Shown here: positions 1 through 64,000 of the stretch, in pieces | Layout: each line of letters begins with the position of its first letter | Position numbering within the stretch: the stretch's first letter is position 1 | Assembly (NCBI GenBank): GCA_019973155.2 | Contig: BPQB01000020.1 | Coordinates: forward strand, 434,001-498,000 | Origin: Phanerochaete sordida | Taxonomy: Eukaryota; Basidiomycota; Agaricomycetes; Polyporales; Phanerochaetaceae | DNA length: 64,000 nt | Direction: 5' to 3' | Notes under the pieces: model-generated | Told to the model about the DNA's origin: nothing | The model's input: the letters and a program-made list of their open reading frames with translations, nothing else | The model's database searches: none | Program-made: the position numbers and the translations under genes

Positions 1-216
1 CGGATTCTGGTTCGCTGCCTGAGCCCTGAATATTTCTGCGCCGCCGCCCTCGTCGTGCCCAATCTGGTTGCAGGTCGGGTATGCGCGCCTAAGTCACGGG
101 ACAGACACGGTCATTTGAGGTCGCGCGCCGGCGGGTCCATCGACGACCACCATCTCTCCCCGACTTCTCTCTCTGGCCTCTCTTCTTCTGCATCCTTGCA
201 GAGGGGCTACACTCGT
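1..216. other. 5' flank of the RTC4-like gene
   Basis: The open frame runs upstream from 217 to about 55 without a stop, but the residues it gives are low-complexity and there is no good start before 217. I read this stretch as promoter and leader. A more upstream start at 55 cannot be excluded. Confidence 0.4.
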
Positions 217-3200
217 ATGGAGCAGCAACGCGATAATATGCTCCGAAGGGGGACCAGTCTCGCAACCGACAGCGAGGCACGCATGAAGAACCCGCCGCGG
301 TGGTCACAGGACCCCGCCTTCGCGCCGACCTTGGGTCCAGCAGCAAAGCAACCGTCATCGTCACAAGAAGCTCGTTCTCAGCCACGACCGAAGCGCGTCG
401 TGCAAGAATACATCGACATTACCGACTCGGACTCTGACGATGAGTTGTTGATTGTGTCGGAGTCGCGCTCACGACAGGGTTCGAAGGAGCCTCCGGCCGC
501 CAAGAGCAGGTCACTTGCCAGCAGCTCCAGTCGGTTGGATCCCATCACGGAAGTTGCGCTCGTGGTGGACGGCCAGGCGTACCCGCCTCACCCCGACTTC
601 CAAGTCGATGGAAAGCAAAGGCTCAAAGACCTCAAATTCCAGAAGCTCAAGAAATCTGAAGAAGACACCACGCCTTCGCTTTCAGAGCCTTCTGAGAGTA
701 GCTCAAGAGCTCGTAAACCTGCTCAGTCCAGCTCCAGCACTGCTCGGCCAGTGACTAGGGATAAGCGAGAGGACTCTGCTCGGAAGGCTTTCAAACCACC
801 CGCCGTCGTAGACAAGGACAAGTACCTTGCCTGCAAGACCAATACGACACGGCAGAAGACCCGCACCCCAGATCCTCTCGATGTACCAGACGTCGAGGAG
901 ACACCGAAACCGGTGAAGCCCAAGCCCAAGCCCCGAATCAAGAAGGTCAATCCCCCGCCCGAGCTCGCTGCCGCCACAACATCACGCGACTCAGCACCGG
1001 ATTTTCATTCAGAGAATAGCGGGAAGAGCAGCAAGGGTAAAGCGAAGGCAACGGAGGACTGGCCCATGGCTGATATGTCACCGCCGAAGCACTCTGGCAA
1101 ACCGCATACAAGCGAAAGCAGCTGCCCTATCGACCAGCTTTCCCCAATCAAGGAGCCAAGTAACGAGCGGAAGGCCCTTCGTTCATTCCCCATGGACAAC
1201 CTTTCTCCTTTGAAGGACAAGGCTCAGCCCGCGCGGTCGCAGAGGCAAGGCTCGGAGAAGCCCTCGCGCCGTCCTATAGCGAGCTTCCCTGACTTATCCC
1301 CATTGTCATCTCCAGCAAAGCCACCTCCTAGCTCTAGCTCGTTCGGCAGCTCTCAAGGCTCGCCAGGCGGATCTGGTCGCCGTCAAGATCCTATCCATGT
1401 CTCCCTCTCGAACTCGGACTCTGAGAGCGAACTGCCGAAACCGCCAAGACGCATCAAGCCTTCCAAGGCGACTCGCCCGTTTCCTATGGGCTCGCAAATG
1501 CTGCGTAGTATGGGCAGCCAGCGAGGGAAAAGAGGGTCATCCGACGCCGAAGGGAGCGAAGACGAGACGGAGAGGCGGCTGAAGAAGCGAGCACGCGGTG
1601 CAAACGACATGTGCGTTCTGTACCGTTGCCATCTTCCGTTACGCTAACCTCATGCGTACTCTAGTCTTCGCGAACTCATGCACTCTGACGGGATGTCGGA
1701 CGAGGATGACGACTTGTGTCAGTTTACTCTTTCCCTTGTGGCGCATCGATGCTCAGATGATTGTATGCGCAGTATTTAACGACCCTGACTTGGACCCTGC
1801 ACGTCTGTGTCCTTGGTGCGACGAAATGCTGCCGCCGGAGCCCTCGCCACATCTCAAGCACCTCATGACTGCTGCTCGCCGCCGCTCATCTTCAGACTCG
1901 CGTCCCACCAACCCCCTCGGTCTACGCGCGCAGCCGACGGTATTCGTCAACGTCTGTCAGCGCCACCGCTTCGAGAGCCATCAGATTCCGCTCGCACAAA
2001 GGCGCGGCTGGCCGACACGCATCGATTGGGCTAAGCTCGCGATGCGCGTCCGTCAATTGAAGCACCACTTGCAGCGGATTGTCGACGACGTCGACGAGGA
2101 GTTCATCCCTGGCAACGAGCGTTCTGCGGACGACAGCGAGACCGATGACCTCGATGCAGACGCCGTCGACGACAAGAACCTCTTGACGAGCAGACCTCGT
2201 AAAGGAAGCGCGTTCTGGAAAGAAGTTGTGAAGAGCGTGAGAAAGAAGGGTGCGCGGAAAGCGGCAGGTGTTCGCGGACAGATGACGAGCTTCACTAAGA
2301 CGCAGCCTGGATAGTATGTGTTCGTCGCTTCCTCTTGGTATAGTTACTCATATATGCGCCTGTTCTAGCTACGGAGAGCTCGGCTCTGTTATCATCAGCC
2401 AGACTATCTACGATCTCTTTCCACCTGCCGAATTTACGCCGGTTTCTACACTTCCTCTCACACCGACTGAGTTTATTCAACGCGTCCTGGTCCCAGAGGC
2501 TGCCCTTCGACTCGTCATGGAGGACATGAAGCAGTCTCGCTCGGAGGCCTTGAAGACGCTGCGGGATAGTGCACAATACGGCGTTGCTATGTTTCCGGAT
2601 GATAACACAGAAGGGACCGTTGCCTCCGAGGCAATTGTCAAGGCGCGTGCGGCCGCACGACGCAAGGAAATTGAACGCCAAGACGAGGAAGACTCGGACG
2701 CAGCACTCTGGAACGCGTTCCCCGAGGATGATCTGCAAGAGCCCTCCGAGCGCCCTGGCCGCGGCAGTCACGCAGCGAGCGTCGAAAGTTCGCGTCCACG
2801 TCGCGCGTGCGCTGAGCGTGCGCAGGCCATCGTCGAGAGCGGCGACGACTCGGACGCCAGCATTGACTCGCGCCCGCGTAAGACCCGCGCGAAGCCCGGG
2901 AGCAAGTCCTCGAGTAAGCCTGCCAGCAAGTCCGCAAGCAAACCCGCTCCGAAGCCCAGGGCGCAGCGCAGCCGGACGCCGTCGGCGAACAGCGAGTCTG
3001 GTATCGAGATCCTCAGCGGCTCAGACGTGCCCCAGACCCTGCGGGACGCGCGGCCTGGCCCGCGTCCGCGCCCGAGGCCGAAGGTCCCTGGGAGCACCCC
3101 GCACGCGAGTGACGGCGACACCGACCATGGTGCAGCGGCGACGACCGACCCTCAGGCGACCCCGCGACCTAACAAGACTCAGCGTGGAGTTCCCAGTGGG

Positions 3201-3353
3201 CCCTCGACGTCAGGCATTGCGGCGCTAAACTTGAAGACGGAGTAAGTGGGCTTCGTTGCCTACAACGGTCGTCTCGCTGACGGGCACAGGTCTGATAGCG
3301 ATACTATCTGGAAGCGTACGCTTAGGGGCGGTTATTCGTCAGACGAGTCATAG
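217..3353 (+). CDS. RTC4-like domain protein
   Basis: Five exons (217-1610, 1665-1717, 1773-2313, 2369-3241, 3290-3353) join in frame to 974 residues. The first 460 or so residues are disordered and rich in Ser, Pro and Lys, with acidic DSDSDDE-type patches. Exon 3 opens an RTC4-like domain with the CPWCDE zinc-ligand-like motif followed by a helical stretch (HLKHLMTAARR). It continues into exon 4 (YGELGSVIISQTIYDLF). The C-terminus is again disordered, with SKPASKSASKPAPKP basic repeats and an SDES end. RTC4 is known in yeast from telomere-capping genetics; its biochemical role is not established. The yeast protein is shorter, so the long tails are fungal additions. The gene converges on the BTB gene 92 bp downstream. 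The family call rests on the CPWC region and is fairly secure; function in this organism is unknown. Confidence 0.8.
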
Positions 3354-3445
3354 GGTATCGGTCAGATAGTGATTGTGGTATTATTGCATGCATATAGAGC
3401 TCGTTTAATACTTATATGAAACAAGGTCCAGGAGGCATAAGAGAG

Positions 3446-4413
3446 TCAAGGGATATAGACCTCGAGCTGCACCTGCCACCACTTCAGCCACGACATAGTG
3501 CGCAAACACACAAACCCCCACTTACCTCATCCACAGCCCGATCCACGCTCTGCGCATACTCCGCGTTGAAGTGCACCAAATCAAACAACATCCGCGTGCG
3601 CTCATGCAGCGGGAGCTTTGCCCCGGCCTCCACGAGGAATGCGTGCGCGAGTTCGGGCGCGAGCACCGTCGCGCCGCACGGCCGCAGCGCCAGCGCCTCT
3701 CGCGCGCGCTCCACGTACTCGCCGCACCACGGCGCGAGGTGCCCCGCGTCCTTGCGCGCGCGCCGCGCGAAGTACACGCGCTGCGCAGCGCCTGGTGGTG
3801 CACCGTAGCAGTGCAACGCTACCGCGACGCGCCGGCACGCGCGGTGGTACGCCTGCAGGCGCAGGTACGCGCTCGCGCTGAGCGTGTCGAGGTGCGGTGT
3901 GCTGGGCAGGGTCCGCCCGTCGGGGAGCGGGTGCGCGAGCGATGCGCGGGCGGCGACGCGCATCTCGGGGGCCCAGCCGCGTGCGCACGCGAGCGCGTAG
4001 AGGTGCAGCGGGTCGCGCGCGGCGTGTGCGGCGAAGTGCGCCGCGAGTGTGTGCGCGGGGCCGTCCATGAGGTACTTGCGCGCGGCCTCGAGCGTGTTGC
4101 AGACGTCCTCGGGCGAGGCGAGCGGCGGGTCGGCGATGGGGTAGCAGAGGCGGAGCAGCGCGTCGAGCGTGCGCGCGGGCTCGGTGAGGGCGACGACCGG
4201 GCTGCCGGCCGCGGAGGACGAGGAGGCAGAGGGCGGCTGCGGGAGCGAGAGCATGTCTTCGAACACGGGAGACGCCTCGGCGAGGATGGCGCGGCGAACG
4301 TGGAAGTCGACGTTGTCGCTGCTGCGCAGGACGAGATCGGCGGCGGCTTTGTTGAAGGGCGGCGCTGCGGTGCAGAAGAGTGTCGGCTCTGGCTTCGGCT
4401 TCCGAGCTGCCAT
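3446..4413 (-). CDS. BTB/POZ domain protein
   Basis: Two exons (4413-3526, 3472-3446; 53-bp intron) give 304 residues. After a short N-terminus, residues 25-110 read as a BTB fold: ADLVLRSSDNVDFHVRRAIL, then SPVFEDMLSLPQ, then LDALLRLCYPIADPPL. The C-terminal two thirds is helical and Ala/Arg/Leu-rich, as in the many basidiomycete-expanded BTB proteins of unknown role, which may act in protein-protein contacts or as Cullin-3 adaptors. The unspliced reading would end in a Cys-rich tail (VCALCRG). The spliced end VQLEVYIP fits the donor gtaagt better. A second BTB gene lies at 8.9 kb and shares this layout. The body is extremely GC-rich at third positions. Confidence 0.85.
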
Positions 4414-5422
4414 GACGTCGAATTGTAACTGTCTTTGCGGGCTATGTTCAGCGTTTGGATTCTATTCGATGGATGTTGCGCGGCTCACGTTCACCAAACG
4501 AGACAGCGAGATGCGAGAGCCCTCCGAGCGCACAGCTCCTCATTATATTATGATACGGACCATTTCAGGGGTAGCTGGTGTTATGATCCGACGTTTTTGG
4601 GATGAAGTCAGACGAAGGTTCATATAACGGAGCATTCCGTACAACCCCTTAATATTTTAATTGTCTCGGAAGATGACAACAATCTCTCCTTTGCGCCGTA
4701 GAAAAGAACCAGCTCAGGCAAAGCATTCACAGCCGGCCCCCCTGTTCAAGTGCTTGAATCTGGCATAGCATGGCTTCTCAGAGCTTTCAGAGCTTTATGT
4801 GGAGACCACGGCTTGGAATCTTATTGTGACCAGTGAGGGAATATTGCAACTCATCGCTGTATGAAGTGATACCCTAGCATCCTGAACATCTGTGAGCCGC
4901 ACATCTGCCTGTAAAATACAATGGAAATATAAGACCGCCTGATAAACGCAGCGCAGTGCTGTAGATGGCGAGGTAATTGGGAATTTAGAGATAACATAGC
5001 TCAAGACCTGGCGCGCTTACCTCTCGGTGATAAGCGTGCGCCACGAAGGGAGCGCTAATCAAAATGCTTCCCAGGCCTGCCTCCTGACTGCTTGAAGCCA
5101 CTAGGAGGGTCGCTCGGCTCAGAACACATACGAGGTAATAGAGACATGTATCAAGTGTGTTTCATCGCCTGCTGCACACATATGAGACATGGCGGGATGC
5201 AGAACACTCTGGAATGGAAGGTACGATGCACGCGCAGCCTCCTGTGCACGTAGGCCGCAACCTTGGGCCCGACTCGCGGATAGATACAGGACGATTTATG
5301 ATACAAAACAAACGGTAGAGCTACATTTGAGACGAATAAAGAACAAATCAGGGCTAATGTCCAAAGCTACAGGACGAACGAAATCAACGCAGAACCACGA
5401 ACAATCCCACCGCACATCGCCC
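4414..5422. other. Intergenic, about 1 kb, no gene seen
   Basis: This holds the promoter of the BTB gene (-) and the 3' flank of the coiled-coil gene (-). It is less GC-rich than its neighbours and frames are short on both strands. No repeat or RNA was recognised. Confidence 0.5.
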
Positions 5423-7361
5423 CTAACAAGCATGCATCGACGCCGCCAGCGAGCGCCGCTGCTCGAGCAGAAGCGGTGCGCGCTCCTGGAAGGCCTCGGC
5501 CTTGCCCGCGGCGTCCGGCGCGGTGTCGCGCGTCTTCACGAGGAGGAAGTCGCGGTAGGTCTGGTGCACGACCGAGAGCGCCTCGAACTTCTCGAGCAGG
5601 CGCTGCACGCGGGCCGAGAGCTCGGAGCGGTCGAGCGTGCGCGGGGCGTCCGTCGCGGTGTCGACGGCGGGGAGACGGAGCACGGGCGGCATCGCGAGTG
5701 GTGACGGTGGGTCCGAGGGGGAGGGAGACGGGGAGCGGGCCGTGCGCGCAGAGGCCTCGTTCGGCGCGCAGAACATGGACACGGTGGGACCCGTCGAGGC
5801 GTCTGTGACGGTTGCACCGAATTCGAGTGTCGGGCCCTGGTCGATGTCGCACGTGACAGGCTCCTTAGGGGTGTGAGGCTCAGAGAAGCACTGGACACCC
5901 GCGTCGGAGAAGGAGGCTTCCGGACCAGAGTCGGGCGAGCATTGCGTTTCGGCATCGGCCAGTTCCGGGGCGGTGGGAGTGCACTGCACTTCCGCATGAA
6001 CGAACTCGATGAGGCGATGGCGCCGGAGCGGAGGCGCGAGAGCCTGCGCACGGGCATTCTCCTGCGCAAGAACCAGACGTTCCGTCAAGATGAGGTTATG
6101 GCGCCAGAGAACCAGAAGTCCAGCCAGAAGCTTAGTGATGTTGTCGGTGTAGCGTGTAGTGACGACGTCGTGGAAGCGCCTGAACTTCCGAGCGGCGATG
6201 TCGCGAGCTTTGATGGAGTCATTGTAGAGCGTGCGGTAGCGGAGAGCCTCCTTCTCGACATCAGAGGCACGGGCAGAGAGCTGACGAATCTCCGACTGCA
6301 GGTCGGTGTTGTAGTGCAAGTGACGAACCAGAGTACGGCGCGCGTCGATCTTCTGCGCTGAAAGAACCTTCCAGCGAGCCATGAGCGAGTCTTTAGCGCG
6401 AAGAGCAGGGCCAAGACGTCCCCGGACTTGGAAAGCAAAGCCGTGGAGCAGAGAGAGAACGTAGACCAAGTTGTATATCGTCGAAGTACGCTTCTGTTCG
6501 AGTCGTTGAGCGCCAAGTTTGACGAGTCTGCACTGATCCTGAGACAGTTTGAGAGCATGTTCCAGCAGCTGAATGTCGCGATCGTTGACGTCTTTTTCGT
6601 CGTGAAGCCTTGCGTTGAGGATCCGGATCCGGGCAGCCGCTCTCTCCATATCAGACTGCAGTTCGGCATTCTGAGACTGCATTTCGACCAGGCGCTCTGA
6701 GACGAGTATCTTCTCTTCATTCGCGTGCTGCTCAGCTTGGTCCCACTCCTGACACTTCTGCTGCAGTGCGGCGTGATACGTCGTGAGCTCTTCTTCGTAT
6801 GTCTGTAGGCGACTGTTGAAGAACAGATTCTCCGCGCGCAAGTGACGGATCTCTGTCTGGGCTTGGGCGAATTGTGTCTGTAGACGGCACTGGTAGGCGA
6901 TGCGCCGCCGTTCCCGTGCGAGCTCGTCCTCGAGTGATGCGATAGTGACCTCTCGGGCTTGGTCCTCCTCTGTCCAGAGCCCAAGGCGCTGCAGGTGACG
7001 AGTCAGACGCATACACAGGATGAAGTAGGCAGCCACGTACCAGCGTAACGCGTTGGGCTAAGGTCGCGAACTCGTGCACGTGGACGCGCTTACAGAGTCC
7101 GACAAAAGCCAAACAGCGGATAGGAACCCGGAGGACACAACTGGCGAGCTCAAGGAGAAGAGAGGTAAGGTGATAGAGAACATGAGATCTCCTGAAGGAA
7201 GACAACTGCACACCGCGCTCAGTGACGGCAGGTATCATGTCAAGGCGGACGCGTACCTCCAGAGATTCTTCTAACACGCAAGTAATAACCAATAACAGCG
7301 GCAGCCAGGTAACAAGTGAAATGAAAGCCATGATGGCTTGATTGAAAGAGGGGGTATCCAT
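5423..7361 (-). CDS. Membrane-anchored coiled-coil protein
   Basis: Three exons (7361-7257, 7205-7041, 6988-5423) give 611 residues. The start at 7361 places a hydrophobic segment (MAFISLVTWLPLLLVITCVL) at residues 11-30, which should be a signal anchor. From about residue 90 there is a long heptad-rich coiled coil (LEDELARERRR, LRAENLFFNSRLQTYEEEL, LQSDMERAAARIRILNARL) reaching about residue 330. A disordered region then carries three copies of an A-x-x-QC-type motif (AEVQC, AETQC, AGVQC) and a Ser/Pro run. A last helix (LSARVQRLLEKFEALSVVHQ) closes the protein. I do not recognise a family. It could tether a membrane to a partner, but nothing in the sequence proves that. It is transcribed away from the gene at 7636, with 274 bp between them. 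Confidence 0.7.
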
Positions 7362-7635
7362 AGGACAGAAGACGAAACGGAGAGGGAGGACGCGAGAGGG
7401 AGGGAACGAACCACGCCAAAAGCGAGGACGCGCCGCGGGATTAAAATCGGGGTAACCCAAATATGGGCATAACTGCGCTTACATAAATTTATGGCTGTCG
7501 ATCCAGGTCGATCCGCTGGTCCCGCATCCGCACCACGGATGACATCGTTCCGTCCCACATCCAACGCCAGCATATAGTCCACCCACCAGCCACCATGGAC
7601 CTCCATCTTCTCTCTGTTTACTCTTGCCATCATCT

Positions 7636-8293
7636 ATGTTGTCAATAATTCCCTCTGCGCTGGTTCTCTCTGGGTTTGTCGTGTCGGCGAACGCGTACTA
7701 TCCATATGGCTACTACGGCGACGGCGGCATGGCTGGAGGCGCCATTGCAGGCATCGTTGTCGGTACGTTAACCAGCTCGCACCCCTCCGCACAGCGCTCA
7801 CCACCGTCCCGCAGCCGTCATCGCGGCCATCCTCTTGGTCAGCCTGTGCAGCATGATGACCGTCCGCGGGCGGCGCAGGCAGCCCCTGCTTCCCGGACCT
7901 AACGGCGGCTTCCTCCGCATCAATCGTGCAAACGATACAGCGACCGTACCTGCAGTCGGCTACGACTACAACAACACGTCTGCGTACCGCACTGAGGGCC
8001 CGCACCAACCACCGGCAGGCCCCCCGCCGCAGGAGGCGCCGCCACCGCCCTACCCCGGCAAGGAAGGCTATCTCGGCCAGCCGCCCCAGAACGCCTCCGC
8101 AACTGACTCTGCAGCGACTGCTGGCGCACCACAGCCTGGCGGCTTCGCCCCGCCGCCGGGGCTGCCTCCGGCAGCACATGTTGGTAATGACAGCAATCCG
8201 TCCAACGTGCGTCGTCTTGATCTGCCACCTGAGCATCCATCTGACAGTACTTGTCCGCAGAATCGCTTCGGATGGTTCAAAGCCAACCAGTAA
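7636..8293 (+). CDS. Secreted-N-terminus, single-pass membrane protein with PPxY tail
   Basis: Two exons (7636-7762, 7815-8293; 52-bp intron) give 201 residues. Residues 1-20 look like a signal peptide (MLSIIPSALVLSGFVVSANA), followed by a Tyr/Gly ectodomain (YYPYGYYGDGG) of only about 12 residues. The intron splits one transmembrane span (AGIVVAVIAAILLVSLC) at about residues 36-55, followed by a basic stop-transfer RGRRR. The cytoplasmic tail is Pro-rich and contains PPPPYPG, a PPxY-type WW-domain ligand. The layout recalls fungal RCR (Congo-red resistance) proteins, which use PY motifs to recruit Rsp5-type ubiquitin ligases; homology to them is my inference from layout alone. The ATG at 7636 was chosen because the upstream frame begins with TTG. 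Confidence 0.75.
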
Positions 8294-8934
8294 CCTGCAT
8301 TTCCTCGGTATGATCTCAGGTAGATACCGTTTGTATATGTAGTCTGCATACCCTGTAATGTATTCAGGGCCTTTTTCTCTCTATGACAGTCTTGAAGCAC
8401 TACCTGCGGATTTCTTGAGACAGGCGACAGACGGCAATTGATAAAGGGTATCCTTCCAGCCTGGAACGTGAGATTCAGCCCCGGATGTTCTTAGCATAAT
8501 CGCTCGCTTTCACCCCGGAATTGTCGAGCTTCGTTGCAGAGTCAGACTCAACCGGCGGGCAACGGAGACTAAATACCAGCACGCGCACAAACTGCTTCCG
8601 CCAGATTGTAGACAATCTCAGCGCAAGGTTAGATGCTCACATTGACGTTAAACTTCGGCTGTATTAGTACGTGCATCAGTTATAAGTATCTGCGAGGACA
8701 TGAGTAGGGTACCAAGGAGGATTGACGTACAATGCTTCGGGATAACTAAAACGTCCTCCTACAGCGTCGTGAGTGAGGGCAAGCAAGGGGTTTCCGGTGA
8801 ACGGCCAACACCACGAGGCCGCGCCAATCCGATGGTTCATCAGCATGCAGTCCTCGAGCGGACGACGCTAGTGCTTTGTTCTTAACTACCACCATCTCCC
8901 CGGACCTCGACATCGCCCTCAGGCTTTGCGCCTC
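8294..8934. other. Intergenic, promoter of second BTB gene
   Basis: About 640 bp between two + strand genes. Frames here are short and no conserved coding signal, repeat or RNA was recognised. Confidence 0.5.
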
Positions 8935-9975
8935 ATGAACAAAGAGAAGAAGACAGAAATGCTGAACATTGAGAAGGCAGACTTCACGAAAAGCGTGGAT
9001 ATCTGGTATGCAGATGGGAGTGTCGTCCTCGTCGCGGACAAGACGGCATTCCGTGTGCATACAAGTATCCTTGCCTGCTCCTGTGAAGTCTTCCGCGACA
9101 TGGCCTCCATCCCGCAGCCTACGGGCGAGGACAGCTCAGAGACATTCGAGGGCTGTCCCGTCCTTCGGCTGCAGGACAGTACCGGGGATCTGCACCACTT
9201 CCTCAAGGCGATCTACGACTTCTCGTACGTCTTCCACGCCTGAATGTGCACGAACAAATCTAACTTGCCACACTGCAGCTACTTTCGCCCCGGAGTGAAG
9301 AAACCCTTCCCCGTTGTCGCCGCGATCCTGCGCCTCAGCACAAAGTACATCGCGCCTGTGCTGCGCGCGCAGGCGATCGAGATGTTCACGTCCGCGTACC
9401 CCGCGACGTACGCCGCCTGGAAGGCCCGCGGGACCGCGCGCCTCGTCGCGGCAACCGAGGGCGAGTTCTCCGCGCTCGTCGTGCTCGCGGAGCAGACGGA
9501 CGCGCGCGCGCTGCTCCCCGCCGTGTTCTACGCCGCTGCCCCAAGGCCCCTCGCAGAGACGCTCGCCGCGCTGCATGCGCTCCCGCTCGGCGAGGCTGCG
9601 CGGCAGGACGCCGCCGCGAGGTTTCTGCTCGGGCGCGAACGCCTGCAGCGCGAGATGACGCGCGACGTGCTCGCGTTCCTGCGCAATGGCTTCGCCCGCC
9701 CGGGCTGTCAGAACGGCAACGACACTAACGCTCTCGTCAACTATTGCCGCACTGCTCTCGATGCCATGGCTCACGACACGCCCTACTACGAGCAGTGCAT
9801 CAACGACCCTGGCGCTGTCGGAGCGGCCATTCCTGTCTGCCCTATCTGTACGACCACTATCAAGGACCACATCGAGGGCGCGGTGGAGAAAGTATGGCAG
9901 AGGCTCCCCGAGATCTTTGGCCTCCCAGCCTGGGAGGTGCTGACAGCCAATGATGATGGAGGGCAGACCATGTGA
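8935..9975 (+). CDS. BTB/POZ domain protein
   Basis: Two exons (8935-9224, 9279-9975; 54-bp intron) give 328 residues. The BTB signature is clear at residues 20-115: VDIWYADGSVVLVADKTAF, FRVHTSILACSCEVFRDMAS, and, across the splice, FLKAIYDFSYFRP. The rest is helical (ILRLSTKYIAPVLRAQAIEM) and ends with a Cys pair (CPICTTTIKDHIEG) near residue 290. This is the common basidiomycete arrangement of BTB plus a helical C-terminal region, of unknown specific role. The start is the ATG at 8935; the upstream frame opens with a non-ATG codon. It is not a close copy of the BTB gene at 3.4 kb. Confidence 0.85.
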
Positions 9976-10475
9976 TGGCAAGTCGCCAGGATATATGCGC
10001 TGAGTCTTGACTCTCTGTTCTCTTCAGCACCGCTGACATGACACACGGAAAGTGAAGTTTGATGTCGCTGCAGACATGTATACGTAACACCTCCGCGCAT
10101 CTGGGCTTTGGACGTTTGAACGCTGTACTTCTTCAATTGTAATATTTGACTGCATCGCGACTTTGGTCAGAATATTGGACGCATGGCAAACATACGGCCT
10201 GCAAAATACAGGAATAAATTCGTTTCTCCGTGCAGAAAATGTTGCTCAGCTGCCCATAATAATGCTGTCGTAGGGCTCAGGGCGGGTGATGTCCCAAGAT
10301 CATGACAGAGTGAGATCAGGTTATATGCGCCGCGAGACGCCGCCGCGCTTGACGGGCCCTGGCTCGCTCTTCCGCCTGCAGCTCGTCCTCGACGCCCACT
10401 CATCGCACCGCTTTCACCGGCCCATCAGATCCTTTGTCGTCCACACACCTGGTACCTGATCCATACAGCCGTTGC
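9976..10475. other. Intergenic; left edge of duplicated arm A
   Basis: The first 300 bp is unique. From about 10,281 rightwards the sequence matches, in reverse orientation, the region ending at about 38,881. The shared part holds a TATA-like GGTTATATGC at about 10,319 and a GC-rich leader for TPT1. Confidence 0.6.
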
Positions 10476-11671
10476 ATGCTCGTCTTATGCTCACTGTCGG
10501 CACCGCTCAGACAATTGTCCACCATCATAGTCCGACTTGCGCGTCCTGTCTCGACCACGCACGTACGCGCCAAGGCTATGGCTACCACGCAACAAGGAGG
10601 CCCTGGAAACGCGCCGCGAGGCGACAAAAAGCCCCAGAGAGGTGGAACGAAGGCCTCTGGGAAGCAGAGGGGTCTGCGCACAGACAGCCCAGAAGTCCGT
10701 CTCTCGAAGACTGTGACCTGGATTCTGCGCCACGGGGCAGATCAGGAGGGATTGCAGCTTCGCCCTGATGGTTACGCCCGAGTCCAGGAACTTGTGTGTG
10801 CTACTGTCTTGGTCGTAGCGCGAATTCTAACTTTCGAGAAAGTAGCTGGATCGTCCGAAGGTGAAAGACCTGACGTTCGAAGGCCTCGAGGATATCGTCC
10901 AGAAAGACGCGAAGGGCCGCTTCTCCTTGATCCAGGAGCCGGACCCAAAGAGTAACTCAGATGAGCCGGTGTGGTGGATAAGAGCGAACCAGGGACATTC
11001 GATGAAGGTCTGTCGCGGCTGCACTTCACGCGTGTGCGACGCCGACGCTGCAGTGCTAACGCGTCTCCAGGCCGTGAAGCTCGACCTGCAGCCGGTACAA
11101 AACGTCTCGGACATACCCACAGCAGTTGCCGTCCACGGCACGAACGCGGTAGCCTGGGAGCTCATCAGTGCGTGCCTGCGCCACATTCCTCCAGAGCCAC
11201 GCTGACCCTGCCGCCGCCTGGCAGAGACACAGGGCCTGAGGAAGATGGAGCGGAATCACATCCACCTCGCGCAGGGCGTACCAGGCACAGGCGTGATCAG
11301 CGGTACGTACTCTCGCCTAGTAGCAGCCGTGTGTCGCCACCGCTCAGCTGCCTCGCGCAGGCATGCGCGTCACCGCCACCATCCTCATATGGATCGACGT
11401 GCAGAAGGCCCTCGACGCCGGGATCAAGTTCTTCCTGTCCGCGAACGGCGTCGTGCTCACCGAGGGCGACGATGCTGGGGTCCTGCGCCCCGAGTTCTTC
11501 CTGCGCGTCACGGACAAGAAGGGGACGGAGCTGACTGGCTGGAGGGCTGACTCGCCCGCTGCGGCGTCGACGCAGCAGTCTCTGGTCGCACAGGTTGGTG
11601 AGTCGACAGTAGCTGTACCTGAAGATGGTGTGGCCGAAGTACAGGCAAAGACGGAAGCCCTGTCTCTGTAA
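10476..11671 (+). CDS. TPT1: tRNA 2'-phosphotransferase, arm A copy
   Basis: Tpt1/KptA removes the 2'-phosphate left at the splice junction of ligated tRNAs, transferring it to NAD+. Exons 10476-10793, 10846-11007, 11071-11167, 11225-11302 and 11361-11671 give 321 residues (287 if started at the inner ATG, 10578). The family motifs appear in order: LSKTVTWILRHGA with the catalytic Arg-His, WIRANQGHSM with a catalytic Arg, VAVHGTN, ERNHIHLAQG, VISGMRVTA and FFLSANGVVLTEG. The 34 residues before the inner Met are rich in Arg, Ser and Leu, with no acidic residue. They look like a mitochondrial presequence and are conserved in the second copy, which is why I list the outer start. A Ser/Ala-rich tail follows the domain. 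The arm B copy at 37.5-38.7 kb is near identical. Confidence 0.92.
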
Positions 11672-13440
11672 AACCGTCATTACAAGACATCTTTATCTAA
11701 CACGATATCGCCATGCTCAGTCTCACAGACTCTCAATTTGACTCGCTCGCATTCAAACAGTGAAGTGAGGAGGACAATGATATATTTTATTATGCAGATA
11801 CATTAGCAAAGAAGAACGTGTACAGAGAGCAAGGATGATCGTCAAGCCACTAAAAACAGCTCAATACTTACAGGGCGCGTGTTGGTTTCCCCCTCGAGGC
11901 TGACCTCGAGAGGTACTTGTCCCCGAGACCACGAAGAGGTCCGCGCCCATCCCCGGGGAAATAGAAAGACGAGTCACAAAGGACCTCGTCGGGGTAGGAT
12001 AGCAGCAGACACACAACGGATGGTGACGACCCCCGGGCGTCGAACGAGCGGATGATGAGGCGACCACCAGGCGCACTCATATGAAACAGTGATCCAGATG
12101 ACTAGGTCATCGCCAGAAACAAGGGTAGGGTACCGGCGAGGGCTCCGAAGAGGCGTCGACGCCTCACGAGGAGGACACGGTACGAAACTGGGCCTGGCGG
12201 GTCCAGGGGGCAGGCCGTGCCGACGTCCATGGGTAGGAGGGTAAGTTGAGCGCACCCCCGGGTAGTGAAGGACGATTTACGGCGACGGCTGCTCCCGTGG
12301 CGTGGACCCGCCTAGAGTAGAGCGAGTGAGCTACTGAAGTAGAGAAAGACTGTCACGTACTTGTAGTGTGGAAGCGAATGCCAAGCCCGACGACCTCGAC
12401 GACTATGTGTGCGCTTCGGCAACGGAGCGGAAGGGACGAGTGATGAGGGACGGAGCAGAGCTCAACGTGAAGGATGAGGTACGGAGCAGAGCTCAACGTG
12501 AGGAGTGAGGGACGGAGCAAAGCTCAACGTCGTCGTCGGGTCGTCGGGCGCCGGGGTTGCTGAGGTCGGGGGTGGGAGTGCCAGAGGCAAGGGTGGTCAC
12601 GGTGGTGGTTGGGGACCTTGTGGTCGGGGGGTGGGGGTGCGCTGGGGAGACGAGGAGGCGACGGCTGGTATTTATACGCCAGAGACGGGCGGCTGACACG
12701 TCGACGCGTCCGGCAGGTCACGTTCAGCCTTGTTTACTCGATCGCCAGCCGCGAGCTCGTGCCGACATTGGCGACGATCGAGCGATCGCTCGACTCGGGG
12801 CAGTGAGCGACATGGGCGAGCAGCGGGACGGCGAGCAGGGCTGCGGCGTAGGGTGTGGCAGAGAGGAAGACATCGCGAAACGGGACGCTGGACGTACTTC
12901 TACTGTGTTTTCCGACGGGTCGCACCTTTGGCGAACCCAAATGCGACCGCGATGCCATCACTGCGTTTAGCAGGTGTTCTCCGCGTGAAGCTGTTGTCAA
13001 ATATAGCGAAACTACTCGCCGTAGGACGTAGGAAGCGACGTGAGAGTAGCAGAGGCTGAGACAGTCGATTCGACCGCAACGCCGCCAAGACCTTCTTCCT
13101 CCCTGGATGTAGGGCCAGTCCAGAGCCCAAAGAGATAGACATGCCGCAGCACAGGTTGCAGAGGAAGTAAGCCACTCCGAAGATCCAACGTCGTGGTGCA
13201 AAGCGTACCCAAAGCCGGCGCTTGTATAGTTCCCCGCATACAGAGGCGCCGACGTTGTGGCGTCTGTGCCTAGCGAGCTTGGCATCCAGGGCACGCACAG
13301 ACAAGTGATCCTAGCAATCCAGTTGTGTATTCATGAGTAGCCATGCACATGTGCCCAATATCCAAAGGAGAAACACCTCCGAGCGTAAGGAGCCCGGGCC
13401 CTACTCGTACAGCCATGCCAATTTTGACCCGAGTTCTTGC
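11672..13440. other. Intergenic block shared by both arms of the duplication
   Basis: This lies between the convergent TPT1 and lipase genes. The segment 11,870-12,720 is about 96% identical to 36,440-37,310 in the other arm although no known protein is recognisable. It contains several short frames (for example 12,255-11,974 on the - strand, 93 codons) that stay open in both copies. The segment 13,180-13,440 also matches the other arm closely. The middle (about 12,890-13,180) does not. Whether any frame is translated is undecided. Confidence 0.6.
12442..12532. repeat. Three tandem copies of a 31-bp unit (arm A)
   Basis: Three imperfect copies of a unit built around GACGGAGCAGAGCTCAACGT follow each other with a period of about 31 bp. 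The counterpart in arm B (36,638-36,730) keeps the same count and period. Confidence 0.8.
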
Positions 13441-14628
13441 CTAGCAGCCCATCTCGACGCCGTCGTAGGGGCCATCGTGATCCGACTCATCACCATCGAA
13501 GATATTCGGGACGTCGCCGACGATGCAAAGGTCGCTCGTGTTGTCCTGGCCTGCACAGCCCAGTCAGTGTTCCGCTTCACGGCCAAAGCGCCGGCAGCAC
13601 GCACCAGGGCACGCCTCCCAGACGTTCGCGTCCGTGATGTGCACCTCGCCCGAGGGGTGGTGGAAGCCGAGGAAGCGGCCAGGGACGATCGGGATCGGGT
13701 CCTCCTCGTTGTTGATGCGCGTGAACGACGTGACGTGCGCGTCGACGTAGTCCGCAAAGTCCTGATTCCCGACCTGCAACACGCATTGCGTCAGCCGCAG
13801 TCCGCAGTCTCATGCCAGAGAGGACTGCGCGAGGGGCGTACCCGGGGAAGGCCGTAGAGCACGGTCTGGAAGGACACACCCGAGACGTGCAGCGGCAGGT
13901 ACACCGCGTCGAGCAGTGCAATCGCGGCGCCGAGCGAGTGCCCGACAAGCGTGACCTTCTTCGCGCCGTACTTCGAGATGCCGGTCTTTACGGCGGCAAG
14001 GACGCTCGCGGCGGTCCTGGCGACAGCACGTGAGTATATGCGGGGCCTACGACGGCGCGGCTGACGCACTTGGCTTGTTCGTCGGCGAACCCAGAGTGCG
14101 CAGTGACAGACGAGCTGATGCCAGGGAAGAGCGACGAGTCGAGGCTTTCTCTGAATATGTCGGCGTCGGTCAAATCGGCCAGGCTGACGCGAGTCAGCTG
14201 CGTGAGGTCACCGCGGCCCATAGCGAAATAGGAGGCGGCTCACAACTCGCTGGTATCAGTGCCCTGGTGTGCGACGATGATGGTCTTTAGGGTGGGGTCC
14301 CATCCAGCATACCCTGCGCGCGCCCCATCAGCGCTTACAGTCGAAGACGCGAGGAGCGCAGGGACATACAGAACTGCGTGCCGTCGCCGTCGCCGCCGGA
14401 CGCGATGGGCTTGAACGTCGGGTTCGCCTGGCAGTTCGCGCCGCAGTTCCACGCGAGCGTGTTCGCAGGCGCGCAGTACGCCGTGCTGGCGTAGTGCGTG
14501 TACGGCTTGAAGCCCGAGATCGTGCTCGCACCGAGAGCGGTGATGCTCTGGCGCGCCTCGAGCGTCGGTGCGGCGAGCGCGGCGGGCAGCAAGGCGACGA
14601 GCGCAAGGAGTCCGCGGAGGAGGGCCAT
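13441..14628 (-). CDS. Secreted class 3 lipase, arm A copy
   Basis: The start is at 14,628 and the TAG stop at 13,441; multi-exon, about 300 residues. An N-terminal signal peptide (MALLRGLLALVALLPAALAA) is followed by an EARQ pro-segment. The alpha/beta-hydrolase core has the nucleophile elbow VTLVGHSLGAAIALLDAVYL (catalytic Ser in GHSLG), an Asp within NEEDPIPIVPG and a His in PSGEVHIT. Cys pairs near residues 50-65 (WNCGANCQANP) match the family. The C-terminus is DHDGPYDGVEMGC. These enzymes hydrolyse triglycerides or feruloyl-type esters outside the cell; the substrate cannot be told from sequence. A 68-bp intron (13,774-13,841) after YGLPR is present here and in the lipase at 19.7 kb but absent from the arm B copy. 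Confidence 0.88.
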
Positions 14629-16270
14629 GGCAGGACGGGGATGCGGCGGTGGAGGCTCCGAGGGTCTTTCGCGGCACGGGGGAAGTTCTTATGTGTGTAC
14701 CGCCGGTCGCCAAGCACATCGGCCAGGTGGTCCGCGACAGTCGAAGGTGCGTGAGCCATATGCTGTTTCCCTGCGCTTGGGTACATAGAAATTGCGAGAA
14801 CGCGCAGCGTGGGGGTGTTGAGGCGACCAGACGGGCTGCTTCAGCGGGTCATCTGTCTAATTGGTGATATGTCAGCATCCCGGGAGAGAACGAGAAGTTG
14901 GCCCGAACAAGACTTCTTGCTGCGCGACTGATCCGTCTATAGCACTCTCGCAGACTGGCCAATCTCTTGCATGAGTGAGGGTGCTTGTGACCTGTCTGCA
15001 AGCACGCGCGTCGTATGGGCTTCGTGGCACATGGATCGGTTCCTGGCGGCAGATAGATCCAAAGAAACGTGGCTCCCTCGGAAACGACAACAGGCCATGT
15101 TGACGAGGCCTTTACTCCCCGCCTGCATCAGCCACACCGAATGGCTCCATTTCCCTTGCGCTCGTGCGTAGAGTACCACATTGCTCGCAGTTCCCGCCAG
15201 TGCCTGAGCACAAGTTGTGGCATATCTTGGCATGACAGAACGACGTGAAGACGGACAGCCGTGACCCTTGCGTGGGCAACAGAAGCGTGGTAGGCGTACG
15301 CTTTCGGTGGGAGGACGAAATCGAAGCGGCAGGCAGGGAATCATGGGAGGTCCGTTGATCCGGCGCACTAGATGCGGATGCCGGCACCTTGGAGAACGGT
15401 TGGTGAGATGCTATGGGGAGGACTTGAGATCATTCAGGACTGTGTTATACACATGGGGAGATGTTGGGTGTGACAGATGGAGCGAGTAGACGTGAAACTG
15501 ACCCTGCTAGATAGTATATCAGCATACACCTACGACCTGGGTGCGCTTGAGCCATGTGAGGTCATGTATGCCACCTCACGCGATAGCGGGGTCATATTCA
15601 ACGCAGCTTTAGCTGATTAGAGGTTCTACCCCTAGAACATACGCAGAGTAAACTCACAGATGCGCCTATCTGCTTCCCCGCCCCGCCGCCAGGTTCCTCC
15701 CCTTCGCTTTGCATGGCCGGTCAAGCGAGAGCGTGCCAAGCAGAAACTCACAGATATCCCATGTCGTCGCCCGTTCGGAGGCCACCGCCAGAGGTATGAC
15801 AGGACTTGCAGGCTGTACGCGTACGAGTCATATTGCACCTGTTCTGGCGGTGGATCCGAAGGTCGAAGTCAACGGAGAATTTGCCACGGCTTGAATTGTC
15901 TTGATGTGAGGAAGAAGACTATCTCGCACTGGTCAGAAGTTGACATGAGAGACGACTTTCAAGTGTGGAATGAGGAGGGAGGAGACAAGAAGTGCGTGGG
16001 AACGCTGCTCACCTGCGCCTCCTGCCCACCTCGTAGGCGCCCACTTGACCCGCCTCTCGGAGGCGGCCTTCGTTACGCCTTCCCGGAGAAATGGGCAGAC
16101 TCGAGTACTCGGGTATCGCCAACCAAATGATCATCCAGTCTTCGCATAGCAGCTGTGGTACGCGATATTTTACAAGGAGCGTCATATTGTCCAAAAAGTA
16201 GTCGGATATATGCTACGAGAAAGTCCTAAATCCAAAGCTGAACCATCGTGCATAATGTCCCCACAGAAAA
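14629..16270. other. Intergenic, 1.6 kb, no gene seen
   Basis: This holds the promoter of lipase A (-) and the 3' flank of the Gly/Asn-rich gene (-). No similarity to arm B is visible upstream of the lipase start, which sets the edge of the duplication. Open frames near 14,937-15,368 and 15,660-16,130 lack any recognisable domain. Confidence 0.5.
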
Positions 16271-16936
16271 TCATCGGCCGCCGTTGCCACCGATAGCATT
16301 TCCACTCCTGCTGGTCCCACCGTTTCCTGCAACATTCGAACCACCGGTGTTGGTGATAGAGCTGCCGACGTTGATGACGGAGCCGCCATTCGCGCTGCCC
16401 GCGTTCCCTGAGCTCGCGTTCCCGCCGTTCCCGCCGCTGCCCCGGTTACTTGAACCGCCATTCCCGCCGACCGCGCTGCCACTGACGCTCGTGCCGCCGT
16501 TGCCCGCGCGATTCGAACCGCCGCTGTTCACAACAGATCCACCGATGTTCACGACGCTACCGCCGTTCGCATCGCCGGAGTTGCCGCCTTGTGCGTTCCC
16601 GCCGTTGCCTCCTGTGCCGAAGCCCCCGGCGTTGCCGCCCTGACCACCGAACGCGTTGCCACCCTGGCTCGTGCCGCCACGGCCAGCAGTACCTGCGAGC
16701 GCTGAGTCAGATACATGAAGCGCATAGGAGGCTGGATGCGACTCACCACCCCCAACGGTGTTTCCGATATCAATCACCGAGCCGCCGTTGGCGTTCCCGG
16801 CGTTACCACCCACGGCGTTCCCGCCATTACCACCGTTTCCAAAGCTGGTGAAGGGAACGAACTGCGGGGCGGGCGCAGCGATGGCGGAGGTGGCTGCCAG
16901 AGCCAAGAACGTGAGAGAGACGAACGAGGGGCGCAT
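16271..16936 (-). CDS. Secreted Gly/Asn/Ser-rich repeat protein
   Basis: Two exons (16936-16747, 16692-16271; 54-bp intron) give 203 residues. Residues 1-20 form a signal peptide (MRPSFVSLTFLALAATSAIA), followed by APAPQ. The mature protein is almost only Gly, Asn, Ser, Ala and Val. It contains about three imperfect repeats of roughly 55 residues, each with a core of the form ANGGSVVNIGGSVVNSGG followed by AGNGGTSVSGSAVGGNGG. There is no Cys in the mature part. Such proteins are expected in the wall or extracellular matrix; no enzymatic role is suggested. A related motif occurs in the protein encoded at 18.8-19.4 kb. Confidence 0.82.
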   Translation of the reverse strand: MRPSFVSLTFLALAATSAIAAPAPQFVPFTSFGNGGNGGNAVGGNAGNANGGSVIDIGNTVGGGESHPASYALHVSDSALAGTAGRGGTSQGGNAFGGQGGNAGGFGTGGNGGNAQGGNSGDANGGSVVNIGGSVVNSGGSNRAGNGGTSVSGSAVGGNGGSSNRGSGGNGGNASSGNAGSANGGSVINVGSSITNTGGSNVAGNGGTSRSGNAIGGNGGR

Positions 16937-18804
16937 TGTCGAAGATTAGACGAAGATAGACTTGAAGAAAGGGCTCGGGCGAAGGTCGCGAGCGACTGGG
17001 GTATTCGAGAGCTGAGATGCCCCAGCACGCGCGGACTTACGGGGTATAAATACGCGTGGGACTGCCCCGTCCGTCCGTGCCCCTGGGAGGACGTGGAGCA
17101 TTTCAAAACGCGTTACGGCCGAGGTGCGGAAATGCACAAGGCTCGCTGTTTGCCTCCGCCACAGTCGAGACTGTGGCGCAAAGCGCGCCGGGCGCGCGAG
17201 CCAACGTGCAAGCGTCGCGCGCGCGGCCTTTGCTTCGCGTTATGTAAGAAGTCTGCTGTAGCTTCGCAAGTACTAACAGGGCCAGCTGTCAGATCCTGAG
17301 CGACTTAGCAGCAGGAAGAGGGCTGGTAACTCACCAGAGCGGCCTCCAACGCCCGGGCGCGAGCGCGCGCACAGCTGGGGACCTGACGCACTTAAGGAAT
17401 ATACCTCCGTGGGCTGTGTCTCAATTGCGTGCCCGATCTGCGGAAATTGAATGAAACCAAGGCTTCGTTGCCCATGTGGATACGGCGATAAACGGCAAGG
17501 GCCGAGAGGGTTCGCTTAGCCCATAGGATGACTATCACACCTGCTACCACACGTGCCAGGGCTGGGGTAGAGATGCTGCGTTGCTTCGGCGCAGGGAGAG
17601 ACCTCGAAGAGCGTGAGGGGTAGCATCGAGACCGTGGCTTTCAGGAACGACGGAATAACGTTGAGAGAGCAATTGAGATGACCGAAATATTCAAAGTCTC
17701 GTGTGCCGCGGAAGTGAAGGCTGTGGCAGCGTACAGCCGCGAGCTCGGATGAGGGGGAGGACAAGAGATGTTTGGTTCTGTTGTGCAACAGCCTCTGAAT
17801 CTAACAAGACCAAACAGACAGCAGACGCCCAACCTCTCTGCCACTCCGAGGCCCCTTTCGCTCGTGTCCTGCGTCCTCGTCAGAGAAAAATCCTCCAAAA
17901 TCCCTTCAGTTGTCTCATTTACTATGCATCAATGCTTGCGAGACGCAAAAAGCAGTCTTACGTGGTAAACGCTGCGGATTTAGTTACCGCTTCAACTTTA
18001 CTCGGAGTCGTTTCAAAGCTCTTCTTCTGCCTCCGCTTCTAATGATCCCGTTCTGCGTCCAGGTTGGCTGTGTAAAGCACTCGAACCAGTGCGTACGTTG
18101 ACTCTGTGCGCACGACTGAGGACTGCGATGAAATTTTACGGTGGGATAACGGCTGCAGACAGAGGCCTATTACGCCATGCTGCTCGTACCCCTATCCGCA
18201 AAACGAGGGTCCAGATAATCACGCCCAGCCCATCGCACGTTCGGAAATACGAAATACGGTGCACCTCTGCGAATCGAGAGCTCACCTCGACAACATCGGT
18301 CGAGTTCCATGCTTGGTGACCCTTGCGCCCGCCCGCTGGGGCCCGACCGCTACCGCAGCTCATAGTAATGGTGTGCTCTGCGAAAACTGCGCAATGCACA
18401 CAGCCTGTCTAAGCCTTCCGTTTCACAGCCTCGAGCTCGGTAGTTTCCGCACCCGAGACTCGTGGCGAGGACGCAAAGTCGGTCCGGCCGTGTCACCACC
18501 ACCCTCGTCCAGAATCCAACGTCGAGCGGGCTGCCTGTCTGGTGAGTGGGCACTTCCAGGCACAAATCCACACGAGAGCCCCCAGGTGGGTCCGCGGGAC
18601 GTCGTAATGGCGGAGAGCGTGGCGCGCACGCGTCTGCACCCGCGCGGTCCCCGCGTCGGAACGTCCTGGTATGGGAATCGCACGCCAGCGGGACCGACGG
18701 TTTGAAGCACGAGTGGAGACACCCAAGCGGCCATAAGGCGAGGGGCGGCCGCTCGACTCTTCAACACGTACACTGCCCCCCATTGTACAGACGACACGCC
18801 TACA
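16937..18804. other. Intergenic, 1.9 kb, between divergent secreted-protein genes
   Basis: This divides the genes at 16.3-16.9 kb (-) and 18.8-19.4 kb (+), so it should hold both promoters. Frames such as 18,106-18,705 (+) and 18,423-18,851 (-) overlap on opposite strands and show no known motif. I see no gene in it. Confidence 0.5.
17045..17052 (-). promoter_or_regulatory. TATA-like box of the Gly/Asn-rich gene
   Basis: The - strand reads TATTTATA about 110 bp upstream of the ATG at 16,936, within otherwise GC-rich sequence. Spacing fits a fungal TATA element. Confidence 0.45.
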
Positions 18805-19387
18805 ATGCTAGCACACACCTCCGCCTCACTGCTTTGCGTCGCCGCGCTCACGCTTTCGGCGCTCGCATCGCCCCTATACCTCTCCGTGCCTTCGCGCTAC
18901 ATCCTGAAGGCCGACGACTTCAAGAACAGCGCGGTGGACTCGCCGTTCGACCGCGCGCCGCCGTCGGCGAATGACGCGGGACACAAGGCCCTCGAGATCA
19001 TGCTCCAGGGCCGCGCACTCCGCGACGAAGACGAAAATGAGCGGCCGGTCCCCAACCGTGAGTGTTTCTCATAAATGCACCGCGTCTTCGACTGACTCCT
19101 TTTCAGCGTTCCGCCCCATGCACATCGGCAACCGCACCATCACCATGGGCCCCGGTCCTGCAATGATTAACCGCACGCGCCCAGTACCTATCATCTCCCC
19201 GGGAGGAAGGTTCGGTGAAGGAAGGGATGGCGCTGGGCGCTCAGGGTCTTCAGGCTCAGCGGAGGGCGGTACAGTCACCAACAATGGCACCGATGTTTCG
19301 AACTCCGGAGGGGCAGGCCGTCCAGGATTGCCTGGCACGAGTACGGCTGGTTCAGCGGTGGCCGGTGACAGTGATCTTGACATGTAA
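18805..19387 (+). CDS. Small secreted protein with a C-terminal Gly/Asn motif
   Basis: Two exons (18805-19057, 19107-19387; 49-bp intron) give 177 residues. A signal peptide (about 1-21, ending LSALA) precedes a mature chain starting SPLYLSVPSRYILKADD. The middle is mixed charge with an RFGEGRDGAGRSG stretch. The last 45 residues contain GGTVTNNGTDVSNSGGAG then GTSTAGSAVAGD, which repeats the pattern of the Gly/Asn-rich protein at 16.3 kb. There is no Cys in the mature chain. The function is unknown; an extracellular or wall location is inferred from the signal peptide. Confidence 0.72.
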
Positions 19388-19715
19388 ACTTTCCACGAAG
19401 AAATGTGCCCTCCTGTAAATAAAAAAACAAGAATCTTTTCCCATACATGACCTATGCGCCGCGCCAAATCGCCCTCCAGTTACGCAGCCTTTTTGCGAAA
19501 GTTCCGACGCAATCACGTCTATCGCTGCCCCGTGGGGCGTTGAGAAGTTTCAAGCTGCACGACTATTCATAGCATCGCAGGTCACGGCGCGATAAAAATA
19601 GCGGCGCGAAGGCGGCGATACGCGACACTACATGCGAGCCCAAAAATACAACACATCGTACATCGTGGGCTTTTCTACCCATGCACCTGGCGTCGGCAAA
19701 GGGCGCGACACAAGT
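19388..19715. other. Short convergent intergenic stretch
   Basis: About 330 bp between the small secreted-protein gene (+) and lipase C (-). It holds only 3' flanks; nothing else was seen. Confidence 0.5.
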
Positions 19716-20979
19716 TTAGCAGCCCATCTCGACGCCGTCGTAGGGGCCATCATGATCAGACTCGTCGCCGTCCCAGATCTCGGGCACATCGCCGACGATG
19801 CACTGCGTGCTCGGATTGTCTTGGCCTGGCGCGCGGGTCAGCTCGGCGGCGCAGCGCGCGGGGCGGCAGGGTACGCACCAGGGCACGCCTCCCAGGCGTT
19901 CGCGTCTGTGATGTGCACCTCGCCCGCCGGGTGCACGTAGCTGAGGAACATGCCCGGCACGGTCGGGATCGGATCCTCCTTGTTGTTGATGTGCGTCAGC
20001 GCGAGGTGCGCGTCGACGTAGTCCGCGAACGCCTGGTTCCCGACCTGCGAGCGCGTGTGTCAGCTGCGGATGGCGGCGCCGCGCGACGGCACAGCGCGGC
20101 ACGCACCCTCGGGAGGCCGTAGCCAATCGTCTTGAAGCTCACGCCGCTGATGTGCAGGGGAAGATACACCGCGTCGAGGAGCGTGATCGCGGCGCCTGGG
20201 GATAGCACATTGTCAGCACATTGTTGGGCGGGCGCAACCCGCGGCGCGCAGGCGCAGCAGGCACTCACCGAGCGAGTGCCCCACCATGGTAACCTGCTTC
20301 GCGCCGTATCGCGAGATCGCGGTCTGGACTGCGGACAGCACCTGCGGGGCGGTCCTGTGCGACAGGAATAGCTCGCTGAGCGTGTGTTATATTTAGAGCG
20401 GATCGTGGATCTTACGACGCCTGCGCATCCGCGAAGCCGCTGTGGACCTCGATGGACGAGCTGATACCGGGAAACAAGGACGAATCGAGAGTCGCCTTCT
20501 CAACGTCGCCATCAGTCAGGAGGGGCTCTCTGTGAAAGGTGTAAACACGTAAACACGTGAAGGCGAGATAGCGGGACAGCAGCTCTCACAGTTCGCTAGG
20601 ATCAGTCCCTTGGTGGGACACGATGACCGTCTTGAGGCTCGGATCATAACCCACGAACCCTACGGAATCGCTTGTCAGCCGACGCACGCACATCCAGGTC
20701 GAGACCGCGCCTACAATACTGGACGTCGTCGCCGTCGCCACCCGAGGCGATAGGAATGAAGCTAGGGTTCGCCTCGCAGTTGGCCCCACAGTTCCAGTCT
20801 GCCGTGGCCGATGCCGCGCAGTAGCCGGCGCTCGCGTAGTACGAGTACGGCTTGTAGGACGAGATCTGGCTCGTGCTGAGCGCCGAGATCGTCTGCCGCG
20901 CAGCAAGGCGTTGTGGCGCCGGCAGCGCCACGACGGCGACCGCCATCAGCGCGAGAAGCGGGAGGCAGCGGGCAAGCAT
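19716..20979 (-). CDS. Secreted class 3 lipase, third copy
   Basis: The start is at 20,979 and the stop (TAA) at 19,716; multi-exon, about 300 residues. A signal peptide (MLARCLPLLALMAVAVVALP) is followed by RLAARQ, then SSYKPYSYYASAGYC and WNCGANCEANPSF as in the other two lipases. The catalytic elbow VTMVGHSLG is interrupted right after GHSLG by an intron absent from the other two copies, then AAITLLDAVYLPLHISG follows. The likely acid is in NKEDPIPTVPG and the His in PAGEVHIT. It ends DHDGPYDGVEMGC. It lies between the duplicated arms, in the same orientation as the arm A lipase, and is clearly more diverged than the A/B pair. Confidence 0.87.
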
Positions 20980-23900
20980 GGTCGCGGATGGACTGCAGGT
21001 AGTGTCCGCCCGAGGGCTGCGGCAGAGTGCAGGAGGCGAGGTGAGGCCTTGGATTTCCCGCCCGAGGCTGACGAGCCTCTTATACAGAGCAGCTTCCACA
21101 CCGTGCGATGGCTGACCGACTCAGCCTTTCGCACAGGCTATTTGTCCCGACACTTCCTCGAGCTAGAAAGATGTCCTGCGCACGCTGCAGGCGGTTCTGA
21201 GCGCATGGAACTGTCGGTGCGCGGGACGATGCATGCGTGGCACGTGTGATGAGGATGCCGGAGACCGTGTGGGTTGACTGATAAACCGACGGCTGCCCGC
21301 CGGCGCTTGAGGCGGCGGGTAAACTGGGAGGGCGGCTTTTCCGCTTCGGGCACGCGTGGGCGCGAGAGCGCCATTCCGGTTTGGGCGAGCCACAGCCGCA
21401 GCGGCGCATGCTCGCTCGGTACAGGGCTGCGTTTGTGTCGCTCGGCGAACGTGGCGAGGGTCGAAAGGTATCGCGGATGTTCCGCTGCTGAAGCTAAAAA
21501 TAGTTGAGTTAAGGCCATGCGAAAGCTGGCTTGCATAGTGTCTTTGGCCACGCTGACGAGTATCAGGTGAGGGTTGCCATCATGGACCACGCAGACTGCG
21601 TGCGTACATGGAAGCTTGTGGGCACCGTGCGTGTCCCGAGATGGCGAACAAGGAACCTGTGCCTGTGGAAAGATACCACGAGGAAGATGCATTCCTGGCG
21701 CTCATCGCTCGCGCCATGCTGCAACATAGCGATAGTCAGCATATGGTGATCATCGAACTGCGGAAGACATACAATCGGGAAGCTCGGTGGCGGCACTCGG
21801 AATCGTGTGCATGCTACTCAGCAATGTGCTTGTGCCACTGCGTTCGCAGGGATGAAAAGGCATGGACACAAGCACAGCGCGAGCAACGTAACCCAACACG
21901 CATGTCGGTTGTGATGGAACAGCGGAAGTGCGCTGCGCGCAGGGTCGGCCACACCGTCCGCTGTGGTCAGAGACAGGTGACATATACCAAGCACGAGGCA
22001 TGGTTCTAAGGCCGGTTACCCTGGCGCGCTACCATCCGTCGCTTGCCTTGTCAAACACTGCTGGACGACGAATGAAGCGGCCTTACAACCCCAAGCGCAT
22101 TTCGAATGAGACTGGCAGCAGTGCGCCATGCTGAGCCATGACTCCGCGTACGCTGCGTCTGCGGCGTCGGAGACGCAGGTACAACACCGCGGAAGCCTAA
22201 TACGGCAAGTGAATATGTCATCCGCAAGGCTAGAAGGACGCACTTAACGACGATTTACGTGAACATTTCGCCATACGGTGCCGGGCGCAGGGCCTCGCCA
22301 CGCATCCGAGGGTCCATTCCCCGCCGGCAGCGCCACCCGCGTCAGCCTTCCGCCGCGCCCGTCCCGAACTCCCGCCACCGAAGGGCGCGGCGGCGCGCTC
22401 GACGGACGGACGAGAAGCAGGGCAGGCGCCGCCGGGCGCGCCCAATAATTACGTAGTCCCGCGAGCGAGGGGGGCCTGCGAAGCGTCCCAGGGCGACGGT
22501 AACCTCGCCCGTCCTGTGCCAAAGCGGTGTGGCCCGTTGCGGGCGTCCGGGGAGCGTCCGTGCGCTCTTGGGGATAGCGCGGCCCTCGCGTCGGCGGACA
22601 GGGTGGGCCTCTTCCGTGCCGACCGTCTGCACGGCCACCCTCGCACCGGAGCACGGGAAGCGCGCGCGCTGGGCCCCGGCGGGCGCGCTCGCAGGCCTGG
22701 GCGATCGAGAGGGGGAGCGTCCGCGGGGGCGTGCGGCGGCGAGGGGCGTGGGAGAGCGTGCAGGGACGCGATGCACGCGTGTGGCGACGCGGTGTCGGTG
22801 CTGGCGACCCGTGCTGCGCCGGCGCACGAAGGCGCCGCTGGGGGACTCATGTCCGCGAGCTCTGGGGAGGTGCCTTTGGCGTACGTCTGCGCCGCCCGGG
22901 GGAATTATGGAGAGATTTATCAGACCGAGGACCGAGGCTGGTGCAGCGACACTGCAGACGTCACCGCCGCCGGAGCGGGAAGAGTTAATGCCACGCGGGC
23001 GAGGAACCCTAACGCCGCTCTCACGGAGAACGGAGATGGGTGACGGTCCTGAGGCACGCTGCCGCCTGTGAGAATGCAAAATGGCTCCTAATGGGAAAAG
23101 AGCTGACCGCAGAACAAACGATGTCGAAGTAGTGCGGATGAAGAGCCTGCGCCGCACGTTCGCGGTAGTCGCTCTTGAAGGAAAGCCACAGACTTCGGGC
23201 CGTACTTGCGAGCGCTGCCCTCTACCCACGGCTGGGCCCCCTGGGCGATCGAGACCGCGCCGAAAGCTGTACCCGCCGCTCTGATCAACCCTGGGATGGT
23301 AGTATTGTGCTGATGCAACACGTACAGCACCGTGATGAGAGGGGCATCACGGGTAATGGTGCTGGGATGCAGAAAGACCCTCATCCGCTTGGCATGTCAT
23401 TTGGCACTGCAAGGCTTGGTGGCATCTTCGCTAGTCGGCCGGGTCGGAACGTCATGAGAGATCTACGGTAGAATTCAGGCGTTGTCCGCATCTTCGTCCC
23501 CTGCAACGCCCCGAGAACGCCTGGGAAGGCGGAATGATCAGTGTGGACGGAGACGCAGGACGGTAGTATGACACTTGCCTGATTGAGTAACGTCCGACTA
23601 TTGTGTCGGTCGTTAGACCGGGGATCAGATTCCGCTGCTCACAGTCTGTCTTCGCACCGCACCTCGTCGGCCCCCGCGCCGTGCTCCGATGTGCGTTCTG
23701 GACTCGGCGTGGCCTGCACGAGCGGGCGGCTGCTACCATCGCGCAGTGCCATTGCGATTCGACCCCTAATAGTGACGCCCATTCAGTGACACCGCTATGA
23801 AGTCGTTGGGAAAGTTCCCGCACCGAAAAGGCTGTTTCTAAGCGCTGCGGTCCTGGGAACGCGGCAGGCGCTGCCGCGCTGCTCGCGACATACCGAGCCA

Positions 23901-24729
23901 GAATCGCGGTCAACTTGTCGCGTACTAGCGCGCGCTCCAGTCAGCGACCTGTGCCGCCTCAGTGCATAGAATGACATCGCGCGGTGTGGCCTCGACAGCC
24001 TCTGTCATGATCTCGCGCCTCCGAGTCGCGGGAAGAAACACACGCTTTGGCGCGAGCATGATGTCATTTATCGCGGCGTCGACGGCCTGGACGTCGTTCA
24101 CAGGGCGCAGCGTGACGCTCCGCGATGGACGATTCATGTCGCCAGGCGCAGTGTTCGGAGGACACCGCACTGCGGGTGACCTCATTGCTGTCAGAACGGG
24201 AACGGGAACGGCCGCGGGGCGCGACGTCGGAGACGGGCCCATCGCAGATGGCCCGACGGTCCGCCGTGTCAGCCACAGAAAGTCACCCGGAGGCCTTCCG
24301 CGCGAGATGAGCGTCTGGCGCGCTCGCCGCAAATCCGTGGCGAGGCGGGCAGCCGTCCTGCGGGGGCCGCACGGCGATTAGGGGTCGCCTCGGATGAAAC
24401 CTGCACCCCACTTTGTGAGCAAATTCGTAGAGAAATTTTGTGAAGTAGATCGCACGCTGGGGCTGCGGGCGCACGCCTGGCCATGCCCTGCGCGCGCGGT
24501 CTGCGAGGGTGGCGCCCTTCGTGTGACCGCGGGCAGGCGGGTGGGGCGGGCTGCCCGAGCAGCGTCGGCAGCCGCGCCGTGTCAACCGTTGGGGTTCCGA
24601 CGAACTCCGCCCCACGTCGGCAGGCCCGGCAGGCGTAGGCATCTCGGCAGTCCGCGTGCCTTCGCAGTGATCCGCTTCGGAACGTCATTGATCGTTCGGC
24701 TCCGGTGATCAGGGCACGGCGCGCGTGCG
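20980..24729. other. Gene-poor stretch of 3.7 kb
   Basis: Frames are either short or overlap on both strands in very GC-rich sequence (22.2-23.2 kb), the usual sign of chance frames. The longest (23,229-22,342, -) is Arg/Ser/Pro-rich with no motif. I found no splice-linked exons, RNA or tandem repeat. It ends at the insertion site of the transposon. Confidence 0.5.
21078..21084 (-). promoter_or_regulatory. TATA-like box of lipase C
   Basis: The - strand reads TATAAGA about 100 bp upstream of the ATG at 20,979. Position and context fit a TATA element; no other support. Confidence 0.35.
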
Positions 24730-24740
24730 AAGCGCCTGCT
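24730..24740. repeat. Left target-site duplication of the DUF6589 transposon
   Basis: AAGCGCCTGCT lies immediately before the left terminal repeat. The identical 11 bases lie immediately after the right terminal repeat at 28,450-28,460. Confidence 0.92.
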
Positions 24741-24883
24741 AGTCTCGTACCAGACCTTCCTGACGAATTTGGCAATCGAATCAGGAAGGTCTGGTCTCCA
24801 GCCAACGGCGGAGGGGGGGGTCGACATTTCGACGCGCGAGCGTTCGGCGCCTACCGCGCTTGCTCCTGCTCGTACCCCTCCGC
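24741..24883 (+). repeat. Left terminal inverted repeat, 143 bp
   Basis: It matches the reverse complement of 28,307-28,449 at 139 of 143 positions by hand alignment. Internally it holds a 14-bp inverted repeat (CCAGACCTTCCTGA, 24,750-24,763, and its complement, 24,781-24,794) separated by 17 bases, so each end can form its own hairpin or present two head-to-head binding sites. Confidence 0.92.
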
Positions 24884-24967
24884 CGCCGACCTCGTCGCTC
24901 CCTGGCCTGTTCTGCTTGTATTAGCCCCTCGAATGCGATATATTTTACTCCAGTACAGTCTGTGAGC

Positions 24968-27776
24968 ATGCCGTCAACATACTACACCCGCTCCGCCCCT
25001 CCACCGTCTCCAGAGGCTGCTCTCGACTCCTTCAGCGACCTCGACCGGGATTTCGAAGCTACAAGCACTATAGGGCGTTCCTCATCACCGCCATACCTCT
25101 CCGATGACGAGGAGACCCTCAGGCAGCATCGTATACAGCAGCGGGTCAACGTCACGCAGCTAGCCGGCCCTCTCCAGTCTGATTCCGACGACGACGAAAC
25201 TGGAGAGCGCATGAGCCCTACCGAGAAGACCCTCACCATCCTGAAGCTCATGAGAAAGAAGTGTCCGCGCTTTAGTCTGCGGAGCTTCATTCTCGAGCTG
25301 TTCACGTCGGACAATGGAGATCTGAAGGCCGCTGTCGGCAACTTTGTCCGTGACGGAGGCGTCTTCCAGCTCATGGAAGTCTTCTGGGAGCTCAGTACAC
25401 ACTGGCAGCGTGGCAAGTTCGACCCCCGTATGGCCTCATGGGTCGTCTCGCATGCTGCAGAGGTCGTTGATCAAGAGTTCAGCTGGCTCACAAACCGCGC
25501 AAGCGAAGGTCCGCATTATGCAGCAGCGGACAGCCTTCGCGTCTCTGCTGAGAACACTTCGGTCGACCTGGTACGCAACTTCGAACTCCCGAAGCTCACG
25601 CAGCTGTACGACAACACCCTTCCGCACTTCCAGCACATTCTCCGGGCCGCTATAGGGAAGGAAGACGACGAGGTTGAGAACGGAGAGGACGTGATTGCAG
25701 GAGATCAGGAGGGAACAGGGATAACTGGACGCAGCCCTAAGAATGTGAGTTGTATTACGTCTTCATCTATGTATTCTCCTGACCTGGAGAGCGCAGGCTC
25801 GGACTATAGCTACATCTATCGCTCTGAACATGCGCAGCCGCAATACAAACTACCATGCTGTCGTGAATGCGCTGGTTATGTGGGAGCAGCGAGTGCCGAA
25901 GCGGCTCTGTGAAGCCTTCAATCACTACTGTATCTCAGCCTCGTACCCCTTCATCAGCCGTGCAATAGAAGCTGTTAGTCAGGACTCTACACGCCTTGCG
26001 CAGGCCGCTGCTACGGACCCTGCAAAGCTCATAATGCTACCCTACGATAACTTCAACTGGCGAGAACGTGCATGGGAAACCTCCGCGGCACACGGAACGG
26101 TTCAGCACGACCAAGTCTCCGCCATGCTCGTCTCATTATGGATCCCCGAGAACCTGCGTGACGTACCGGCTGTGCACCTCGCGGACGTTGCCCGATTCGA
26201 TGCGTTGACTGGTCGCCGCCACACCGTACCATCGGAGGAAGCACTCGAGTCCATCCTTCCAACCGACATCGACGACAATTTATTCTACGATAGCGTTGCC
26301 CTCCACGTTGCGACTGTTCTCGCCAGCGACCTCCCCTGCTTCCGAAGGTTTGCTCGCCTTCTTCCGAAGTTTACGGACCCTTCTGCGATTACGCCACATA
26401 AGACTGACCGGACGTACCTTCCGACGTTTGATCACGAACAAGGGTCAACCAAGGGCAATATGGTGGTTCTCTCGCACTATTTTCTGGACGTCTTGAAGAT
26501 CCCGAAGGAGTCCTTCCAATCCCGTATGGTCTTCGTCCTTGGAGACCGGCTCACCACCGCACGTGATCGTGCCGCACAGGACCAGCGGGCAATTGACCGT
26601 TCGTCGATGCGAGCGGATCACTTCTCGAGCATCGCGCTGACAGGAGGTCTTATGCACTACTGCCTGAACATGGTGCGAAATATTGGCGTCAACCACTGGG
26701 GAGGTGCCGCGAAGAACGGCGATGCAGTCAGTCTCATGGTGCTGCGCGACGTGCTTCCGAACCGCAGCGAAATCAACACTCGCAAGGTCGATTTCTACGC
26801 ATGGCTGAGATTCCTCGACGTCATCCTGCGTGCACTGGTCACGACTGCAGCGCTCGCATGCCTTGGTTGCGACACGCCCTCAGAAGCCGCCTACAAGACT
26901 GACGAGATGAGCATTGAAGCATTTCGGTCTCTCTGCGCTGAGATCACCAAAAGACATATCTTTTCGCCTGTCCGTGCGCACCCAAGCACCGAACGAACAT
27001 TGTCAAATAATGCCACCTTACTGCTGTATCACCTTATGACCCTTCGCGAGATGCGTCACGCTATCAAGTACGGTCATCCGACTCGGATCCATCGCATCCT
27101 CAAATATTGGATGCCCATGTTCTACGCTGGCGGAAGCTACAACTACTCAAACGAGTGTATGGAGATGCTCCACAACCTTTGCAGTGACTGGCCTGAGGAC
27201 TCGGCTCATGTTCTGCTTGCGTCTATGCTAGTCAATACCACCGGGAACGCGGACGGCTTCAAGGAATGTGACCTCGATGTCGAACACCTCAATAACAACA
27301 TCAAGGCTCGTGCACATGGAGCGAACGCGTCACCCGATCTACTCAAGAATATCACGCCCGCAATCGGCGAGCTGAAAGGCCTCACTGACCAGCTATATCG
27401 TGATCTCGGCGTCGAGGCTGTGTACCAGCGTCACCATCATGTCCAGCAAACCAAAGACTTCGCGATTCTACTGGAGCACTTCAACAGTCATCATATATTT
27501 CGCCCAGATGCTGCTACTACTAAGCATACTCCGGTGGACCTCTGGCGGCGCGGACTACAGCGTGTGGCAGTGAAGGGCGGTGGGCATGCGAAGCACTTAG
27601 CCCGGCACAGGCTTCGACTGCGCACGCGCCATGGGAACGAGCTTGATGGTGGCAGTGCAGGATTTGGCGAGGATGATTCTGGCTGGAACGAAGGGGCAGA
27701 CGAGGAGCAGGAGGACGAATTTGATCTAATGAACAGTGAGTTAGACCTCGATGCACTCGGTTTGGAGCTGTTCTAG
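24968..27776 (+). CDS. DUF6589 family protein, probable transposase
   Basis: Exons 24968-25744 and 25797-27776 (52-bp intron, gtgagt...cgcag) give 918 residues. The first 85 residues are disordered and acidic. Residues from about 85 include the helical segment KTLTILKLMRKKCPRFSLRS. The splice restores the family's N-terminal block (ALNMRSRNTNYHAVVNAL). Further family features are LPYDNFNWRER (about 341-350), VFVLGDRLTTARDRAAQDQR (about 504-523), and VNTTGNADGFKECDLDVEHL (about 738-757). The tail is basic and then acidic (WNEGADEEQEDEFDL). Pfam lists the family as of unknown function. Placement between terminal repeats and candidate acidic residues Asp343, Asp509 and Glu755 suggest a DDE-type transposase; that role is inference. 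The recognition of DUF6589 is from memory of the family pattern. Confidence 0.85.
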
Positions 27777-27795
27777 GTAGCACGACGTACTGCGC

Positions 27796-28224
27796 TCATG
27801 TATCCGCATTCGCCGCATTCGCAGCGTCTTTCGCTTGTGGTCGTGGCTTCTTCTGCGCAGCGTACGCAGCAGATGCTTTCAGAGCATCTGTGCGCTTCGG
27901 AAGGCTCTCCAGCCCGTCTTCCAGTATTTGCTGTACGACTCGATGAGTTGTTTCGACGATCCAAGGCGCTACAATCGACCAGTATGCGATTGTCGCGACA
28001 CCTCGCAGGCTGTCGACGGACTCGATCGTGTCCGCAACCTTCGAGATTCTGTAGAGGGCGGCGTCTGAGAGAAGATCCTCCTCGTCCAAACTGCGCCACC
28101 TCCGCTTCCACTCCTCCGCCCATATGTGTGCGCGAGCGGCGTACAGCTCTCGGAAGACCGCTTCGTGTTCGCTGGCCTTGAGTACAGAGTGGCGTCCTCC
28201 CACGCTCGGATCCACTGTGATCAT
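27796..28224 (-). CDS. Second ORF of the transposon, RecQ-tail-like
   Basis: This 142-residue ORF begins at the ATG at 28,224 (MITVDPSVGGRHSVL) and ends 20 bp from the stop of the DUF6589 gene, in convergent orientation. The same frame is open upstream to the terminal repeat and adds RVCCSYCNPELKPSREFQ. That run resembles the zinc-ligand end (CCxxCNPEL) common at the C-terminus of basidiomycete RecQ-like helicases, as does the following helical part (DEEDLLSDAALYRISKVADT). The end is Ala/Lys-rich. It may be an accessory protein made from a spliced upstream exon, a captured gene fragment, or untranslated. I cannot decide which. Confidence 0.5.
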   Translation of the reverse strand: MITVDPSVGGRHSVLKASEHEAVFRELYAARAHIWAEEWKRRWRSLDEEDLLSDAALYRISKVADTIESVDSLRGVATIAYWSIVAPWIVETTHRVVQQILEDGLESLPKRTDALKASAAYAAQKKPRPQAKDAANAANADT

Positions 28225-28306
28225 CTGAAACTCGCGGGAAGGCTTGAGCTCGGGATTACAATAAGAGCAGCAGACACGAGGGGTGTCTGACCGGGTAAGA
28301 GACTGA

Positions 28307-28449
28307 GCGGAGGGGTACGAGCGAGAGCAAGCGCGGTAAGCGCCGAACGCTCGCGCGTCGAAATGTCGACCCCCCCTTCCGCCGTTGGCTGGAGACCAGA
28401 CCTTCCTGATTCGATTGCCAAATTCGTCAGGAAGGTCTGGTACGAGACT
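28307..28449 (-). repeat. Right terminal inverted repeat, 143 bp
   Basis: Reverse complement of the left repeat with four mismatches, all in the inner half. It carries the same internal 14-bp inverted repeat (28,396-28,409 and 28,427-28,440). Confidence 0.92.
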
Positions 28450-28460
28450 AAGCGCCTGCT
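28450..28460. repeat. Right target-site duplication of the DUF6589 transposon
   Basis: AAGCGCCTGCT, identical to 24,730-24,740. It is not part of either terminal repeat. Confidence 0.92.
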
Positions 28461-29879
28461 TGCCGTCGGGGCGTCTAGGAGACGACGCTGAAGCAGCTGC
28501 GGCGGCCCGTCGTCCGCACGAGGGAACCAGCTGAGATCCACCGCCGTTCGCCAACGAGGTCCGTTCGATTGCGTTGAGCTCTGTTAGCTTAGGGGCGCCC
28601 TAGAAAACAGCTGATGTTCGCTGAAGCAGATCGTCCGTGGTCACCAATGAAACAGGACGCAAGGATGGGGCGACAGGGTGCTGCAGCGCGGGAGCGGGAA
28701 CGTGGATGAAATTGCTCATTGACCCCCGAGGTACCTCGGCGTTTCGCTGTCCTCCCAGCCTCGCGTGCAGACGGCGCAGCGGCCCACACTGTCTCATTGT
28801 TCGCATTTGGGCAGGGAGACAACGCAGCGAGGCGTTGGGGCGCGTTGCGAACTGCCGTGCTGACATCCGTTGGAGATGCGCGTCTGAGAACGCGCCCTGG
28901 TTTGAGATTGTGCGGGCGTACGGTGCCTCGTCCAGGACTCGCACTGTCCAGGGGCCGGCGGAGCCCCAACAGGGTTCGCGGCCACAAGGCGAGCGTGCTG
29001 CGTCGCGGGCTCTAAACCGCCTCTGTGGGACCACGACGGGGGAAGGCGGGACGGCCGTCGAGGCAGCCCGGGTGCAGCTCGCATGTCCCGAACGCTGTCG
29101 GCAGCGAAAGCGTGCAGCTGCACGGGTGATGGCGATGACGTCGCTGGCTGGGAACTGGGCAGCTGGAAGAAGCCGAAGTACGCCGAGCAGGCATCGGAGT
29201 GGAAAATACAAGAGGTGAAACTGGGTGGTCGAGATCGCGGAGAGGTGATGTTTCGTATGCGGATACTGGTCGTTGTGCGGGCTTGGTTTGAAATGAGACG
29301 CCAGCAGGCCCTGCTTCTCCAGGGCTACAGGGACCGAGTGTACCGGAAGTCGTCCAGAGATGGAAGTATGCTGCGGAGGAAAAAGGGTGGTGTATGTTCG
29401 TGTGTACGTCGCTTGCACCTGCAAACTGGCGAATAAATCTGCGGAGATGTGTCCCGTATGGGAGGCGTGCACCTTGTCCCGCTGCTTCCGTCCGCACGGC
29501 GTCTGGGCTCTGCTTGAACGGAAAACAGTCACAAACCGAATCTGACCTGGATCTCGTTTGTGGCGAACGAGGACTCTTCATATTCTCCAGTCGCCCGAGG
29601 AGCCGGCTGGTGATCCCCTCCAGAGTCAAAAGACGGCTTGTGAACGACGGCACCGTTTCCGTTTCTCCGTCCTCACACCCCCCGTGTCCCGCCCACCTGC
29701 CCTCCTGCCTGCGCCCAGCAGCATTGCCCCGCCGTACAAAACCAGGCAGGACATTCACCCGTTGTCGCCGCCAGCCCAGGGCCCAATCCCCATCAGCTAC
29801 CACGTCGACCTACTAGCGCCCGACTCCCACCCACCCCCTCTACCACAGCTCTCGACGGCCACCGTCCAACACCTGAACC
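28461..29879. other. Upstream region of the MADS gene
   Basis: 1.4 kb with overlapping frames on both strands, none with a recognisable motif. The last 200 bp is pyrimidine/C-rich (runs such as CCACCCCCTCTACC), typical of fungal promoters and leaders. No other feature was seen. Confidence 0.45.
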
Positions 29880-31822
29880 ATGGGTCGCCGCAAGATTGAG
29901 ATCCAGCCCATCACTGTGCGTACCTGTTGCTGCCGTGTTGGCGCTGCGCGTGGAGGGCGTGTGGTGGGACGGGACTCGGTGGCTGATGTCGAGAGAGGAC
30001 CGCCCCGCTGGCTCGCCCCCCGTTCCGAGGTCTTGTACACAATCTGACTTTCATTTCGGCCTTGTGCAGCACGAACGCAACCGGTCGGTGACTTTCCTCA
30101 AGGTGAGTTGAGTGCAAGCTTGGTCCAACCAGAGCCGCAGGCGATTGCTATTTTTGAGCCGGCTTTGGCTTGGCATCGCTGGCTGATCGTCCCTCGACGG
30201 TCGCTCCGCTCCTTGCTCTCGTCCGTCGCGGTGCTCACTCGGCCCTTGAACAGCGCAAGAATGGTCTCTTCAAGAAAGCCTACGAGCTCGGCGTACTGTG
30301 CTCAGTCGACGTCGCCGTCATCATTTTCGGTGCGGATTACTGCGCTTCTCGTCCACGACAACCGTGGCTAATACAAACACCTGTCTATCCGCACATGGCC
30401 CTGCTATATATAATGCACGTCCATTGTATTCGGCACCGTCATGCAGAAGAGCGTCCAGGACATCATGTCAAGCTCTACCAGTACTGCTCGGGGGATGTCG
30501 ATGCGATGGTGCAGCGTCACCTCCACGTACGTCGCCTGCCACATCTCTGCCCGCCCTCGTCTGATGTCCTTTGCTAGTTTGACGGCGAGCGGGACCTGAA
30601 GACCCCCGCCGACTTCTCGAGCAACAAGAACGACGAAGCTGCGGATGATGATGAAGACGCCGAGGAAGACGACGCTTCCAGAGTCAAGAAGGAGAAGTCT
30701 ACCCCGCAGAACGCTGTCAAGCCCGGCTCGTCACATACATCTGGCGGCGCTCACGGCAACGTCCCCATACGACCCGCGCAGAGCACACCGCAGGACCCTT
30801 CCAGGGGCTCGTTCGACATGAACTTCCGCGGCGGGAGCAGCAGCCGCATGGGCTCAGGCTCGCAAATGAACGGCGCCCCAGTCCTGCCCGTCTCCAACGA
30901 GCGCAACGTGAACGCCTCGCGCGCAGGCAGCATGAGCTTGCCCAGCGCGGGCATCTCAATGCCGCTGTCCCTGCCCATTCCCCCGATCGGGCAGCAGGCG
31001 CAGAAACGCCAGCGCGTCGACACCCCGCTCGCACCCCCACCAGGCATGACGTACCCGTACCGGCTCAACGTCGACCTGAACACCTATCCGCCGACTGCGC
31101 ACGCCCAGTCGCTCTCGTCGCAGGTCTCGCCGCAACAGCAACGGCACCCGCAAGGCGACATGGGGCTGCCATTCCCCGGCAACGTCGGCATGTCGATGGA
31201 CGCCTTCGCGTCGTCATCCGGCTTCGAATTCCCGTCAACACGACCACGGCCTTCACTCGGGTTTTCGGCGCACGGGCAGCAAGGCGGCGGGGGATTTGGT
31301 GGGGTCGGCGGGATGAACGGGGTGTTTGGATCGCGGCCAGGCCCGCAGACGACGAACATGCTCATGGACCTCCTGAACAGCACTGCGGGCGCAGGGCCGG
31401 ACGTCTCACCGTTCGAATGGCCCGCGACATCGTCACAAGGCGCGGCGCCGCTCGATGGTACGTCTCCTGCAGAGCGCATATAGCCACCCCTTTGCTCACC
31501 TTCGCTGCGGACCCGCACAGCCGGCACAGTCAGTAACGACTGGCTCGAGTTCCTTGCCTCGTCCGCGACCCAGCAGTCCCCCGCTTCCTCGTCACTACAA
31601 CTCGGACTGCCCACGCCCACGACGTCCCGCGCTGCCTCGAACTCTGTCTCCTCCACGACCTCGACCAGGGCGCCGTTCGGCCTGCCGAGCGCGTCGTCGT
31701 CGCCGCACTCTCTCTCACCGAGCCGGAAACGCTCGCGCGACGAGACGTGCTTCGACGACCCGGGGTCGGGGGTGCTGAAGGCGATGAAGCTCGGCAGCGA
31801 CGGGCGGCGGAGCGTGGGGTGA
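29880..31822 (+). CDS. MADS-box transcription factor, Rlm1/MEF2 type
   Basis: Six exons (29880-29915, 30070-30102, 30254-30329, 30447-30526, 30578-31457, 31521-31822) give 468 residues. The MADS box is spread over the first four exons: [12 protein letters not shown], then [11 protein letters not shown], then [20 protein letters not shown] with AVIIFE, then [18 protein letters not shown]. The MGRRKIEI start and the sequence after the box are MEF2-like (type II). Yeast Rlm1 of this class is a target of the cell-wall-integrity MAP kinase. After the box come an acidic patch ([10 protein letters not shown]), a KKEK motif and a long Ser/Pro/Gln/Gly-rich region with S-P and T-P sites that could be phosphorylated. 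The first two exons encode only 12 and 11 residues, so automated callers may miss the start. Confidence 0.9.
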
Positions 31823-34525
31823 CCGCCCAGCGGCGGCGCGCGCGGTCGGCCGGAAGGGCGCTCCATTGAGCAGTCCTTGCGGGTGGCCTCCAGTCTGCGC
31901 GGAGCGAGAAGAGGAGAGCTGCAGTCGCGGACCTGCAGGGATCGCACGCCGAGTATAAATGCCACCGCGGACGACAGAAGGGCTTGGCACTCCCCTGCGA
32001 TTCTCCCCCAGGCTCGGGAGACGCACTCTGACTGAAACAAACTCGGGCGGCGGCCATGGGCTGGCCTTGGTCTCGCCCATATGCACTCAGGCACCATGCA
32101 GTCTTTTTCTCACCTATAATACTCTTCGAGCTTTCGCCTTCGCATGCCCCGTGTTATGGTTATTGGTCGTGGTTCCCGGACTCCCCTGTAATAATGCACT
32201 GTTTATTTCTTTCCTCTTGGACCATGCAGCAGTACCGGATCGCCTTTGAAGTATGTGTACTATGTCTGCTACGTTATGCCTTAGAATATTACACAACGTC
32301 GCAAAGCACTCCGGGGGATTGAGAAGGCCTGACCAGGATGAGCGCTCCTCGCTTTCGCCGACGGGTCGTCGTGGCGGGATGTTCCCGCGCTTTCTTGTTC
32401 TCAACACACTCGACGAGCTTAAACTCGTCGTCTTCTCACCATACGTGGAGGCACGCGATAGCTCGTCCAAAATACGACCACGACCCTCGTGACATACGCG
32501 CGATGTGCAACCATATTCGACTTCGCGGAGGCTGTCATTCGTGACCAAGCGCAGCGCGCCCGCCAGGTCGTGTGATACACAAAATCCTCACTCCCCTGCA
32601 TCCTGTCCACGACGCCTCTGCGCCAGTCTGCGCCTCCGTACACGACACTCTTTTCTGCGGGCTCGCCGGCCCCCTCGATGCGACGGTCCGCCATGGGAGC
32701 TCCCCGCTGGCCTCCCTGTGCGCCTCGACGCGACCCACCCGGCGAGGCACCAACACGGAGGCGTCGCATCGTCCGCAGCAGCGACAACTCTGTCGCGCGT
32801 GCTGCGAGCCGGTAATCAAGCCCCCGCCAGGATTACAGCAGCCAGGAATAGCCCGTCGAGGGGCAGCTGCCCGTCGCGCCGCGCTAGGTACCCGCGATCG
32901 TCCATCTCCCGTGCAGATCGCCTGCGCCCCGCCCGGGGGCTACGAACGGCTCCGGACGCCACAGACCCCCCGCCCGACTCGGACAGCATTTTTTTCTGCG
33001 CAGCGCGCCGGCGCGCCCGCCATGTCGTGGGCGGCCAGCGCTCGCGCCGGCACGGGGACAGGCGGGTTACGGGTCAGCCCACCTCGCGCGAATTCCGAAT
33101 TGTACGTTCAGCATCCCGGTCTGCAGGTCGCACCGAGTCGCTGGAGCATTCCGAATTCGAGGCTGGAAGGATGGTGCGTGACGGCAGCCTGTCAGGCGTC
33201 GGTCTCGCGCGGGCGGCGCCACGGCGCGCTTTCATCTATGGGCGGTACTGTGGCAGACGTCGGTGTGTCAACTCTCCTGGACTCATCGCTGGACCGTCAT
33301 CGACCTGCTGCCGCCGTTCCCGTCGCGAGATCTGTCGTCATCTCCTCTGACGACAGCTTCCCAGCGCCACCTATCGCGGAGACCAGGCATCACCTCATGT
33401 TCCTATCCGTGCAAAGTGCAATATTGAGGCCAAAACCTACCTGGTGTCCTGGTATTACATAACTACGCCTCTGACGTCGACGTCCTTGACCTGATCTCTG
33501 CACAGCTCTTGGTTACTCTTGCCCGGATGTTTCTCGGAACCGTACCCCTCTCCCTGTGTACCTACCATCTTCAGTTCCTACAAGCGACATGTTGGCCTCA
33601 ACTCGCTCTCATCGTGTATTGCTGCACCCTGAGTCTCTTACCTCCTGTGCACATTTGTTCAGAAGTCAAGGCCGACGCTAGCGGCGAAACGACTCTGCAT
33701 GTCCTCCCGATCGATGACGCAAAGCAAGGGTGCGTGACCACCTCATGCTGCGATAGCTGTCGCACTGACCTTCTCTCAGCTTTCCCCCCTCGCCTGCTGG
33801 TCGCGCAGTGACTTCGCATCACAGACACGCTCAGTCCTGCGAACATCTGTAAATCCGTGTCAATGTTCTGAACATTTCATCAATCGTTGATGAGACCGCG
33901 AGGCACGCGACGGGATGCTCTTTAATGCGTGTCGACATCAGAGCAACCTCGCTGCGAGCTTCCGCCTCTCAGGAATAGCATCAGCTTTCGGAACCGGGAG
34001 ATATCTTGCGCTTGACGAGCACAAGGGCCCACGTTCGATGTTCGGCTGTGAACAGCTGGAAGAGACCCATGTGCCACGAAAACCACGGCACTCCCATTCT
34101 CTCACCTTCAGAAGCCTCCAGCGCGGGCATGTCAGAGGCGAAAGCCTGTTATGTTCCTTAACGGGCTGCGGCGGCCCATCGAAGCCTCGACGAGGCCCCT
34201 CTATGCGCTGCCATTCGTTGTCGACGGATCATATATAGCACAGGTGAGGCAGCCGGCTCCAATATTTCACACGTGCTGACATATCGATAGACTAGTGTGC
34301 GGGCATGATGTCGCACCACATGTGCCGCTCGCCCACCCCTCCCGTACCGCCGCATGCACAGCGACAGGAGGACACATATGGCGCACTCTTCCATGTCGTC
34401 CTCCATCAGCACAACGACGAAGGAACGTTGTTCGTGTGTCCTGCGATAAATAGCCCTTGGACGCCTCTGCAGGACGCCCGGAGTCCTCGATCCTCTCGCC
34501 CTCTGCGCCCGCGCCAGACCTCGCC
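31823..34525. other. Intergenic, 2.7 kb, with a possible small gene near 33.2-33.8 kb
   Basis: Most frames overlap on both strands and show no motif. Between about 33,238 and 33,811 (+) there is an ATG (MGGTVADVGVSTLLDSSLD), SSDDS and, further on, DASGETTLHVLPIDDAKQ before a gtgcgt donor; these could be exons of a small protein. Splicing cannot be settled by eye, so I do not list a gene. No similarity to the region upstream of lipase A was seen. Confidence 0.35.
34446..34452 (+). promoter_or_regulatory. TATA-like box of the arm B lipase
   Basis: ATAAATA lies 74 bp upstream of the ATG at 34,526. No equivalent is seen at the same distance in arm A. Confidence 0.4.
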
Positions 34526-35635
34526 ATGGCAGTCCTCACCGGCCTCCTCGCGCTCGCCGCCGCACTGCCCGCCGCACTCGCCGCGCCGCGCCTTGAGGCG
34601 CGTCAGAGCATCTCCGCGCTCGGCACGACGACGATCGAGAGCTTCAAGCCGTACACGTTCTACGCGAGCACGGCGTACTGCCAGCCCTCGGCGACACTCA
34701 CGTGGACGTGCGGCGCGAACTGCCAGGCGAACCCGAGCTTCGAGCCCATCGCGTCCGGCGGCGACGGTGACGCCACCCAGTTCTGTGCGTGCCCCTGGCT
34801 CTCCCGAGCGCCGTGGAGCGTGTGCTAACTCTCCCCGTAGGGTACGTCGGCTACGACCCGTCCCTGAAGACTGTTACTATCGCGCACCAGGGCACCGACA
34901 CGAGCGAGTTGTAAGCCCCACTGTCCCATGCTGTCTTCCGCATCGTCTCACCCGTGCCCAGCCTCGCTGATCTTACGGACGTGGACATCTCGATGACCAC
35001 TCTCGACTCTTCTCTCTTCCCGGGTGTTTCCTCCTCCGTTGAGGCCCACGAAGGCTTTGCGAACGAGCAGGCAAAGTAAGCTGCGCATTTTCTGGTAGGC
35101 GTATGCTTGCTGATCCATTGCCCTCAGGACCGCCACGCAGATTCTGTCCGCCGTGCAGACCGGCATTTCCAAGTTCGGCGCGACGAAGGTCACGACCGTC
35201 GGCCACTCGCTCGGCGCCGCGCTGTCGCTCCTCGACGCGGTGTACCTCCCGCTGCACATCAAGGGCGTGTCCTTCCAGACCGTGCTCTACGGCCTGCCGC
35301 GCGTCGGCAACCAGGCGTTCGCGGACTACGTCGACGCGCACGTCAGCGCGTTCACGCGCATCAACAACAAGGAGGACCCGATTCCTATCGTCCCTGGCCG
35401 CTTCCTCGGGTTCCACCACCCCTCGGGCGAGGTGCACATCACAGACGCGAACGTCTGGGAGGCGTGCCCTGGTGCGTGCCGCTGTCGCATTGGCCGTGAA
35501 GTGGGACACTGACTAGGCTATGCAGGCCAGGACAACACGAGCACTCTCTGCATCGTCGGTGACGTCCCGAATATCTTCGATGGTGATGAGTCGGACCACG
35601 ATGGGCCCTACGACGGCGTCGAGATGGGCTGCTAG
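34526..35635 (+). CDS. Secreted class 3 lipase, arm B copy
   Basis: Five exons (34526-34784, 34841-34910, 34962-35075, 35128-35471, 35526-35635) give 298 residues. The signal peptide MAVLTGLLALAAALPAALAA is followed by RLEARQ and then the Cys-bearing WTCGANCQANPSF. The nucleophile elbow is VTTVGHSLGAALSLLDAVYL; the acid is likely in NKEDPIPIVPG and the His in PSGEVHIT; the end is DHDGPYDGVEMGC. The role is extracellular ester hydrolysis; the substrate is unknown. Exon 4 runs uninterrupted across YGLPRVGNQ, whereas the other two lipases have an intron there. Its first exon is only about 82% identical to arm A at the DNA level, while its last exon and 3' flank are about 96% identical. Confidence 0.9.
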
Positions 35636-37494
35636 GCACGAAAACTCGGGTTAAAATTGGCATGGCTGTACGAGTAGGGCCCGGGCTCCTTACGCCCGGA
35701 GGTGTTTCTCCCTTGGATATTGGGCGCATCTACATGGCTACTCATGAATACACAACTGGATTGCTAGGATCACTCGTCTGGGTGTGCCCTGGATGCCAAG
35801 CTCGCTAGGCACAGACGCCACAACGTCGGCGCCTCTGTATGCGGGGAACTATACAAGCGCCGGCTTCGGATGCGCTTTGCACCACGACCTTGAATCTTCG
35901 AAGTGGCGTACTTCCTCTAATCTGTGCTGTGCTATGACTACCTCTTTGGACTCCGGACTCGCTCTGGCAGCAGAAAGCGTGTCAAAGGACCCCGGACACT
36001 ACCCCCCCTACCGGCCCTTGCTGAGGTCCGTGTCAGCGATTCGGATCGCGCACCCCTCTTGAGCCATGAAGGAAGGAAGTCTTATCGGCTGTCGGGATGA
36101 CTGCCACCGACTATCGCGGCCTCTGGCACTGCTCAGGTCGTCCTCCGTTCTACGGCGAGTCATGCTATGGTATTTCACAGATACCTCACAAACACCACAG
36201 TTGTCTGAATACACTGGAGGCACTGTGACTGGACATTGGTGCGCCGAAGACGCCGTCGGCAGTTTCGTCGGGTACGTCCAGCGTCCCGTTTCGCGATGTC
36301 TTCCTCTCTGCCACACCCTACGCCGCAGCCCTGCTCGCCGTCCCGCTGCTCGCCCACGTCGCTCGCCGTCTCCAGTTGAGCGAGCGCTCGATCGTCGCCC
36401 ATGTCGGCACGAGCTCGCGGCTGGCGATCGAGTAAACAAGGCTGAACGTGACCTGCTGGACGCGTCGACGTGTCAGCCGCCCGTCTCTGGCGTACAAATA
36501 CCAGCCGTCCGCCCCTCGTCCCCTCAGCGCACCCCCACCCCCCGACCACATGGTCCCCAACCACCACCGTGACCACTCCTGCCTCTGGCACTCCCACCCC
36601 CGACCTCAGCAACCCCGGCGCCCGACGACCCGACGACGACGTTGAGCTTTGCTCCGTCCCCCATCCCTGACGTTGAGCTTTGCTCCGTACCTCATCCCTG
36701 ACGTTGAGCTCTGCTCCGTCCCTCATCACTCGTCCCTTCCGCCCCGTTGCCAAAGCGCACACATAGTCGTCGAGGTCGTCGGGCTTGGCATTCGCTATCC
36801 CACTACAAGTACGTGACAGTCTTTCTCTACTTCAGTAGCTCACTCGCTCTACTCTAGGCGGGTCCACGCCACGGGAGCAGCCGTCGCCGTAAATCGTCCT
36901 TCACTACCCAGGGGTGCGCTCAACTTACCCTCCTACCCATGGACTTCGGCACGGCCTGCCCCCTGGACCCGCCAGGCCCGGTTTCGTACCGTGTCCTCCT
37001 CGTGAGGCGTCGACGCCTCTTCGGAGCCCTCGCCGGTACCTTACCCTTGTTTCTGGCGATGACCTAGTCATCTGGATCACTGTTTCATATGAGTGCGCCT
37101 GGTGGTCGCCTCATCATCCGTTCGTTCGACGCCCGGGGGTCGTCACCATCCGCTGTGTGTCTGCTGCTATCCTACCCCGACGAGGTCCTTTGTGACTCGT
37201 CTTTCTATTTCCCTGGGGACGGGCGCGGACCTCTTCGTGGTCCCGGGGACAAGTACCTCTCGAGGTCAGCCTCGGGGGGGAAACCAACACGCGCCCTGTA
37301 AGTATCAGGTAGTCAGTGATGGCGGCTCTCCACCCTTGCTCTCTGTACGCTTTCCTCTGCTAATGTATCTGCATAATAAAATCTATCCTTGTCCTCTTCA
37401 CTTCACTGTTTGAATGCGAGCGAATCAAGTCGAGAGTCTGTGAGACTGAGCATGGCGATATCGTGTTAGATAAAGATGACTTGTAATGACGGTT
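35636..37494. other. Intergenic block shared by both arms (arm B)
   Basis: The first 250 bp and the segment 36,440-37,310 are nearly identical to arm A. The segment of about 35,930-36,260 is unrelated to its counterpart. Frames such as 36,914-37,195 (+, 93 codons) remain open in both arms but match nothing I recognise. A short frame ending SSRLAIE (stop near 36,435) is also kept in both. Confidence 0.55.
36638..36730. repeat. Three tandem copies of a 31-bp unit (arm B)
   Basis: Units starting GACGTTGAGCTTTGCTCCGT begin at 36,638, 36,669 and 36,700, differing at a few bases. This is the mirror of 12,442-12,532. Confidence 0.85.
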
Positions 37495-38686
37495 TTACAG
37501 GGACAGGGCTTCCGTCTTCGCCTGTACTTCGGCCACACCATCTTCATGCACAGCTACTGTCGACTCACCGACCTGTACGATCAGAGACTGCTGCGTCGAC
37601 GCCGCAGCGGGCGAGTCAGCCCTCCAGCCAGTCAGCTCCGTCCCCTTCTTGTCCGTGACGCGCAGGAAGAACTCTGGGCGCAGGACCCCAGCATCGTCGC
37701 CCTCGGTGAGCACGACGCCGTTCGCGGACAGGAAAAACTTGATCCCGGCGTCGAGGGCCTTCTGCACGTCGATCCATATGAGGATGGTGGCGGTGATGCG
37801 CATGCCTGCGCGAAGCAAGTGAGCAACTGGGCAGCGACACACGGCTGCTAGGCGAGGGCACGTACCGCTGATCACGCCTGTGCCAGGCACGCCTTGCGCG
37901 AGGTGGATGTGATTCCGCTCCATCTTCCTCAGGCCTTGTGTCTCTGCCAGGCGGCGGCAGGGTCAGCGTGGCTCTGGAGGGATGTGGCGCAGGCACGCAC
38001 TAATAAGCTCCCAGGCTACTGCGTTCGTGCCGTGGACGGCGACACCTGTGGGTATGTCCGAGACGTTGTGTACCGGCTGCAGGTCGAGCTTCACGGTCTG
38101 GAGACGCGTTAGCACTGCAGCGTCGCACACGCGTGAAGCGCAGTCGCGGCAGACCTTCATCGAGTGTCCCTGGTTCGCTCTTATCCACCACACCGGCTCA
38201 TCTGAGTTACTCTTTGGGTCCGGCTCCTGGATCAACGAGAAGCGGCCCTTCGCGTCTTTCTGCACGATATCCTCGAGGCCTTCGAACGTCAGGTCTTTCA
38301 GCTTCGGACGATCCAGCTACTTTCTCGAAAGTCAGAATTCGCGCTACGACCAAGACAATAGCACTCACAAGTTCCTGGACTCGGGCGTAACCATCAGGGC
38401 GTAGCTGCAATCCCTCCTGATCTGCCCCGTGGCGCAGAATCCAGGTCACAGTCTTCGAGAGACGGACTTCTGGGCTGTCTGTGCGCAGACCCCTCTGCTT
38501 CCCAGAGGCCTTCGTGCCACCTCTGTGGGGCTTTTTGTCGCCTCGCGGCGCGTTTCCAGGGCCTCCTTGTTGCGTGGTAGCCATAGTCTTGGCGCGTAGG
38601 TGTGTGGTCGCGACAGGACGCGTAAGTGGGACTCTGATGGCGGACAATTGTCTGAGCGGTGCCGACAGTGAGCGTAAGACGAGCAT
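37495..38686 (-). CDS. TPT1: tRNA 2'-phosphotransferase, arm B copy
   Basis: Near-identical second TPT1, in the opposite orientation, with the same five-exon layout. The start at 38,686 includes the Arg-rich presequence-like leader (MLVLRSLSAPLRQLSAIRV); the inner ATG is at 38,584. The catalytic motifs are intact (ILRHGA, WIRANQGHSM, VAVHGTN, RNHIHLAQG, FFLSANGVVLTEG). Differences from arm A are mostly conservative, for example AVKLDLQPVQ versus TVKLDLQPVH. I see no frameshift or stop, so both copies should be functional. Tpt1 normally acts alone, in the final step of tRNA splicing. Confidence 0.9.
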
Positions 38687-39139
38687 GCAAGGGCTGTTTG
38701 AATCAGCTACCAGGTGTGTGGACGACAAAGGATCTGATGGACCGGTGAAAGCGGTGCGATGAGTGGGCGTCGAGGACGAGCAGGCGGAAGAGCCAGCCAG
38801 GCCCCGTCAAGCGCGGCGGCGTCTCGCGGGGCATATAACCTGACCTCACTCTGTCATGAGCTTGAAACACCACCCGCCCTGCACATCCCACGCCTAGATT
38901 ACTGGTGCAAATCTTCCGCTCCCTGTCTCCCAGAATTCGCGCAGGCATCACCGAAAGCCGTCAGCAGCTCGCCGACGAGTCAGGCCCGACAGCGCTCGGA
39001 TCCACAGCCGCACCCCAGGAAACCCACAGTGCGTGTACAGCATTTGTTTCGGGCACGGTGCCTGATGGGCACGCTAGCAGCGGTTCCAGCAGGACATATA
39101 AGACCCACCGTTCCACGAAGATCTCTATGAACCCCTGCC
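38687..39139. other. Divergent promoter region of TPT1 (arm B) and APP1
   Basis: About 450 bp. The left half belongs to the duplicated arm and includes GCATATAACCTG near 38,830; from about 38,882 the sequence is unique. No gene was seen. Confidence 0.5.
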
Positions 39140-41529
39140 ATGTCTAACGAGATGTCCTCCTGGAGGTCTTGGACGAGTTCAGTCAAGGGCTACGGAAGAT
39201 CGCTTCGCCCTCCAAATGCCGATGGCTCTCCGCGTCCGTCCTGGAGCCAATGGGCAGGTCAGAAGATACGCTCTTCTCTCAACACGGGCGAAGGCACCAG
39301 TATCAATAGCTTCGAGAAGGTGTCGCTGTTCCCTGGCTGGGCCTGCCGAAGGTATCACGCGGATACCGAGACATCCATGGAGGGTAAGCTCGCCACAGTG
39401 ATCCTCCATATCTTCACACCTCAGCGGTGATAATGACCGGATCGTCCAATTTATAGATACTGCACCCTTCGACGTAGAGCTATTCGTCTCGGGATTTGCT
39501 ACACGGGCAAGTGGCATAGGATTTACCACGCGAACAGGAAAGGCGTTTCTCAGACTAGCAAAAAGTACGAGGCATATCGTATTGTCTTGGCATGCTATCC
39601 TAACCTCCTTAAAGGCTATGCGGCTCTGCCCAAACTTGTGACTTCCGATTACGAGGACGCCACCGTTGGACCTAATGGCATGGCTCCGGGTCGTTCTGCT
39701 TCGTTCTATGCGGAAACGCGGCAGCCTCTACCACAGCCCGACGAAACAGAAGATGAAGCCGAGCTAGCGGAGCTGAAGGAGCGCATGCATCAGCTGGAAC
39801 TCGACTCAATACAATCTTCAGGTTCTCTATCGTCGTCACTTCGCACGGACAGTCTATTTGACGGCTCGCCAGGAAACAGCTATCCTCCCACACCGAGATC
39901 AATTACGGACGATCTTCGCAAGCTCCATGACAACCTGGAATCGCGGCTGGTGCCGTTCTGGTCATCATCCCTCGCATCGCGCACGGTACACATCGCCGTC
40001 TATGCACACGATCCGGGGAGGAAGGACTTCTTCAAAAGCCCCGCCATGGGCAGCGACGCTCAGGATGAAGACTATCATTTCCAGAGACAGCCAATAGCCA
40101 GCGCAGACGTCGTGACGGGCCCCGACGGCTCCTTCCAGAAGAAGTTCCACATTCAGTGGCAGCACCTATGTGTGCATCCTGCTGCGCTGCAGCTTGCATT
40201 TGGCGACCTCGATCGGGAGCACGACCTCTACGTCACAGCGGATCTTATGCCCGCACGCCCACCAACGCCCAACGCGCAAGTTCCCTATGCCGTCCGCCAA
40301 CAACCAGTGCGCAGCCCTCGTAGTAACGTTCCGACTGCGAGAAGCGACCTCGTGATTCCTGTCACTTCTGCGACGATACGACTCATTTCGGATATCGATG
40401 ACACAGTCAAGATGTCCGGCGTCGTGAGTGGCGCAAGGTCCGCTTTTTACAATGTCTTCGTAAAGGACTTGGCGGAGAATGTCATTCCCGGCATGGGCAA
40501 TTGGTATATGGACATGTGGTCACGGGGAGTGCGCTTCCACTACGTGGTATGTCTTCGTTCACTTGCGAATTTGAAGTCTTTGCTCACGTCCCGCCTCAGT
40601 CCAACGGTCCGTTTGAGTTATTGCCGGTCGTCAACGACTTCTTCCAGCTCTCAGGTCTGCCTCCGGGCTCAGTGAAGCTCAAATCTTACGCTGGTCGAAC
40701 ACTCTTCAATGGACTGTTCTCCGCACCTGCAGAGCGCAAGCGTGCAGGAATCGTGGATGTGCTCGACAGCTTCCCTACGTCCCAATTCTTCCTCGTTGGC
40801 GACTCTGGCGAGCAAGACATGGAACTCTACGCGTCGTTCGCTCGAGAACGCCCACACCAAATACTGGCCATCTTCATTCGAGACGCTCACAATCATGATC
40901 ACGTTCCGCCGCTGGACGATCCGACAGGCGAGCGGATGCCACAGTACCTTCCGCAACGCAAGGGCACGCAAAGTTCAGGGTCGTCGTTTGGTTCTCCACC
41001 ATTGCCTGCTGCGCAGCTCAGCGATAAGACGCTCACTCCTATCCACCGACCGTATCGTACAGCCTCTGGCACGGATATCCCATCCTCCAGTGGTCGACCT
41101 CCCCTCCCTCCGCGCCTGCCCAAGCGCACGAAGTCGGACATGCCGTACCAGCCGACGATAACCGAGCACGAGGACTACTTCGGGTCGCTCATCGATACAC
41201 CGATCTCGGAGGAGCCCGCGCCCATCGCGGCGCCGTCGACGAGCCCGACGTCGTACCCCCCGGCGATGTGGTCGCGCCGGCGACAGGACGACGACAACTC
41301 GTCGACGTCGTCGAAGATGTCGCTCGGCGCGCGCTCCACGACGTCGCTGCGCGGTGTTCCGCCGATGACGGAGGCGGAGCGCAAGCAGGCGGAGCTGCAG
41401 CAGCGCGTGTGGAGAGCGCGGATGGAGATACCGGATCGCATACCCCTGCGCGTCTTTAGGCACCCGTCGGAGTGCATCGAGACGCAGCAGATACTGGACC
41501 AACTCAATCTCAGCCGGCCCCAAGCGTAA
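39140..41529 (+). CDS. APP1: Phosphatidate phosphatase APP1-like
   Basis: App1 dephosphorylates phosphatidate to diacylglycerol and in yeast associates with actin patches. Exons 39140-39383, 39457-39564, 39615-40546 and 40600-41529 give 737 residues. The N-terminal part holds VSLFPGWACRRYH and FDVELFVSGFATR as in fungal homologues. The DUF2183 catalytic domain starts with SATIRLISDIDDTVKMSGVV, which has the DxDxT motif (DIDDT), and continues with GNWYMDMWSRGVRFHYV, PPGSVKLKSYAG and FFLVGDSGEQDMELYASFA. The C-terminus is a long disordered Pro/Ser/Arg tail ending with a helix (EAERKQAELQQRVWRARMEI). Polyproline stretches (RPPLPPRLPKR) are candidate SH3 ligands, consistent with actin-patch partners. 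Confidence 0.92.
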
Positions 41530-41923
41530 CGACTCAGACGGAATACCCGTTCTCATGGGACCGTACACGCACCATTGCTATCATTATGGACGTAACTTAC
41601 ATGCTTTAGAAGGTTTCCATAATGTGCACTGTATTCTATGTGTAAACTTCAGCTCCTGATGACGCCTCCGTTCTACTACTTGTAAGATACTCTGTAGAGT
41701 GATTATTGGATGGGATAATGAGAGAGCTGAGAACCGAGACGAAAGCAATGCGTGCTAGCGATGTATGCAATGCAATGCAAGGGATGCGATGGGATAAATA
41801 CGTGAATGAGGATAGAAGGAATGTGAGATGTTCAACTGGTACATGGTACGATAGGATCCTGTGGATAGTGACTATGAATACGTGGGTGGATTAGCGATGC
41901 AAAGCAAAAGAAAGACACGGAAA
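41530..41923. other. Convergent 3' flanks
   Basis: About 390 bp, relatively AT-rich, between APP1 (+) and the next gene (-). No gene was seen. Confidence 0.5.
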
Positions 41924-43667
41924 TTATCCCGCAGCGGGTTGTGCTATGCTATTACCTCCTGCATCTCCTCGACTGTCCTGTGGCCCGGCTTTCGGCCTGG
42001 CTTTCTTCGGCTCTGCGAGTGCGGGCTCGGTGTACGGCGTCTCCATCGGGGCAACATCGTCATATGCAGGCTCTGCAGCCGGCGGGTTCTTCGCAGCGGC
42101 AGCTTTCGTCCCGCTGGCGGCGGCAGCGGCACGCTCGCGCGCACGTCTCCTGCGCCTGAGGATCTTCTTCCGGCTGTTGATTGCACGCTGGTAGGCGGCA
42201 GCATCGCCATAGAACAAATCGTACTCGCAGAACGGACAGATCCATTCTTCGGCGGGGTTGCTCAGCGCAGCGGTGGGTGTGGCGCTCGCCTTCTTCTTGC
42301 GCCGGGGCGGAACGTCGGCTGCCAGAAAACGTACGGGGAGTGGGCTGAGCAGGTTCTGCGCGTTTTGCTGTGCCTGTGCAGCGTTGACCTGTCCAGAGTG
42401 CGGCAAGCGAGAGGGAACGTAATTGCGAAGATGGTGTGGGTTCGACGCGTTCGCGAGCGCAGACCGTTTCTTCTTCTTTCCGGACTTGGTGGGCGCAACA
42501 CCGACTAGGGTCTGGCCCCCATTTGTCGGATCGAACTCGGCGATGCTTCGACCGCTCGCTGAGCGACCTTGCTTCGCGGAACGCTTCGCCACAGGGCCGC
42601 TGTTCAGGACTGCGGCAGTCTGCTTGGCCGCTTCCGCAGCTCTGGCAGCCTGCCGCTGCAGTTCTTGTTCAAAGCGTGCGTGTAGCGCAGCGACTTCCTT
42701 CTTCGTAGCGACGAGCCGGTCCGATGCTGCAGACGGCTGAGAAAACGACACGACGCGCCAGAAAATGACACTCACTAGCACAGTGGACTGTGAACGTAAA
42801 GTCGCACTCCGGAAAAGGCTGGAGGGCAGACTCCTCGGACAACGAGCCCCGCCACGCTTTAAAAGCTCTGGATAGCCGAGAGACAGGTCTCCGAGACAGA
42901 CGGGTTCGGATGAGGTCACGGCTTTGCAAGTCGGCGGCGATGCCGCTGCTGGCAAAGGGATAGTTGGCGGAGAGAGCCTGGTCGAGCGCAAGGGTGTCGC
43001 CATGAGCCAAAGCACCAAGGACAGTGGCCAGCTGACGTTTGCGGCTCTTCAGCATTTCTTTATGCGACAGACCTGCCAGCGTTGCGCGAGACATCTTGGC
43101 CCGTCGTTGGTCTCCTGTAGACGTGCCCGAGTATCCTTGAGTGTATGATGTCCCGCCCGAGTCGTATTCATACTCCGGCCGTCCGGTGGGTATTGCTCGG
43201 TCTGCTGTCTCGTCCTCGCCGCCCTCACTCCCGTCGCCCTGCTCGCTGCCATGCCCCATAGCCCCCAGGTTCGCAGGCACCTTCCTCTTCTTCGTGTTGC
43301 CAGGCTGCTGGATATGGTCCACGTAGTCTCCGTCTCCTCCGTCGTCCGTGTCCTGCTGCACCCTCCCGCCGCCCCTCAGCCCTCCAAAATCCATCGACAG
43401 CGGGGTCTTCACGTCGAAATCCGCCTTGAAGAGCTCCTGCATGCCGCCAAGGATGGGCATATAGTAGGACTGCAGGGCGAGCTGCGCTGACAGAGGGTCG
43501 GCCAAACCGTCTATGTCCGTCGTGGCCGCCTCAGGTGGCAACTCCGGCAGCGAGCCGTCGTCGTGTGACGACTCGGACGACGTCCGGCGTCGCTTGGGTA
43601 GAGGCTTCATGCGCCTGAGGGTGAGAACCTCCGGGGTGTCGAATATTGGAGACGGAGATCGATACAT
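41924..43667 (-). CDS. Conserved fungal protein with a WICPFCEYDLFYGD motif
   Basis: Two exons (43667-42776, 42726-41924; 49-bp intron using the second of two possible acceptors) give 564 residues. The N-terminal half is disordered with a KRRR patch, a Gly/Asp-rich run (QQDTDDGGDGDYVDHIQQ) and helices near KSRKRQLATVLGALAHGDTL. The second half has a coiled coil (ATKKEVAALHARFEQELQRQ), a KKKKRSAL basic patch and, near residue 465, WICPFCEYDLFYGD with a CxxC pair. This is followed by the strongly basic helix SRKKILRRRRRARERAAAAA. The basic runs suggest a nuclear, nucleic-acid-associated protein. I recall the WICPFCE block as conserved among basidiomycetes but know no function for it. Confidence 0.75.
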
Positions 43668-44508
43668 CTTGCGCTGGCGTCGTCGCTGCAGAGAACAATA
43701 CAGCGTAAATCACACAAAATCTAAGCATTTGAGCAGGAAGATTCGGGCTGACGTTGCTTTAAAAATCTGTTTGCTTAAGACTGCGAAATGCGAGACCAAG
43801 ATGACAGCGAAACGAAAGAGTTTTGAGTGGACGGCCGGCCCTCTGCGGCTGCTGCCGGCTGAAAGAAATTCAGAATTACGAGGCATTTGTCCGCGAGCAT
43901 CTGTCGGCTTCGTCCCCGTCACTTCGAATCTCTCTTCTCGCGGGGAACAGGCAAGCAACCAATTTTACAACGACCAAATGTTAGGCTGAGAGAGAAATGC
44001 TAAACTACGGTACAATTGCGATGCTCTAACAGATTGTCTCGTGATGCTAGGATATAGAATGTCCGACTACGCGTCGCAATAAATCAGGGTATCGCGAAAC
44101 GAAGACAGACAGTACTCTGGTCTGCTCATGCTGGAGGAATATATGGCCCTCTACGTCTAATGCAAATGGGAAATGATGGGGATGGGGGCGCCGGAGAGAT
44201 GTGTATGCTACGACAAGAATTAGTGCGCCCAGACTATGGAAACAGTGACGAGGAATAAGATAGGGCCGTACAGTAGACAATGAGCAGAGAATGCAACGAG
44301 ACAAACAGAACCACACGAGAGCAGCGCAGGGTCCGGGATACGAGAGCATAGAAAACAGTTACGCCTGGCCGATGAGATTTTCGAGGGGGATCAGGGAGAG
44401 GCATGGAGAGTCGTAGAGATCGTAGAGATGATCCGGGGGCGAAGGGAGTGCATGGGGGAGTAGAGTCTGGATCATGACATGGGGTACGTGTGGTTGAGCG
44501 CAGTGGAT
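43668..44508. other. Intergenic, 840 bp
   Basis: Holds the promoter of the WICPFCE gene (-) and the 3' flank of DED1 (-). Nothing else was recognised. Confidence 0.5.
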
Positions 44509-46620
<2,112 letters not shown>

Positions 46621-47021
46621 ATTAAGGGGAATGAGAAGTGGAATATGGGAAGTGTTGAAGGTGAAAAGAGACTGTGTCTATGAAGTCGAGGTGCGTGTGC
46701 AGAACGAGTAGGTGATGGTACACCACAAAGGCGATGGAGACGAAAACTTTCCAGTCCTCGCCTACTTACAAACACCGGCATCTGCCGAGACAAACCCCAC
46801 ACCATTACCTAACTGGGGCTACCTTCAGGCACAATGTCCTCCCATTGGCCCACATTCGGACAAAGCGAGGAGCTTTCGCGCAGGATCTCGAGCACTCGAG
46901 GCGCCTTTGGCCTCTTTCCGGACGAATCGCGTGCGCACGTCCACGTCGCAGCGAATGAGCTGGCACGCTTCAACCTGGACCGTGCCCATCGTCGCGGACG
47001 TCGCCCTCGCTGCCGCTCACC
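46621..47021. promoter_or_regulatory. Divergent promoter region of DED1 and SEC72
   Basis: About 400 bp between two ATGs facing away from each other. A frame at 46,834-47,163 overlaps the SEC72 start but lacks homology; I take it as leader. Confidence 0.5.
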
Positions 47022-47902
47022 ATGTCTCACTCCCACTCGCACGCTCCTGGGCAACCCTCGCACAGCCATGGTCCTCCGCCGCCCAACATGCAGCAACAGC
47101 AGCAGCAGCAGCAGCAGAAGGCCGTCATGCCTCCCGCCGACCCCGTCATGCAAGCAGTCATAGAAGCCAGCTTCATCCCCGTCGACATCGCCCTCGGTCC
47201 CCCCGAGAACGTCGCCGCTCTATGTGAGGAGCACAAGCGCGACAAGTGCACCGAGTGCGACGTCGACTTCTCCAACCTCAATCGGATATCGTGGCTGCTG
47301 CACATGAACCCCAACCTGCGCTGTCCCCCGCCGCCGCAGATGGTCACCCAGAAGCTGTCTCAGGCGGTCACGCAGGTCAAGGAAGAGGGCAATGTGAGCT
47401 CCTACCCTCTCTCGCGCCAGAGACACGTACTGACAGGACGCCGCCACGTTAGACATTGTTCAAGACTGGCCAGCACCCGCAGGCCATCGCGCGTTACGCC
47501 ATGGCTTTGCAGATTGCGAGCCAGCGCCCTCCTTGGGAGGCCTCCGCCCTCGCACGGGACGAATACTCTACCGTCCTGTCGAACCGTTCCGCGGCCTACT
47601 ACGAGGCCGGTGACTACATCAACGCACTCGTCGACGCGGAGGCGGTGATCCAGGTGAAGAAGCCATGGAGCAAGGGCTACTTCAGAAAAGCGAAGGCGTT
47701 GCTGCAGCTGCACTCGTACCAGGAGGCGAAGGAGACTCTTGAGCTGGGGCTATCGTTCGAAGCAGAAAACCAGGTGCGTTCCTAGTCACTCTCGTCACCG
47801 TCTACTCACGGCGTTGTACAGGAGATGCTCTCTCTCCTTGCCGTGGCTGAAGGCCACCTGCGTTCGTCAGACGAAAAAGCAGTCTCAAGGGTTTCTTCAT
47901 GA
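47022..47902 (+). CDS. SEC72: Translocation protein Sec72-like (TPR)
   Basis: Sec72 is the cytosolic TPR subunit of the Sec62/63 complex for post-translational import into the endoplasmic reticulum. Three exons (47022-47393, 47453-47773, 47822-47902) give 257 residues. The N-terminus is His/Pro/Gln-rich with a run of nine Gln (47,091-47,117). A small Cys-containing block (CEEHKRDKCTECDVDF) follows. The TPR region starts at VTQVKEEGN, split by intron 1 before TLFKTGQHPQAIARYAMAL. It contains EYSTVLSNRSAAYYEAGDYI, ALVDAEAVIQVKKPWSKGYF and a third helix pair. It ends with the short LLAVAEGHLRSSDEK helix. Family recognition rests on the TPR spacing and the WxGKG-type YFRKAKALL element. Confidence 0.82.
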
Positions 47903-48286
47903 TCGCATACCAACTGTACTCTGGATCCATACCATTTCCCACCCGTTCGCATCGTGTATTTATTCCTATAGCATTGTTCCCCCGCCCTCGGTCGTCGTCG
48001 TAATTCATCTTCCAGTTTGCGTTTTGATGGCTCCTCGGTTTGCGTTACCTAGGCACGGACTGTACACAGGCCAATCGGAAAGTGCGGAGTCCGCGCGCGG
48101 TCGCGCACGCTCGCGCCGTGTTCGAGTGGGTTGCTGACTTCAAAGTCGCGCCGAAACCGTAGCTCTCACGTTGACCTCGCCTACTTGCGGCCCGCTTTGA
48201 CATCATAGAGAGCGACAGATATAAAAAGGCGACCTCCACACGATGTTCCCCATTTTTAGTTCTTCCTTCCTTCGCGCGTAGACAGG
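47903..48286. other. Intergenic, promoter of the first dienelactone hydrolase
   Basis: About 380 bp with a TATA element at its right end; no gene was seen. Confidence 0.5.
48220..48227 (+). promoter_or_regulatory. TATA box of the first dienelactone hydrolase gene
   Basis: TATAAAAA lies 60 bp upstream of the ATG at 48,287, with the typical short fungal leader after it. Confidence 0.6.
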
Positions 48287-49319
48287 ATGACCGACGCCTC
48301 TGGCTTCTGCGACAACTGCTTCAAAGGTGCGTCACAGAGATTGATCCTGCTAGCCAATAGATCGCTCATCTCCATGTCTTATCTCAGTCTGCAAGCATGA
48401 AGGCGAATCCACAGGTCAGTACGGGCCGCGATAGACACGCTTATCTTGTCTGACGATAGTGTGGCGTATAGGGACGTACGAGACCATCGGCGGAGTGAAA
48501 TGCTACGTCGCCACCCCTCAGGGCGATTACCCGAAGGACAAGGTCGTCCTGTTCCTCACCGATGTCTTCGGCATCGAGCTCGTGAACAACCGCGTGCGTT
48601 CGCTGACCATCCATGCTCTTCCCCGCGCTTACAATCTCGCAGCTGCTCGTCGACGGCTTCGCGGAGAACGGCTTCAGGACCATCGCGCCCGACATCCTGA
48701 ACGGTGACGCGCGCTCGCCCGAGACGATGGGCGACGCGAGCTTCGACCGCGCGAAGTGGGTTGCCGCGCACGGCCCCGACTCGTGGACGCCGGTGCTCGA
48801 CGCTGTCGTCGCCGCCCTCAAGGCGCAGGGCGTCGCGCGTTTCGGCACGACGGGCTACTGCTTCGGTGCGCCGCCCGCGTTCTACCTCGCGTTCAAAAAC
48901 GAGGCGCACGTCACGGTGCTCGCGCACCCGTCCCGCCTCGACTGCCCCGCGGACCTCGAGGTGCGTGCACCCACGCAGGCATGCGTGCATGCGGCTGACT
49001 AGGGCGTGCAGAAATACAGGGATGTGTCGAAGGCGCCGCTCCTGATCAACACCTGCGAGGTCGACCCGGCGTTCCCGCTGGATAGGCAGGCCATAGCAGA
49101 CGAGATCTTCGGCAATGGCAAGTTTGCACCGGGATACGAGCGTACTTACTGGGAGGGATGCACGCACGGGTTCGCGGTCAAGGGCGACTTGGTACGTTTG
49201 GCCCTTTCATTCCATACTGTTGAGCTGCGGCTCACGGAGCACAGAGCAATCCGAAGATCAAGGCTGGAAAGGAAGGTGCCTTTAAGGCGAGCGTTGACTT
49301 CTTCAAGAAGTACCTGTAG
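48287..49319 (+). CDS. Dienelactone hydrolase family protein
   Basis: Six exons (48287-48326, 48388-48414, 48472-48593, 48643-48960, 49012-49191, 49245-49319) give 253 residues. The N-terminus reads MTDASGFCDNCFKG, a short Cys-containing lead common in fungal members. The alpha/beta-hydrolase fold contains VVLFLTDVFGIELVNN, FGTTGYCFGAPPAFYLAF (nucleophile Cys in GYCFGA), CEVDPAFP (acid Asp) and YWEGCTHGFAVKGD (His). The family hydrolyses dienelactones and related esters, classically in aromatic ring breakdown; the real substrate here is unknown. There is no signal peptide, so it is likely cytosolic. Intron positions match those of the paralogue at 55.3 kb exactly. Confidence 0.9.
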
Positions 49320-49428
49320 AGCATTACGGAAGCGAAATCCATGTACCAATACCCATCCATAGCCGTGCGCGTAGGAATGTGCCATAGGGATACACTAGTC
49401 TATGATACAGGATCTAGACAAACGCCGC

Positions 49429-51045
49429 TTAGATCTCGACAATCTGGTTTTCTTCGTCGTCGGAATCGCCGGCAGTGATCTGCAGGTCCTCTTGCCCGTC
49501 CTTCTTACTGTCTTCGCCCTCGTCGCGCTTTAGGAACGCCACAAGACGGACAATTTGTTCCGCGATTTTATCGTCTTTCTCGCTCTTGTGCAGCGCACGG
49601 ACAACCTCGTACACGCCGTGACTTCGCAGGTACTCGCGTCCCCAGAACGTCGTGCACAGCAAGAGGAGGGTCTCAATGTGCGTGACCCGAATGACGGGAT
49701 CTGGTTCGCGTGTCTTTGTTGGTGGCAGGAACTGAAGTTCAGGAGGGAGCAGTTCTTGTTCCTAGATGTACACCATTCGTTAGTTGAGCGACGACAGATA
49801 AACAGAAAGACTGGTACCTCGAGGTCGTACTCCTCAGGGCCGGCAAGGGGTAAAAGGAGATAGGGAAGCATGTTGATGCCTGGAGCTTCGACGTCACTCG
49901 GTGGTATCGCGGCCTTCTCCGTATCCTGGAGCAGCATCGCTTTGTGGGCTGATTTATGGAAAGCGCAGTTCCTTTCAAACGAATTTAGCATTCGCGCGAC
50001 GGTCATTGAGTTAATATTCTTACTTCATCACTGAAGCAACGCCTCCTCTCCGGATAGTATCCTTGTGCTCAGTGAAGACCTGAAGCTTTGCTAGCGGATA
50101 CTCCAGGCCTTCCTCCGGCTTCAACGGATTTGTTGGTCGAGCAGTCAAGAAGTACATGCGCCCTGTCGGTGTCTATAACGGTAAATTTATCTCAGTCAAT
50201 GTGCCTAACCCTCTGAAGATACTCACGATGCCGATGTTTGCGAAGACACTGGCCAGGAAGTGAAGGCTCGCCTTGCGAGGGCGCTTCTCAGGGTCCTGCT
50301 CATCGTCTATCGCAGCTCCCTGGACGAACGCGTCGACTAGCAAAGGCAGCGCAAGGGCCTCCTGGGGCTCGCCGTCGGGATAAGGCACTGGGACCAGACA
50401 CGTCCCCGCGCGAGACTGTGTCGGGTAGTACCCAGTCGACACCTTCGGGTCAGGGAGTATCGGCACTTTGAGCGTCAGCAACGCATTTGCTGTCGGCGCG
50501 GTTGAGGTGATGTTTGAGAGAATCATGGAAGCCAGGTCTGCGAGAATAGAGGTTGGGTTCTATGTCAGGGATTAGTCAGCCCATCGAAAAGCTGCTAGCG
50601 AACGCGAGGCTTTACCAGGATGTAAGAAACAAGGAACTGGATAAAAGAGGGCTCCGACAAGGACGCTGCGACGAGCGAATTATCGGATAGGTTGACCAGT
50701 GCGCGGAAGGCATCGTGAGCTGTTGCCTGGGTGAAGGATGTTATCAAGTGCAGCGGCTCCGAACGAGGAAAAACAACTGACCAGAGTGTCGCGGCAGAGA
50801 ATTTTGAGATCTCTCAGGACCTCATTGTCCTGGGTGCCTCCGAGACCTCCGCCCCGAAGACCGTCCAGGAAGATGCTACGATGGGGCGCCTCCTTGGGTG
50901 TTTGTCCCAAGAGATTCTGCAGTGCGATTTGGCGAACCTGGGGGTTCTTGTCGCGCAAGAATGGCAGAAGCTACGAAACAGAATGTGGTCAGTGTGCAGT
51001 GCGCGCCGCGGCTGCACACACCTCTCTAAGCTGGTCTGCAGACAT
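49429..51045 (-). CDS. HGH1: Hgh1-like eEF2 folding cochaperone
   Basis: Hgh1 is an armadillo-like cochaperone that links eEF2 to Hsp90/TRiC during folding. Seven exons (51045-51022, 50970-50782, 50726-50616, 50559-50227, 50172-50024, 49971-49818, 49761-49429) give 430 residues, all phases consistent. Residues 1-8 form the first micro-exon (MSADQLRE). Conserved blocks are LLPFLRDKNPQVRQIALQNL, DAFRALVNLSDNSLVAASL, LASMILSNIT, GRMYFLTARPTNPLKPEEGL, NCAFHKSAHKAML and the end DPVIRVTHIETLLLLCTTFW. The tail is acidic (DSDDEENQIVEI). Family assignment is from these blocks and length, which agree with fungal Hgh1. Confidence 0.9.
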
Positions 51046-51339
51046 TTTCTTCGCGAGCTGCTGAGTGGACGGAAGCGAGTGCAGGCGTCAAAGTAATGAG
51101 GTATGCGTGGATTACGTAATGCACGCTCAATATCACGGTGCCCGTGTTTGGTAGGACCAGACTCATACCGGACGTCGACCATCGCGGTCTCCACGACGTC
51201 AGACACAGCGAACACGCCTTCACGGCCGACGCTTCTCGCAGCGTCTGGGAAGACGCCCACAGTGCATCCGCCGCCGACTTAACCAGGGCTGAGCTCAAGC
51301 GGCCTACCCGCGGCGCGTTGCGGCTTGCGGGCGAGATCC
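51046..51339. promoter_or_regulatory. Divergent promoter region of HGH1 and SPT20
   Basis: About 290 bp between facing-away start codons. No specific element was recognised. Confidence 0.45.
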
Positions 51340-53795
51340 ATGGCAGGCTACAACGTCTCCCGCTCCGTGCAGGAGCTGCTCACGCAACACGAGTCGTCTC
51401 CTCCGTCCTTCACGGTGCACCTATACCCCGAACACTGGACCCTCAACAATAGCTCCAAGTTCCTGTACAATAACCAGGTGGCGGTGCGTAGTCTTCGCCT
51501 TGCTCTCGTGTACTTGTCTCTGACACCTTCGTCTAGTCGCTTTTGGACGATATACGAGCCCAAAGGATACCTGTAGACTTTCTGGAGCTCTTTGATGCCG
51601 CAAGTCTGCCATTCTATGAAGGTCCGTGCTTCACCGGCGTATGGAGTCGCCATTGACGGACGTTTGAAACTATAGGATGCCTGATTGTTGAACTCCTTGA
51701 TTACAGGCCGCCGAAAGCCAAGGAGCCTATACTCCCAAATCCTGAACGGTCTCGTGTAGTGCTGACCCCGAATCCCGAGACGGTGTGGACCGACATATGC
51801 CTTTTGAACCAGAAGGCGGGGAACATATGGACGGACCAAGAAGCTCTTGAGGTGGAGGCACAGATCTTGGTACGTACAAATATATTTTAACTACAGGACA
51901 TAGACATGACCCTACTTAGGTTGCTACCGCTCCACCACTTTGTCTAGACCCTGATCCGCACCTCACGAGGATGACGAACCACGTCCTTCGGGTGTCTGTC
52001 CCGAAGACACCTCCGTCACTAAAGCGCAAGGCCGCTGCCTTGGAACAGGAGGAAGAGGAAAGCGATAAGGCTCGTCGTATCAAGATTGCGCAGTACATGA
52101 ATCCGCGTAACAACCGGTCAACGCCACCGAGGTATACTTCGTGAATTGTCTGGGAGATTCGGCAGCTAAATTCTTCTTAGCTATCGAATTCTGGAGGTCA
52201 TACAGAAAATGAAGGAAAGTAAAGGTAGCACACCGGCTCCACCGCATGAAGCTGTGCCAGCTTCGCATCCGGACGTACCGGACAACCCATCACAGAGCTT
52301 TGGTATCAGCCCAGCAGCTCTGAAGCTTACCCATATGCCTCAACCACCGCAGACTACTCCCCATCTCCCGAATATTCTGCCTGCACCATCGGTCCCTGCG
52401 CCGCCTACCGGACCGGCACTCAATGTGACGAGCGTACCACCTGCGAAGATGGTCAGGCAGTCGCCTCGCCCACCATCTACGGTACCACCGTCCGCGATTC
52501 CACCTCATATGCAGATGTATCCTGGTGTTCGCAATACGCCGCCACCTCCCCAACCCTCTCAGACACCCTTGCCACGGCCTCCGTCTTCTGTGTCCAACGC
52601 TTCCCATGCCAGCCCTGTCATGCGACCACCATCGGTGCAGCAGTTACCACAACACACTGTCCAACCGATACAGCATCGGCCTCCGGGACATAACCACTCC
52701 CCTGCTATGCAGCCCGTAGCAGCGCAGCAGACTCCTGTTACTCCGCAAACGCATCAGCCCGTGCATCCAGCGATGCAGGGATTGCCGTCCATCCCCACAA
52801 ACGTTCGAGAAATGGTGCATCTACTAACTAAATACCAGAAGAAGGTGCACCCTGCATATCGATGTCTAGTGAGAAAGATCGTCTCATTCTTGTCTCTTCA
52901 GCCCGCCATGACTACTGCGTCTATACAAGCGCTCCTCAACGCAAGCCCGCAACAGCAACAGGCTTGGCTCCAGAAACAGCAGGCTCAGCTCTTCAGCATG
53001 TGGCAGCAGCAGCGCATGAACGGTGGCGCGACTCCTGCACAGGCCAGCACACCGCGTCCGCCTACCGCGATGAGTATGGCGCATAGCATGCCACAGCAGC
53101 AACCGCAGATGACACCACAACAGCCTCAATCGCACGCGCCCCAGCAACAACAGCACGCGCTACAACGGAGCCCGATGCACGCCAACCAGTCGCTTGCGGC
53201 ACGCTCACCAATGCCGAACAACGCGCAGGTGCCGCAGATGACGCAGCAGCAGTACGGGCAGTATGCAGCGATGGCGCAGGCGCAGGCACAAGCGCAGGCA
53301 CAGGGCCAGCAGTACAACCCGGCGCTGCTCCGCCCCGCGATACCGGGACACCCACCACATCCGCAGCTTGTGCCGCACATCGCGGGCGCGAACCAGGCGG
53401 GCACGATACTCGCACAGCAGCAGCAGCAGCAGCAGCCGAACCAGGGCGGCCAAGACCAGGCCGCCGCCGCGCAGGCGCAGGCTCAGGCTCAGGCGCATGC
53501 TCAGGCGCACCAAGCCCAGGCCCAAGCCCAAGCCCAAGCCCAGGCGCAGGCGCAGGCTCAGGCTCAGGCTCAGGCCCAAATGATGTCGACAGGGCACTAC
53601 CCGATGTACAACTACGCGCAGATGGGGCTGAACATGCAGCAGGCGCAGGCGCAGGCGGCGGCGGCGGCGGCACAGCGCGGGATGCCGCAGTACTGGCCGG
53701 CAGCGATGGGCGTCGGGCGCGGGGTGCCTCCGGGCGCGGGGATGATGCAGCCGCCGCACGCTGCGCAGATGCAGATGGGGAACGCGAAGCAGTGA
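51340..53795 (+). CDS. SPT20: SAGA complex subunit Spt20
   Basis: Spt20 is a structural subunit of the SAGA histone acetyltransferase/coactivator complex. Six exons (51340-51483, 51537-51621, 51676-51869, 51920-52131, 52181-52844, 52902-53795) give about 730 residues. The Spt20 domain lies at about residues 7-190: SFTVHLYPEHWTLNNSSKFL, SLLDDIRAQRIPVDFLELFD, PFYEGCLIVELLDYRP and TPNPETVWTDICLLN. A conserved RKAAALEQEEEESDKARR helix follows. The rest is Pro/Gln/Ala-rich, with polyQ and (QA)n runs suited to activator contacts. The 57-bp segment 52,845-52,901 keeps the frame open but has a gtgcac donor and a pyrimidine-rich acceptor, so I treat it as an intron. Confidence 0.88.
53467..53577 (+). 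repeat. CAGGCx hexanucleotide run in SPT20
   Basis: About eighteen tandem copies of a CAGGCN/CAAGCC-type hexamer encode alternating Gln-Ala. A CAG run (53,415-53,435) encodes seven Gln just upstream. Confidence 0.85.
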
Positions 53796-55342
53796 CGAGC
53801 CCACGCGGGCGGGTCGTGTATTTTATTGATGTATTATCTAGGTACTGTAGCCCCTCGTTTATTCGTACAAGCTTGCATAATTGTCTCTTCCATCCTGCTC
53901 GCTTTGCCGGGGAGCTCGGCTGCTGCTCCCGCGTACGGAAGCCTAGACGGGGAGACAGGCGATGGTGCTCCGACGTGAGTGGCCGGGGTGTAGACCTTGC
54001 TGGATTATTTGGGGCAAAGCTAGCACTGCCCATCGCAGCATTCTGCGGAAATTTTGGAGCCGAGAGACAAAAGTCGTCGCTGGCTCTGGGAACTACCTGG
54101 CGAGTAACGGTCCAGGGCGCTAAAGTGAAGAGGGATACCTCGCACGAGTCTCAGCTCGTGGGGCCTGCCTTGGCCGCGTCGCCATTTGTGTCAACGTGTG
54201 TTAGGCCTCATCGTTCCCCATGTACTGGCAACGCATTTGCGCGAGGGCGAGAAGCCTGCTTTGCCAGCTCGAATTACGCCACATGCCCCAGCAAAAGACA
54301 GGCCGAGTCTACTCGCTGTCCCGTAAGCGCGCGAGCGCCGGCGCAACGGTCTGGTCATGATCAATGACCTGGGGCAGCTGGGGAATACCTGTCCTGCTGG
54401 CTTCCCATTCATCGCGACCGAGGGCCGAGGGATAGGGCAAGGAGAATACTTGCTAAACTAGCGAGCTTGGATACAACTCATGATCATGGCTGGGGATCGT
54501 CGTGGGGTAGACTCGGGCTCGCCTGGATCCCTGCAATGCGACAAGCTAATCGCCTTGCTAGTTAATTTGCATCTGATTTGTACTGCACAGTTCGGGAGAG
54601 CGGTCACTGACGGTCAGGGTGGATAAGCTGCGATCCACGTCCGAGCCGCATTTTGCGATGCCGCCGCGACGCGCGAGCGCGTCCAGGGTACGGCGACCGA
54701 CCGCGCCGCACACGCCACATTTTCTGCGTTGTCGCTGGGCGGGATGATGACCGCGAAAGCAGAGAATGGCGCCTGAGACCGGGCTCCGTGTAGCGTGTCG
54801 CGCCTATAACGTGAATAATGATGACTACGTGTCGTCGGTAACCAATGAACGCGCCCCGCAGTCGCGACCGTACGGGCGCTGCGAAGGTTGTGAGCTTCCC
54901 GCGTTTGCGTCTTTGGATGCTGCTTTGCAGGTTTGCGTCGAACGTAATCCAGCCCTGAGCCCTGTCGGCCATCGCTATCGCCCCACTGAACCGCATTTGA
55001 CACGAGAACTTACGTGTCAGAGGTTCCGGGCGGGCTCTTCCCATGCGCGACAGCTTGTGTTTGCAGCGAACGCGCTGCGAGAGGCTGGAGCCCTTCCCGT
55101 GGCTCTCACGATGACCCCTTCCGCCATCTGGTACCCCATACTAGTGATCGATCTCTGGAAGATTGTATCTCACCCGCGCCGGCATGATCATGCACCTGCA
55201 CGATGATATCACCCGCAGAATCCGGCAAATTTCGACGTACGCATTCCCAAGGCTGGCTATATAAAGCGCGTCATGGCTGCCTGAGCACCTCACCACTATC
55301 CCCCTCCTCTCACACACATCTTTGTACCAGACCACCATCACC
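53796..55342. other. Intergenic, 1.5 kb
   Basis: The open frame at 53,792-54,367 (+) shows no domain and overlaps the SPT20 stop. Nothing else was recognised apart from the TATA element at the right end. Confidence 0.45.
55258..55266 (+). promoter_or_regulatory. TATA box of the second dienelactone hydrolase gene
   Basis: TATATAAAG lies 77 bp upstream of the ATG at 55,343. Confidence 0.6.
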
Positions 55343-56576
55343 ATGAGCTTCTGCGCCGATTGCACAAAGGGTCGGTGCCACCTCCTGTCTCACGCCACGT
55401 CCGATGCTGACATGGATTGTAGGCTTCAAGCACGAGGGCACTCCGGAAGGTACAGCATCGTATCGCTTTGGTGTTTCACAGGGCGATAGACCTGCAGAGC
55501 GGCGACAGACTAGCGGGCGCAGCGAGCGTACGCTGAGCAGGCCGCAGTCTGTCATCCTCCAGCTCGTGCTGAGCGCTGAGCCTCGACCCGCGTCGCGGCG
55601 AACGCTTGCCTGACGCTCGGGTGCCACGAGCGGCGCAAGTCTATCGCCTTGAGAATCTCTGCAGTTCAGGGACACGTGCTGAGATTTCTCCCCAGGCAAG
55701 ATCGAGGAGATCGGCGGCATCGAGTGCTACGTCGCGACCCCCGAGGGTGACTACCCGAAGGACGCCGTCGTCCTGTACCTCACCGATGTCTTCGGCATCG
55801 ACCTCGTGAACAACAAGGTGCGTCGCCGCGCCGTGTCGTCCTCCCGCCAGCATTGACGCCCGCGTGCAGCTCAACGCGGACCAGTTCGCGCGCAACGGCC
55901 TGCGGACCGTCGTGCCGCAGCTGTTCCAGGAGGCGGTGCCCGAGTCTGCGTTCAACCCGGGCAGCACGTTCAACATCATGGAGTGGTTCCCGCGCAACGG
56001 GATCTCGTACTCCGAGCCGCGCGTGCGCAAGGTGCTCGCCGCGCTCAAGGCCGAGGGCGTCACCAAGGTCGGCGTGACGGGCTACTGCTACGGCGCGCGC
56101 TCGGGCTTCAACCTCGCGTTCGAGAACGAGATCACCGCGCTCGCGGTCTCGCACCCGTCGCTGCTCGAGGTGCCGAAGGACATGGAGGTGCGTGCCCCAC
56201 GCTTTGTCACACACGCGCGAGGCACGCGATGCTGACGCGCGCCTGCAGACGCTCAAGGAGAAGTCGAACGTGCCGGTGCTGATCAACAGCTGCCCGGTCG
56301 ACGAGCAGTTCCCGGTCGAGAAGGCGCTGGCGACGGACGAGCTGCTCGGGAACGGGCAGTACAAGCCCGGGTACGAGCGCGTGCACTGGGAGGGCTGCGT
56401 CCACGGCTTTGCGGTCCGCGGCGACATCGTGAGTGGGCGTGCGTTGCGCGTGCGTGCGTGCAACGCTGACCGGAGCGCACCGTTTCCAGAGCGACCCGAA
56501 GGTGAAGGCCGGCAAGGAGGGCGCGTTCCAGTCGACGTGCGAGTGGTTCCACAAGCATCTGCTCGGCAAGCAGTAG
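55343..56576 (+). CDS. Dienelactone hydrolase family protein, paralogue
   Basis: Six exons (55343-55370, 55423-55449, 55696-55817, 55870-56187, 56249-56428, 56490-56576) give 253 residues. It starts MSFCADCTKG, then FKHEGTPEGK, IEEIGGIECYVATPEGDYPK and VVLYLTDVFGIDLVNN. The nucleophile Cys is in GVTGYCYGARSGF, the Asp in CPVDEQFP and the His in HWEGCVHGFAVRGD. Exons 2 to 5 have exactly the lengths of those in the paralogue at 48.3 kb (27, 122, 318, 180), so the two derive from one spliced ancestor. Intron 2 is unusually long here (246 bp against 57). The substrate is not predictable; it is probably cytosolic. Confidence 0.92.
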
Positions 56577-58900
56577 GATGTGTCGGCCGGCGGAGAGGGC
56601 TCGATCTAAACTCTGTATTGTATCTGTGCGCACAACGAGAGGCTATCTTACGTCTGCAGCGCGGTCCTGGGCAAGCCGCGAATTCCCCATTTGAGTCATG
56701 GCCTTGCTTAACAAGGTTTATTGCCGACCGCATTATATTAATTGAAGCCTCACTTTGTGGAACAGGCGTCTCATTGAGCTCGCCGTTCTCAGCTGACAGC
56801 TCGTCCGCTCGTCGGTCTACAGAACGCGTAAAAGACATACGACGATGAAGAAAAGCTGGTGCGTGCTCTATAATCTCGGGCATGCTCGAAACCGTCGCCG
56901 AGCGGCCCTACTAATTCGCAGGTACCAGATCTCCGCAGGGCCTGTTTCAGTCCCGGGCTGCAAACTGCAAAGCGCGACTCTAGCGACACGGTGACTTCTC
57001 AACTACACCAGCGCCGGCAGATGCATCTGGATGCCATGCTGATCAGATGTCCCGAGTCCCGGAAGGTGCTCGCAGCTCGAAGCAAATCCCTCGCGATCTT
57101 GCCCCAGCTCGCGTGGCCGAGAGCTCGAGGCTCCGGAGATACTCAAAGTCAATCCCGGAGGCACATCCCCTGCTGCTCACCTCCGAGGTTTCATTGCCCC
57201 TCGTCTAAGGCAAGGTTTTCCCAGCACAAAGCGGCGTTGAACGTGGAGTGTTGAAGGCCGGATAGCCTGCGGAGCAGCCTGAGGCGGTGGCTTCGCCGCC
57301 TAGTAGCATTAAGATGAGCATCGCACGGAGACTACAACGCTCCTTTCATGAGCGTACCTCTGCCCGAGAATGGAAACGATTCGCACCACCGTGCCCTCCA
57401 AGCCGCCCCAGCACCAGACAGGCACGCTGATCGAAGTTCTGCGACCCGGGAGGTGCTCAAAGCCTATCTCTCCCGGTCCGCGCACACTCTGCTGGAGGCA
57501 CATCCCCGAGTGCTCACGCGCACGTCCTACCCGAGCACCTCCGGGCTCTCATACCCTATCTGATGCGTGCAAAATTCCCGCCACTGAATGAAATACAGAA
57601 TATTAATGTACTGTATCACGGCCACGGCTTGACTCAGAGAGGTGTGAGTATGCGGCCAGTCTCTCAAACTTCGGCAGAGGCGCAGCCGTCATTGCTGTAG
57701 ATAATGAAAATATCGAGGAGTAGAGTACGGTTGCAGCTTTACTAATACTCGGAGACGTATCAGTGCACGATACCAACTGGGGATTAACACATGCGAGAAC
57801 GAAATGAACGTCCCTCAAGCGATATTACTTGCATCCTGCACGATGCAATCTCCGTCGGAGCGCGTTGGCAGATACCGTCGCGTAGCTCATTGAGCTGTCT
57901 GCGCGCCCTCTGCTCAGGCGGCAGGTTCCCGGTGATGCACGAAAGGGACAAGGGCTTTGCGCTGGCTCGCGTTAAGTCCGACTCGGTCGTAATGACGCGC
58001 ATTCGGATTCGAAGCGAGCTGCTTCCTCACCAGACAAAGGCATTATAGCTTGCGACCCTGTGCACGCGTGGGGTGCGCGTGTGTGATAGAGTGTGTGCGA
58101 CGCGGACAGGCCGTGGGTCCGCATGCGCCATATGCAGGCGCAACTGGACGGCAGGAGCAGGCTCCGCGCTGGTGCGGCAGCCACTGGGGGCCGTCGGAGC
58201 CGAGGGCGGAGCGGGCGGAGTGTGCAGCGGCGGTGGCGGCCCTGGCTGAGGTTGGGGCTCCGCTGGGAGCGACAATTAGGATTGGGCGCCGTTCGGGAGC
58301 GCCGCTTCTGTGTTTGAATTGCGCCGGTCGAGCAGGAACACGCCAGCCCTGTGAGTGTCGAAATTGCTGCTGTGACGTGGGGGCTGGGGCAGCGTCGGCC
58401 GCGTCTCGGAGGGCGAAAACGGAGGGCCCCTGAGGAGCCCTAGAATAGGAGGCGGGTGCAGATTGGGACGGTTGGGCAGACAGCTGCGAGACAAGAGCTT
58501 GTACGGCATTTTGGACCGGACGGCCACCGCGTGTGCACCTCTGTCTCTTGCGCTTCAAGGTCCTGTGCGGGGATTTTGAAAGCGTCGAGGACGGGTGTGG
58601 ATATCGAGCGTAAGTGCGTCCAATCTCGATGCTCGCAGGGATCGGCAGATCTGGACGGACTGTCGGTTGGGGAAAATCGGAATTATTCTAATTTGATGGA
58701 GTTGGTGTCCGAGCGAGGTGCTAGCGACCTCCTTCAGACGGCCATTCGTTGATTAGCCATGGCTTGCCGAGTCCTCTTTGACCGCGACGTCCTGCACGAT
58801 GGACTGGCCGTACCCGACTCGCGTGGGCGTTGTGGCGCGGGCGTCTGGTGACGGAGCGTGCTGACGTGACCTGTGCTGTGTTTTTGGGCTGCAAGCGATC
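56577..58900. other. Gene-poor stretch; one weak ORF
   Basis: Nothing convincing lies between 56,577 and 58,000. A - strand frame at 58,558-58,043 (171 codons, start MKRKRQRCTRGGRPVQNAV) is basic, then Pro/Ala/Ser-rich, and could be one exon of a gene whose 5' end I cannot place. A + strand frame overlaps it, so chance is equally likely. I therefore do not call a gene. Confidence 0.35.
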
Positions 58901-58920
58901 CGTAAAGTGGCGAGACACAC

Positions 58921-58940
58921 ACTACTACTACTACTACTAC
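58921..58940. repeat. (ACT)n microsatellite
   Basis: Six to seven perfect ACT triplets at the left edge of the GC-rich repeat region. Confidence 0.9.
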
Positions 58941-61790
58941 GTCACCAAAGCTGTCCTTTTCTCTGGTGCGCGCGGTGTGCTTCCCCGCGCTGTCCGCGCC
59001 TGCTCGCTGCTCATTGGCTCCCGTCCTCGCGCTTCCCACGCCCGCCCCCGCACTTGCTCCCAGCCCGCTCTTCGCTCTCGCCCCCACCGTGTCCGTGCCA
59101 CCTTGCGAGTTTCCATGTCCGCACGCCCAAGTGCGCCGCCTTCTTTGACGTTCTGCGCGCTGGCTGGGCTAATCGATGCCCTCGCAGGTCCGTGTCTCGC
59201 TGCGCTCCACCGGCCGTCTTGCCCGAGTCGCCCAGCCCAGTGAGTGTGTGCCCTTTCTGCGCCGCCCGTGCTGACCGCCATGCGCTTTGCAGTGCCGCTG
59301 CGCTCGCCAGCGCGAGAACCTGAAGCGGCCGCTCGACGACCAGAGACACACGCACAGCGGAGCGTCGTCCGCCGCCCCTCCCACTGCGTGCCGCCCTGCT
59401 CGCTCAATAGGGCGATGCTACCGGGCGTCGGAGGATGGTGTCGATAAGCGAGTCGGGGGAGCCAGAGGTCGGTACGTCGCGAAAGCTGCCGTCTGCGCTG
59501 TCCAGGCCCGCTAACGTGCGTTCGCAGGCGCTGCCCGCCGACCGTTTCGGCTCGATACTGGCCGCGCGCCGCTCGTAACGTTCGCCAGCCCAGTGAGTAC
59601 GCGCTTTCTCCGCTTGCCACGCCGCCCACGCTGACGCTTTGCAGTGTGCTGACGCACCTCGCCCGCCCGTCGAAAGGTGCTCCGCCGCCCTGGCTGCCGC
59701 GAGAAGCAGAAGCCGCCGCTCGGCAACCGAAACACACGCAGAGGAGAGCGTCGTGGGAGCACAAGTGCTCCGCCCTCTCGCTGCGCGCCGCCCCGCTCAT
59801 TCGACAACGCGGGGTCATGTGTGCGAATGCGTCGGTCACCGGCCGTCGGAGGATGGCGTCGAGAAGTGCGGGGCGGCTGCGGAGAGATGGCGGGAGCCAA
59901 ATGCGTCTTCCGCGACTCCCGCTGGTACGTCGCCAAACGCTGTCGTCTGCGCCGTCCCGGCTCGCTAACCTGCACTCGTAGGTGCTGCCCGCGCGCCGCG
60001 AATCAAGCCTCCGAGTGCGCCTGCGACCCGCCCGTCCACAGGCCAACTCGGTATCTCGGAGACCGCGCGACGCCCTCGAAGCACAGGTGCGCCGACCTTT
60101 CACCTCGTGCTGGTACGCGCGGCTGACGGCGGAACGTCACAGATGCGGCCGAGGCGGTCGCCGGACGTCGAAATATGCCGTCGGAAAATGCGGGGGTCGG
60201 TGCGCACCGCAGCGCGCCGCGGTGCCTCGTCTGCGAATTCCGTTGGTGCGTGTCCACTAGCCGTCGTCCGCACCGTCCATGCTCATCGGTCTGCGCCCGT
60301 AGATCCTATCCGCGACCGCCGCGAGGCTGCGGTGCCGAGGCGTGCGGCCCGCAAAGTGTCGCGCGCACGCCCGGCCGCGTCGCCCGTCTCCTCGTGGAGA
60401 TGCGTCGTGGGCCGCCGACCTGTCCGTCCGCCGTCAACGTCAGCACCTCGGTTCCCACCAGCGAGATCAGGGGCGACGTACGTTGCGATCCGCGCGACAT
60501 CATGCCCCTCTCCCCTCCGCCATCCTCTCCTCCACCTCGTGCACCCCGCGCGCAGGGTCTACGACAGCCGCTACCGCTCTACGCTGTCCTTCGGCGCCGG
60601 CGCCATCAGTGAGTGCGCGCGACCTTCGTGGACTCTTCGTCGATGGCTGACTGGCGTGCCGTTCGCAGCGCCTGCTCGCGTCGCCCGAGTTTCCCGCACC
60701 CGCGCGCCGTAACGACGACTCCCAAGAACGTAGCCCGCTACGCCCGGCAGCCGTCCAGTGCGGGAGCGAAGATGCGCCGTCCTCGGACGTCGGCTGGATG
60801 GCCTCGGTCGACGATGACTACGGTCGCATGCGCGGCCTGGTCGGCGTCGCCGCGACGCGACGCGGCCGCTGGCCGTCGGGATATGGCGCACGAAGGACGC
60901 AGGGACCGCGCGGGTGTCCACGACTCCATCGGTGCGTCGTTCGAAATCGTCGTCCGCGCCTTCGAAGCTGACGCCGCGCTCGTAGATGTCGGTTGTGAGC
61001 GTCGCGCTCTGACGACCGCGCGTACGCACGGACGCTCGCGCGTCCACGCGTGCCCGACGTCGACACACTCAAGGCTCGCGCGGACGGACAGGGCCGCGAA
61101 CGCGTGTTCGCGCTGTCCCGCGAAGTCGGCCCCATCGGTGCGCCGCTCGAAACTGTCGTCCGCGCCCTCGGAGCTGACAGCGCGCTCGTAGACGTCGGTC
61201 GCGAGCGTTTCCTCCAACGTCCGCGCGTGTGGACGGCCGCCCAGATCTCGACGCGCAAGCGGCCTTCCCATCGCCTCTTCCCGGGAATGCGCATTCCGCG
61301 CTGTCGAGCTGCCTGGGACACGGGAAATCAGCGCGCGGTCGCGATAGCGAAGGACTCGACTCACGGACAGCGGACGCGCGGCACCGCAGTCCTCCGCCTT
61401 CTCCCTCGACGAACGTCGCTTCGTGCGCTCGCTTCGCGCTCCGCGCTCGCTCGCCTGCTTACTGGCGGAACCTCCGCCGCCGCCGCCGCCGCCGTTGTGC
61501 TCGCCGTTCCGCGTCGCGCCTGGCGGACGACCTCGCCCTCCCCGCAGTTGGCCTCCGGCGGGTCGAGGTCCCGAAACGCGGCGCGGCGAAGCAGCCCGGG
61601 GCGTGCGCGCGCGACGTCGTTCTGCGCGTCGTTTCGACGCGTTAGGCGCCCGTGTTTCGCGAGCACTTCCGACGGCGTGCGCGGTGGCTCTGGGGTGCGA
61701 GGAGGGTGTGGGGGATGTGCAGGGTGTGTGGGGGGTGTTTCCGGGCTGGCTGGGCGGTTGGTGGGCTGTGGGCGGGTCTTGTACACTAGC
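58941..61790. repeat. GC-rich region of degenerate tandem repeats
   Basis: Extremely GC- and CG-rich DNA with frames open on both strands. At least two kinds of internal repeat are visible. Units of about 350 bp around 59.29-59.52 and 59.65-59.97 kb share GTCGGAGGATGGTGTCGA-type and CTCGCTAAC...TCGCAG-type segments, with a weaker third unit near 60.1-60.3 kb. A unit of about 200 bp occurs at 60.93 and 61.13 kb (ATCGGTGCGTCGTTCGAAAT versus ATCGGTGCGCCGCTCGAAAC). Splice-like signals recur at the unit borders. I cannot tell a fast-evolving spliced gene from non-coding repeats. A CCG run lies near 61,470-61,495. Confidence 0.5.
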
Positions 61791-62231
61791 TAGCTAGAGT
61801 TTCGGATGAATATAATGGAGCTCATTGTGCTGCAGAGGTGTGATTAGTATCTGTCGCCGCTTCACATCCTCGCTCTCGACACACACTGAGATGTCTGGCT
61901 TGCTCGCTGAGGCTTCTGAGGGCATGTCGGAGGGGCAGGGATTCACTGAGAGATGAGGGCGAGAACAAGGCAGGCATTTTTTGGCACACTGGATCAAAAT
62001 TCTCGCCGATTCTGACCGCACGCTGCCCCGCAACCTGCATCACTGCAATTTCGGGAGCCCAGGACACTAGCACGCTCTCCTGTCACAATGCCCGCAGCCC
62101 CAATTGATCCCGAGCGGCACAGGAATCAAGCAGACCGGAAACATGAATTTTCGTACTGCTTCATTCCCGTGTCACTCTGCATCTCAAAGCCGGGAAAGTA
62201 AATGCCATTGCAGCCATCTAATTACGCTATT
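61791..62231. other. Intergenic, 440 bp
   Basis: GC content drops sharply compared with the repeat region to the left. It holds the 3' flank of the - strand gene; nothing else was seen. Confidence 0.45.
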
Positions 62232-62938
62232 CTAGTCATCGAGAGCATAGTACGCCGTCTTCACGGCCTTGTGCTTGTCCCCGCAGTCGTTCCGCGCCGC
62301 TGTCCGCGCCTCCTTCTGTTCCCACCCGTCGCACCGCACACGGAGCGCCACCGTCTCGGCGTCCGTCAGCCGCCTGAAGTGGATCTCGCCCCGGCTGACA
62401 GCCGAGACGAGGGTGCGGGCGCGCTCGAGCGAGCGGATTTTGGACGGCGCCGCAAAGGGGATGTCGGCGGGCCAGCCGACGAGCCGCGCGCCGTACAGCC
62501 ACTCGTGCTTGGGCACCCCCATTCGCGTCGGCGTCCAAATCATCTTCGGCGTGTCAGCTGCGGCATTCGCGTTCGCGTCCGCGCCGTCCGTGCGTTTCGC
62601 ACGCTCCTGACGTGTGAACGCGGCTGCGGGAAAGCGCCGGAGTCAGCGTCGTACGAGAGGAGTGCACGGCGGCGGAGAGGGGAGGAGGACGCACCGAGTG
62701 CGGCAGTTAGGGCCGCTCCGAGCTCTCTCTGCTGCTTGCGCAAGTGGTCCATGTAGAGCGGTGCTGGACAGGGTACAGGGCGATTTAGATAGTAATCCGA
62801 TGAGACCGAGAGGAATGTGGACGCACCGTTTTTGCGCTCGTCGCCCTCGAGACCCAGCTTCATGTTCGTCCGCTTCTTCGGCCGTGTCGTGCGACCCGGT
62901 GAAGTTGGCTTGCAGCTCTTGGTGCGGCTTGGAGGCAT
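62232..62938 (-). CDS. Small basic protein of unknown function
   Basis: Three exons (62938-62827, 62763-62695, 62623-62232) join in phase to 190 residues. The N-terminus is Lys/Arg/Thr-rich (KSCKPTSPGRTTRPKKRTNM). A helix follows (YMDHLRKQQRELGAALTAAL) and an Ala/Asp linker leads to the conserved-looking block TPTRMGVPKHEWLYGARLVG, WPADIPFAAPSKIRSLERAR, and a final helix (DAETVALRVRCDGWEQKEAR). The pattern of a GWP-x-x-(I/V)PF-x-APS block after a basic lead resembles hypothetical proteins I recall from basidiomycete genomes. No enzyme motif is seen. Both introns have good gtgcgt donors and cag acceptors. Confidence 0.68.
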
Positions 62939-64000
62939 GTTTGTGGCAGGGACAAGAAGGATGTGTCGTTCGCGCAGGCAGCAATTATTCCAACGAGATC
63001 TAAGCGGAGCTGTCGACGTAGAATGGCACTCGTCGGCTGCCGTTCAGCCTGGTGCACGGCAAGCAGTTCCGCTGCCGTCCTGCGTCGGGCCAACGAACGA
63101 CCGCCGACCGCCCGCTCGCCGCGGTCGCAGAGCCCGCCACGTAATACGTCCGTCCGTCGACATGCCTACAGAGGGCGGCGGTCAGCGTGGAATGCTCGGA
63201 AGCGGTCGAGTCACCGGGACGGGGCTCGACGGAGGCGGAGCTCACCTGGGCGTGCGGCGCCGTCCTGATCGCACCGCATCAGGCCCCAATCCTGTCGCTG
63301 TCAAGGGTCCGTCGCGCTAGCGGGGTTCTGCACTGTAACGCCCCACTCGGCTTCCGCTCATGCGACCGCGCGATTGGAATCGGCGGCCGCCGCTGCCCTC
63401 GCCGACGGCCATATTGACGCGCCTCTCGTCGGCTTCGCTTCGCTATCGCACGCGCGTCGGTAACATCGCCGCAGTTGGGCGCGACGTGACGCTCACCTAG
63501 CAATGCTACTGAGAGGCTCGAGCGATGCACTCGCCGCGCAGAGTCGCGTCGGCCCAGACATCTTCGAATTGCCCGCGATATTTTCTCAGTCGACGTGCAG
63601 CTCCCATTTGACAGCGCGCGACCTCTGCGCTCGCCGCCTGGAGTAAAATATGTGCTCGCCGTCCACCACAGGGCTCTTGCAGAGCGTGCACATGCGGGAT
63701 GGACACTCGCGGCGAATGCGAGTGGGAGTCGGGGTGAGAGAGGCGGGCGCACTAAGCGAGGCGCATCAAGATCTCCATCATCGATTGGGCAGATCCATCA
63801 CGACGCCACAAAGCTCGGCTCTCCTCCTCCCCTCATGTTCTCGCGGCGGACCCTCCAAATTGCTGCCTTTTGCCGTCGCAAAATACGAGAGTGAGTGAGA
63901 ACATACCGGGGAAATGTTTTGCGAGTCGAGCTGAAGCAGCAGCGCCCGCAGTTTTTACTGCTGAGCGCGAACGTCATTTCGACGCGAACACCGCCGCCTG
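62939..64000. other. Right end of the window, 1.06 kb
   Basis: The frame at 63,752-63,279 (-) and several + frames overlap one another in GC-rich DNA without motifs. No gene is supported; one could extend in from outside the window. Confidence 0.4.

Follow-up and report, generated by a model that had tools for sequence, protein, structure and literature searches.

A gene for a DUF6589 protein lies between long inverted repeats in the genome of Phanerochaete sordida, a white rot polypore of the order Polyporales (assembly of 40.8 Mb), which raises the question of what kind of element this is and what the protein does for it. The stretch of DNA analyzed, hereafter the window, comprises 64,000 nucleotides (positions 434001-498000 of contig C20), and the element occupies positions 24740-28450 of it (Table 1). 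The initial annotation read the locus as a complete, cargo-free transposon whose only gene encodes a transposase of a probable new family. We consider it very likely that the element is instead an internally deleted two-gene DNA transposon of the cut-and-paste, AcademH type, with DUF6589 as its DDE transposase.

Table 1. Features of the DUF6589 element in the window and of related elements elsewhere in the genome (positions without a contig name refer to the window).
Feature	Position	Strand	Basis or remark
Left target-site duplication AGCGCCTGC, 9 bp	24731..24739	.	
Left terminal inverted repeat, 144 bp, begins TAGTCTCGTACC	24740..24883	+	both termini of 12 elements open with TAGTCTCG
Palindrome within left repeat, 15-bp perfect arms	24749..24795	.	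direct reading of letters
DUF6589 exon 1, 259 codons	24968..25744	+	
DUF6589 intron, 52 bp	25745..25796	+	most canonical among six frame-keeping splice pairs
DUF6589 exon 2, 659 codons and stop, predicted catalytic core	25797..27776	+	Pfam PF20231, 7e-89
Proposed first catalytic Asp codon	26046..26048	+	exon 2 residue 84, protein residue 343, YDNFNW; Asp in 70 of 71 rows, 1 gap
Proposed second catalytic Asp codon	26544..26546	+	exon 2 residue 250, protein residue 509, GDRLT; Asp in 70 of 71 rows, 1 gap
Proposed catalytic Glu codon	27282..27284	+	exon 2 residue 496, protein residue 755, DLDVEHLN; Glu in 68 of 71 rows, 2 gaps, 1 Lys
RecQ-like helicase gene, C-terminal remnant, motor domains missing	27796..28290	-	convergent with DUF6589; phmmer, shuffles
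Putative internal-deletion junction, inner edge of right repeat	28291..28307	.	
Right terminal inverted repeat, 144 bp	28307..28450	-	
Palindrome within right repeat	28395..28441	.	
Right target-site duplication AGCGCCTGC, 9 bp	28451..28459	.	
Short-copy pair	C20:84120-86043		perfect 9-bp duplication outside ends beginning TAGTCTCG
Short-copy pair	C110:43245-45022		perfect 9-bp duplication outside ends beginning TAGTCTCG
Short-copy pair	C1:2341391-2343256		perfect 9-bp duplication outside ends beginning TAGTCTCG
Second DUF6589 element, 6,987 bp	C37:137422-144408		ends TAGTCTCGTCCC and TAGTCTCGTTCC; own 9-bp duplication GACACAGTG

The long inverted repeat described at 143 bp is real: the two terminal inverted repeats (TIRs) differ by 4 mismatches within the inner 143 bp, retaining 97% identity, and each contains a 47-bp palindromic stretch. 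The 11-bp direct repeat said to flank them is likewise present in the letters, AAGCGCCTGCT being found at both 24730-24740 and 28450-28460, but it does not stand as the length of the target-site duplication (TSD). The terminal T and A are part of the TIR (5′-TAGTCTCG...CGAGACTA) and one extra base per side beyond the 9-bp AGCGCCTGC matches by chance; the window duplication is thus 9 bp, and equal pairs of random 9-mers were obtained from the window in 15 of 2,000,000 draws. An 11-bp duplication was rejected upon comparison of 12 elements: in every one of those in this genome with a recognized TAGTCTCG end on both sides, the TSD is exactly 9 bp (11 of 11 scored; the twelfth, on C33, read from its letters). 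Duplications of 9-11 bp, anticipated at other copies, were accordingly found, always of 9 and never of 11 bp. No empty site was found upon search of the genome, in which the 300-bp left flank is single-copy.

On either side, the element is flanked by an inverted segmental duplication of ~4.4 kb (10278-14631 and 34523-38881, pieces 82-96% identical); 19717-20357 holds part of a third copy. A coding-looking stretch is duplicated directly at 48470-48903 and 55694-56130 (77-81% identity in two listed pieces), and the window further encodes proteins with an APP1 phosphatidate phosphatase domain (39437-40672, plus strand; 2.1e-12) and an RTC4-like domain (2286-3242, plus strand; 2.4e-16).

The DUF6589 gene is as intact as first described, its two exons forming an open frame for 918 residues with no internal stop. 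Exon 2 matches the DUF6589 family and no other in Pfam up to an E value of 1, and exon 1, analyzed within the longer open frame 24968-25912, matches no family up to the same value. Comparison with RNase-H-fold transposases, as originally proposed, yielded the expected likeness: the structure model of exon 2 (pLDDT 89.8) has a predicted fold resembling the DDE transposases Hermes, P element, ISCth4, and Transib as well as RAG1, and the resemblance is seen in DUF6589 models of two species, the window host and Irpex. It should be noted that all Foldseek E values exceed 0.001, the best being 3.4e-3 for the window model and 2.9e-3 for the Irpex model (for the latter, ABC transporters occupy ranks 3-5, with probabilities not above 0.06), and that a DUF6589 sequence profile matched no PDB chain. 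We propose D343, D509, and E755 as the catalytic residues; they were picked from secondary structure and from Hermes and P element numbering, and other acidic residues are conserved equally with them in the 71-row alignment. In viral contigs, 36 stretches fitted a DUF6589 pattern and 0 were confirmed.

Neither the completeness nor the cargo-free, single-gene nature of the element was borne out, since the tail of a RecQ-like helicase gene lies between DUF6589 and the right TIR, from 27796 to about 28290. The minus-strand ORF of this remnant, which reads ...VCCSYCNPELKPSREFQMITVDPS..., terminates at a stop codon located 19 bp from that of DUF6589. Within a set of 20 helicase sequences, to which the E values refer, the remnant matched in phmmer the C-terminal parts of six, namely P0184 (9.7e-23), P0185 (1.6e-22), P0194 (1.3e-20), P0186 (4.5e-18), P0187, and P0188 (the weakest at 4.7e-7), and 0 of 200 shuffled tails matched helicases. 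Only these closer, window-type helicases identified the remnant. Earlier tests, in which the helicases compared were more distant, had been weak or negative: phmmer gave 0.0054 to C2 in a set of 7 tails, hhalign a probability of 0.4, and the best of 31 C2-type helicases a value of 0.15; BLASTP yielded no meaningful match, and the window tail was absent from the 40 rows listed for a profile of the 31 C2-type helicases. In the genome, the tail had no other match. The contigs of P0184 (4407 bases) and P0185 (4321 bases) are equal in size to, and come from the same sources as, those of the DUF6589 proteins P0010 and P0008, respectively, which indirectly suggests that each pair resides on one contig. 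A separate DEAD/Helicase_C protein encoded in the window (44515-45783, minus strand; Pfam 2.2e-36 and 4.4e-34) is probably a host helicase and not of the transposon type.

How the motor may have been lost is suggested by the right end. TIR homology extends over 167-169 bp in the three short copies and ends at 144 bp in the window element, and the helicase-like reading begins near 28290. Because the homology stops right next to the start of the helicase-like reading, the helicase motor appears to have been deleted from the window copy, with a junction near the right TIR.

Searching the genome with the 143-bp end, as the initial annotation recommended, did uncover further copies, some of which retain 5′ sequence of the DUF6589 gene. 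All genome match counts are lower bounds: at least 9 matches were obtained, which represent four pairs and one degenerate single end, and besides the query they include at least 7 matches of 143-148 bp and one partial match of 106 bp. The three short copies measure 1.8-1.9 kb and contain only 5′ parts of both genes, which occupy opposite ends of the C20 and C1 copies; in the C110 copy, 1,132 bp of the DUF6589 end are joined by 646 bp of the helicase end. All three would represent internal deletions of a two-gene parent. The degenerate single end (L013 4092-4197; C75:108591-108696) has TATTCTCG as its preceding sequence instead of TAGTCTCG.

The element on C37 displays both genes, its DUF6589 ORFs on one strand converging with helicase ORFs on the other, between TIRs that are 77% alike over 103 bp. 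The helicase ORFs score above the Pfam cut-off for DEAD and below it for Helicase_C, and a stop within the DUF6589 match may be an intron. The C37 end has at least 28 matches in the genome, among which seven further pairs (C9, C36, C3, C20:198k, C17, C2:1079k, and C33) all have a 9-bp TSD; this count comprises pairs only, single-end or internal-only matches (C27, C15, C2:723k, C31, C51, C16, and C83) being left out.

DUF6589 itself gave at least 18 matches at 10 or more loci. At eight of the nine loci other than that in the window, a whole or partial related helicase gene lies at most 1.6 kb away, in convergent orientation at seven (C37, C2, C26, C12, where only the C-terminal part was found, C189, C152, and C9) and divergent from DUF6589 at C213; at C30, truncated by the start of its contig, no helicase was found within 10 kb. 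The pairs at C152:1066-5471 and C9:427460-432202 are very similar, representing either two haplotypes or a recent copy, and possibly should not be counted as independent. Searched from the helicase side, the genome holds at least 17 places: 8 beside DUF6589, 2 in the short copies on C1 and C20, and 7 (C27, C64, C10, C12:38k, C76, C95, and C4) with no nearby DUF6589 match. At the first of these seven (G000; C27:255296-255919 and 257093-257219), the RecQ-like helicase is near a TAGTCTC-type end match, and the place is perhaps a helicase-only derivative. The expectation that other DUF6589 genes lie between terminal repeats is borne out at C37, both ends and a TSD being found at only 2 of the 10 loci, the window and C37. 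The C2 locus has one clear end, the right, and no pair of ends was seen at the other seven: C189 carries an inverted repeat (88% over 50 bp) that lacks the TAGTCTC end, C12, C26, and C9 show lone TAGTCTC-like words, and C30, C152, and C213 yielded no end pair.

As had been suggested at the outset, the transposase of the window element is very probably the DUF6589 protein, given its predicted RNase-H-like fold, the C37 element with matching ends and its own TSD, and the short copies that retain 5′ sequence of the gene. The existence of short copies with the same ends could also be taken to mean that a host DUF6589 gene, unrelated to their transposition, became trapped between two short non-autonomous insertions. 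This is scarcely credible given that a single matching 9-bp TSD encloses the whole unit, with no separate TSD around either window TIR upon inspection of the sequence by eye, that the short copies contain part of the DUF6589 gene, and that C37 shows this layout again, with differing TIRs and a TSD of its own. Mutator-like elements (MULEs), like the window element, typically have long TIRs together with 9-bp TSDs, and the fold matches include ISCth4, of the IS256 group; nevertheless, a MULE that acquired DUF6589 as cargo is highly improbable, as no MULE domain occurs in the window gene or the scanned C37 ORFs, DUF6589 itself has a transposase-like predicted fold, and its association with a similar helicase recurs, one further pair being bounded by similar ends.

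For DUF6589 as the transposase, the following mechanism can be envisaged. The protein would combine a mostly helical N-terminal part with an RNase-H core that carries the proposed catalytic triad and is interrupted, ahead of the last acidic residue, by a large helical insertion. Binding to the TAGTCTCG ends, which contain the palindromes, it would cleave both and insert them at staggered positions in the target, generating the 9-bp duplication. In the intact parent, a RecQ-like helicase gene would converge on the transposase gene, only its tail being left in the window copy. With its transposase gene still open, this copy could mobilize the relatives on C20, C110, and C1 in trans.

The helicase type, the TSD, and the presence in fungi make AcademH the best, if provisional, name for the window element, the comparison covering these features and the TIRs. 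In the parts of the sources consulted, AcademH is characterized by 9- or 10-bp TSDs and AcademX by 3- or 4-bp ones, in connection with an encoded helicase and nuclease (PMC10045372); AcademH is a low-copy element in Basidiomycota, Ascomycota, and Mucoromycota (PMC10799480); 1,568 of 1,938 fungal Academ copies contain recognizable domains, e.g., PF00270 and recQ_fam (PMC6416283); and putative non-autonomous Academ elements were noticed to be widespread in a mushroom, in a study that relied for its searches on the Academ profile from Muszewska et al. 2017 (PMC8290104). The elements described here have TIRs, the 9-bp TSD in 12 of 12 cases, and a helicase, represented by the C37 ORFs, 5′ fragments in the C20, C1, and C110 copies, and the C-terminal remnant in the window. 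The combination of transposase, helicase, and 9-10-bp TSD thus corresponds to published AcademH as far as the consulted part of the source goes (PMC10045372), and the earlier reading of a new family or group is most likely wrong.

It is nonetheless conceivable that DUF6589 elements constitute a superfamily of their own, Academ-like only in helicase partner and TSD. Exon 2 recognizes PF20231 alone in Pfam, its homology to the Academ transposase is presumptive, and the partial literature collection searched contained no paper naming DUF6589, PF20231 likewise appearing only in unrelated optics work. We regard this as distinctly improbable, since helicase type, TSD length, and fungal presence equal those printed for AcademH and fungal Academ in the portions consulted (PMC10799480, PMC10045372, PMC6416283). 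A related scenario, which we consider unlikely, is that, in a separate superfamily and independently of Academ, a RecQ-like helicase became the partner of a hAT/P-like DDE transposase, and that open-gene, motor-less copies may be mobile despite encoding no helicase themselves. With no paper in that collection naming DUF6589, the link between this family and an Academ-type transposase may be unannotated.

The element suggests a likely function for DUF6589, a Pfam family of unassigned function that is recurrent in basidiomycetes: very probably, it serves helicase-carrying transposons of the AcademH type as their transposase. Proteins annotated as DUF6589, and fungal RecQ-like or ‘P-loop NTPase’ ones, should then be checked as transposon genes before being counted as host genes. 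Furthermore, a helicase-less copy beside two-gene relatives poses the question of whether transposition, or the 9-bp stagger, requires the helicase.

Among known systems, Hermes (hAT) and the P element share with the DUF6589 models the RNase-H core and the helical insertion before the last acidic residue, the likeness being one of predicted fold and not of sequence profile; hAT and P elements have 8-bp TSDs and no helicase. KolobokH, with its TTAA target duplication, differs from the elements described here, whose 9-bp duplications vary in sequence. AcademH is reportedly a lineage of the Academ superfamily (Kojima 2020). AcademX, a member of the same superfamily, differs in its TSD of 3 or 4 bp and its nuclease, as opposed to 9 bp and a helicase here, according to the part of the source consulted (PMC10045372). 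AcademH, as far as its consulted descriptions extend, shares with the window family the 9-bp TSD, the TIRs, a transposase gene accompanied by one for a RecQ-like DEAD helicase, and a low copy number in a basidiomycete, the difference being that the helicase motor is missing from the window copy.
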